A DNA stretch of 41,585 nt from Vicingaceae bacterium. GTDB lineage: Bacteria > Bacteroidota > Bacteroidia > Flavobacteriales_E > Vicingaceae. A model generated the notes under the pieces. The model worked only from the letters and a program-made list of their open reading frames with translations, did no database searches and had not been told where the DNA came from. The position numbers and the translations under genes were made by a program. The DNA lies in the NCBI GenBank assembly GCA_026003395.1, contig BPHE01000017.1, forward strand, positions 1-41,585, given 5' to 3'. Of the stretch, positions 1-41,585 are shown piece by piece (position 1 is the stretch's first letter; every line of letters begins with the position of its first letter).

Positions 1-54
1 ATGGTAAAATTACTTTTTTTAAAATTATTGATGAATTAAACTTGATTAAAAAAA

Positions 55-819
55 TTAATCGTTTAATTGATCTTTATACACATTTAAGATATTTTCCAGA
101 TCTTCGGGCGTATCGATGTTGATTGAATTGTATTCAGTAAATACAACTTTTATTTTCAAGCCGTTTTGCATCCATCTCAATTGTTCTAAACTTTCGATTT
201 TTTCCAATAATGTTGGTTTCAATTCTTTAATTTTTTTTAGAATATCACTTTTGAATGCATATACACCGATATGTTTCAAATAATTTGATAGTTCATTTGA
301 TTTAAAAGGAAAAGGTATGACACTTCTGCTAAAATAAAGGGCATTTTGGTATAAATCGCAAACTATTTTGATTCTGTTGGGATTTTGAATATCTTCAATG
401 TTAGAAAACTTTGTTGCCAAAGTGGCTATCTGTACAGTATTCTCAAGCTGAAAAACTTGCACCAATGACTTTAATACTTCCGGTTCTACAAAAGGTTCAT
501 CGCCTTGAATATTCACTATCACATCGGGAGTCGTTCCTTTTTGGCTTTCATACAATTCAAGGGCTTCTATACATCTGTCGGTGCCTGTTTCGTGCATTCC
601 GGATGTCAACAAAACATTCCCTCCAAAAGAGTTCACATGTTGGAAAATCCTTTGATCATCGGTGGCTACCAAAACATGATCAAAGCAATCTGCCATTATT
701 GCCCGGGAATAAACCCTTTCAATCATGGTTTTGTTACCAATTTTTACCAAAGGTTTACCCGGAAAACGTGTTGAAGCATACCTGGCCGGAATTATCCCCA
801 GGACTTGTAACCGTGACAT
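55..819 (-). CDS. kdsB: 3-deoxy-manno-octulosonate cytidylyltransferase (CMP-Kdo synthetase)
   Basis: Cytosolic enzyme that activates Kdo with CTP to give CMP-Kdo for the inner core of lipopolysaccharide. The 254-residue length is normal for the family. Visible motifs are the N-terminal nucleotide-binding loop PARYASTRFPGKPL (about residues 11-24), GTDR (about 79-82) and IQGDEP (about 104-109), all hallmarks of KdsB. It starts with ATG, and only 13 bases separate it from the stop of the upstream binding-protein gene, so the two are probably one transcript. The presence of KdsB says the host makes a Kdo-containing LPS. Only 54 bases remain before the window edge, and I see no clear terminator in them. 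Confidence 0.96.
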   Translation of the reverse strand: MSRLQVLGIIPARYASTRFPGKPLVKIGNKTMIERVYSRAIMADCFDHVLVATDDQRIFQHVNSFGGNVLLTSGMHETGTDRCIEALELYESQKGTTPDVIVNIQGDEPFVEPEVLKSLVQVFQLENTVQIATLATKFSNIEDIQNPNRIKIVCDLYQNALYFSRSVIPFPFKSNELSNYLKHIGVYAFKSDILKKIKELKPTLLEKIESLEQLRWMQNGLKIKVVFTEYNSINIDTPEDLENILNVYKDQLND

Positions 820-832
820 CAGTAAAACTTAA

Positions 833-2578
833 TTACTTTTTGTATACCTCTCTAAAACTTAAATGGTTTATGGGGTTGATATGAAAATTGAAAACTTTTC
901 CATTGTGGATACTTAAGATCTCATCATACCAAAGATAAAGTATAGGTGCATCTTCAATCACCATTTGTTCGGCTTTAAGTATGAGCTCTTTTCTTTTTGC
1001 ATCATCTGTTTCGGCAAGAATTTGTTCATATATTTTATCAAACTCGCTATTTACATATCTCATAGAGTTAGGATAAGCTGGTTTGGTAAGATCGGGCGAA
1101 ATATTTTTTCCGTAAAAAACCAAAAGGAAACTTTCAGGTGCAGGAAAATCGGCTGCCCAAGCCGAACGGACCATATCTGATTTGCCATATTTTGAAATTT
1201 CAATTTTTTTGTCAAAAGAAACCAATTCAAGTTCAATCATTATTCCCAAATTATTGTATAACTGGCTTTGCACTTCAGTGGCAACACTTGTATTTTTAGC
1301 AGCCCCACTGTTTAAGACTAACTTTAATGTGGGAAATCCTTTACCATCAGGGTAACCTGCTTTAGCCAATAATTTTTTTGCTTTATCCGGATCAAAGGTA
1401 TATCCATTAATTGATTCTAAATCTAAATCTTTGAATTGAGGCACAGTAGGTATGAAACCATGGATGGCAGGACCATATGCTGCCCCTTTTAGAACTTCTT
1501 CAATAATTTTATTTCTATCAATGGCATAATTTAAAGCTTGCCGAACTTCTTTCTTCTTGAAAATATCTTTTGTCAGGTTAAATTCATAGTATTGAGAAGC
1601 CAAAGCCGGCACACGGTTTATTACAAATTGTGGTGGTTTTTCTTCAAATTTTTTGATGTCGCTTTCAATAAATTCTTTAACATTTTCGGCAGGCACCGAA
1701 AAAATGATATCTATTTTGCCATTTTTAAAATCTTCAAGTTCACTTCTCTTATTTTCAACTATTCTAAAAACCAAACTATCCAAGTATGGTAATGCATTTC
1801 CTTCTTTATCTTTTGCCCAATATTTTTCATTTTTGACCAACACCACGTTATTTCCTTTTAACGAAGCATATTTAAATGGTCCTGTTCCTATTTTATTATC
1901 ATTTCCATAAGTTTCAACAGCTTCTTTGGCAACTATACCCAAATTTGTATTTGCCAAAATATTTAAGAAGTTTTTTGACGGATGAGTCAACTCAAATTGG
2001 ATGGTATAATCATCAAGAACCTTAATACCGCTAATTTCCTTGTTAGATACATCCTCTTTTAAAGACATTTGAAAGTATTCGTCTGCTCCTTTAATTATAC
2101 CTTTAATGGTAGAATTATATGCATAGTCGCCTAATTGGGAATTGGCGATTCTTTTAAAAGAATAGAGTACATCTTGTGCTTTCACCTCTCTGCCTGTGCC
2201 TTCGGCAAAACAATTGTCATCATGAAATCTCACGCCCTTTCTTAAATGGAAAGTATAAATCAAGCCATCTTCTGATATTTCCCATTTTTCGGCCAACAAT
2301 GGTTTAATGGACAAATCTTTGGGGTCATACGCAACCAATCCTTCAAAAATTTGACTTGATACATGCATTGAATGGACATCTTCGATCAATCCCGGACAAA
2401 TGCTGCGTGGCATTTCCAATTCTCCTATGATCAATGTACCTCCAATGCTCAAAGATGAATCGATTTTATTTTGATCTTCTTTGACCGCTGTATCTTGCTT
2501 ATCATTTTGGCAAGAAAAAAACGCTGTACCTAGAATTAATAAAACAAAAAAATGTATCCTCTTCATAATTTTAGTCAT
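833..2578 (-). CDS. ABC transporter substrate-binding lipoprotein, oligopeptide type (SBP_bac_5 family)
   Basis: Predicted solute-binding lipoprotein of the DppA/OppA-like family, which captures peptides or similar solutes for an ABC importer. The N-terminus has basic residues, a hydrophobic stretch and a lipobox ending FFSC, so mature protein would be lipid-anchored at Cys. The family segment YTFHLRKGVRFHD (about residue 108) and the later RQALNYAIDR are typical of SBP_bac_5. Length 581 residues is slightly long for the family. Two ATGs are possible: 2578, or 2566 giving MKRIHF; the promoter-like box at 2595-2602 leaves room for either. No permease or ATPase gene is adjacent, so the transporter partner is unknown and the solute cannot be assigned. 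It precedes kdsB by 13 bases. Confidence 0.9.
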   Translation of the reverse strand: MTKIMKRIHFFVLLILGTAFFSCQNDKQDTAVKEDQNKIDSSLSIGGTLIIGELEMPRSICPGLIEDVHSMHVSSQIFEGLVAYDPKDLSIKPLLAEKWEISEDGLIYTFHLRKGVRFHDDNCFAEGTGREVKAQDVLYSFKRIANSQLGDYAYNSTIKGIIKGADEYFQMSLKEDVSNKEISGIKVLDDYTIQFELTHPSKNFLNILANTNLGIVAKEAVETYGNDNKIGTGPFKYASLKGNNVVLVKNEKYWAKDKEGNALPYLDSLVFRIVENKRSELEDFKNGKIDIIFSVPAENVKEFIESDIKKFEEKPPQFVINRVPALASQYYEFNLTKDIFKKKEVRQALNYAIDRNKIIEEVLKGAAYGPAIHGFIPTVPQFKDLDLESINGYTFDPDKAKKLLAKAGYPDGKGFPTLKLVLNSGAAKNTSVATEVQSQLYNNLGIMIELELVSFDKKIEISKYGKSDMVRSAWAADFPAPESFLLVFYGKNISPDLTKPAYPNSMRYVNSEFDKIYEQILAETDDAKRKELILKAEQMVIEDAPILYLWYDEILSIHNGKVFNFHINPINHLSFREVYKK

Positions 2579-2594
2579 ATAATTATTCTATTTG

Positions 2595-2623
2595 CAAATA
2601 TACATTATTCATTAATTTTTCAA
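2595..2623 (-). promoter_or_regulatory. Bacteroidota-type promoter for the binding protein-kdsB operon
   Basis: On the minus strand there is TATATTTG (2595-2602), matching the Bacteroidota -7 consensus TAnnTTTG. A TTG at 2621-2623, with an 18-base spacer, fits the -33 element. The box lies about 17-29 bases before the two candidate start codons. This is the only site in the window where both elements are reasonably spaced. Confidence 0.55.
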
Positions 2624-2648
2624 TGAGTTATTAAATAAAAATAAAAAA

Positions 2649-5024
2649 TCATTTGAGATATTTAAGTATTTCTTTAGAAAAAAGCATCCTTTCTCCATTA
2701 ATATAAATTGTGACGAAAGCATCGTGATATGGCAATTTTTTGGCCATATCCCTTTTGACCAATGCCTCTCTGAATGTTTTGACCGGTGTTTGCAGTTCAA
2801 AACGCGTTATTTTATCGTCCAATTCTTTTTCTCTAACTTGATCCAACGATTCGTAAATCGATTTGTTAAAATTTTTAGGTCTTCTATATGCTCCAACTTG
2901 AATTCTGAATTCTAAACCGGCCATTTGAGCATCACCAAAATATTCCAACATTTTATCCAATAAATCGGGAGTCCATTTCAAGGCGTTTTTTCTTAAATTT
3001 TTATCGTTGTATGGCACAAATGCATCTTCCGGAAAAGTTTTGTATTTTGAAGGGAATCCTTTTGCATAAGGCGAATCAGCCAAGTAATTTCCGGAAGTGA
3101 TTTGAAATTTACCGTTATTGTCTGATTTCTGACCATTAATAACAATCCCTCCTACCGGTTTGCCATATAAATCTTTGGTTTTGCCAATTACATCGACCAT
3201 GGAAGGATAATCGACCAATATATCATATTCTTTATCTTTTGGCACTTTTTTAAATTGAAAATAACCGTTTTGATCGGTATAAACCTCCCTTTCAACACTT
3301 CCATCTTTTGAACGCAAAACAACTTTTACACCCGCAAGCGGTTCTCCTGTTACGGGATCTTTGACATACCCGTCAATATTGATATACTTGTCCAATATTT
3401 CTTGCGGATAAAGATATACATCCAACACACTGTCTTTGAATGATGTCAAGTTTTGAATAGGTATCAATGCTTCAAAAGGAACACATCCTTCAGCTTCATA
3501 TTTTACCAAATAATTAAACCCTAATGGGAAAACTACAAGATATTTGCCTGAACTTGAGTTGGAATGATGCAATGAAGGGTCTGATGCTGTCCCTGAAATA
3601 GAAACTGTTATGTCCGAATATCCGGGAATATCGTTGACAAACACTTTACCTTTTAGAACAAATGCTGCTGATGAAGCAAAATGTCCGGGTGTAACAAGGT
3701 AAATATCTTGCAAACCTTTTCCTCCTTTACGCATGGATGAAAAATATCCATGATTTCCTTGTGCGTTGATTACGTAAAATTTATCGTCAAAAGGCGTATT
3801 GATACTTAACCCGACATTTACCGGTGTTGTCCAGGTGGAATCATCTTTCAGCTGGGCATAAAAAATATCATAGCCACCGACCGAATTCGGACCATTGGAA
3901 CTAAAATAAAGCGTTGTTCCATCATAAAAGAAAAAGGGAGCATCTTCATCGTAAGGAGTGTTGATTGTAGGTCCTAAATTAACCGGTTTCGACCATTGAC
4001 CATTGGGTAACAACACAGATTTGTATATATCACGTCCACCAAAACCACCGGGTCTCTCTGAACTAAAAAACAAAACTTTTTCATTATAAGCAAGACAGGC
4101 ACTTCCCTCCCAAAATTCTGTATTGACAAATCCCGGTAAAGATTTTGGCGATGACCATTTTTCTCCATCCAATTTTGATATGTATATATTGCCTGATGAA
4201 TCAGCCGTGTTTCTGTAAAACAACAAAGTTTGACCATCGGCACTTAAACTTATGGCTGCATCATTTTGCACAGTATTTAATTCTTGTATCGGCATCGCGG
4301 GCGACCAGTTTTCGCCGGTTTTGAACGATTGAAAAATATCTTCACCATAAAATATTCCCTCCGGATCGGGTTCTCCTGCATCATTTAGTTTGCCTCCCGT
4401 CGATTTAGGACCTCTGTATGTAAAGATCAATAAATTTTCATCTGCCGAAATTACAGGCATGTATTCATTGTAAGGAGTATTTATATTTTCCGGCAACAAG
4501 GTCATTATTGTCACCTCATTTTTGTTCAATTGTGAGAGACGTTCTTTTAATTCTACACCTTTCTGACATTGTTGCATTAAAAGGGAAATCTTTAATGCTT
4601 CGGGACTACCCGGCTCAAAACTTTTTAATGCTATTGAATATAATTCGGCTGCTTTTTCAAAGTTTTGTGCGGCATGATTGGCTCGCGCCAAATAAAAATT
4701 AAAATCTTCAGGTGTTTTAAATTTGTTGTTGTTTCTTAATTCTGTCAATATCTCAAGTGACTTTTCCGGTTGATCGGTTTTATATAAATAACATATTGCC
4801 AGTTTGTAATATGCCTTTAGATCATCTTTTTTTCTTTGATGATATGCTTCATAAAATGGCAGAGCCTCAAGAAAATTCCCCTTTTCGTAATTTTTTTCGG
4901 CTAAGTTTAATAATGCTTTATCCGGTAAAGATTCTAATGATTTATCTTGAGCAATGACTGAAATGTACGAAAAAAACAAAAATATAAAGAAACTCTTGCA
5001 CCAGAACTCTCCTCTTTTTTTCAT
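2649..5024 (-). CDS. Secreted TPR / PD40 beta-propeller / carboxypeptidase-regulatory-like protein, T9SS-associated
   Basis: 791-residue envelope protein. A Sec signal peptide ends near residue 26 (VIAQ). Residues about 30-165 look like TPR helices (YEKGNFLEALPFYEAYHQ). Residues about 185-445 hold repeated WD40-like PD40 strands (ISADENLLIFTYRG, LSADGQTLLFYRN, FFSSERPGGFGGRDIY, LYFSSNGPNSVGGYDIFY). Residues about 545-620 form a carboxypeptidase-regulatory-like fold (VKDPVTGEPLAGVKVVLRS). The last about 80 residues begin FRIQVGAYRRPKNF, resembling a SPOR domain. The order resembles PorE-like T9SS accessory proteins, but I do not see the OmpA-like peptidoglycan-binding end usual there; the SPOR-like tail may replace it. 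It lies downstream of a PorP/SprF gene, the usual Bacteroidota arrangement, 49 bases away. Confidence 0.82.
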   Translation of the reverse strand: MKKRGEFWCKSFFIFLFFSYISVIAQDKSLESLPDKALLNLAEKNYEKGNFLEALPFYEAYHQRKKDDLKAYYKLAICYLYKTDQPEKSLEILTELRNNNKFKTPEDFNFYLARANHAAQNFEKAAELYSIALKSFEPGSPEALKISLLMQQCQKGVELKERLSQLNKNEVTIMTLLPENINTPYNEYMPVISADENLLIFTYRGPKSTGGKLNDAGEPDPEGIFYGEDIFQSFKTGENWSPAMPIQELNTVQNDAAISLSADGQTLLFYRNTADSSGNIYISKLDGEKWSSPKSLPGFVNTEFWEGSACLAYNEKVLFFSSERPGGFGGRDIYKSVLLPNGQWSKPVNLGPTINTPYDEDAPFFFYDGTTLYFSSNGPNSVGGYDIFYAQLKDDSTWTTPVNVGLSINTPFDDKFYVINAQGNHGYFSSMRKGGKGLQDIYLVTPGHFASSAAFVLKGKVFVNDIPGYSDITVSISGTASDPSLHHSNSSSGKYLVVFPLGFNYLVKYEAEGCVPFEALIPIQNLTSFKDSVLDVYLYPQEILDKYINIDGYVKDPVTGEPLAGVKVVLRSKDGSVEREVYTDQNGYFQFKKVPKDKEYDILVDYPSMVDVIGKTKDLYGKPVGGIVINGQKSDNNGKFQITSGNYLADSPYAKGFPSKYKTFPEDAFVPYNDKNLRKNALKWTPDLLDKMLEYFGDAQMAGLEFRIQVGAYRRPKNFNKSIYESLDQVREKELDDKITRFELQTPVKTFREALVKRDMAKKLPYHDAFVTIYINGERMLFSKEILKYLK

Positions 5025-5073
5025 TCACTTTGTTTTTTAGTCAAATTAAATTGCAATTATTCTGATTTGAGAA

Positions 5074-5968
5074 TTAATATAATGTTTGAGGAACAGATCT
5101 GCCACCGGGCTTGAAGGTATATGATATAAACAACTCCCCTGTCCTGCCCAACTCACTCCGTGCAGCATTGAATATCGCAAAATCATACGAAAATCCCGCC
5201 TTCAATCGTTTCGACTCGTGTATCCCTATCCCCGCCGATAAACTATAATTCTGCTTATACATCAATTGTATCCATCCCCACTTCTCCGCATCCACCACCA
5301 AACTACCATCCAACTGCAACGGACTAGACAAATTAAAACCTCCATAGGTCGTTATATACCTAATCATCACCGCCGGTCGCAACCACAACCCTATATCCTC
5401 CACTATCTTGTATGAATACTGTATGTTCGCCGTCATGTGCTTGTTGACCCGGTAGGCCGCCTGTTGCTGTGTCTCCAAATATCTTATCTCACTGCCAAAT
5501 ATCTGCCATACCGCCAAACCCACATCCAATCCCTTCCAATGCCAATTGATCCCTCCTGCCCCATCAAACGCCGCTTTGTTGATCCGGTTGCCCATCAACT
5601 GAGGATCCCCTCCGTCCTTCACTTTTACCCGTTCAAACTCAAAACTCCTCTGAAATCCCCCCAACATCACCCCGGCACTCAAATACATCTCCTCCGATAA
5701 CTTTACCGCATATGAATAATTACCATATCCCCCCACTTGATCCCATAATCCTATCCGGTCATGGGTAAACAACAAGCCCGCTCCGCTCTTCTTATTCTTT
5801 AACATCCCACTCAATGACATCAATTGACTGTTCGGTCCGCCGGATATGTCGCTCCACTGCGAACGGTGCATCGCAAACAATTCCGCCTCCTCATTCAAAT
5901 AACTCTGCGCCGGATTCATCAACATCCGGTTCCATACATATTGATTAAACATCGGCATCTGCTGGGAA
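5074..5968 (-). repeat. PorP homogenised block, copy 1
   Basis: Nearly identical to 9620-10514 and 14152-15046. Identity starts just after the signal peptide (at the CAGCAGATGCC segment encoding QQMP) and runs to the stop. Upstream of it copy 1 is unrelated to the other two. Confidence 0.9.
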
Positions 5969-6039
5969 AAGATTGCATGCATTATCAATGTTCCCAAGCA
6001 GAAAGTAATAATTTTTATGTTTAAAAATACTTTGCTCAT
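5074..6039 (-). CDS. PorP/SprF family type IX secretion outer-membrane protein, copy 1
   Basis: 321-residue predicted outer-membrane beta-barrel of the PorP/SprF family. After a signal peptide ending IFSQ it has the family start QQMPMFNQYVWNRMLMNPA and the sequence HRSQWSDISGGPNSQ. In Flavobacterium johnsoniae, SprF is needed for secretion of the adjacent T9SS substrate SprB, so this protein is probably the export or surface partner of the large protein encoded 11 bases upstream. From the QQMPMF motif to the stop it is nearly identical to the two other copies in the window; only the signal peptide (MSKVFLNIKIITF) is unrelated. Base composition is much richer in G+C than the flanks: 33 of 60 bases in 5821-5880 against 17 of 60 in 21181-21240. 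Confidence 0.93.
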   Translation of the reverse strand: MSKVFLNIKIITFCLGTLIMHAIFSQQMPMFNQYVWNRMLMNPAQSYLNEEAELFAMHRSQWSDISGGPNSQLMSLSGMLKNKKSGAGLLFTHDRIGLWDQVGGYGNYSYAVKLSEEMYLSAGVMLGGFQRSFEFERVKVKDGGDPQLMGNRINKAAFDGAGGINWHWKGLDVGLAVWQIFGSEIRYLETQQQAAYRVNKHMTANIQYSYKIVEDIGLWLRPAVMIRYITTYGGFNLSSPLQLDGSLVVDAEKWGWIQLMYKQNYSLSAGIGIHESKRLKAGFSYDFAIFNAARSELGRTGELFISYTFKPGGRSVPQTLY

Positions 6040-6050
6040 ATTTTCATATT

Positions 6051-9000
6051 TTAATTTCCAACAATGTTAATATGCCCTTTGAACACGACACCCTCTCCTT
6101 CTTTAATCTTCAACACAAAGAAATACGTCCCGTTTGGCAAACGCTCCCCTTTGTAACGGCCATCCCATTCGTTCATATATCCCTCCTTGCTGTATATCAA
6201 CTGACCATAACGATTGAATATCTGTACCTCATTGGCCGGATAATTCTCTATGTTGCCTATCCACCATGTGTCGTTGTACCCATCTCCGTTCGGCGTCAAT
6301 GTGTTGGATATCTCCAACTTGTAATCCCGTATCACATACACCGTCAATTGCGATGTGTCTGCACATCCATACTCATCCCATACAACCACCGTATATTGCT
6401 GCGTCTCTACCGGCCATACCTCAGGATTCGATATCGTCGTGTCATTGATGTTCACATTTGGCCGCCACAAATAACTCATTCCCCCGCCGGCATACACCTG
6501 TACCCTGTCGCCCAAACTGATCGTGGTGTCTCCACTCGTATACGCTCCGTTGAATTTCCTTACCCATACCGTCGCATATGCCGAAGTGTCCGCAGGACAT
6601 ACACCGTTCTTCACTATCACACGGTATAATGTGGTATCCGTCAAATTCGTAAAACTCTCCACTACCCCGCTTGTGTTCGTATTCTGCCAGCTCTGTCCTC
6701 CGTCTGTGCTCACCTGCCAGGTCACTATCGTGCCGTTATATCCACTCGCCAACAATATCCCGCTGTTGCCCTCTATACATACCACCGTGTCTCGCAATAC
6801 CACACCTCCCTCACTCAATGCATCTACCTTTATCATCACCGTGTCACTATATACAGCCGGACATGCCCCGCTCTTCACCAATACCCGGTATATCCTGTCC
6901 TGCGTCAGGTTATTGTATGGCTGCTGAACGCCTGTGTTCGATATGGCAAACCAGTTGATGCCCCCATCGGTTGAATATTCCCATTGTACCGGAGTACCCG
7001 TATTCCCCGTCAATTGCAACATTCCACTGTTCTGCCCGCTGCACACCGTATCGTCCTGCAACAATTGCCCTCCAACACTCAACGGAGAAACCTCTACGGT
7101 TATCGTGGAACTGTCGGCACAACCATAGTCAGATACCGCTTTTAGTTCAACCGTATATGTCCCCGGTGACAAATAGGTATGCCAGGGCTGAAACTGACCA
7201 GAATAATTTCCGTCTCCAAAGTCCCATACCCATTGAGATATCACTCCGGTACCGCCTACCCAACTGTTGTTCGTGAATAACATGCTGTCCCCGATACAAA
7301 CAGGACTCTGGGCACTGAAGGTAATGTTGGGTAATGGTTCAACATACATGGTTTTAATAATTGAATCTTTACAACCAAACTGATTGATGACCACTTGCTT
7401 AATATTCTTACTTCCCCCATAAGTATAATTGATATTGGAAGGATTTTCCTGAGTAGAAGTTTGAGGAATCGCGCCATTGCCAAAATTCCATTGAAAACTG
7501 ATGCCCGCTCCGGTACTTCCTGTGTTGGTAAATGATACAGGCAGATTACTTTCACAAACATTCAATGGGCCAGTAAAACCGGCCGTAGGAACAGGATTTA
7601 CGACTAAAGTAGCGGAAGCAGATTGAATATTATTACCACATATGGCTTTTAATTGTATGTTGTATGTGCCGGGAGGGAATGAAGCCACCACCGTGTCCTG
7701 TACAGTGCTAAAAACATTTCCATTAGCCACCCATTCAAAACAAGAAGCTGTTCCGGGAGGAGTGGTATTGATGAGGGTTACGATCTCATTTGCACATATA
7801 ATAGTATCGCTCATTATAAAAGAAGGGGTGACCGGTGTACAAGAAATACATATAAAATTCTCATTTGGCGTTGGAGCTCCCGTTGTAACCACAGGTGAGG
7901 AAATAGTAATATTGCTGATAAAGTTTTGTGTAGCAGTTGCAGGCAAAGGTGTAGTAGTAATCAAGCTTGTAACATTCATCCCCCCCCAAACTGAGGAAAT
8001 ATTGTTACAACCACAATCACCCAAACTGTCTGTTCTTACAAACATAGGGTCATAATCCCCCGAACCGGGACTGGTTTCTCTGTTCATCGATAGCACATAA
8101 CCACTATTTCCACCATTTACGGGAATAATATCCACACCCCTGTCGGTTCCGCTTGTGCCATATGCCCTAACCCATTGAAAATTTCCAAGAGTATCTATCT
8201 TCAATATAAAAGCATCCCTGCCACCATTCGTATTTGTATATGTATATCCCGTTATGGCATATCCGTCAGCCGCCACGGCTATACCTTCTGCCACCTCTTC
8301 ATTAGACCCTCCGTATGTTTTTGCCCATTGAACGACCCCATTGGCATCCAATTTCACCAGTAAAATATCCCATGATCCTTGTGACCATGGACCATAGTCA
8401 GTGGCACCTGCCAAAATATACCCTCCATCCGGAGTGGGTATCCCTTCTGTATCCCAATATCTTCCTTCATTTCCCGGTCCTCCATAAGCGTTCATCCATA
8501 CAGGAGTGCCGGAAGCATTGACTTTCACCGCCATCAGGTCACTCCCCCCGGCACCAAAACTACTGGTTTTTCCTCCGGCTATATATCCGCCTGATACAGC
8601 ATGCACACTTCCAAAAGCATCTTCAGAACCTCCACCAAACGCCCTTGCCCATACAGGCGTTCCTAAATTGTTGTAAAACATTACTACGGCATTCCAATTT
8701 CCCCAGGGTGATGCATAAGTATTACCGGCCGTAATGTAACCGCCTGCGGCTTCTTCCAACCAAATTCCATAATCACCGGAATTTCCGCTTCCATTCCAAA
8801 CCGTATTCCATTGAAGGGCTCCTGCAGAATTCAACTTCATCAATAAGTAATCATATCCTCCCCCGCTTCCCGAACCATCATCCCATAAACCAATGACAGC
8901 ATACCCTCCGTCTGATGTTTGAATCACTTTTTTTCCCCCGTCTGAAGCAGGACTGCCAAATGTTTTATACCACTCCAACGAACCGCAACCGGTAACCTTG

Positions 9001-9164
9001 TATACATACACATCACAACTACCTGCAGGACCTCCCTCATGTTGCCCGGTGCCAACAAATCCTCCGTCTGAGGTAGACGATAATCCCAACCCCCCATTCA
9101 TGCCGGGAAAGTTATACGTTCGCATATAAGTGGAATTTTGACCAACCAATCCGGTCAAAACCAT
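6051..9164 (-). CDS. Large T9SS surface protein with type B sorting domain, cassette 1 (N-terminus apparently frameshifted)
   Basis: 1037 residues from the first in-frame ATG. Residues about 25-400 are repeats of the type TSDGGYIxAGxT...DxxLxKLDxxGxxxWxKxYGG, a probable beta-propeller. PKD/Ig-like modules follow (about 440-900, for example WVWDFGDGNYSG). The gliding-motility-associated type B CTD (about 945-1037) starts at NTLTPNGDGYNDTWW. It should be secreted by T9SS and anchored with the PorP partner encoded next. The chosen ATG gives no signal peptide, yet the same frame reads back through LFYPLSFFFFQMVLTGLVGQ, a convincing one. The only upstream ATG (9208, MKK) is out of frame by one base at an A5 run (9198-9202 on the plus strand as T5). 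So the protein may be phase-off, frameshifted, or affected by an assembly error. Confidence 0.85.
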   Translation of the reverse strand: MVLTGLVGQNSTYMRTYNFPGMNGGLGLSSTSDGGFVGTGQHEGGPAGSCDVYVYKVTGCGSLEWYKTFGSPASDGGKKVIQTSDGGYAVIGLWDDGSGSGGGYDYLLMKLNSAGALQWNTVWNGSGNSGDYGIWLEEAAGGYITAGNTYASPWGNWNAVVMFYNNLGTPVWARAFGGGSEDAFGSVHAVSGGYIAGGKTSSFGAGGSDLMAVKVNASGTPVWMNAYGGPGNEGRYWDTEGIPTPDGGYILAGATDYGPWSQGSWDILLVKLDANGVVQWAKTYGGSNEEVAEGIAVAADGYAITGYTYTNTNGGRDAFILKIDTLGNFQWVRAYGTSGTDRGVDIIPVNGGNSGYVLSMNRETSPGSGDYDPMFVRTDSLGDCGCNNISSVWGGMNVTSLITTTPLPATATQNFISNITISSPVVTTGAPTPNENFICISCTPVTPSFIMSDTIICANEIVTLINTTPPGTASCFEWVANGNVFSTVQDTVVASFPPGTYNIQLKAICGNNIQSASATLVVNPVPTAGFTGPLNVCESNLPVSFTNTGSTGAGISFQWNFGNGAIPQTSTQENPSNINYTYGGSKNIKQVVINQFGCKDSIIKTMYVEPLPNITFSAQSPVCIGDSMLFTNNSWVGGTGVISQWVWDFGDGNYSGQFQPWHTYLSPGTYTVELKAVSDYGCADSSTITVEVSPLSVGGQLLQDDTVCSGQNSGMLQLTGNTGTPVQWEYSTDGGINWFAISNTGVQQPYNNLTQDRIYRVLVKSGACPAVYSDTVMIKVDALSEGGVVLRDTVVCIEGNSGILLASGYNGTIVTWQVSTDGGQSWQNTNTSGVVESFTNLTDTTLYRVIVKNGVCPADTSAYATVWVRKFNGAYTSGDTTISLGDRVQVYAGGGMSYLWRPNVNINDTTISNPEVWPVETQQYTVVVWDEYGCADTSQLTVYVIRDYKLEISNTLTPNGDGYNDTWWIGNIENYPANEVQIFNRYGQLIYSKEGYMNEWDGRYKGERLPNGTYFFVLKIKEGEGVVFKGHINIVGN
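7980..7987 (-). repeat. G8 homopolymer inside surface-protein gene, copy 1
   Basis: Eight consecutive G on the coding strand (TGG GGG GGG ATG, Trp-Gly-Gly-Met near residue 393). This is unusual in an AT-rich genome. A one-base slip would truncate the protein before its PKD modules and sorting domain. Confidence 0.9.
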
Positions 9165-9220
9165 TTGAAAAAAGAAAAATGAAAGTGGATAGAATAGTTT
9201 TTCTTCATAGTTTAAGTTTT

Positions 9221-9565
9221 TTAATTTTCTCTTAAGGTTAACGATACAAAATGGGTCATAGGATAGTGCACTCGTTGCATATCTTCTTCTATTGCTTTGA
9301 TTTTTTCTTGAGGATCTCCTTCTGAAAATTGCAAATAAAATACCTTATCACTTTCATCAAATTTTATAACCTTTCCACCCAATCGATTTGCCAATCCTTC
9401 CAAATATGCAGCTCCAAAAACAGGACAATCTTCTATGCCATTTTTAACTTTAAAAGCAAGTTGATATTCTGTTGAAAGTGTTTGTTGATTGTTTGATTGC
9501 GCATTTACATGTAATGATAAAAATAGCATTACAACAAAAACGTAAATAAAGTTTTTAGGTCTCAT
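9221..9565 (-). CDS. Small secreted protein of unknown function, cassette 1 leader gene
   Basis: About 114 residues from the ATG at 9565 (MRPKNFIY). A longer reading would need a TTG at 9583, which lies inside the promoter-like box, so I prefer 9565. A clear signal peptide ends HVNAQ. The mature part of about 90 residues is soluble: one Cys (DCPVFGAAYLEG), a middle GGKVIKFDESDKVFYLQF, then a helix EKIKAIEEDMQRV and a final strand. The beta-alpha-beta pattern is loosely ferredoxin-like; that fold is only a guess. It is the first gene of its cassette, followed by the large surface protein, and has a near-identical twin at 13753-14097. It may be a periplasmic or surface partner of the secreted protein. 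Confidence 0.78.
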   Translation of the reverse strand: MRPKNFIYVFVVMLFLSLHVNAQSNNQQTLSTEYQLAFKVKNGIEDCPVFGAAYLEGLANRLGGKVIKFDESDKVFYLQFSEGDPQEKIKAIEEDMQRVHYPMTHFVSLTLREN

Positions 9566-9580
9566 AGTATATTGTTTATG

Positions 9581-9588
9581 CAAATATA
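9581..9588 (-). promoter_or_regulatory. -7-like box before cassette 1
   Basis: Minus-strand TATATTTG, a full match to TAnnTTTG, 16 bases before the preferred start of the small secreted protein. No convincing -33 element at the expected spacing. The same box precedes the twin gene at 14113-14120. Confidence 0.42.
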
Positions 9589-9619
9589 ATAATCTTTCAA
9601 AAATAATTTGGTTTTCATT

Positions 9620-10514
9620 TTAATATAATGTTTGAGGAACAGATCTGCCACCGGGCTTGAAGGTATAAGATATGAACAACTCCCCTGTCCTGCCCAACTC
9701 ACTCCGTGCAGCATTGAATATCGCAAAATCATACGAAAATCCCGCCTTCAATCGTTTCGACTCGTGTATCCCTATCCCCGCCGATAAACTATAATTCTGC
9801 TTATACATCAATTGTATCCATCCCCACTTCTCCGCATCCACCACCAAACTCCCATCCAACTGCAACGGACTAGACAAATTAAAACCTCCATAGGTCGTTA
9901 TATACCTAATCATCACCGCCGGTCGCAACCACAACCCTATATCCTCCACTATCTTGTATGAATACTGTATGTTCGCCGTCATGTGCTTGTTGACCCGGTA
10001 GGCCGCCTGTTGCTGTGTCTCCAAATATCTTATCTCACTGCCAAATATCTGCCATACCGCCAAACCCACATCCAATCCCTTCCAATGCCAATTGATCCCT
10101 CCTGCCCCATCAAACGCCGCTTTGTTGATCCGGTTGCCCATCAACTGTGGATCGCCTCCGTCCTTCACTTTTACCCGTTCAAACTCAAAACTCCTCTGAA
10201 ATCCCCCCAACATCACCCCGGCACTCAAATACATCTCCTCCGATAACTTTACCGCATATGAATAATTACCATATCCACCCACTTGATCCCATAATCCTAT
10301 CCGGTCATGGGTAAACAACAAGCCCGCTCCGCTCTTCTTATTCTTTAACATCCCACTCAATGACATCATTTGACTGTTCGGTCCGCCGGATATGTCGCTC
10401 CACTGCGAACGGTGCATCGCAAACAATTCCGCCTCCTCATTCAAATAACTCTGCGCCGGATTCATCAACATCCGGTTCCATACATATTGATTAAACATCG
10501 GCATCTGCTGGGAA
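9620..10514 (-). repeat. PorP homogenised block, copy 2
   Basis: Encodes a protein identical to that of 14152-15046; here identity with copy 3 continues in both directions beyond the block. Confidence 0.9.
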
Positions 10515-10576
10515 TGTAAATCCGTCATTAAGAACATAAGCAGTATAATCCATATTGTTTTTTTCATCATAAACAT
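9620..10576 (-). CDS. PorP/SprF family type IX secretion outer-membrane protein, copy 2
   Basis: Start taken at the ATG at 10576 (MFMMKKTIW), one base after the stop of the upstream surface-protein gene (TAA-T-ATG), suggesting translational coupling. The ATGs at 10570 and 10567 are alternatives; a longer reading from a TTG inside the preceding gene is unlikely. The signal peptide ends DLHSQ and is followed by the family motif QQMPMFNQYVWNR. The protein is identical to copy 3 and differs from copy 1 by almost nothing after QQMPMF. Predicted role: partner for outer-membrane secretion or surface retention of the adjacent type B CTD protein, by analogy with SprF/SprB. Confidence 0.93.
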   Translation of the reverse strand: MFMMKKTIWIILLMFLMTDLHSQQMPMFNQYVWNRMLMNPAQSYLNEEAELFAMHRSQWSDISGGPNSQMMSLSGMLKNKKSGAGLLFTHDRIGLWDQVGGYGNYSYAVKLSEEMYLSAGVMLGGFQRSFEFERVKVKDGGDPQLMGNRINKAAFDGAGGINWHWKGLDVGLAVWQIFGSEIRYLETQQQAAYRVNKHMTANIQYSYKIVEDIGLWLRPAVMIRYITTYGGFNLSSPLQLDGSLVVDAEKWGWIQLMYKQNYSLSAGIGIHESKRLKAGFSYDFAIFNAARSELGRTGELFISYTFKPGGRSVPQTLY

Positions 10577-10577
10577 A

Positions 10578-13500
10578 TTATTTACCGATAATGTTAATAT
10601 GCCCTTTGAACACAACACCTTCTCCTTCTTTAATCTTCAACACAAAGAAATACGTCCCGTTTGGCAAACGCTCCCCTTTGTAACGGCCATCCCATTCGTT
10701 CATATATCCCTCCTTGCTGTATATCAACTGACCATAACGATTGAATATCTGTACCTCATTGGCCGGATAATTCTCTATGTTGCCTATCCACCATGTGTCG
10801 TTGTACCCATCTCCGTTCGGCGTCAATGTGTTGGATATCTCCAACTTGTAATCCCGTATCACATACACCGTCAATTGCGATGTGTCTGCACATCCATACT
10901 CATCCCATACAACCACCGTATATTGCTGCGTCTCTACCGGCCATACCTCAGGATTCGATATCGTCGTGTCATTGATGTTCACATTTGGCCGCCACAAATA
11001 ACTCATTCCCCCGCCGGCATACACCTGTACCCTGTCGCCCAAACTGATCGTGGTGTCTCCACTCGTATACGCTCCGTTGAATTTCCTTACCCATACCGTC
11101 GCATATGCCGAAGTGTCCGCAGGACATACACCGTTCTTCACTATCACACGGTATAATGTGGTATCCGTCAAATTTGTAAAACTCTCCACTACCCCGCTTG
11201 TGTTCGTATTCTGCCAGCTCTGTCCTCCGTCTGTGCTCACCTGCCATGTCACTATCGTACCGTTATATCCACTCGCCAGCAACATCCCGCTGTTGCCCTC
11301 TATACATACCACCGTGTCACGCAATACTACACCTCCCTCACTCAATGCATCTACCTTTATCATCACCGTGTCACTATATACAGCCGGACATGCCCCGCTC
11401 TTCACCAATACCCGGTATATCCTGTCCTGCGTCAGGTTATTGTATGGCTGCTGAACGCCTGTGTTCGATATGGCAAACCAGTTGATGCCCCCATCGGTTG
11501 AATATTCCCATTGTACCGGAGTACCCGTATTCCCCGTCAATTGCAACATTCCACTGTTCTGTCCGCTGCACACCGTATCGTCCTGCAACAATTGCCCTCC
11601 AACACTCAACGGAGAAACCTCTACGGTTATCGTGGAACTGTCGGCACAACCATAGTCAGATACCGCTTTTAGTTCAACCGTATATGTCCCCGGTGACAAA
11701 TAGGTATGCCAGGGCTGAAACTGACCAGAATAATTTCCGTCTCCAAAGTCCCATACCCATTGAGATATCACTCCGGTACCGCCTACCCAACTGTTGTTCG
11801 TGAATAACATGCTGTCCCCGATACAAACAGGACTCTGGGCACTGAAGGTAATGTTGGGTAATGGTTCAACATACATGGTTTTAATAATTGAATCTTTACA
11901 ACCAAACTGATTGATGACCACTTGCTTAATATTCTTACTTCCCCCATAAGTATAATTGATATTGGAAGGATTTTCCTGAGTAGAAGTTTGAGGAATCGCG
12001 CCATTGCCAAAATTCCATTGAAAACTGATGCCCGCTCCGGTACTTCCTGTGTTGGTAAATGATACAGGCAGATTACTTTCACAAACATTCAATGGGCCAG
12101 TAAAACCGGCCGTAGGAACAGGATTTACGACTAAAGTAGCGGAAGCAGATTGAATATTATTACCACATATAGCTTTTAATTGTATGTTATATGTGCCGGG
12201 AGGGAATGAAGCCACCACCGTGTCCTGTACAGTGCTAAAAACATTTCCATTAGCCACCCATTCAAAACAAGAAGCTGTTCCGGGAGGAGTGGTATTGATG
12301 AGGGTTACGATCTCATTTGCACATATAATAGTATCGCTCATTATAAAAGAAGGGGTGACCGGTGTACAAGAAATACATATAAAATTCTCATTTGGCGTTG
12401 GAGCTCCCGTTGTAACCACAGGTGAGGAAATAGTAATATTGCTGATAAAGTTTTGTGTAGCAGTTGCAGGCAAAGGTGTAGTAGTAATCAAGCTTGTAAC
12501 ATTCATCCCCCCCCAAACTGAGGAAATATTGTTACAACCACAATCACCCAAACTGTCTGTTCTTACAAACATAGGGTCATAATCCCCCGAACCGGGACTG
12601 GTTTCTCTGTTCATCGATAGCACATAACCACTATTTCCACCATTTACGGGAATAATATCCACACCCCTGTCGGTTCCGCTTGTGCCATATGCCCTAACCC
12701 ATTGAAAATTTCCAAGAGTATCTATCTTCAATATAAAAGCATCCCTGCCACCATTCGTATTTGTATATGTATATCCCGTTATGGCATATCCGTCAGCCGC
12801 CACGGCTATACCTTCTGCCACCTCTTCATTAGACCCTCCGTATGTTTTTGCCCATTGAACGACCCCATTGGCATCCAATTTCACCAGTAAAATATCCCAT
12901 GATCCTTGTGACCATGGACCATAGTCAGTGGCACCTGCCAAAATATACCCTCCATCCGGAGTGGGTATCCCTTCTGTATCCCAATATCTTCCTTCATTTC
13001 CCGGTCCACCATAAGCGTTCATCCATACAGGAGTACCGGAAGCATTGACTTTCACCGCCATCAGGTCACTCCCCCCGGCACCAAAACTACTGGTTTTTCC
13101 TCCGGCTATATATCCACCTGACACAGCATGCACACTTCCAAAAGCATCTTCAGCTCCTCCACCAAACGCCCTTGCCCATACAGGCGTTCCTAAATTGTTG
13201 TAAAACATTACTACGGCATTCCAACCTCCCCAGGGTGATGCATAAGTATTACCGGCCGTAATGTAACCGCCTGCTGCTTCTTCCAGCCAAATTCCATATT
13301 CACTGGAATTTCCGCTTCCATTCCAAACCGTATTCCATTGAAGGGCTCCTGCAGAATTCAATTTCATCAATAAGTATTCATATCCACCCCCGCTTCCCGA
13401 ACCATTATCCCATAAACCAATGACAGCATACCCTCCGTCTGATGTTTGAATCACTTTTTTTCCCCCGTCTGAAGCAGGACTGCCAAATGTTTTATACCAC

Positions 13501-13691
13501 TCCAACGAACCGCAACCGGTAACCTTGTATACATACACATCACAACTACCTGCAGGACCTCCCTCATGTTGCCCGGTGCCAACAAATCCTCCGTCTGAGG
13601 TAGACGATAATCCCAACCCCCCATTCATGCCGGGAAAGTTATACGTTCGCATATAAGTGGAATTTTGACCAACCAATCCGGTCAAAACCAT
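10578..13691 (-). CDS. Large T9SS surface protein with type B sorting domain, cassette 2 (N-terminus apparently frameshifted)
   Basis: 1037 residues, differing from the cassette 1 protein at only nine positions by my comparison. Six of these lie in residues 96-180 of the propeller (D96N, D105E, G130S, D131E, N156G, S180A). The domain order is the same: propeller repeats, PKD/Ig-like modules, type B CTD (NTLTPNGDGYNDTWW). The same N-terminal problem occurs: an in-frame hydrophobic leader LIYPLSFFFFQMVLTGLVGQ precedes the first in-frame ATG. The natural ATG (13735) is one base out of frame at an A5 run (T5 at 13725-13729), and read from that ATG it stops after four codons. The stop is one base from the PorP copy 2 start. 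Confidence 0.85.
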   Translation of the reverse strand: MVLTGLVGQNSTYMRTYNFPGMNGGLGLSSTSDGGFVGTGQHEGGPAGSCDVYVYKVTGCGSLEWYKTFGSPASDGGKKVIQTSDGGYAVIGLWDNGSGSGGGYEYLLMKLNSAGALQWNTVWNGSGNSSEYGIWLEEAAGGYITAGNTYASPWGGWNAVVMFYNNLGTPVWARAFGGGAEDAFGSVHAVSGGYIAGGKTSSFGAGGSDLMAVKVNASGTPVWMNAYGGPGNEGRYWDTEGIPTPDGGYILAGATDYGPWSQGSWDILLVKLDANGVVQWAKTYGGSNEEVAEGIAVAADGYAITGYTYTNTNGGRDAFILKIDTLGNFQWVRAYGTSGTDRGVDIIPVNGGNSGYVLSMNRETSPGSGDYDPMFVRTDSLGDCGCNNISSVWGGMNVTSLITTTPLPATATQNFISNITISSPVVTTGAPTPNENFICISCTPVTPSFIMSDTIICANEIVTLINTTPPGTASCFEWVANGNVFSTVQDTVVASFPPGTYNIQLKAICGNNIQSASATLVVNPVPTAGFTGPLNVCESNLPVSFTNTGSTGAGISFQWNFGNGAIPQTSTQENPSNINYTYGGSKNIKQVVINQFGCKDSIIKTMYVEPLPNITFSAQSPVCIGDSMLFTNNSWVGGTGVISQWVWDFGDGNYSGQFQPWHTYLSPGTYTVELKAVSDYGCADSSTITVEVSPLSVGGQLLQDDTVCSGQNSGMLQLTGNTGTPVQWEYSTDGGINWFAISNTGVQQPYNNLTQDRIYRVLVKSGACPAVYSDTVMIKVDALSEGGVVLRDTVVCIEGNSGMLLASGYNGTIVTWQVSTDGGQSWQNTNTSGVVESFTNLTDTTLYRVIVKNGVCPADTSAYATVWVRKFNGAYTSGDTTISLGDRVQVYAGGGMSYLWRPNVNINDTTISNPEVWPVETQQYTVVVWDEYGCADTSQLTVYVIRDYKLEISNTLTPNGDGYNDTWWIGNIENYPANEVQIFNRYGQLIYSKEGYMNEWDGRYKGERLPNGTYFFVLKIKEGEGVVFKGHINIIGK
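12507..12514 (-). repeat. G8 homopolymer inside surface-protein gene, copy 2
   Basis: Same G8 run (Trp-Gly-Gly-Met) as at 7980-7987, kept at identical length in the second copy. Confidence 0.9.
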
Positions 13692-13752
13692 TTGAAAAAA
13701 GAAAAATGAAAGTGGATAGATTAGTTTTTCTTCATAGCTTATCTAAGTTTTA

Positions 13753-14097
13753 TTAATTTTCTCTTAACGTTAACGATACAAAATGGGTCATAGGATAGTG
13801 CACTCGTTGCATATCTTCTTCTATTGCTTTGATTTTTTCTTGAGGATCTCCTTCTGAAAATTGCAAATAAAATACCTTTTCACTTTCATCAAATTTTATA
13901 ACCTTTCCCCCCAATCGATTTGCCAATCCTTCCAAATATGCAGCTCCAAAAACAGGACAATCTTCTATGCCATTTTTAACTTTAAAAGCAAGTTGATATT
14001 CTGTTGAAAGTGTTTGTTGATTGTTTGATTGCGCATTTACATGTAATGATAAAAATAGCATTACAACAAAAACGTAAATAAAGTTTTTAGGTCTCAT
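13753..14097 (-). CDS. Small secreted protein of unknown function, cassette 2 leader gene
   Basis: Twin of the protein at 9221-9565, differing by one Asp-to-Glu change in the mature part (DESEKVF instead of DESDKVF). It has the same signal peptide ending HVNAQ and the same preferred ATG (MRPKNF) downstream of a TATATTTG box. It lies between PorP copy 3 and the cassette 2 surface protein and would be the first gene of that cassette. I do not recognise a family. Confidence 0.78.
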   Translation of the reverse strand: MRPKNFIYVFVVMLFLSLHVNAQSNNQQTLSTEYQLAFKVKNGIEDCPVFGAAYLEGLANRLGGKVIKFDESEKVFYLQFSEGDPQEKIKAIEEDMQRVHYPMTHFVSLTLREN

Positions 14098-14112
14098 AGT
14101 ATATTGTTTATG

Positions 14113-14120
14113 CAAATATA
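14113..14120 (-). promoter_or_regulatory. -7-like box before cassette 2
   Basis: Minus-strand TATATTTG, 16 bases before the preferred start of the small secreted protein; identical context to 9581-9588. No clear -33 element. Confidence 0.42.
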
Positions 14121-14151
14121 ATAATCTTTCAAAAATAATTTGGTTTTCATT

Positions 14152-15046
14152 TTAATATAATGTTTGAGGAACAGATCTGCCACCGGGCTTGAAGGTATAA
14201 GATATGAACAACTCCCCTGTCCTGCCCAACTCACTCCGTGCAGCATTGAATATCGCAAAATCATACGAAAATCCCGCCTTCAATCGTTTCGACTCGTGTA
14301 TCCCTATCCCCGCCGATAAACTATAATTCTGCTTATACATCAATTGTATCCATCCCCACTTCTCCGCATCCACCACCAAACTCCCATCCAACTGCAACGG
14401 ACTAGACAAATTAAAACCTCCATAGGTCGTTATATACCTAATCATCACCGCCGGTCGCAACCACAACCCTATATCCTCCACTATCTTGTATGAATACTGT
14501 ATGTTCGCCGTCATGTGCTTGTTGACCCGGTAGGCCGCCTGTTGCTGTGTCTCCAAATATCTTATCTCACTGCCAAATATCTGCCATACCGCCAAACCCA
14601 CATCCAATCCCTTCCAATGCCAATTGATCCCTCCTGCCCCATCAAACGCCGCTTTGTTGATCCGGTTGCCCATCAACTGTGGATCGCCTCCGTCCTTCAC
14701 TTTTACCCGTTCAAACTCAAAACTCCTCTGAAATCCCCCCAACATCACCCCGGCACTCAAATACATCTCCTCCGATAACTTTACCGCATATGAATAATTA
14801 CCATATCCACCCACTTGATCCCATAATCCTATCCGGTCATGGGTAAACAACAAGCCCGCTCCGCTCTTCTTATTCTTTAACATCCCACTCAATGACATCA
14901 TTTGACTGTTCGGTCCGCCGGATATGTCGCTCCACTGCGAACGGTGCATCGCAAACAATTCCGCCTCCTCATTCAAATAACTCTGCGCCGGATTCATCAA
15001 CATCCGGTTCCATACATATTGATTAAACATCGGCATCTGCTGGGAA
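14152..15046 (-). repeat. PorP homogenised block, copy 3
   Basis: Third copy; offset of 4532 bases from copy 2 throughout the PorP and small-protein genes. Confidence 0.9.
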
Positions 15047-15108
15047 TGTAAATCCGTCATTAAGAACATAAGCAGTATAATCCATATTGTTTTTTTCATC
15101 ATAAACAT
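14152..15108 (-). CDS. PorP/SprF family type IX secretion outer-membrane protein, copy 3
   Basis: Protein identical to copy 2, including signal peptide (ending DLHSQ) and the barrel start QQMPMFNQYVWNR. The start ATG at 15108 is one base beyond the TAA of the 1082-residue surface-protein gene, again implying coupled translation. It therefore serves a large protein whose N-terminal two thirds is unlike those in cassettes 1 and 2. This suggests the PorP protein recognises the shared C-terminal part. Confidence 0.93.
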   Translation of the reverse strand: MFMMKKTIWIILLMFLMTDLHSQQMPMFNQYVWNRMLMNPAQSYLNEEAELFAMHRSQWSDISGGPNSQMMSLSGMLKNKKSGAGLLFTHDRIGLWDQVGGYGNYSYAVKLSEEMYLSAGVMLGGFQRSFEFERVKVKDGGDPQLMGNRINKAAFDGAGGINWHWKGLDVGLAVWQIFGSEIRYLETQQQAAYRVNKHMTANIQYSYKIVEDIGLWLRPAVMIRYITTYGGFNLSSPLQLDGSLVVDAEKWGWIQLMYKQNYSLSAGIGIHESKRLKAGFSYDFAIFNAARSELGRTGELFISYTFKPGGRSVPQTLY

Positions 15109-15109
15109 A

Positions 15110-16190
15110 TTATTTACCGATAATGTTAATATGCCCTTTGAACACAACACCTTCTCCTTCTTTAATCTTCAACACAAAGAAATACGTCCCGTTTGGCAAA
15201 CGCTCCCCTTTGTAACGGCCATCCCATTCGTTCATATATCCCTCCTTGCTGTATATCAACTGACCATAACGATTGAATATCTGTACCTCATTGGCCGGAT
15301 AATTCTCTATGTTGCCTATCCACCATGTGTCGTTGTACCCATCTCCGTTCGGCGTCAATGTGTTGGATATCTCCAACTTGTAATCCCGTATCACATACAC
15401 CGTCAATTGCGATGTGTCTGCACATCCATACTCATCCCATACAACCACCGTATATTGCTGCGTCTCTACCGGCCATACCTCAGGATTCGATATCGTCGTG
15501 TCATTGATGTTCACATTTGGCCGCCACAAATAACTCATTCCCCCGCCGGCATACACCTGTACCCTGTCGCCCAAACTGATCGTGGTGTCTCCACTCGTAT
15601 ACGCTCCGTTGAATTTCCTTACCCATACCGTCGCATATGCCGAAGTGTCCGCAGGACATACACCGTTCTTCACTATCACACGGTATAATGTGGTATCCGT
15701 CAAATTCGTAAAACTCTCCACTACCCCGCTTGTGTTCGTATTCTGCCAGCTCTGTCCTCCGTCTGTGCTCACCTGCCAGGTCACTATCGTGCCGTTATAT
15801 CCACTCGCCAACAATATCCCGCTGTTGCCTTCTATACATACTAATGTGTCTCGCAAAACCACACCTCCCTCACTCAAAGCATCTACCTTTATCATCACCG
15901 TGTCACTATATACAGCCGGACATGCCCCGCTCTTCACCAATACCCGGTATATCCTGTCCTGGGTCAGGTTATTGTATGGCTGCTGAACGCCTGTGTTCGA
16001 TATGGCAAACCAGTTGATGCCTCCGTCAGTCGAATATTCCCATTGTACCGGAGTACCCGTATTCCCCGTCAATTGCAACATTCCACTGTTCTGTCCGCTG
16101 CACACCGTATCGTCCTGCAACAATTGCCCTCCAACACTCAACGGAGAAACCTCTACGGTTATCGTGGAACTGTCGGCACAACCATAGTCA
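15110..16190 (-). repeat. Shared C-terminal block in the cassette 3 gene
   Basis: About 1.08 kb nearly identical to 6051-7131 and 10578-11658 (last Ig-like modules and type B sorting domain). Similarity falls to clearly lower levels between about 16190 and 16395 and then to distant homology. Confidence 0.88.
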
Positions 16191-18358
16191 GACATAGCTT
16201 TTAATTGAACTGTATATGTCCCCGGTGACAAATAGGTATGCCAGGGTTGGAACTGTCCCGAATAGTTGCCGTCTCCAAAGTCCCATACCCATTGGGATAT
16301 CACTCCGGTGCCTCCTACCCAACTGTTGTTCGTGAAAAACATGCTGTCCCCGATACAAACAGGACTCTGGGCACTGAAGGTAATGTTGGGTTGGGGCTCA
16401 ATAAATACTGTTTTAGAGACAGAATCTTTGCATCCGTATGAATTGGTTACTACCAAACTTACAATCTTTCCACCTGAAGTTGCATAAATGATATTTAAAG
16501 CATCTTGTGTAGTTAGAGTGGGTGGTGTTGCACCGGCTCCCAAATACCATTGATATGAATATCCTGCACCGGTACTCCCTGTATTGATGTATGAGACCGG
16601 CATATTATTGATACATATATTTGACGGCGCATTAAAATCTGCGTTGACAATGCCTCCGGGTAAGATATTAACCGTTGCATTATCCGAAGCAGAGCATCCA
16701 TTTGGGTCTGTATAAGTAACGGTGTATGTAGATGGAGTAGTTGGAGCCACTGTAATCGATTGTGTAGTTTGTCCATTGGACCATAGAAAACTTCCTCCGG
16801 GCGGATTGACATTTGCAGTTAAAGTAACAGGTTGGCCGGCGCATGTTACAGTGTCGTTGACCTGTACTGTAGGATTAGGATAAACGACTATGGTTCCGGA
16901 TGCCGTATTTGAACATCCTGTGGATAATGTATATGTCACATTAAATGTTGTAGTAGAAGTAACCGTCACATTGATGGTTTGTGTGGTGTATCCGCCGGGG
17001 GACCAGGAATAAGTTCCACCGGAAGGACTTACCACTGCTGTCAACGTTCCATTCTGTCCCAGACATACCGTATCATTTGCCACACTCACAGAAGGAACCG
17101 GATTAACTGTCACATTTGTACTGGCCGAATTGGTACATCCATTAGACCCCGTAACTGTCACGGTATATGTGCCGCTTGCTGCAGTAGTGGCATTCGGTAT
17201 CGACGGATTTTGAACATTTGAAGAAAAACTGTTGGGTCCGGTCCATGAATATGAAGTAAATCCACCTGCAGAAAAAAGATTTAACGTTTGACCGGCACAT
17301 ATAGGAGAGTTGGAAGATGGATTTGGATTAGGCAAGGGATTTACCACCACATTGGTAGTGGTAGAAGCCGAGCAACCAAATCCGTTTGTCACTGTCAATG
17401 TATACGTACCGCTTGCAGCAGTAGTGGCATTGGGTATCGACGGATTTTGCAAATTTGACGAAAAGCCATTAGGGCCTGTCCAGGAATATGAACTCATTCC
17501 ATTGGGTCCTCCGGTTAGATTTAACGTTTGACCGGCACAAATGGGCGAGTTTGAAGAGGCTGTAGGAGAAGGCAATGGATTCACCGTTACACATACCATA
17601 TTGGAATATACTGTTTGATTGCATGATGTAATTCTTGACCTGAAACATGCATTTGATGTAAGCGGCCCGTAGGTATAGGTAGGCGTAGTGGCACCGGGGA
17701 TATTGGACCAGGTTACTCCTCCATCGGTAGATATCTGCCATTGTTGAAATGTTCCGACATAACCGGACGCTGTCAAGGTCACACTTTGACCGGAGCAAAT
17801 AGTATTTGGAGATACGCTTGCCGTTCCGGGATTTGGATTTGCAGGACCATAGCATATGGTCAACACCACCCTGTCCACACATACTTCTCCATTAGGCGTT
17901 CCCACCAATGTATTTACCCCTCCATAATTATAACCCGGAAACCCATTGCAACCATAATTTGTGGAGGAAGTAGGATGTACATTGCACTCCCCACAATTAC
18001 AGGTATACCCTCCAAGTACGGCAGAACCAACAGAGGTTCCGTTAATGGTTGTTGGCATACTGGTACCGCCACAATCACTTACATAATATGTGACAGTGAT
18101 TTGATAAACAACATTCCCAGCAGGAACCGGATCAACAAAAGTTCTGTTAAGCGTCATTGCCTGACAACATCCGCACCCACCTCCAAAACACCAATAATCA
18201 TCTCCACATACATTACAACAACCCAATGATTGCGCTCCATCAATATCAATGGTTAAAGTGATATTTGTACAAGATTGAGCAGAAATTTTAGTATTGTTGA
18301 ATAAGACAACAAAACCAAAAAATAGCATCAAGCGGATAAGATATTCTATTTTCTTCAT
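15110..18358 (-). CDS. Large T9SS surface protein with Cys-rich N-terminus, Ig/PKD repeats and type B sorting domain, cassette 3
   Basis: 1082 residues with an intact signal peptide ending ISAQ (residue 28), so its start is unambiguous. Residues 30-170 contain 15 Cys, several paired (CC, CGCC, CNC), probably disulfide-rich after export. Residues about 170-560 are Ig/PKD-like modules, including two adjacent copies of an about 80-residue unit (residues about 258-420, key segments NSPICAGQTLNL and NPSIPNATTAASGTYT). From about residue 655 (PNITFSAQSPVCIGDSM) to the end it matches the cassette 1 and 2 proteins. The match becomes near-identical at the DNA level over about 15110-16190. The type B CTD (NTLTPNGDGYND) is intact. 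One base separates it from PorP copy 3; 15 bases separate it from its small leader gene. Confidence 0.92.
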   Translation of the reverse strand: MKKIEYLIRLMLFFGFVVLFNNTKISAQSCTNITLTIDIDGAQSLGCCNVCGDDYWCFGGGCGCCQAMTLNRTFVDPVPAGNVVYQITVTYYVSDCGGTSMPTTINGTSVGSAVLGGYTCNCGECNVHPTSSTNYGCNGFPGYNYGGVNTLVGTPNGEVCVDRVVLTICYGPANPNPGTASVSPNTICSGQSVTLTASGYVGTFQQWQISTDGGVTWSNIPGATTPTYTYGPLTSNACFRSRITSCNQTVYSNMVCVTVNPLPSPTASSNSPICAGQTLNLTGGPNGMSSYSWTGPNGFSSNLQNPSIPNATTAASGTYTLTVTNGFGCSASTTTNVVVNPLPNPNPSSNSPICAGQTLNLFSAGGFTSYSWTGPNSFSSNVQNPSIPNATTAASGTYTVTVTGSNGCTNSASTNVTVNPVPSVSVANDTVCLGQNGTLTAVVSPSGGTYSWSPGGYTTQTINVTVTSTTTFNVTYTLSTGCSNTASGTIVVYPNPTVQVNDTVTCAGQPVTLTANVNPPGGSFLWSNGQTTQSITVAPTTPSTYTVTYTDPNGCSASDNATVNILPGGIVNADFNAPSNICINNMPVSYINTGSTGAGYSYQWYLGAGATPPTLTTQDALNIIYATSGGKIVSLVVTNSYGCKDSVSKTVFIEPQPNITFSAQSPVCIGDSMFFTNNSWVGGTGVISQWVWDFGDGNYSGQFQPWHTYLSPGTYTVQLKAMSDYGCADSSTITVEVSPLSVGGQLLQDDTVCSGQNSGMLQLTGNTGTPVQWEYSTDGGINWFAISNTGVQQPYNNLTQDRIYRVLVKSGACPAVYSDTVMIKVDALSEGGVVLRDTLVCIEGNSGILLASGYNGTIVTWQVSTDGGQSWQNTNTSGVVESFTNLTDTTLYRVIVKNGVCPADTSAYATVWVRKFNGAYTSGDTTISLGDRVQVYAGGGMSYLWRPNVNINDTTISNPEVWPVETQQYTVVVWDEYGCADTSQLTVYVIRDYKLEISNTLTPNGDGYNDTWWIGNIENYPANEVQIFNRYGQLIYSKEGYMNEWDGRYKGERLPNGTYFFVLKIKEGEGVVFKGHINIIGK
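17099..17587 (-). repeat. Two tandem about 80-residue Ig-like repeats within the cassette 3 surface protein
   Basis: Two successive units share NSPICAGQTLNL, SYSWTGPN, NPSIPNATTAASGTYT and a closing VNP. The DNA is also similar, so this looks like internal duplication. The edges are approximate. Confidence 0.75.
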
Positions 18359-18373
18359 ATGCTTATTTTAATT

Positions 18374-18778
18374 TTATTTTACGTCAAAATAATTCATGGC
18401 GTATCTGTAAAAGCTTTCGGCCGAAATTCCCCATGCCTGTAAATTAATTTTTAAAGCATTGTTTGTTTGGCAATCACCCGTCAATGTTTGTCCCGCGCCA
18501 ATAGTCAAAGTTTTTGTTTTCGTAGTGTTTATCCATTGTTTTGATTGCGTAAAAATGGCAGGTTGCCACGATACCGTCACATCCACATTATTTTTATTGA
18601 CCAATTTCAAAATGATCACATCCTCTCCATCACATTGAGATAAGGCAAAATATGCTTCTACACCGTCTTTCTCATGATGTCCTGAAACAGTTAAAAAAAC
18701 TCCTTGCCAATTTAAGTTGTTTTGGCTAAATGTATACGTTGTTATTAAAAATAACCCTATCAATATATTTTTCTTCAT
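18374..18778 (-). CDS. Small secreted protein of unknown function, cassette 3 leader gene
   Basis: About 134 residues from the ATG at 18778 (MKKNILIGLF), chosen because it gives a signal peptide ending TYTFSQ; an upstream TTG overlaps the promoter-like box. The mature part is beta-rich (LNWQGVFLTVSGHHEKDGVEAYFALSQ is read here as strands) with two Cys. I find no similarity by eye to the 114-residue leaders of cassettes 1 and 2. It is 15 bases upstream of the 1082-residue surface protein, so position rather than sequence is conserved between the cassettes. Function unknown. Confidence 0.78.
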   Translation of the reverse strand: MKKNILIGLFLITTYTFSQNNLNWQGVFLTVSGHHEKDGVEAYFALSQCDGEDVIILKLVNKNNVDVTVSWQPAIFTQSKQWINTTKTKTLTIGAGQTLTGDCQTNNALKINLQAWGISAESFYRYAMNYFDVK

Positions 18779-18805
18779 GGTTCTCAAGTATTTTAAAGTT
18801 TTCAA

Positions 18806-18813
18806 CAAATATA
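18806..18813 (-). promoter_or_regulatory. -7-like box before cassette 3
   Basis: Minus-strand TATATTTG (TAnnTTTG), 28 bases before the ATG at 18778, at the head of the small protein-surface protein-PorP unit. No clear -33 element. Confidence 0.42.
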
Positions 18814-18922
18814 AAAAATTGTTAATAAATACTATTGATTTTTGTTTAACTTTTTTACATAAAACAAATGATCACTATCTATGTATTTATTTTTCATAGC
18901 TTTAAGAAATGTTTATGGTTAC

Positions 18923-21742
18923 TTAACGTATCAGTGTGATTGAACCTTTTTGATTGAGAACACGTTTATCGAACAATTTTACTTTCAAAAAATAATAATA
19001 AATTCCTTCAGATGCCTGTTTATTTTGAAAAGTGCCATCCCAGGATGCTTTGTTTTTATCAATACTTTCAAATACAAGGTTGCCCCAACGATCGTAAATT
19101 CTAAATTCCAGGTATTCTATGCAATTATTTAACGGAGTAATTTCATCGTTTCTTCCGTCATTATTTGGTGAAAAAATATTGGGAACAAAAACATCACCAC
19201 AATTCCACTCATCTACATAAACCGTCACACAATTTGTGTTTGTACAAGTATAATTGTCCGCCCTTACACAATATTCTTGTGTATGAACGGGATTCACCCA
19301 TTGGTCACTACACATTTTACACAAAATATCTTGATTTAACCATACCAATGGATAATCAGCATTTGCAATTAAATGAGCCGACGTGCCGGATGAAATGTTT
19401 GTGTCGCAACAAATATGAATAGTTGGTTTTTTCAAGTTTTCAATTTTTATAGTTTCTGCATAAAATCTGCAAAAGGGTGATTCCACCATTATCGAATAAT
19501 TTCCTGCACACAATTGATCTGTATAAAAAGTGGAGTAATCAGAATTATAAAATTTATATTCACAAGTACCGTTGGTAAATACTTTGCCTGTACACTCACC
19601 TCCACAATCATCAATTTTAACAATATTTGGTTGGAGGTCGGGAAGTTTGTAAAACATTAAAAAAGCATCCCCAGATCCACCATGATAAACCGTATCACCA
19701 TTGATGTTGCCACGAGGATAGGAAGAAGCATTTAAAACATTATTGACTTCGCCACCTACAAATAAATGATTATTCGTCAGTCCGATACATGATTTTTGAT
19801 CGCTGCCATCACCGCCGGCATAGGTAAGCCACATCAACCTGTCATCTTTTGAAAATGCAGCTATTGCAATATCAAATAATCCGGTATATGTTTTAGTATT
19901 TAATTGTCCATCGCATGAAGGCGTGATAGGTAAATCTGAAGATGCAGAAGAAAAAGTAACAAATAAATTATCACATGAATCCACTGTCAAATGATCAAAT
20001 GAACCAATCAATCTGTCTGTACCTGAACCGCCCAAATAGGTAGACCACAAAATATTCACAGATGTATCAAGCTTCATCAAAAAAATATCCTCGTTACCGG
20101 CCGGGTTGTTTTGAAAAAATTTACCTGAATTTTTTAACGGGAGGTCTTGTGAGGAAGTAAACCCCATCATATATAAATTATTTTCCCCTGTGTTTATTAG
20201 GTCATAAGCCAAATCATTGCCTGAACCTCCTAAATAGGTACTTTTGATCAGATTTCCACTTAAATCCAAAGCCAATAAAAAGTTGTCAAACCCACCATTT
20301 AAAACCGTTTGGAAATATGCTCCGGTCTGTTTGAGTGGAAAATCATTCGAATTGGTATATCCTGTCAACCAAAGCCTGTCCGGTGTGATTGCTATGTTGT
20401 TGGAATAATCTGAACCTGTTCCGCCGACAAATCCGCCCCAACGGTATACACTTTGCTGGTTAAATGAAATAATAAAACCATCTAAAGCACCTTTAACCTG
20501 GGGTGATTGAAAATTGCCGGAGATATTTGTCAACATCCAATCAGAGGATCCCGAAATACCGGTCACATATATGTTTCCATAGACATCATGCCCCAATTGA
20601 TGGGCATATTCATCATCTGAACCTCCCAAATATGTAGACCAAATTAAGTTCGCTGCACTGTCAAATTGTACAATGGTAGCATCCCACCCGCCGCCCAATT
20701 GATTTTGAATGTACCCTCCGGGTTTGGGTTGAACCGGATAATCGGTTGAATAGGTATTTCCGCACAAATACACAGATTTGTCAGGAAGAATTGTTATATC
20801 ATAAAAAAACTCTCCTCCCGATCCGCCAAAAAATGTAGACCATAAGATTTGACCTTGATTGTTGTATTTCACTATCAATCCATCTCCACAACAAGTAATG
20901 TAGCTACCATAATTGACAGATTGAAAAAAGCCGCCTGAAGATACTACGGGAAAATCAGGAGAAATGCTATAACCGGCCACATATACATTCCCTTCGCCAT
21001 CAGTATCTAAAGCATAATAAGCATCGGCATCCGTACCGCCAAAAAAACTAAACCATTCAACTTCATAAGTAGCTGATAAGTTTTTATTTTTTAATGGATC
21101 AAATTTCAATATAGTACAATTTTGACCAAATTTTTCAGTACTGCCGACTATAAAATTCGTTGTGTCTTGAAATTTTTTTTCTATAAACTTTTCCTTAAAA
21201 GAGAGTTTGCCTCCAAAAAAATTCAATTCAAAGCCATTTTTCAATTTTAACTCAATTTCTTCTGAAAAATAAAAATTGATGTAATTCTTCTCTTCGGGGA
21301 AACCTGTAAAAGTCCAAAGCATTTTTTCATTCTCCTCAAGTTGTATCGAAAGATCCAAACCCGGCAAAACATTTTTAATGTCAACTCTATCGTACACCTG
21401 ATTAATTGATAATTGGTTTTGGCGATAATATCTGTGTTCTCCTATATACTCTGAAAAAGTGACATTTTTTTGTGCGATTTCATGAGAAGGCCACTCCATC
21501 AACATTCGGTTCACTTTGGTTACCGGCTTTTGGTTAATTGTATCCCCGGAATAAAATGTGAGAATAATTCCATAATTAAATCCAAACATTTGCCATGTGC
21601 CTCCATTATAAAAAAACAGTACTGAATCACTGCCGGTCTCATGTAACAAGTTATTCGGGTATTTTTCGAATCCTTTTTGTCCCTTTAAAATCCGGCCATT
21701 TAAAGAGAACCAGGTCAACAATATCAATAAAAACCAACGCAT
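18923..21742 (-). CDS. Large secreted beta-propeller protein with type B T9SS sorting domain
   Basis: 939 residues. A signal peptide is followed by an N-terminal domain (about 25-225) of the kind found ahead of SBBP-type propellers in Bacteroidota. Residues about 230-680 carry repeats with LWSTYLGGSGxDxxxD and VxGYTxSxDFP patterns, typical of SBBP/beta-propeller repeats. A Cys-containing module follows (about 720-840), then the type B CTD (NIFSPNNDGRNDE, IYDRWGNLVFE). It should be a T9SS cargo. Unlike the three cassettes downstream, it has no PorP gene of its own next to it, and its CTD sequence differs clearly from theirs. A gap of 144 bases and another promoter-like box separate it from cassette 3, so it is probably its own unit. 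AT-rich like the genome background. Confidence 0.9.
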   Translation of the reverse strand: MRWFLLILLTWFSLNGRILKGQKGFEKYPNNLLHETGSDSVLFFYNGGTWQMFGFNYGIILTFYSGDTINQKPVTKVNRMLMEWPSHEIAQKNVTFSEYIGEHRYYRQNQLSINQVYDRVDIKNVLPGLDLSIQLEENEKMLWTFTGFPEEKNYINFYFSEEIELKLKNGFELNFFGGKLSFKEKFIEKKFQDTTNFIVGSTEKFGQNCTILKFDPLKNKNLSATYEVEWFSFFGGTDADAYYALDTDGEGNVYVAGYSISPDFPVVSSGGFFQSVNYGSYITCCGDGLIVKYNNQGQILWSTFFGGSGGEFFYDITILPDKSVYLCGNTYSTDYPVQPKPGGYIQNQLGGGWDATIVQFDSAANLIWSTYLGGSDDEYAHQLGHDVYGNIYVTGISGSSDWMLTNISGNFQSPQVKGALDGFIISFNQQSVYRWGGFVGGTGSDYSNNIAITPDRLWLTGYTNSNDFPLKQTGAYFQTVLNGGFDNFLLALDLSGNLIKSTYLGGSGNDLAYDLINTGENNLYMMGFTSSQDLPLKNSGKFFQNNPAGNEDIFLMKLDTSVNILWSTYLGGSGTDRLIGSFDHLTVDSCDNLFVTFSSASSDLPITPSCDGQLNTKTYTGLFDIAIAAFSKDDRLMWLTYAGGDGSDQKSCIGLTNNHLFVGGEVNNVLNASSYPRGNINGDTVYHGGSGDAFLMFYKLPDLQPNIVKIDDCGGECTGKVFTNGTCEYKFYNSDYSTFYTDQLCAGNYSIMVESPFCRFYAETIKIENLKKPTIHICCDTNISSGTSAHLIANADYPLVWLNQDILCKMCSDQWVNPVHTQEYCVRADNYTCTNTNCVTVYVDEWNCGDVFVPNIFSPNNDGRNDEITPLNNCIEYLEFRIYDRWGNLVFESIDKNKASWDGTFQNKQASEGIYYYFLKVKLFDKRVLNQKGSITLIR

Positions 21743-21765
21743 TTATGAACCATAGATAAAACACT

Positions 21766-21773
21766 CAAAGTTA
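21766..21773 (-). promoter_or_regulatory. -7-like box before the 939-residue surface protein
   Basis: Minus-strand TAACTTTG (TAnnTTTG), 23 bases before the start codon, between that gene and the trigger-factor terminator. No clear -33 element. Confidence 0.4.
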
Positions 21774-21783
21774 AAAAATTAAA

Positions 21784-21807
21784 TAAAAAAGCCGGCAAAT
21801 AGCCGGC
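21784..21807 (-). terminator. Rho-independent terminator after trigger factor
   Basis: On the minus strand GCCGGC-TATTT-GCCGGC is followed by a run of seven T, about 34 bases after the stop of tig. The stem is short (6 bp) but all G/C. Confidence 0.8.
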
Positions 21808-21841
21808 AAATTTATATTTCGTTAAAAGGATTTATGTTTTT

Positions 21842-23188
21842 TTATTCTTCCCCGTAAAGTTTTTTCAAAAACTCATCATATGTGACATTTACCTCCTTAA
21901 TATTAACCTCATTCTCAAGTTTCTCAAATAATTTAATTCTTAAAACATCCTTATAATATTTATTTAACTCATCACGGTTGGACAAAACTTTAAAAACCAT
22001 TTGTTTGAGTTCTTCATCTGCAGGAAGAGGTATACCTTTGGAATAATAATAATCAATGACAAGCGATTTTACATATTCTTCAATTTCGTTAAACTCGGCC
22101 GATAAATTGTATTTTTCTATCAATTTATTCTCGATAATATCCCATTTGAGTTGTTTTGAGTACTCGGGATACTCTTTTTCAAGTTGTTCGTCAGTGATAG
22201 GTTTTTCGTTTACTGCTTTAATCCATTTTTTCATAAATTCATCCGGAAGATCAAAATTATAATGTTCCATCAACGCTTTTTGTATATTTTGATGAAACAA
22301 ATACCGGATGTCGCTGTTTAGGCCTTTTTGCATATCCTCTTTAAGGCGTTGCATGAATTCTTCTTCACTTTTCACCGAATCTTTACCATAAATTTTATCG
22401 AAAAATTCTTGATTTAATTCTGCCGGTTCAAGATGGTTGATTCGTTCTACCGTATATTTCATGCGGGTAATTTCATCGGCTTTTTCGGGCACAATATGAA
22501 AGCGTTCAGCGATTTCTTCCCTGCTCCATATTTGATGCGGATTAAATACAAAAGATTCGCCTTGTTTAATAGTCCTGATTTTACTTTTTAATTCATCGTC
22601 TTTGACCTGATTGATCAGAATGGTTGTTTTATGATGAACGCCTCCCTCGACAATATTGCCATTTTCATCACATTCTTCAGCATTCCCGTAAAGAATATCT
22701 TCATCTCCCGGGGTTTCCGGTGTAGTAACTTTGCCGTAGCGTTTTCTTAGTTCCTCTATTTTCTTTTGCACCAATTCATCTGTAATTTCAGCAACATATT
22801 TTGTCACTTTTACTTTAGATGGATCAGGGTCGATATCCGGCGACAAGCCAATTTCATATTCAAACTCAAATTCTTGATCTTTTTCCCAATCGATTGGTTT
22901 TTCATTTTGTTTGGGCAAAGGAAAGCCCAATACCTGCAAATTATTTTCTTTGATATAGTTATCAATTTCGCGGTTCAATATCTTATTGATCTCTTCCACC
23001 AAAAGCGAAGTTCCTACCATTTTTTTAATCATATGGACAGGCACCTTGCCCGGGCGGAAACCCGGAATTCTTGCTTTTTTACTGTATTCTTTTAATGCTT
23101 TTTGATATTGTTGTTCATAATCTGCCGGTTCTAATTTAACTTTTAGAATGGCATTCAATTCATCGATTTGATTTTTTTCGATATTCAT
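21842..23188 (-). CDS. tig: Trigger factor, ribosome-associated chaperone
   Basis: 448 residues, normal for Bacteroidota trigger factors. It binds nascent chains at the ribosome exit tunnel. The N-terminal ribosome-docking signature GFRPGKVP is present at about residues 43-50. A divergent PPIase-like region lies about 150-245 and the helical chaperone arms about 250-448. The start ATG (MNIEKNQIDEL) lies 33 bases after a tRNA-Leu gene read in the same direction, so both may share a transcript. Its own terminator follows. Confidence 0.95.
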   Translation of the reverse strand: MNIEKNQIDELNAILKVKLEPADYEQQYQKALKEYSKKARIPGFRPGKVPVHMIKKMVGTSLLVEEINKILNREIDNYIKENNLQVLGFPLPKQNEKPIDWEKDQEFEFEYEIGLSPDIDPDPSKVKVTKYVAEITDELVQKKIEELRKRYGKVTTPETPGDEDILYGNAEECDENGNIVEGGVHHKTTILINQVKDDELKSKIRTIKQGESFVFNPHQIWSREEIAERFHIVPEKADEITRMKYTVERINHLEPAELNQEFFDKIYGKDSVKSEEEFMQRLKEDMQKGLNSDIRYLFHQNIQKALMEHYNFDLPDEFMKKWIKAVNEKPITDEQLEKEYPEYSKQLKWDIIENKLIEKYNLSAEFNEIEEYVKSLVIDYYYSKGIPLPADEELKQMVFKVLSNRDELNKYYKDVLRIKLFEKLENEVNIKEVNVTYDEFLKKLYGEE

Positions 23189-23221
23189 ATCAAATTTGGA
23201 TTGTGAAAATAATTAAACAAG

Positions 23222-23303
<82 letters not shown>

Positions 23304-23323
23304 ATTTTATTAAAAACAGGTTG

Positions 23324-23331
23324 CAAAATTA
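23324..23331 (-). promoter_or_regulatory. -7-like box before tRNA-Leu and tig
   Basis: Minus-strand TAATTTTG (TAnnTTTG), 21 bases before the tRNA 5' end. No clear -33 element. Confidence 0.4.
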
Positions 23332-23371
23332 GCATTTTTATCGTTTGGACATGTTTAATTTTTGATTTTCT

Positions 23372-23388
23372 AAAAAACCATGCATGGT
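23372..23388 (-). terminator. Possible weak terminator after icmF
   Basis: Six bases after the icmF stop, the 12-base palindrome ACCATGCATGGT is followed on the minus strand by a T run. Only four base pairs remain if a four-base loop forms, so the call is weak. Confidence 0.35.
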
Positions 23389-23394
23389 AAATAT

Positions 23395-26300
23395 TTACAT
23401 ATTACGCCTGTATTGGCCTCCCACGTCAAATAGTGATTGTGTAATTTGACCTAAGGTACAATACTTGGTTACTTCCATTATCATTTCAAACATATTTTCG
23501 TTACGTATGGCTGCTTGTTGAAGCTTATTCAACCATTCGGCAGATTCTTTTTCAAATCTTTTTTGTTGGTTGCGAACGGTCTCAATTTGCTGTTGTTTCT
23601 CTTGTTCGGCAGCCCTGATCACCTCTCCGGGAAGTATGGTGGGCGAACCTTTTGAAGATAAAAATGTATTTACACCTATAATGGGCAATTCACCTGTATG
23701 TTTCAATGTTTCGTAATACAAGCTTTCTTCTTGAATCTTGCTCCGCTGATACATAGTTTCCATTGCCCCCAATACCCCTCCGCGTTCGGTTAATCTGTCA
23801 AATTCTGCATACACTGCTTCTTCCACAAGATCGGTAAGCTCCTCAATAATAAACGAACCTTGTAAAGGATTCTCATTTTTAGCCAATCCCAACTCTTTGT
23901 TAATGATTAGTTGTATTGCCATAGCACGCCTTACACTTTCTTCGGTAGGAGTGGTGATGGCTTCGTCATACGCATTGGTATGTAGTGAATTACAATTATC
24001 ATAAATGGCATACAGTGCTTGTAAGGTTGTACGTATATCGTTAAAATCTATTTCTTGTGCATGCAAAGATCTACCGGAGGTTTGAATGTGATACTTCAAC
24101 ATTTGACTTCTTTCATTGGCTCCGTATTTCAACTTCATGGCTTTTGCCCAAATTCTTCTGGCAACCCTGCCTATGACCGAATATTCGGCATCCATGCCAT
24201 TGCTGAAAAAGAAAGATAAATTGGGAGCAAAGTCATTGATTTGCATCCCTCTGCTTAAATAGTATTCCACGTAGGTAAAACCATTGGCTAAAGTAAAAGC
24301 CAACTGGGTAATGGGATTGGCTCCTGCCTCTGCAATATGATATCCGCTTATGGAAACCGAGTAGAAATTACGAACCTGATGGCGTATAAAATAATCCTGA
24401 ATGTCTCCCATCAAACGAAGGGCAAATTCTGTAGAAAATATACAGGTATTTTGAGCTTGATCCTCTTTCAAGATGTCTGCTTGCACTGTACCACGAACTA
24501 CTTTTAAGGTTTCGCGTTTGATGTTTTCATATACATCGCGGTCCAAAACCATATCTCCGGTCACCCCAAGCAACATCAACCCCAATCCATCATTACCTTC
24601 AGGTAATGGTGCATTATAAACCGGTCTAGGCACAGGAGAATTTCTGAATATTTCTTCTATTTTTTTATTCACTTCATCTTCCAGACCGTTTTGTTTGATA
24701 TACAGTTCACATTGCTGGTCTATGGCCGTATTCATAAAGTAGCCCAATAGCATAGGGGCGGGGCCATTAATCGTCATACTCACCGAAGTTTTTGGATCGG
24801 CCAAATTAAAACCGGAATAAAGTTTTTTGGCATCATCTAAGCAACATACACTAACTCCCGAATTTCCGATTTTTCCATAAATATCGGGTCTGACGTCAGG
24901 ATCAAACCCATAAAGTGTCACACTATCAAAAGCAGTGGACAGTCTTTTGGCAGGCATGCCATAGCTCAAATAATGGAAACGCTTATTGGTTCTCTCGGGA
25001 CAACCTTCTCCGGCAAACATTCTGGTGGGGTCCTCACCCTCGCGCTTAAAAGGATAAATTCCTGCTGTATACGGAAAACTTCCGGGAACGTTTTCACGAA
25101 GCATCCAATAAAGCAAATCACCCCATGATCTGTATTTTGGGGTAGCAACTTTGGGCACTTTCGTATGTGCTAAAGTTTCATGATAAGTTTTGACTTTTAT
25201 GTCTTTGCCTCTAACCTGATATACATAATAATCATCGGCATAGCGTTGTTTTTCTTGTTTCCATGTTTTGATTTTCTCCCAATGATGTGGATCGAGATTT
25301 TTCTTTATTTTATTGAATTCAGCAAGCAGCGTTTTCAACATTTCGTCTTGTGCTGCCTTTTTCTCAATTTTTTCGAGCGTTTCTTCGATGCTATCGTTGT
25401 TTTGATCAAGGGCCGCAATATGTTTCATGGTATGAAACAATGCAAACAATTTTTCGGCTATATCTGCCTGATTTCTTGCCCATTGATCGTAGTTCCTGTT
25501 GGTTTCTGCAATTTCACTTAAATACCGGGTTCTTTTAGGGGGGATAATGTAAATTTTTTGTGACATTTCATTACTAATCTCAAGTTTTGAACGTAAGGGT
25601 GCTCCGGTTTTTGCGGCAATCGTGTCCATTAACTTTTTATACAACCTGTTTGTTCCCGGATCGTTAAATTGAGAGGCAATGGTTCCAAATACCGGTAACT
25701 CTTCATCAGGGACATCAAACAATTGATGATTTCTTTTATATTGTTTTCTTACGTCTCTTAGTGCATCTTCGGCACCTTTTTTATCAAATTTGTTAATGGC
25801 AATCACATCGGCAAAATCAAGCATGTCGATTTTTTCCAACTGTGAGGCAGCACCAAATTCGGGGGTCATCACATACAAGGAAACATCGCTAAAATCAAGT
25901 ATTTCAGTATCACTTTGTCCGATACCGGATGTTTCTAAAATTATCAAGTCAAAATCACCGGCACCTTTTAAAACATTCAATGCATCTTTGACATATTTGC
26001 TTAAAGCAAGATTACTTTGACGGGTTGCCATTGACCTCATGTAAACACGCGGGTTGGATATGGAATTCATCCTGATTCTGTCGCCTAATAAGGCCCCTCC
26101 TGTTTTTCGCTTGCTGGGATCAACAGAAATAATTCCCAAGCGTTTGTCAGGAAAATCAAGCAAAAATCGTCTCACCAACTCATCAATCATACTGGATTTT
26201 CCGGCCCCTCCGGTGCCGGTGATACCTAAGACCGGCGTTTTACATTTTTTTGAACGTTGTTCGACAGCTTTTACATAAGCCCCGTGTTTTTGTGGAAAAT

Positions 26301-26862
26301 TTTCAAAAGCAGAAATCAAACGGGCAATTTTAAATACATCTTTGGAGGTATAATCAATAAATGATTCATCTAAATAATCCCCCACAGGAAAATCAGAACG
26401 TTGAACCAGGTCATTAATCATGCCTTGCAAACCTAACTCCCTTCCGTCGTCAGGATGATAAATTCTGGTAATACCGTATGATTCGAGCTCTTTTATTTCA
26501 GAGGGCAATATAGTGCCGCCACCACCACCAAATATCTTTATATGCCCACATCCCTTTTCTTGCAGGAGGTCATACATGTATTTGAAGAATTCCATATGTC
26601 CTCCTTGATAAGATGTGACGGCTATCGCCTGTACATCTTCCTGAATGGCGCAATCCACAATTTCTTGCACGCTCCGGTTATGTCCAAGGTGAATTACCTC
26701 AACACCGGTACTCTGCATAATTCTCCGCATGATGTTGATTGCCGCATCATGCCCATCAAACAACGATGCAGCAGTAACAATTCTGATATGGTTTTTTGGC
26801 TTGTATACGTCCGGTCTTCTTTCAGCCCTGACAGATATTGCCTTTTCTTTGGTTGATTTCAT
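23395..26862 (-). CDS. icmF: Fused B12-dependent acyl-CoA mutase with built-in G-protein chaperone (IcmF type)
   Basis: 1155-residue fusion. The N-terminal cobalamin-binding domain (about 25-160) carries D36-G-H38 of the DxHxxG motif with Ala at the last position. The MeaB-like GTPase domain (about 205-430) has P-loop GTGGAGKS (215-222), ETSGIGQ (310-316) and NKFD (357-360). The mutase TIM barrel follows (about 570-1155; [46 protein letters not shown]). It interconverts isobutyryl-CoA and butyryl-CoA or related acyl-CoAs; the fused GTPase loads and protects the cofactor. In alignment by eye, Q804 takes the Gln place of isobutyryl-CoA mutases, but Y603 (GIYPFKRE) sits where those enzymes have Phe. 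An about 55-residue insertion lies around residues 722-780. Single-gene unit between the tRNA and nqr. Confidence 0.93.
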
Positions 26863-26883
26863 ATACAGGTAAGTTTATTCTTA

Positions 26884-26891
26884 CAAAAATA
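26884..26891 (-). promoter_or_regulatory. -7-like box before icmF
   Basis: Minus-strand TATTTTTG (TAnnTTTG), 21 bases before the icmF ATG. A TTTG (26907-26910) lies 15 bases further upstream, shorter than the usual spacing. Confidence 0.4.
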
Positions 26892-27065
26892 ACAATAAAT
26901 TGTTGGCAAATTTAAGATTGTAAAATAAAATAAATCGCTCTCCTTAAAAAGTAATAACACCATTTTTTTATTTTTAACGACAAAAGTTATTGAAATTTGT
27001 CTCCCGCAAATACTTCAATGATTTTGTAAAATAAAGAAAGATCTCTGCAAATTGTATATTGTTGA

Positions 27066-27089
27066 TCATGATAAATTCCTTTATCATGA
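27066..27089. repeat. Perfect hairpin: 10-bp inverted repeat with 4-base loop
   Basis: TCATGATAAA-TTCC-TTTATCATGA. It lies about 200 bases upstream of icmF and 115 bases past the nqr operon terminator. It is not followed by a long T run on either strand, so an operator or RNA structure is as likely as a terminator. Confidence 0.7.
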
Positions 27090-27182
27090 AAGATAAAAGT
27101 ATTTTTCAATTAAACCTATTCGGTTATTTTAAAGAAATGAAAGAGAGTTTTTAATTTAAATTCTGTTCCATTTTAAAAAAAT

Positions 27183-27213
27183 AAAAAACGCATTGCAATG
27201 CAATGCGTTTTTT
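27183..27213 (-). terminator. Terminator of the nqr operon
   Basis: A 31-base near-perfect palindrome (A6-CGCATTGCA-A-TGCAATGCG-T6), 22 bases after the nqrF stop. It has a T run on both strands, so it could stop transcription from either side. Confidence 0.88.
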
Positions 27214-27234
27214 AAGTTCAAAATCTTTCTGTTT

Positions 27235-28551
27235 TTAACCTCCAAAATCGTCGAACGAGATGTTTTCTTCAGGAACACCAAACTCTTCGCACATCTTTAA
27301 CACTGCGGCATTCATTGCAGGTGGACCACAGAAATAATACTCAATATCTTCCGGAGCTTCATGCTTTGAAAGATAATTGTCTATCAATGCTTGATGCACA
27401 AAGCCCACAAATCCATCCCCTTCCGGATCATCAAGGCTCTTTTTCACTTTCCAATTATCTTCCGGCAAGGGTTCACTCAATACCACATAAAACTTAAAGT
27501 TTGGAAATTCTTTTTCTATCTCCCTGAAATCCTCAATATAAAACAATTCACGTCTTGAACGCCCTCCATACCAAAAACTCACTTTTCTGTTTCTTTCTTT
27601 CAAAGTATGGAAAAGATGAAACAAGTGAGAACGAAGCGGAGCCATTCCTGCACCACCACCTATATAAATCATTTCGGCTCCGGTGTGCTTTATATGAAAC
27701 TCACCGTAAGGTCCGGAAATTGTCACTTTATCCCCGGGCTTTCTTGAAAATATGTATGATGAGCAAACTCCGGGATTCACATCCATCCATGTATTTTTTT
27801 GACGATCCCAGGGTGGTGTGGCAATTCTCACATTTAGCATGATAATGTTGCCTTCGGCTGGATGATTTGCCATTGAATATGCTCTGAATTGTGGTTCAGT
27901 ATTGACCATTTTTAAAGACCAAAGGTTGTATTTGTCCCATTCGGATTGAAATTCATTTGGATTTTTATGGTATTTTGGATGTGCTGTTATGTCAATATCT
28001 TTGAAATCTACAGTAATCACAGGCACATCAATCTGAATATACCCACCGGCTTCAAATTCCAAGTTTTCTCCTTCCGGAAGTTGTACTACAAATTCTTTGA
28101 TAAATGAAGCCACATTGTAATTTGAAACAACTGTGCACTCCCATTTTTTGATACCAAAAACTTCGTCGGGTATGCGGATCTTCATGTCCTGTTTAACTTT
28201 CACCTGACAAGCCAAACGCCAATGATCCTGAATTTGTTTTCTTGAAAAATGTGGTACTTCAGTTGGTAATATCTCACCCCCACCTTCAAGAACCTGACAT
28301 TTACACATGGCACAGGTTCCTCCTCCACCACATGCAGAAGGCAAAAGTATTTTATTGTTACCCAGGGTGGTCAATAAAGTGGATCCTGCTTCTACTACCA
28401 GTTCTTTTTTGTCGTTTATGATAATTTTAACCGGACCGCTGGTGGTTAATTTACTTTTTGCCCAAAGCAAAACAGTAATCAATAAAAATATCACCAGGAA
28501 AAAAACACCGGCAGCAAGCAAAACAATTGTTGTAGCATTTAATAGATACAT
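27235..28551 (-). CDS. nqrF: Na+-NQR subunit F (NADH dehydrogenase, 2Fe-2S and FAD)
   Basis: 438 residues. It takes electrons from NADH and passes them into the Na+-pumping complex. An N-terminal membrane anchor (about 8-30) is followed by a ferredoxin-like domain with [12 protein letters not shown] (Cys spacing of a 2Fe-2S centre) and LACQV. The FAD-binding motif is RAYSMANHP and the NADH-binding [12 protein letters not shown]. The C-terminal end [11 protein letters not shown] is typical. Last gene of the operon, 12 bases after nqrE. Confidence 0.97.
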
Positions 28552-28563
28552 AATCTGAAGTTT

Positions 28564-29178
28564 TTATATTTTAATTCCCATAAAACTCATAAAAGCAATT
28601 CCCATCAAACCTGTAATAATAAAAGTTATTCCCAACCCTTTAAGCGGTGCAGGAACATGCGAATAACGGATTTTTTCTCTTATGGCGGCAATAGCCACTA
28701 TAGCGAGAAACCAACCCACACCGGCACCTAAAGCAAAAGCAGTAGCTTCTCCGATATTGGCATATTGACGTTCTTGCATAAATAATGAAGCCCCTAAAAT
28801 AGCACAATTTACGGCAATCAGTGGTAAAAAAATACCCAAAGCACCATATAAAGCAGGAGCAAATTTTTCAACCGCCATTTCCACTATTTGCACAATTGTG
28901 GCAATAACTGCAATAAACATTATAAAGCTCAAGAAACTCAAATCAACATTTGCCAAAGAAGGACTCAACCAAGACAAGGCACCTGCCTTCAACATATAAT
29001 TTTCCAATAAATAATTGAAAGGAACCGTAATTAATTCAACAAAAATAACAGCCAATCCTAAACCAAATGCCGTTTTAACGGTTTTTGACACGGCCAGATA
29101 AGAACACATGCCCAAAAAATAGGCAAAAATCATGTTCTCTATAAAAACTGATTTTACGAATATGTTTACGTATTCCAT
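28564..29178 (-). CDS. nqrE: Na+-NQR subunit E
   Basis: 204-residue integral membrane subunit with about six helices; together with NqrD it forms part of the Na+-translocating membrane core. Start [23 protein letters not shown] is characteristic, including the conserved Cys in GMCSYLAVS and the second half-repeat [12 protein letters not shown]; these Cys are known to hold an iron centre between NqrD and NqrE. Eight bases after nqrD. Confidence 0.97.
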
Positions 29179-29186
29179 AATGCTTA

Positions 29187-29849
29187 TTATTTTTCGATTA
29201 ATTTTTTATTGTAACTTCTTTGAACCCAGATAATCACCCCCACGGTAATAAGTGCCATCGGTGGCAAAATCATCAAACCATTATTAAAATATCCCATTTC
29301 ATAAAATGAATCAGGGATGATCTGTACGCCCATCAATTTGCCTGAACCAAACAATTCTCTGAAAAAAGCGACAATTATCAAAATTATTCCATAACCCAAA
29401 GAGTTTCCTATTCCGTCAAGGAATGATTTCCAGGGAGTATTTCCTAATGCAAAGGCCTCAAGACGACCCATTACAATGCAATTGGTAATAATAAGCCCCA
29501 CAAATACCGATAATTGTTTACTAACATCATAAACAAATGCTTTCAGAACTTGATCCACAATGATTACCAATGAAGCCACCACGACCAATTGAACAATAAT
29601 CCTTATACGGTTTGGTATGTAGTTTCTCATCAAAGATATAATCACGTTTGATCCGGCCACTACAAACAATACTGAAATTGCCATTACCAATGCCTGCTTC
29701 ATTTGCACGGTAATAGCCAAGGCCGAACAAATACCCAACACCTGCACGGTGATTGGATTGTTGTCGTTTAGCGGATCTTTTATAAGCCGCATGTTTTTCG
29801 GTGAAAACAAGGGCTCTTTCACCTGTTGTTTTTCGGCTACTTCACTCAT
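29187..29849 (-). CDS. nqrD: Na+-NQR subunit D
   Basis: 220-residue membrane subunit homologous to NqrE in inverted topology. Conserved [16 protein letters not shown] and [17 protein letters not shown] carry the two Cys expected at the NqrD/NqrE iron centre. Its ATG overlaps the nqrC stop by four bases, showing tight coupling. Confidence 0.97.
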
Positions 29850-30553
29850 ACTTGTTTATTTTTTAAAAAAGGTTCATAAGTTTTCATGGTTCGTTCTATC
29901 ATTTCCGTAACGCCATTACTGGTAATTGTGCCTCCGGAAATTGCATCAACCCCATGCGGGTCATTGTCATCGGCACCTCCTTTAACAACAATTACCGATT
30001 TAAAATTACCATTTTCGTCAAACAATTTTTTACCGACAAATTGTGCTTGAAACCATGGTTGACTGATTTCGGCACCCAACCCGGGAGTTTCTCCTTTATG
30101 ATCAAAGACAGCACCGGCAATTGTATTTTTATCTTCGTCCAATGCCAAATATCCCCAAATAGGTCCCCATAGACCTTTGCCCACCATGGGAATAATATAT
30201 TTCACCTTTCCATCATCTCCTTTATAAACAAATACGGGGAAATTTTTTTGACCTCCCGATTTAAATTCTGTCAAAATATCCACTTGAAAAGCTTCTACAC
30301 CTGCTTTTTTATTTCCATTTGCATCAAATACATACGATTCCACTATGTATTTTTTGAATGCATCCTCTGCTTCGTCCCTGCTTACATTCATCCCCACACT
30401 CGATAGTATGTTTTGCATTTTTTCACGCTCGATATTTTTCTTTTGCAGGGGTTTTAATGTTTCCGAAGTAAAAGCAAGTATAACGGAAACTATCAATGTC
30501 ATTACTATTGCAAAAACAAACGTATATTTATTGCTATTTACATCTACACTCAT
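29846..30553 (-). CDS. nqrC: Na+-NQR subunit C (covalent FMN)
   Basis: 235-residue subunit with one N-terminal membrane helix and a periplasmic FMN domain. The flavinylation motif is DAISGGTITS near residue 210, with Thr as expected FMN attachment site and Gly where many homologues have Ala. Also seen are GKGLWGPIWGYLALD and DHKGETPGLGAEI, both typical. ApbE flavin transferase would be needed and is not in this window. Eleven bases after nqrB. Confidence 0.97.
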   Translation of the reverse strand: MSVDVNSNKYTFVFAIVMTLIVSVILAFTSETLKPLQKKNIEREKMQNILSSVGMNVSRDEAEDAFKKYIVESYVFDANGNKKAGVEAFQVDILTEFKSGGQKNFPVFVYKGDDGKVKYIIPMVGKGLWGPIWGYLALDEDKNTIAGAVFDHKGETPGLGAEISQPWFQAQFVGKKLFDENGNFKSVIVVKGGADDNDPHGVDAISGGTITSNGVTEMIERTMKTYEPFLKNKQV

Positions 30554-30564
30554 ACCTTTTAATT

Positions 30565-31767
30565 TTAATGTGTTGTTACACTTGTATTTTCTTTTAATTT
30601 TGGATAAATCACCGGTTTTCTAGCCAAACGGCGCTTGATATTGGCTTGAATAACATAGTGATCTATCAGTGGAGCCATCACATTCATAAACAAAATTGCC
30701 AGCATCATCCCTTCCGGATAAGCGGGGTTGAAAACTCTTATTAAAATGGCAAAAACACCTATCAGGAAACCATAAATATATTTACCTGTATTGGTTTGAG
30801 CTGCCGTTACCGGATCTGTTGCCATGAATACGGCCCCAAAAGCGAACCCTCCGATCACTAAATGATGTAAGGCGGGTATCTGCATCAACGTGTTGGCTCC
30901 AAAAGCATTAAAAATGGAAGCCATCACCCAGCCTCCCAAAAACACACTCAACATGACCCTCCAACTTGCCACTCCGGTAATCAATAAAAACAAACCGCCC
31001 AGCAAACAGGCAAGAGCACTTGTTTCGCCAATGGATCCGGGAATTAAACCTATGAAAGAATCCATCAACGAATATTTAGCCGTGAAATCTTGTATGGGCA
31101 TGTTGGCCGCAGCGTCTCCCAGAGCTGTGGCTCCTGTCACCGCATCTACGGTTCCGCTGAAAGGAGCATCGGCATACCATACAGACGTTCCGGATATCAT
31201 GGTGGGATAAGCAAAAAACAAAAATGCACGTGCTACCAATGCCACATTGACAAAATTCATTCCCGTACCTCCAAAAACCTCTTTGGCAAAAATCACGGCA
31301 AACGCCGTGGATACAGCCACCATCCATAAAGGTACATCGGCAGGCATAATCAAAGGTATCAAAAGCCCCGAAACCAAAAAGCCTTCCTGGATAGGATGGC
31401 GATTGATGGCACAAAAAATAAATTCAATTCCTAATCCGACAACATAAGAAACAACAATCAAAGGCAATACCTTACCTAATCCTACCAAAACAATATCTCC
31501 AAAAGAAGCATTGGTAATACCCTGTGCGATATAATGCTGATAACCTGTATTGTAAATACCGAAAAGTAAGCATGGTATTAAAGCAATGATAACCGAGAAC
31601 ATTGTCCTTTTGAGATCAACGGCATCACGTATGTGAGCCCCGCTATGAGTCGTATGGCCGGGGACAAACAAAAAAGTATAAAACCCATCCCACATCCAAT
31701 ATGCCAATGGAAACTTGGCATTAGGATCGGGCTTGATTTTTTGCATAAATTTTTCAAGTGCTTTCAT
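30565..31767 (-). CDS. nqrB: Na+-NQR subunit B (covalent FMN, membrane)
   Basis: 400-residue polytopic membrane subunit carrying the main ion-channel region. The FMN attachment motif DAVTGATALG (about residue 213-222) is present, with T-G-A-T in the role of S-G-A-T. MATDPVTAAQTNTGKYIYG near the C-terminus is a strong family signature. Four bases after nqrA. Confidence 0.97.
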   Translation of the reverse strand: MKALEKFMQKIKPDPNAKFPLAYWMWDGFYTFLFVPGHTTHSGAHIRDAVDLKRTMFSVIIALIPCLLFGIYNTGYQHYIAQGITNASFGDIVLVGLGKVLPLIVVSYVVGLGIEFIFCAINRHPIQEGFLVSGLLIPLIMPADVPLWMVAVSTAFAVIFAKEVFGGTGMNFVNVALVARAFLFFAYPTMISGTSVWYADAPFSGTVDAVTGATALGDAAANMPIQDFTAKYSLMDSFIGLIPGSIGETSALACLLGGLFLLITGVASWRVMLSVFLGGWVMASIFNAFGANTLMQIPALHHLVIGGFAFGAVFMATDPVTAAQTNTGKYIYGFLIGVFAILIRVFNPAYPEGMMLAILFMNVMAPLIDHYVIQANIKRRLARKPVIYPKLKENTSVTTH

Positions 31768-31771
31768 ACAA

Positions 31772-33118
31772 TTATAATTCTTTAATTGCCAATTCTATTC
31801 CTTTTTTTACAATTTCTTGCGAATTGATTTTACTTGTGCAAATAACTTCACAGAGAGCAAAATCTTCCGGAACAACTTCGTAAATACCTAATTTCTCCAT
31901 CAATTCCAAATCTTCCACTAAAATTGCTTTTAATAATTGAACCGGATATATATCAAACGGAAACACCTTTTCATACTGACCACTTACTACAAATGGACGT
32001 TCCTCACCGTGCATGGATGTATCGAGATCATACTTGCGTGAAGGCAATAATTTTGACGGAAACAATCCCGATAAGCTGAATTTGTTAAATCCGGGCAACA
32101 ACCATCCCAAAAACTCAGGTTGACCACCTTCCGGAATCACCGATACCTGATAATCATAAAATCCCAAATATCCGTTTTTATCCACTTTGGTTCCCGTAAG
32201 CACACTTCCACTAATAATGCGGTATTCTCTATCGTTTTTAAGATTGTTTTCCAACAATGCGGCCATGGATACCCCTGCAATTGTTCTAAAATGTTTCGGA
32301 GATTGTATCCCCGAACCTCCCACAGCCACTACACGAGTATAATCTACCGTGCCGGTTTTAAAGAATTTTGCTATAGTCAGCACGTCTTGCGGTGTAAGTG
32401 TCCACACTACCTCACCTTTACAAATCGGTGCAATATGATGTATTTGCACCCCTACGTTTCCGGCAGGATGTGGACCACTGAAAGTGTGTATTTCTACATT
32501 CTTAGCATTTCTAAATACCCCACTGGGCTTTTCATCGCCTCTGATGCTTAAGTGAAGTTTTCCGGGAGTAAGTTGTTTGATTAGATCCAGACCAAATTGA
32601 AACAATTCTCCCTGACCATGCACAATTAAATCATTGTCAGGCCCCAAGGGATTGGAGTCAAATGCGGAAATAAATATATCTCTTGGCACATCGTCAGGAT
32701 CGGCAATGATGCCATAAGGGCGTTGACGTATAAATGCCCATAATCCGCTTTTCAATAATAGTTCTACGATTTGTTGTCTTTCTAATTTTTGAGGTATTTC
32801 AAATTTTTCATACTGAATCTCACTATCTGCCGTGATTCTTATTTCCAACAACTTTCTTTTTTCCCCTCTGACTATTTCTGACACAATTCCACTCACCGGA
32901 GAAGTGAAAATTATGTTAGGTCTTTTTTTGTCATAAAATAACGGAGACCCTGCTTTAACTTCATCTCCCTGCTTCACCATCAACTTCGGAACAACGCCAA
33001 AAAAATCGGTTGGCTTCAATGCGTAGGTCTTAGATTGTCCGGAGTTATTGATAATTTTTTCCGGCTCACCAACCAGGCGGATATCAAATCCCCTGGTTAT
33101 CTTTATATTTTTTGACAT
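31772..33118 (-). CDS. nqrA: Na+-NQR subunit A
   Basis: 448-residue peripheral subunit on the cytoplasmic side, involved in quinone reduction. Start SKNIKITRGFDIRLVGEPE matches the family, as do the biotinyl/lipoyl-like segment VKQGDEVKAGSPLFYDKK and SGIVSEIVRGEKRK. First gene of nqrABCDEF; all six genes are present, in standard order, with gaps of 12 bases or less. Confidence 0.97.
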   Translation of the reverse strand: MSKNIKITRGFDIRLVGEPEKIINNSGQSKTYALKPTDFFGVVPKLMVKQGDEVKAGSPLFYDKKRPNIIFTSPVSGIVSEIVRGEKRKLLEIRITADSEIQYEKFEIPQKLERQQIVELLLKSGLWAFIRQRPYGIIADPDDVPRDIFISAFDSNPLGPDNDLIVHGQGELFQFGLDLIKQLTPGKLHLSIRGDEKPSGVFRNAKNVEIHTFSGPHPAGNVGVQIHHIAPICKGEVVWTLTPQDVLTIAKFFKTGTVDYTRVVAVGGSGIQSPKHFRTIAGVSMAALLENNLKNDREYRIISGSVLTGTKVDKNGYLGFYDYQVSVIPEGGQPEFLGWLLPGFNKFSLSGLFPSKLLPSRKYDLDTSMHGEERPFVVSGQYEKVFPFDIYPVQLLKAILVEDLELMEKLGIYEVVPEDFALCEVICTSKINSQEIVKKGIELAIKEL

Positions 33119-33137
33119 AGCAATTTTTTTTACCGGG

Positions 33138-33145
33138 CAAATTTA
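33138..33145 (-). promoter_or_regulatory. -7-like box before nqrA
   Basis: Minus-strand TAAATTTG (TAnnTTTG), 19 bases before the nqrA ATG. No clear -33 element. Confidence 0.4.
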
Positions 33146-33235
33146 GAAAAATGTATAAAGGTTTGTTAAAAACATTTAAATTTTTCATACGGAAACCTTA
33201 AAATTATGGATATATCCAAATAAATCAAAGATTTA

Positions 33236-34552
33236 TCATATCAACATCCCGGCAATAACAGCCGTTAATAATGATGCAACTGTTCCTCCCAAGAGTGCCT
33301 TAAATCCCAATTGCGACAATAGAGTGCGTTGATTTGGCGCTAAACTTCCAATGCCTCCGATTTGAATGCCTATTGAAGCAAAATTTGCAAAACCACATAA
33401 AACATACGTTGCCATGACTAAAGATTTTTTATGGACAAATATGTTTTGTGCCTTCATCGATCCTAATGATACGTAAGCATAAAACTCATTCAAAATGGTT
33501 TTCTCACCCAAAAGTTGACCTACCAACAAAATATCCTCAGAAGGCACCCCTATCAACCAAACAATTGGTGCTCCTATGACACCCAAAATCATTTGAAAAC
33601 TCAATTTATCGTATGATGTATACTCTTTGATGAGGCCATTCAATCCGGTATATTTTCCGACAATATCGCCCAATAAAAAATTGCCCAGATAGATTAATGC
33701 AATAAATACCAATAACATCCCGGCTACATTCACAGCCAGTTTAATTCCGTCTGTTGTGCCGTTGGCGATGGCTTCAAGTGCATTCCGTCCGATTTTTTCT
33801 TCGCTTATTATCAGTTTATCTGACACATCGGCTGTCTGTGGCACCAAAAGTTTTGCAGCTATAATGGCTGCCGGTGCATTCATAACGGATGCAGCCAATA
33901 AATGTTTGGCATAAAACAATTGTTCTGCCGGGTCATTGCCTCCAAGAAACTTTACGTAAGATGCAAGCACCCCACCGGCTATGGTTGCCATGCCGCCGGT
34001 CATCAAGCACATAATTTCCGAACGGTTCATGCTGTGCAAATATGGCTTGACCAATAATGGTGCTTCTGTTTGCCCAAGAAAAATATTACCGGCTGCCGAC
34101 AAGGCCTCAGCTCCACTGATTCGCATAAAAAACCTCATCAGCCAAGCAAATGCTTGAACGATTTTTTGTAAGATGCCCAAAAAATACAACAAGCTAGTTA
34201 GAGCTGAAAAATAAATCAATGTAGGTAAAATAATGAAAAGGAAATTTTTCAACGGAGATTCTACCAACCCCGAATCAAAACTCCTGATCAGAAATTCTAT
34301 CCCGAAATTGGCAAAAGATATTACTTTCAAAAAAAACTTGCCGGCTTGTTCAAAAAGATGTTGAACAACCGGCACTTTAAAAATCAACAAAGCCAAAATA
34401 AACTGAAGCAGAAGTCCTTTTAAAATCAGTTTCCAATCAACTGCACGTTTATTTTCACTAAACAACCAAAGGATTCCTACTAAAAATGCCAGCCCAATTG
34501 TCCCTCTTCCTATTGATTCAAATGAAATGCTATTAAGATAATGGCAAGGCAT
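33236..34552 (-). CDS. nupC: Concentrative (ion-coupled) nucleoside transporter, NupC/CNT family
   Basis: 438-residue inner-membrane carrier that imports nucleosides with Na+ or H+. Family signatures are FLGQTEAPLLVKPYL (about 157-172), GGMATIAGGVLASYV (about 186-200), NAPAAIIAAKLLVPQT (about 224-240) and the C-terminal ANFASIGIQIGGIGSLAPNQR. In the same host as Na+-NQR, sodium coupling is plausible but not proven. It is the last gene of the etfB-etfA-nuclease operon, 10 bases after its neighbour; the functional link is not obvious. Confidence 0.93.
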   Translation of the reverse strand: MPCHYLNSISFESIGRGTIGLAFLVGILWLFSENKRAVDWKLILKGLLLQFILALLIFKVPVVQHLFEQAGKFFLKVISFANFGIEFLIRSFDSGLVESPLKNFLFIILPTLIYFSALTSLLYFLGILQKIVQAFAWLMRFFMRISGAEALSAAGNIFLGQTEAPLLVKPYLHSMNRSEIMCLMTGGMATIAGGVLASYVKFLGGNDPAEQLFYAKHLLAASVMNAPAAIIAAKLLVPQTADVSDKLIISEEKIGRNALEAIANGTTDGIKLAVNVAGMLLVFIALIYLGNFLLGDIVGKYTGLNGLIKEYTSYDKLSFQMILGVIGAPIVWLIGVPSEDILLVGQLLGEKTILNEFYAYVSLGSMKAQNIFVHKKSLVMATYVLCGFANFASIGIQIGGIGSLAPNQRTLLSQLGFKALLGGTVASLLTAVIAGMLI

Positions 34553-34562
34553 TTTGATTATT

Positions 34563-35153
34563 CTATTTATTTTTGCGGCTGTCTATTTCTTTTTTGATTA
34601 TTGCCGCTTCTTCAAAATTTTCGGCTTCAATGGCCTTTTGTAGCAATATATTCAGTTCTTCTATAGACAGTTTGGAATAATCAAGTGGTTCATCCGGTTT
34701 TTTTTCTTTAGTTTCTTCTTGAATTGGTTCCGGTTGATTGGATTCCTGCACAATTATACCGGCCATATCCAAAATTTTTTCATAGGTATAAATAGGAACT
34801 TCAAATCTTATAGCCAATGCCACAGCGTCTGATGTACGGGAATCTATTTCTTTTACTTCGCCGTTTTGTTCCATAATCAACTTGGCATAAAATATCCCTT
34901 CGTGCAAATTATGGATAATAACTTCTTTTAACTGAATGCCAAATTCAATGCAAACGATTTTAAAAAGGTCATGGGTCAATGGTCTTCCGGGTTTGATTTT
35001 TTCAAGGTGTAAGGCAATTGCCTGAGCTTCGTTGGCTCCAATGATTATGGGCAATTTTTTGATGCCGCCTTTTTCGCTTAATATCAATGCATAAGCGCTG
35101 CTTTGCGATCTGCTGTAGGATATACCGGTAATTTCCAGTTCTACCTTTTTCAT
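34563..35153 (-). CDS. Bifunctional nuclease family protein (DUF151) with C-terminal UVR motif
   Basis: 196 residues. Residues 1-125 match the bifunctional nuclease/DUF151 family (PIIIGANEAQAIALHLE, RPLTHDLFK, SRTSDAVALAIRFEVPIYTYE). An acidic, low-complexity linker (about 133-158) leads to a UVR motif at the C-terminus (LNILLQKAIEAENFEEAAII), the UvrB/UvrC-type protein-contact helix pair. Related plant and bacterial members cleave DNA or RNA, but the physiological role in Bacteroidota is not established. Lies 14 bases after etfA and 10 before nupC. Confidence 0.9.
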   Translation of the reverse strand: MKKVELEITGISYSRSQSSAYALILSEKGGIKKLPIIIGANEAQAIALHLEKIKPGRPLTHDLFKIVCIEFGIQLKEVIIHNLHEGIFYAKLIMEQNGEVKEIDSRTSDAVALAIRFEVPIYTYEKILDMAGIIVQESNQPEPIQEETKEKKPDEPLDYSKLSIEELNILLQKAIEAENFEEAAIIKKEIDSRKNK

Positions 35154-35167
35154 TTTTCATTAAGTCA

Positions 35168-36145
35168 TTAAGCGTGTTGAGATTTCCATTGTTTATATGA
35201 CTCGATCAATTTTGGAACCACTTGAAAAGCATCCCCAACAATTCCATAATCGGCTGCTTTGAAAAATGGTGCTTCAGGATCAGTATTGATCACCACTATG
35301 ACTTTACTTCCGTTCACCCCTGCCAAATGTTGTATAGCTCCCGAAATACCGATTGCAATATACAAGTTTGGTCTTATGGCTGTTCCTGTTTGACCGACAT
35401 GCTCATGATGTGGCCTCCAGCCTGCATCGGCAACCGGACGTGAACATGCCGTGGCTGCACCCAACAATTCGGCCAATTCTTCTATCATTTTCCAATTTTC
35501 GGGTCCTTTTAACCCTCTTCCTGCAGACACTACAATATCCGCCTCGGTTAAAGATACCTTTCCGATAACTTTTTTAACCTCTTTTACTTTTACTTTTCTC
35601 ACAGATTCGTCCACAGAAAGCGACACCTGTTCTACCTGCACAGTGGCTTCTTTTTTTGTTTTTCCATATGCATTGGGCAACAATGCGATTATTTTAACAG
35701 GTGTTTTAATTTTTACATAGGCCAATGCTTTACCTGAAAATACATTTCTTTTGACAATACATTCATCTCCGTTGATTTCAGGCAATGCAACCGCGGTGGT
35801 AACCAATCCCGCTTTCATATATACTGACAAAAAAGGAGCTATGGACTTTCCCGTATAATCGTGCGATAACAAAACATATTCTGCCGAAACTTGTTTTGCT
35901 GCTTCATGAACTGCTTTGGCATACAATGTTGCATCAAAATCCTTGTAAAATCCGGCATTGTGCTGCATAACCTTACTCAACCCGTATTGCCCTATTTGGT
36001 CAATATTTTCGGCATTACCAAGCACAAGACCCGTAACGGGCAATCCGGTTTTTTCCCCTAATGCCACAGCATAACTTGCTATCTCGTATGCACTTTTGTC
36101 AAGTTTATTGTCATGAGTACCTAAATATACCAATATCGCTGACAT
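35168..36145 (-). CDS. etfA: Electron transfer flavoprotein, alpha subunit
   Basis: 325 residues. Carries FAD of the ETF heterodimer, which takes electrons from acyl-CoA dehydrogenases. The C-terminal FAD domain is clear: SAGRGLKGPENW, CSRPVADAGW, VGQTGTAIRPNLYIAIGISGAIQH and DYGIVGD. Thirty-one bases after etfB. With icmF nearby, fits fatty and branched-chain acyl-CoA oxidation feeding the quinone pool. Confidence 0.96.
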   Translation of the reverse strand: MSAILVYLGTHDNKLDKSAYEIASYAVALGEKTGLPVTGLVLGNAENIDQIGQYGLSKVMQHNAGFYKDFDATLYAKAVHEAAKQVSAEYVLLSHDYTGKSIAPFLSVYMKAGLVTTAVALPEINGDECIVKRNVFSGKALAYVKIKTPVKIIALLPNAYGKTKKEATVQVEQVSLSVDESVRKVKVKEVKKVIGKVSLTEADIVVSAGRGLKGPENWKMIEELAELLGAATACSRPVADAGWRPHHEHVGQTGTAIRPNLYIAIGISGAIQHLAGVNGSKVIVVINTDPEAPFFKAADYGIVGDAFQVVPKLIESYKQWKSQHA

Positions 36146-36176
36146 AACTAATGAATTTTAAAATTAAACATTAAAT

Positions 36177-36917
36177 TTAAATAACTTTTGCTTCGTTGTG
36201 TAACAAATCCCAGAGTTGTCCCGGATTTTCCGGATCAATATATTTACATTCTTTTTTCTTTTCGGGCACTTCAAATTTCACATATTCAGTTAGTTCTTCC
36301 GATTCAAAGGGATCAACTACTAGGAGCGGTTTAGTCCTTGCAGCCATGATACCTCTCATATTGGGAATTCTTGCTTCGGCCATTCCTTTTGATGCCGAGA
36401 CCACAAAAGGACCGCTCACCTCCACAACTTCTTTCCCTCCCTGTATTTCACGTTCGATAGTAGCCACACCATCTTTAAAATCTAACTTTGTAGCATAAGA
36501 CACAAAAGGCAAATCCAAAAGGCCCGCAATCATTCCTCCGATCTGAGAACCATTGTAATCTATTGTTTCCTTGCCACAAAAAATTATGTCATAGCCCTTG
36601 TCCTTTGCAAACGATGCAATCTGATTGGCCACATAAAAAGAGTCCTTATCCGGAGCATTAATCCTTACAGCATCATCGGCACCTATAGCCAGTGCTTTTC
36701 TGATAGTAGGCTCATTGGCAGCCGGCCCCACATGAATTACAGTCACCGAGCCACCCAACGACTCTTTCAACTCCAACGCCCGAACTAATGCATACCATTC
36801 ATCGTAAGGATTCATGATAAACTGAACTCCTGTTTCGTCAAACTTCGTATTATTGTCTTTAAAAGAAATTTTTGCCGTAGTATCCGGCACATTGGCGATA
36901 CACACTAATAATTTCAT
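36177..36917 (-). CDS. etfB: Electron transfer flavoprotein, beta subunit
   Basis: 246 residues. AMP-binding partner of EtfA. The start MKLLVCIANVPDTTAKI, MNPYDEWYALVRALELKE (with Trp where Asn or Glu-rich variants are common), GADDAVRIN and CGKETIDYNGSQIGGMIAGLL are family signatures. First gene of the operon etfB-etfA-nuclease-nupC. Confidence 0.96.
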   Translation of the reverse strand: MKLLVCIANVPDTTAKISFKDNNTKFDETGVQFIMNPYDEWYALVRALELKESLGGSVTVIHVGPAANEPTIRKALAIGADDAVRINAPDKDSFYVANQIASFAKDKGYDIIFCGKETIDYNGSQIGGMIAGLLDLPFVSYATKLDFKDGVATIEREIQGGKEVVEVSGPFVVSASKGMAEARIPNMRGIMAARTKPLLVVDPFESEELTEYVKFEVPEKKKECKYIDPENPGQLWDLLHNEAKVI

Positions 36918-36945
36918 CTTTTGTAATTTTTAATTCAACGAATTG

Positions 36946-36953
36946 CAAAACTA
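36946..36953 (-). promoter_or_regulatory. -7-like box before etfB
   Basis: Minus-strand TAGTTTTG (TAnnTTTG), 28 bases before the etfB ATG, in the 265-base divergent region shared with the plus-strand exporter operon. The nearest TTG upstream is 25 bases away, too far for a normal -33. Confidence 0.38.
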
Positions 36954-37182
36954 AACAAAAAAATCTGTTGAATAAAAACAATTTTTATGCATAAATTATT
37001 CCCGGCGCTTTTACCCTTGCTTTGGTATAATTTCCCTACACGTTTCCCGCTTTAAATGTTATATTTTACAGGAATTCATCTTTGATCGAAATAAAAATAC
37101 ATTATTTTACATTCTTTAAAGGTTATTTGAAAAATCAAAATATTTAGTTTTTTTGAATTTCATTTTATTTGCAAAAAAATAA

Positions 37183-38874
37183 ATGGAACACATTTCCCCA
37201 AATAATCAATCATTTTTAGACATTATACTTGGAGTATTCCGCAATTACCGTAAAGAAATATTGCAGATTTACGGCTTGGGCTTGTTGTATGCCATACTCT
37301 CATTCATTTTTCCGGTAAGCGTTCAATTATTGATTAACTTCATACAAGGCGCTTATTATTCTGTTTCACTTTACATGATTATCTCATTGGCAACCATTGC
37401 ACTGATTTTTGCTGCCATTTTGCAAATACACCAATTCAGAATTATCGAATACATCGAACAAAAACTTTTTCACCGTTATAGTTTTGAATTTGTCAGAAAA
37501 TTCCCCTTGCTAGATTATATTTCGGTGATGTATAAAATTCCAAGAGATATGGCCAACCGTTTTTTTGATATGGTCAGTATCCAAAAATCCGTCCAAAAAA
37601 TTCTTATCGATTTTTCCTTTACCTCAATCCAGATTGTCTTAGGTTTCATCATATTGATTTTTTATCATCCGGTTTTTTTGGGTCTTTTGCTTATCATTTC
37701 TTTGATTCTGTATATTGCTTTTAAATTGACCTTTTATCAAGGACTGGATTTAGGTCTTCGCTATTCAAAGTATAAATATGATATCTCCTTTTGGATTGAA
37801 GAAGTGAGCGAAGATTTTATTGCTTACAAATTGGCAGGCAGAACCGACCATCATTTTAAAACGCTCGACGAATTGATGAACCGATATTTGAAAATGAAAA
37901 ATGGTTATTATGACATTTTAGAACAACAATATATTGTATTTAATACCATCAAAATCATTTCCATACTTTTTTTTCTCATTGCCGGAAGTGTTCTGGTTAT
38001 CGAACAAAAAATGAATCTTGGAGAATTTGTGGCTTCCGAAATTATCATCAGTTTGCTTATTTCATCGTTTGATAAAGTGATTATATTGATGCGTACGATT
38101 TATGAATTGATCGTTTCTTATCATAAAATCAATGAAGTATTGGCCGAAAAAGAGGAAGATATTAGCTCTACTTTGAACATAGTAGATAACTTTGATGAAG
38201 GCATCGAAATAAATTTCAGAAACGTTACTGTAAAAGACCAAGAAAACAAGATTATTCTCGATGATATAGATTTGCATATCAAATCAAACGAAAAAATTCT
38301 CATCGTTGGTGACGACTTCAATGCCAAAGCTGCCTTTTTGCGTCTTTGCACCACACTGATTCGTCCGAGTGAAGGAGAAATTTACTTCAACCGCAAACCT
38401 TTGATTTCTTACAACATTCAAAATCTGCGCTACCATATAGGATCATTTTTGAACCATGATTATCTTTTCAAAGGAAAGATTATCGATAACATTACCTTAG
38501 GAAGACCTAATACTGATTTAAATTTCATCCTTCATATGGCCGATAAAATCGACTGCATCTCCACCATCAACCGTTTGCCTAAGGGTTTTGATACTGAGAT
38601 TTTATCACATGGTGTAAACTTTTCGGATACCATGGTCAACAAACTGCTTTTTTTAAGAGCCGTATGCATTCAACCAAAGTTGTTGGTGTTCGAAAATCTA
38701 TTATACAACAACCAGGATGACGATATCGAAACTTTTCTAAACATTATCACAGATTCAGCGAATTACCATTGGACTTTGATTTGTTCGTCGAAAAACTCAA
38801 AATACAAAAAATATTTTGACCGAGTTGTTTATTTTAAAGACGGAAAAATTGACCTTATCGAAAAGATCAATTAA
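37183..38874 (+). CDS. ABC exporter-like protein with degenerate, probably inactive, ATPase domain
   Basis: 563 residues. Half-transporter layout: about six membrane helices (residues 25-310; no N-terminal peptidase domain), then a nucleotide-binding domain (about 340-563). The NBD fold is recognisable but the catalytic motifs are lost: Walker A reads GDDFNAKAA (376-384; Gly379, Gly381 and the Ser/Thr replaced, Lys382 kept), the Q-loop Gln is Asn424, the signature LSGGQ is FSDTM (480-484), Walker B Asp-Glu is Glu504-Asn505, and the switch His is Ser536. It is first in an exporter-type operon with HlyD and TolC family genes (three-base gap, then four-base overlap). It may be a non-hydrolysing scaffold, or partner of another ABC protein outside the window. 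No frameshift, so the gene is maintained. Confidence 0.88.
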   Translation: MEHISPNNQSFLDIILGVFRNYRKEILQIYGLGLLYAILSFIFPVSVQLLINFIQGAYYSVSLYMIISLATIALIFAAILQIHQFRIIEYIEQKLFHRYSFEFVRKFPLLDYISVMYKIPRDMANRFFDMVSIQKSVQKILIDFSFTSIQIVLGFIILIFYHPVFLGLLLIISLILYIAFKLTFYQGLDLGLRYSKYKYDISFWIEEVSEDFIAYKLAGRTDHHFKTLDELMNRYLKMKNGYYDILEQQYIVFNTIKIISILFFLIAGSVLVIEQKMNLGEFVASEIIISLLISSFDKVIILMRTIYELIVSYHKINEVLAEKEEDISSTLNIVDNFDEGIEINFRNVTVKDQENKIILDDIDLHIKSNEKILIVGDDFNAKAAFLRLCTTLIRPSEGEIYFNRKPLISYNIQNLRYHIGSFLNHDYLFKGKIIDNITLGRPNTDLNFILHMADKIDCISTINRLPKGFDTEILSHGVNFSDTMVNKLLFLRAVCIQPKLLVFENLLYNNQDDDIETFLNIITDSANYHWTLICSSKNSKYKKYFDRVVYFKDGKIDLIEKIN

Positions 38875-38877
38875 CAT

Positions 38878-40224
38878 ATGACAGAAAATAATCACATATT
38901 TGAAAACTTCTCCTCCTATGCTGCCATTAAAAATATCAGCAATACATTCAGATTTTCAAAAGTTATCAGGATATTTTTGATTTTTATCCTCATTATTCCA
39001 TTTTTACCTTGGACTCAAAATTTTCGCTCTCAAGGATATGTCACTTCTTTGAATCCATCATCCCGTCCGCAAACCATTCAATCGGTCATCGAAGGGCGCA
39101 TAGAAAAATGGTACGTTTCGGAAGGTGAAAAAGTGAAAAAAGGTGATACTATCGTGAAACTTTCAGACATAAAAGTGGAATATTTCGACACATCTCTTGT
39201 CAATCGGGTAAAACAACAAATCGAAGCCAAACGGCAATCTGTGGAAAGTTATCAAAAGAAAATAAACGCATTGAATGATCAAATCAATGCTTTAATAAAA
39301 TTCCGAGATCTCAAAAGAAATCAATTGGTCATAAAGTTGCAACAATTAAAACTCAAGTTGGAAAGCGACAGCCTTGAATATCTCGCTGCTGTTGAGAATC
39401 ACAAAGCTGCCAAAAAACAATACGACCGTATGGTCGATCTCTATCAACAAGGACTTAAATCCCTGACCGATCTTGAAAACCGTAAAGTCAAACTCGCAGA
39501 AGCACAGTCGAAAGAAATTTCTGCTTTCAACAAATATCAAACAACCTTGAACGAATACAAAAACACAGAAATAGAACTTAAAAACCTCGAAAATGAATAC
39601 GCAGAAAAAATCAGCAAGATTGAATCGGACAAGTTTAGCGCAATTTCTGCATTATTTGAAACCGAAAACGAAATCATCAAACTTCAAGTGAACGCCACCA
39701 ATTATAGCATAAGAAATAAAAATTATTTCGTTTTGGCGCCTCAAGATTGCTATATCATGAAAGCTGCCAAACAAGGTATCGGAGAGGTGGTATATCCGGG
39801 CGATCCCCTTGTCAACATAGCCCCCATTGACTATCAAATAGGTGTGGAAATGTATGTTGACCCTCTTGACGTTAATTTGCTCAGCAAGGGAAGCATTATC
39901 CGTATACAGTTTGACGGTTGGCCGGCGCTTGTTTTTTCCGGTTGGCCTACACTTAGTTATGGAACTTATGGCGGCAGGGTGTATTCCATCGACAAGTTTA
40001 TCAGTCCGAATGGCAAGTTCCGTGTACTTGTTGAGCCCGACACTTCCGGGGGTGTTTATTGGCCCGAAAACCTTTATCTTGGCGGAGGGGCCAATTGTAT
40101 TGCCTTGCTTAAAACAGTGCCTCTCGGATATGAAGTATGGCGCCAAATCAATGGTTTTCCACCTGATTTCTACATCAACAATCCGGGTTATTCTCAGGAA
40201 AATGCAAAAAACAAGAAAAAATGA
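38878..40224 (+). CDS. HlyD-family periplasmic adaptor (membrane fusion protein)
   Basis: 448 residues. One N-terminal membrane helix (about 29-44, IRIFLIFILIIPFLPW), a lipoyl half-motif (RIEKWYVSEGEKVKKGDTIVKLSD, given here as residues about 74-97), a long coiled-coil hairpin (about 105-260, many Lys/Glu/Gln heptads), then the second lipoyl half and beta-barrel (about 280-380). It should bridge the inner-membrane exporter and the TolC-type outer-membrane channel. Its stop overlaps the start of the next gene (ATGA). Confidence 0.93.
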   Translation: MTENNHIFENFSSYAAIKNISNTFRFSKVIRIFLIFILIIPFLPWTQNFRSQGYVTSLNPSSRPQTIQSVIEGRIEKWYVSEGEKVKKGDTIVKLSDIKVEYFDTSLVNRVKQQIEAKRQSVESYQKKINALNDQINALIKFRDLKRNQLVIKLQQLKLKLESDSLEYLAAVENHKAAKKQYDRMVDLYQQGLKSLTDLENRKVKLAEAQSKEISAFNKYQTTLNEYKNTEIELKNLENEYAEKISKIESDKFSAISALFETENEIIKLQVNATNYSIRNKNYFVLAPQDCYIMKAAKQGIGEVVYPGDPLVNIAPIDYQIGVEMYVDPLDVNLLSKGSIIRIQFDGWPALVFSGWPTLSYGTYGGRVYSIDKFISPNGKFRVLVEPDTSGGVYWPENLYLGGGANCIALLKTVPLGYEVWRQINGFPPDFYINNPGYSQENAKNKKK

Positions 40225-41585
40225 TTCGCAGGATTATCATATTTGTTTTTTTTTCCTGCTTTTCAAACGTTTGTTTCATCCATGCACAAGCGGTAGCCGA
40301 TACTCTTTACCCTGAAACTTTCCTGCAAATCGTTATGGAATATCATCCTGCCGTAAAAAACGCCATGCTCAACACCTTCGATTATAATGCAGCCAATCTT
40401 CGTAAAGCCCGCGGAATGTTTGACCCCAAAGCCACTTTTGACCTGGAAAATAAGTTTTTTTCCGGAAAAAATTATTTCTTCCGTTACGAAGCCGCCATTA
40501 AACAACCCACCATTACAGGAATCGATTTGTATGCCAAATACAATTTTGCCAACGGTTTTTATTTGGGCAACGAATATACAGTACCTCCCTCAGGACTATA
40601 CTCTATCGGAGCAGAAATTCCATTGATGCAAAACCTTCTCTATGACCAACGTAGATTTCATCTGCAATCGGCAAAGTTGTTGCATCAAAATTCAGGCGTC
40701 TTTTTCAACGACCAATTGATAGAAATTTTATCAAGGTTATATGCAAAATACTGGGATTATGTCGAAAAAGAAAACATCTGGCGGGTTTACCAACAAATCA
40801 CCGACATTTCTTATCAACGCTACCTTAATGTTTTAAAAGCGGTGGCTACCGGAGAATTTGCTCAAATAGACACCCTTGACGCCGGAAATCAATACAACTA
40901 TTTTCTTTTACAAACTCAAAAAGCACAAATAGAATACATGAATGCCCGGCTGGATCTTCTGGCCGACCTGATTGGTTTTACCGACACTCTTTTTGTTGCT
41001 CCGGTTTTCGATTTTCTTCCCGATATTCCTATTTCAACAGACAGCAACCTTTGGCAAAACATCCCGGAATTGAAAATTTATGCCCTTAAACTTGATTTGC
41101 TCAATTTTGAAAAAAAATACAAACAAGAGATGATCAAACCTAAGATCAACATAAGATATAACTTTCTGTTGCAACCATTTGCCAATCAATATGCCTATCC
41201 TTTCGATATGAACAACTATAAGTGGGGAATAGAATTTTCTTATCCATTGCTTTTGAGAAAAGAAAGGGCTGACTTGAAAATCACCAAAATAAAAATTGAT
41301 CAAACCCGCAATGAATATTTTTACAAACAACTGCAATGGCAAAACAAGTTTCGAAGATATACCGGAAATTACTATGCCTACCGTCAACAATTCCGCCAAA
41401 TGACCGAACTTGCCAACCGTTATAAATTGATGTTGGATGCCGAAATTGCCAAATTTCAAGCAGGTGAAGGCAATTTGTTTTATGTCAATACTCGGGAAAT
41501 TTATTATGCCGAAAATAAAATTAAAGCCTATCAATCCGGTTCGAAATATTTTTACTATAAAACCCTTTTGCAAATCTTACAAGAA
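40221..41585 (+). CDS. TolC-family outer-membrane efflux protein, 3' end cut by window
   Basis: The frame is open from the ATG at 40221 (MIRRIIIFVFFSCF) to the window end, 455 codons without a stop, so it is partial. The signal peptide ends near FIHAQ. Periodic long helical segments and paired strands (ETFLQIVMEYHPAVKNAML, LQSAKLLHQNSGVFF, ELANRYKLMLDAEIAKFQAGEGNLF) fit the TolC/OEP fold, including the late FQAGEGNLF segment near the end of the second repeat. It overlaps the HlyD gene by four bases, completing an inner-membrane/adaptor/outer-membrane set. Confidence 0.92.
   Translation, partial: MIRRIIIFVFFSCFSNVCFIHAQAVADTLYPETFLQIVMEYHPAVKNAMLNTFDYNAANLRKARGMFDPKATFDLENKFFSGKNYFFRYEAAIKQPTITGIDLYAKYNFANGFYLGNEYTVPPSGLYSIGAEIPLMQNLLYDQRRFHLQSAKLLHQNSGVFFNDQLIEILSRLYAKYWDYVEKENIWRVYQQITDISYQRYLNVLKAVATGEFAQIDTLDAGNQYNYFLLQTQKAQIEYMNARLDLLADLIGFTDTLFVAPVFDFLPDIPISTDSNLWQNIPELKIYALKLDLLNFEKKYKQEMIKPKINIRYNFLLQPFANQYAYPFDMNNYKWGIEFSYPLLLRKERADLKITKIKIDQTRNEYFYKQLQWQNKFRRYTGNYYAYRQQFRQMTELANRYKLMLDAEIAKFQAGEGNLFYVNTREIYYAENKIKAYQSGSKYFYYKTLLQILQE

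Follow-up and report, generated by a model that had tools for sequence, protein, structure and literature searches.

How three neighbouring surface-protein genes came to carry almost the same end behind different exposed fronts, and whether this arrangement serves surface variation, is the question raised by the locus analysed here. It lies in a stretch of 41,585 nucleotides (the window) from one metagenome-type assembly of 33 contigs, assigned to a Vicingaceae bacterium. An earlier note, made from the sequence alone, had described three successive units and proposed a cassette scheme in which variable fronts are recombined onto a constant export module.

Three cassettes next to a PorE-like gene

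The three units were present as described, all on the minus strand and running from high to low coordinates in the order cassette 3, cassette 2, cassette 1. Each consisted of a small leader gene, a large gene for a protein with a type B C-terminal sorting domain (CTD), and a PorP/SprF gene. The features were located as follows:

18923..21742, minus strand: neighbouring unrelated type B CTD protein with SBBP repeats, outside the shared set
18374..18808, minus strand: leader A (s3), whose translation is a small secreted protein containing a conserved pair of cysteines; likely ATG near 18778
15110..18358, minus strand: large protein 3, 1082 aa, with front A, Ig/PKD repeats and the constant back with type B CTD
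17825..18358, minus strand: front A, the Cys-rich domain at the N terminus of large protein 3, with relatives in other genomes (by alignment)
16403..16666, minus strand: first PKD domain of large protein 3, diverged; collinear with large protein 1 and 50% identical
15110..16392, minus strand: copy 3 of the constant back, comprising a PKD domain, two Ig-like repeats and the type B CTD; GC3 0.56
14152..15150, minus strand: PorP/SprF copy 3; likely start ATG 15108
13753..14115, minus strand: leader B copy 2; genomes G039 and G043 have weak relatives of it preceding their front B genes
10578..13691, minus strand: large protein 2, hybrid of copy 1 front and copy 3 back; assembled without an in-frame signal peptide
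10578..11860, minus strand: constant back copy 2 (by identity comparison)
9620..10618, minus strand: PorP/SprF copy 2, probably starting at ATG 10576; same protein as copy 3
9221..9583, minus strand: leader B copy 1
6051..9164, minus strand: large protein 1, front B beta-propeller and constant back; assembled without an in-frame signal peptide
6051..7333, minus strand: constant back copy 1; GC3 0.56 against 0.35 upstream, changing at codon 611, where the identity edge lies
5074..6039, minus strand: PorP/SprF copy 1, matching copies 2 and 3 at about 99% identity in its mature part, with an unrelated signal peptide and 3' spacer
2649..5024, minus strand: PorE-like gene, present once and closing the array on its 3' side

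The large proteins and PorP1 scored above the cut-offs of their family models. The large proteins scored 80-82 bits against TIGR04131 (type B CTD; cut-off 35), PorP1 scored 178.9 bits against TIGR03519 (cut-off 90.55), and PorP1, PorP2 and PorP3 scored 164-165 bits against PF11751 (PorP_SprF). No Pfam family could be assigned to front A. The genome also encodes a type IX secretion system, as judged from a SprA_N match of 563 bits in an open frame of 2399 aa.

The closest known arrangements are the Flavobacterium johnsoniae operon of the Fjoh_3952/3951/3950 type, comprising a type B adhesin, a SprF-like shuttle and a PorE homologue (PMC12618676), and PG1035-PorP-PorE of Porphyromonas gingivalis (PMC9143113). 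In all of them a type B CTD substrate is followed by its PorP/SprF with a PorE-like gene adjoining, the PorP lacks the mobile CXC tail, and static anchoring is predicted. Unlike both operons, the present locus has three substrate/PorP cassettes to which one back and one PorE-like gene are common, two different leader and front units, small leader genes, and copies that are hybrid or homogenised. A further difference lies in the PorE-like protein: it contains TPR, PD40 propeller and CarboxypepD_reg domains but scored 161 bits against the PorE model, under the cut-off of 600, and no OmpA domain was found in it even at an E value of 5.

A CXC motif in the C-terminal tail connects mobile SprF to the gliding track (PMC12635249), and operons containing PorE are read as static (PMC12618676, PMC9143113). 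PorP1, PorP2 and PorP3 showed no CXC tail, their mature parts containing no cysteine at all; because of this, and of the adjacent PorE-like gene, the locus is predicted to be static. That adjacent type B substrates require SprF-type proteins, as the earlier note stated, is established (PMC12618676, PMC9143113), and type B adhesins pair with their PorP with strong specificity (PMC12618676).

Mosaic pattern of the shared blocks and the hybrid cassette 2

The back of the large gene and PorP were 96.5-98.2% identical across the cassettes over 2.2-6.8 kb, a sharing far beyond chance. The near-identical back covers about 427 codons and, along with PorP, is common to all three cassettes; in PorP1, the homogenised stretch is limited to the mature part, since both its signal peptide and its 3' spacer are wholly different. 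The front and leader of cassette 3 are unrelated to those of cassettes 1 and 2, their identity not rising above the random level. On both points the earlier note had read the locus correctly. The edges of identity between cassette 3 and the other two are sharp as well as graded, with about 60% identity upstream of position 16402, then 90-92%, and then 100%. Old homology is still present on the upstream side of this edge, so homogenisation of the back came later. The rest of the genome, which the earlier note had proposed to search for further copies of the constant block, contained none, the next best match being about 50%.

When the differing sites of the back were classified by which cassettes agree, the types were found to be clustered, with 8 switches against 27.7 expected, and none of 100,000 shuffles gave so low a number. 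Cassettes 2 and 3 were the same over 494 codons with zero differences, PorP signal peptide and spacer included, and cassettes 1 and 2 corresponded in the front. Cassette 2 is composed of the front of cassette 1 and the back, PorP and spacer of cassette 3. This is mosaic gene conversion among paralogues, and homogenisation of the shared blocks looks recurrent.

The same identity could instead reflect recency, if one recent tandem duplication and one old domain fusion had occurred with no repeated conversion. Identity between cassettes 1 and 2 is about 98-99% along the entire unit and not in the back alone; one tandem step of 4.5 kb accounts for most of the alignment. However, a simple duplication does not account for PorP1 and PorP2 having mature parts about 99% alike and yet unrelated signal peptides and 3' spacers, nor for three distinct site patterns arranged in blocks. 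Cassettes 2 and 3 are unchanged over the 494 codons, whereas the fronts of cassettes 1 and 2 differ with a pS of 0.025, and GC3 jumps at the edges here and in unlinked gene groups too. Duplication plus fusion is already disfavoured and we regard it as unlikely.

An assembly artefact, which the earlier note had listed as a danger to its reading, would also produce exactly this layout, as a graph loop through the shared back yields a hybrid between cassettes 3 and 1; 555 bp are identical in all three cassettes, and the contig comes from an assembly of 33. The exact identity of the cassette 2 and 3 backs may still be a collapse. A simple loop was nevertheless rejected, since cassette 2 departs from both neighbours at too many sites: some 30 positions in the leader and front relative to cassette 1, including a 5-bp indel, and further positions in the upper back relative to cassette 3. 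A second array in the same genome (t1/t2/t3) repeats the parent-hybrid-parent layout of cassettes 1, 2 and 3, and its copies likewise differ, at 40 sites in 3.6 kb. An artefact as the source of cassette 2 is therefore very improbable.

Seven sites at which cassette 2 alone differs are clustered near the junction, a feature that counts against the reading given below. Copying from the adjacent Ig-like repeat was considered and rejected; it fits four of the seven sites, and the other repeat differences are retained.

We consider it probable that the locus is a static PorE/PorP(SprF)/type B CTD adhesin operon that ordinary homologous recombination has multiplied into a tandem array. A leader, a large adhesin and a PorP would be made from each cassette, secretion would proceed via the type IX system, and the C-terminal sorting domain of each adhesin would be handled by its own PorP, as suggested by the family assignments. 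Two leader and front units (A and B) would have come onto one common dock of back and PorP, and cassette 2 would have arisen from unequal recombination of cassettes 1 and 3 within the shared back. Since then, repeated and probably GC-biased gene conversion would have prevented the copies of the back and of the mature PorP from drifting apart, with fronts and leaders free to diverge. We infer that the benefit would be that each CTD still fits each PorP; as the match between adhesin and PorP is specific, holding CTD and PorP uniform behind differing exposed parts would be a simple route to new surface functions on a dock that already works. No description of homogenised type B CTD/PorP arrays was found among open-licence papers.

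Leader and front units and the case for surface variation

In other loci, leader A adjoins front A in 11 of 13 cases, on other backs and mostly without a neighbouring PorP. Relatives of front A occurred in 12 of the 60 genomes searched, and the leader A family has an invariant Cys pair; the single-sequence structure model of leader A (pLDDT 58) was too poor for a fold search. Front B is accompanied by a leader in G039, where it sits on a different back, and in G043, although leader B shows weak sequence similarity, the best E value among 310 ORFs being 0.018. Leader and front thus appear to behave as a unit that is swapped together, and the locus suggests that the small leader gene partners the exposed domain and not the secretion machinery. 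The occurrence of fronts A and B on other backs elsewhere, and a pattern repeated within this genome, where unlinked CTD genes have common backs and different fronts, bear out the earlier proposals of a constant sorting-domain and PorP module with exchangeable fronts and of a leader that belongs with its front. Front exchange was seen on an evolutionary time scale only. Among named close relatives the search gave a single weak match, in Psychroflexus salis.

The large genes differ in their starts. Large protein 3 is the only one of the three with an intact signal peptide. In the assembly, the reading frames of large genes 1 and 2 begin MVLTGLVGQ, and an upstream ATG frame with a signal-peptide-like start (9208-9155 in large gene 1) runs out of frame; in cassette 2 this frame additionally meets a stop at codon 5. 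Since the in-frame signal peptide is missing, both genes are possibly inactive, and the broken starts may be errors or decay.

An intact copy beside two inactive-looking ones would be expected if the latter donated sequence to the former in a dedicated surface-variation system, as in pilS, vls and tprK. The second array is similar, with the signal peptide of t3 in frame and those of t1 and t2 not, and back sharing is wide in this genome, absent in G003 and hardly found in G006. Systems with silent cassettes (vls, PMC11499132; tprK, PMC10063172; msp2, PMC11946796) also show conversion among paralogous surface genes. In those systems the exposed part is exchanged, whereas in the present locus conversion affects the back and leaves the exposed fronts distinct. 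Purifying selection acts on fronts B1 and B2 (pN 0.005, pS 0.025), which agree to 99% and give no sign of a hypervariable exposed region under diversifying selection, and across genera front B is conserved similarly to the back (45% against 50%). A search of the window for inverted repeats (60 bp or longer) and of its genes for a recombinase, the marks of an invertible or shufflon system, found neither. Nothing beyond ordinary homologous recombination among paralogues is needed to account for the data, so the dedicated scheme proposed in the earlier note is unsupported, and silent-donor variation seems quite improbable. We likewise think it unlikely that members of a living population swap leader and front pairs onto constant CTD/PorP docks, that copies with defective starts serve as the donors, and that the docks stay interchangeable through continual GC-biased conversion; if true, this would be a surface-variation scheme that homogenises the anchor instead of copying the exposed part.

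The gingipain and haemagglutinin adhesins of P. gingivalis (PMC5266723) are likewise type IX-secreted surface proteins whose modules are recombined with a conserved C-terminal domain. Their recombination is between strains and of gingipain-type proteins; here, it is within one genome and concerns type B CTDs, PorP lies inside the homogenised unit, and the leader gene moves with the front.

Base composition at the edges of the shared blocks

GC3 rose from 0.20-0.35 in the unshared fronts to 0.43-0.58 in every shared block, with the change point at or close to the identity edge. The mean distance between blindly placed change points and identity edges was 15 codons, and none of 100,000 random sets came so near. 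The difference in GC4 between back and front was +0.148 to +0.27 in the 10 sharing genes and -0.114 to +0.038 in 19 others; CTD genes without shared blocks showed no composition jump. Synonymous GC was raised in the recombining segments only, with one exception, L140, a gene of G006 with a GC-raised back, for which the predicted second copy is absent.

If the shared blocks had come in from a GC-richer relative and spread by copying afterwards, they would show an equally sharp-edged rise in GC3, so the shift could be the mark of foreign modules, and the presence of fronts A and B on other backs in other families agrees with such movement. Against import, the relative G006 carries a single-copy, syntenic PorP/PorE-type cassette with front B in identical gene order, including the PorE-like neighbour. 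Its orthologues of the window back and PorP have a low GC4 (0.16-0.22), and the large gene shows no shift (0.17/0.16). Import would also require four block families each to be imported, and exactly those shared. We consider it rather unlikely, though less so than the other alternatives, and infer that GC-biased conversion probably caused the shift.

GC-biased gene conversion in bacteria has been argued for (PMC4450053) and doubted (PMC8153448). As expected from it, the recombining segments here are G+C-richer at synonymous sites; what differs is that the compositional edge falls on the recombination edge within single genes. Because the edges of the raised-GC blocks fall inside single genes, the locus provides an internal control on this disputed process.

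Organisation of the cassette locus and its predicted product

The window is the entire contig C17 (41,585 bp) of a Bacteroidota-type genome of 2.54 Mb (33 contigs, 97.7% complete). Cassettes c1, c2 and c3 form a head-to-tail series on the minus strand, transcribed in the order c3 (high coordinates), c2, c1; each consists of a leader (a small secreted-protein gene), a large protein ending in a type B CTD (TIGR04131) and a PorP/SprF. All three PorP proteins matched the Pfam PorP_SprF family, and PorP1 scored above the TIGR03519 cut-off. When the window was compared with itself by blastn, 98.2% identity over 6.8 kb was observed at a shift of 4.5 kb, and c1 matched c3 at 96.5% over 2.26 kb. The three leader/large/PorP units with a shared C-terminal part (back) and PorP proposed in the earlier note were recovered, at 96.5-98.2% blastn identity; a genome-wide check for further copies of this constant block found none, the next best match being at ~50%.

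A PorE-like gene follows c1 (w2649-5024); it is kept in genome G006 and has no recognisable OmpA domain.

Type B substrates require a cognate PorP/SprF, with crosstalk if the CTDs are similar (PMC12618676), and are anchored via it, PorP being tied to the wall by PorE (PMC9143113). The CXC tail necessary for mobile SprF (PMC12635249) is missing from PorP1-3 of the window. The PorE-like gene lies next to them. The cassettes probably yield static surface adhesins whose docks are interchangeable. Joint homogenisation of back and PorP would keep every pair compatible.

Mosaic structure of the repeats and a second array

The claim that the N-terminal part (front) of c3 is unrelated to those of c1 and c2 held in a three-way alignment, in which c3 bore no relation to c1/c2 as far as about w16402; past this point identity was 90-92% and then about 95-100%. 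Informative sites within the back fell in runs, first c1=c2 versus c3, then c1=c3 versus c2, then c2=c3 versus c1, with 8 pattern switches compared to 27.7 in shuffles (a count this low arose in 0 of 100,000). For large protein 1 versus large protein 3, pS dropped from 0.22 (codons 611-700) through 0.115 (701-839) to 0.029 (840-1037); large proteins 2 and 3 showed zero differences in codons 840-1037, as did PorP2 and PorP3 in 296 codons. Mature PorP1 is ~99% identical to PorP2/3, its signal peptide is different, and divergence in its spacer begins immediately past the stop codon. In large protein 3, the first PKD domain adjoins the sharp edge on the upstream side and is most similar to its counterpart in large protein 1 (50%; any other domain, <=37%). 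Since PKD homology persists upstream of the edge, the copies were long separate and homogenised later.

The leader and front of c2 are as in c1, and its back, PorP (including the signal peptide) and spacer are as in c3; judged by its sequence, c2 is the expected hybrid of unequal c1 x c3 recombination within the shared back. At the presumed junction (w6648-6801; copy 2, 11175-11328), seven copy-2-only differences lie within 150 bp, a cluster for which copying from the adjacent repeat does not account.

The genome contains a second array of this layout (C2:140.5-151.4 kb, L074), its CTD genes being t3 = X-Y, t2 = Z-Y and t1 = Z-W: the fronts of t1 and t2 are 98-100% identical and their backs 50-66%, and t2 and t3 have backs at 94-100% and fronts at <50%. 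This parent-hybrid-parent tandem array of three CTD genes also has its middle in an unlinked gene, L078, which has a back in common with the array and a different front. Unlinked genes with different fronts likewise share backs in L076 gene 2 and L077 (97.8% over 2 kb) and in L076 gene 1, L127 and L131 (96-97%). No back sharing was found among the CTD genes of genome G003 (about 137 kb compared); those of G006 (about 199 kb compared) share one end between contig starts, and two adjacent genes there have 0.35 kb in common.

Two PorP genes on separate contigs (L134 2625-3662, L136 4292-5323) are 97.8% identical over the coding region only, with unrelated neighbours, so PorP by itself can be homogenised or copied. 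Two contig starts hold other repeats: a 3 kb secreted-protein gene repeated head to tail about five times, with one copy intact and the rest frameshifted (L072 1-16000), and a 4.7 kb segment, type B CTD gene included, that is duplicated in tandem (99.8% identity) and may be an assembly effect (L073 1-9989).

As assembled, an in-frame signal peptide is missing from large genes 1 and 2 and likewise from t1, t2 and C1g (another sharing CTD gene); these genes may be inactive, decaying or misread. Of the four L074/L078 genes, three are without an in-frame signal peptide. The likely signal-peptide frames of large genes 1/2 (w9155-9208, w13685-13735) are out of frame across a T-rich tract, with an additional stop at codon 5 in copy 2; these starts may reflect real silencing, decay or sequencing error. 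Purifying selection acts on fronts 1 and 2, and no recombinase was found among the window genes; nor was another genome of the genus found. On these grounds, neither membership in a surface-variation system nor within-population exchange is claimed.

Linkage of leaders and fronts

Separate searches of 60 genomes were made with leader A and with front A, the c3 type (residues 1-178 of large protein 3), as queries. In agreement with the suggestion that each front has its own leader partner, a leader A homologue lay directly upstream of front A in 11 of 13 loci of other genomes. The backs at these loci are 21-31% identical to the window back, and only one has a PorP-like neighbour (G043:C21, which is without a leader). 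Leader A proteins are small and secreted, with two invariant cysteines.

Front B, the c1/c2 type, occurs with a different back in G039 and with a back truncated at the contig end in G043, each with a small leader upstream; these two leaders are clear relatives (38%, 5e-18). Their best match among 310 ORFs was leader B of the window, only at E 0.018, which is suggestive of kinship. G006 carries a single copy of front B, back, PorP and PorE, arranged as in the window (48, 41 and 45% identity) but with no leader. In the genome that holds the window, small secreted leaders also lie directly upstream of two other type B CTD genes (L076 5119-5559, L123 680-1063).

Base composition of the shared blocks

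GC3 rises from 0.35 in the front to 0.56 in the back of large protein 1, and is 0.57-0.58 in mature PorP compared to 0.29-0.41 in the other PorP genes of the genome. A step to back-type GC3 was present in every sharing group.

Front-to-back GC3 in other sharing CTD genes
C2g1: 0.205 to 0.51-0.54
C19g: 0.32 to 0.54
t2: 0.25 to 0.56
t3: 0.32 to 0.56
C1g: 0.33 to 0.56
C2g2: 0.23 to 0.43
C5g: 0.275 to 0.436

In t1, whose back is unshared, the increase is confined to the shared middle. Subtracting front from back GC4 gave +0.148 to +0.27 for the 10 genes that share a block, and -0.114 to +0.038 for the 19 others (Mann-Whitney p 7e-6, the 10 representing only four groups). Change points located from GC3 alone in eight genes fell at codons 611, 653, 889, 405 and 395 in five (identity edges 611, 656, 886, 401 and 402) and 18-43 codons from the edge in the remainder; the mean distance was 15 codons, a closeness reached by 0 of 100,000 random sets. 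Codon positions one and two hardly shift in large protein 1 and t3.

The step is read as repeated GC-biased gene conversion, a process argued for in bacteria by Lassalle et al. (PMC4450053) and not observed there according to Ely (PMC8153448); the main alternative is import of GC-richer modules. No general GC step exists among CTD genes of G006 (0.017 +/- 0.064) or G003 (0.006 +/- 0.024). The second G006 outlier, the CTD gene L140 (1996-6093), has a GC-raised back yet is single in its genome, an exception to the composition rule; a further copy had been predicted, and this prediction failed. The top G006 GC outlier is L158, the gene with the shared end.
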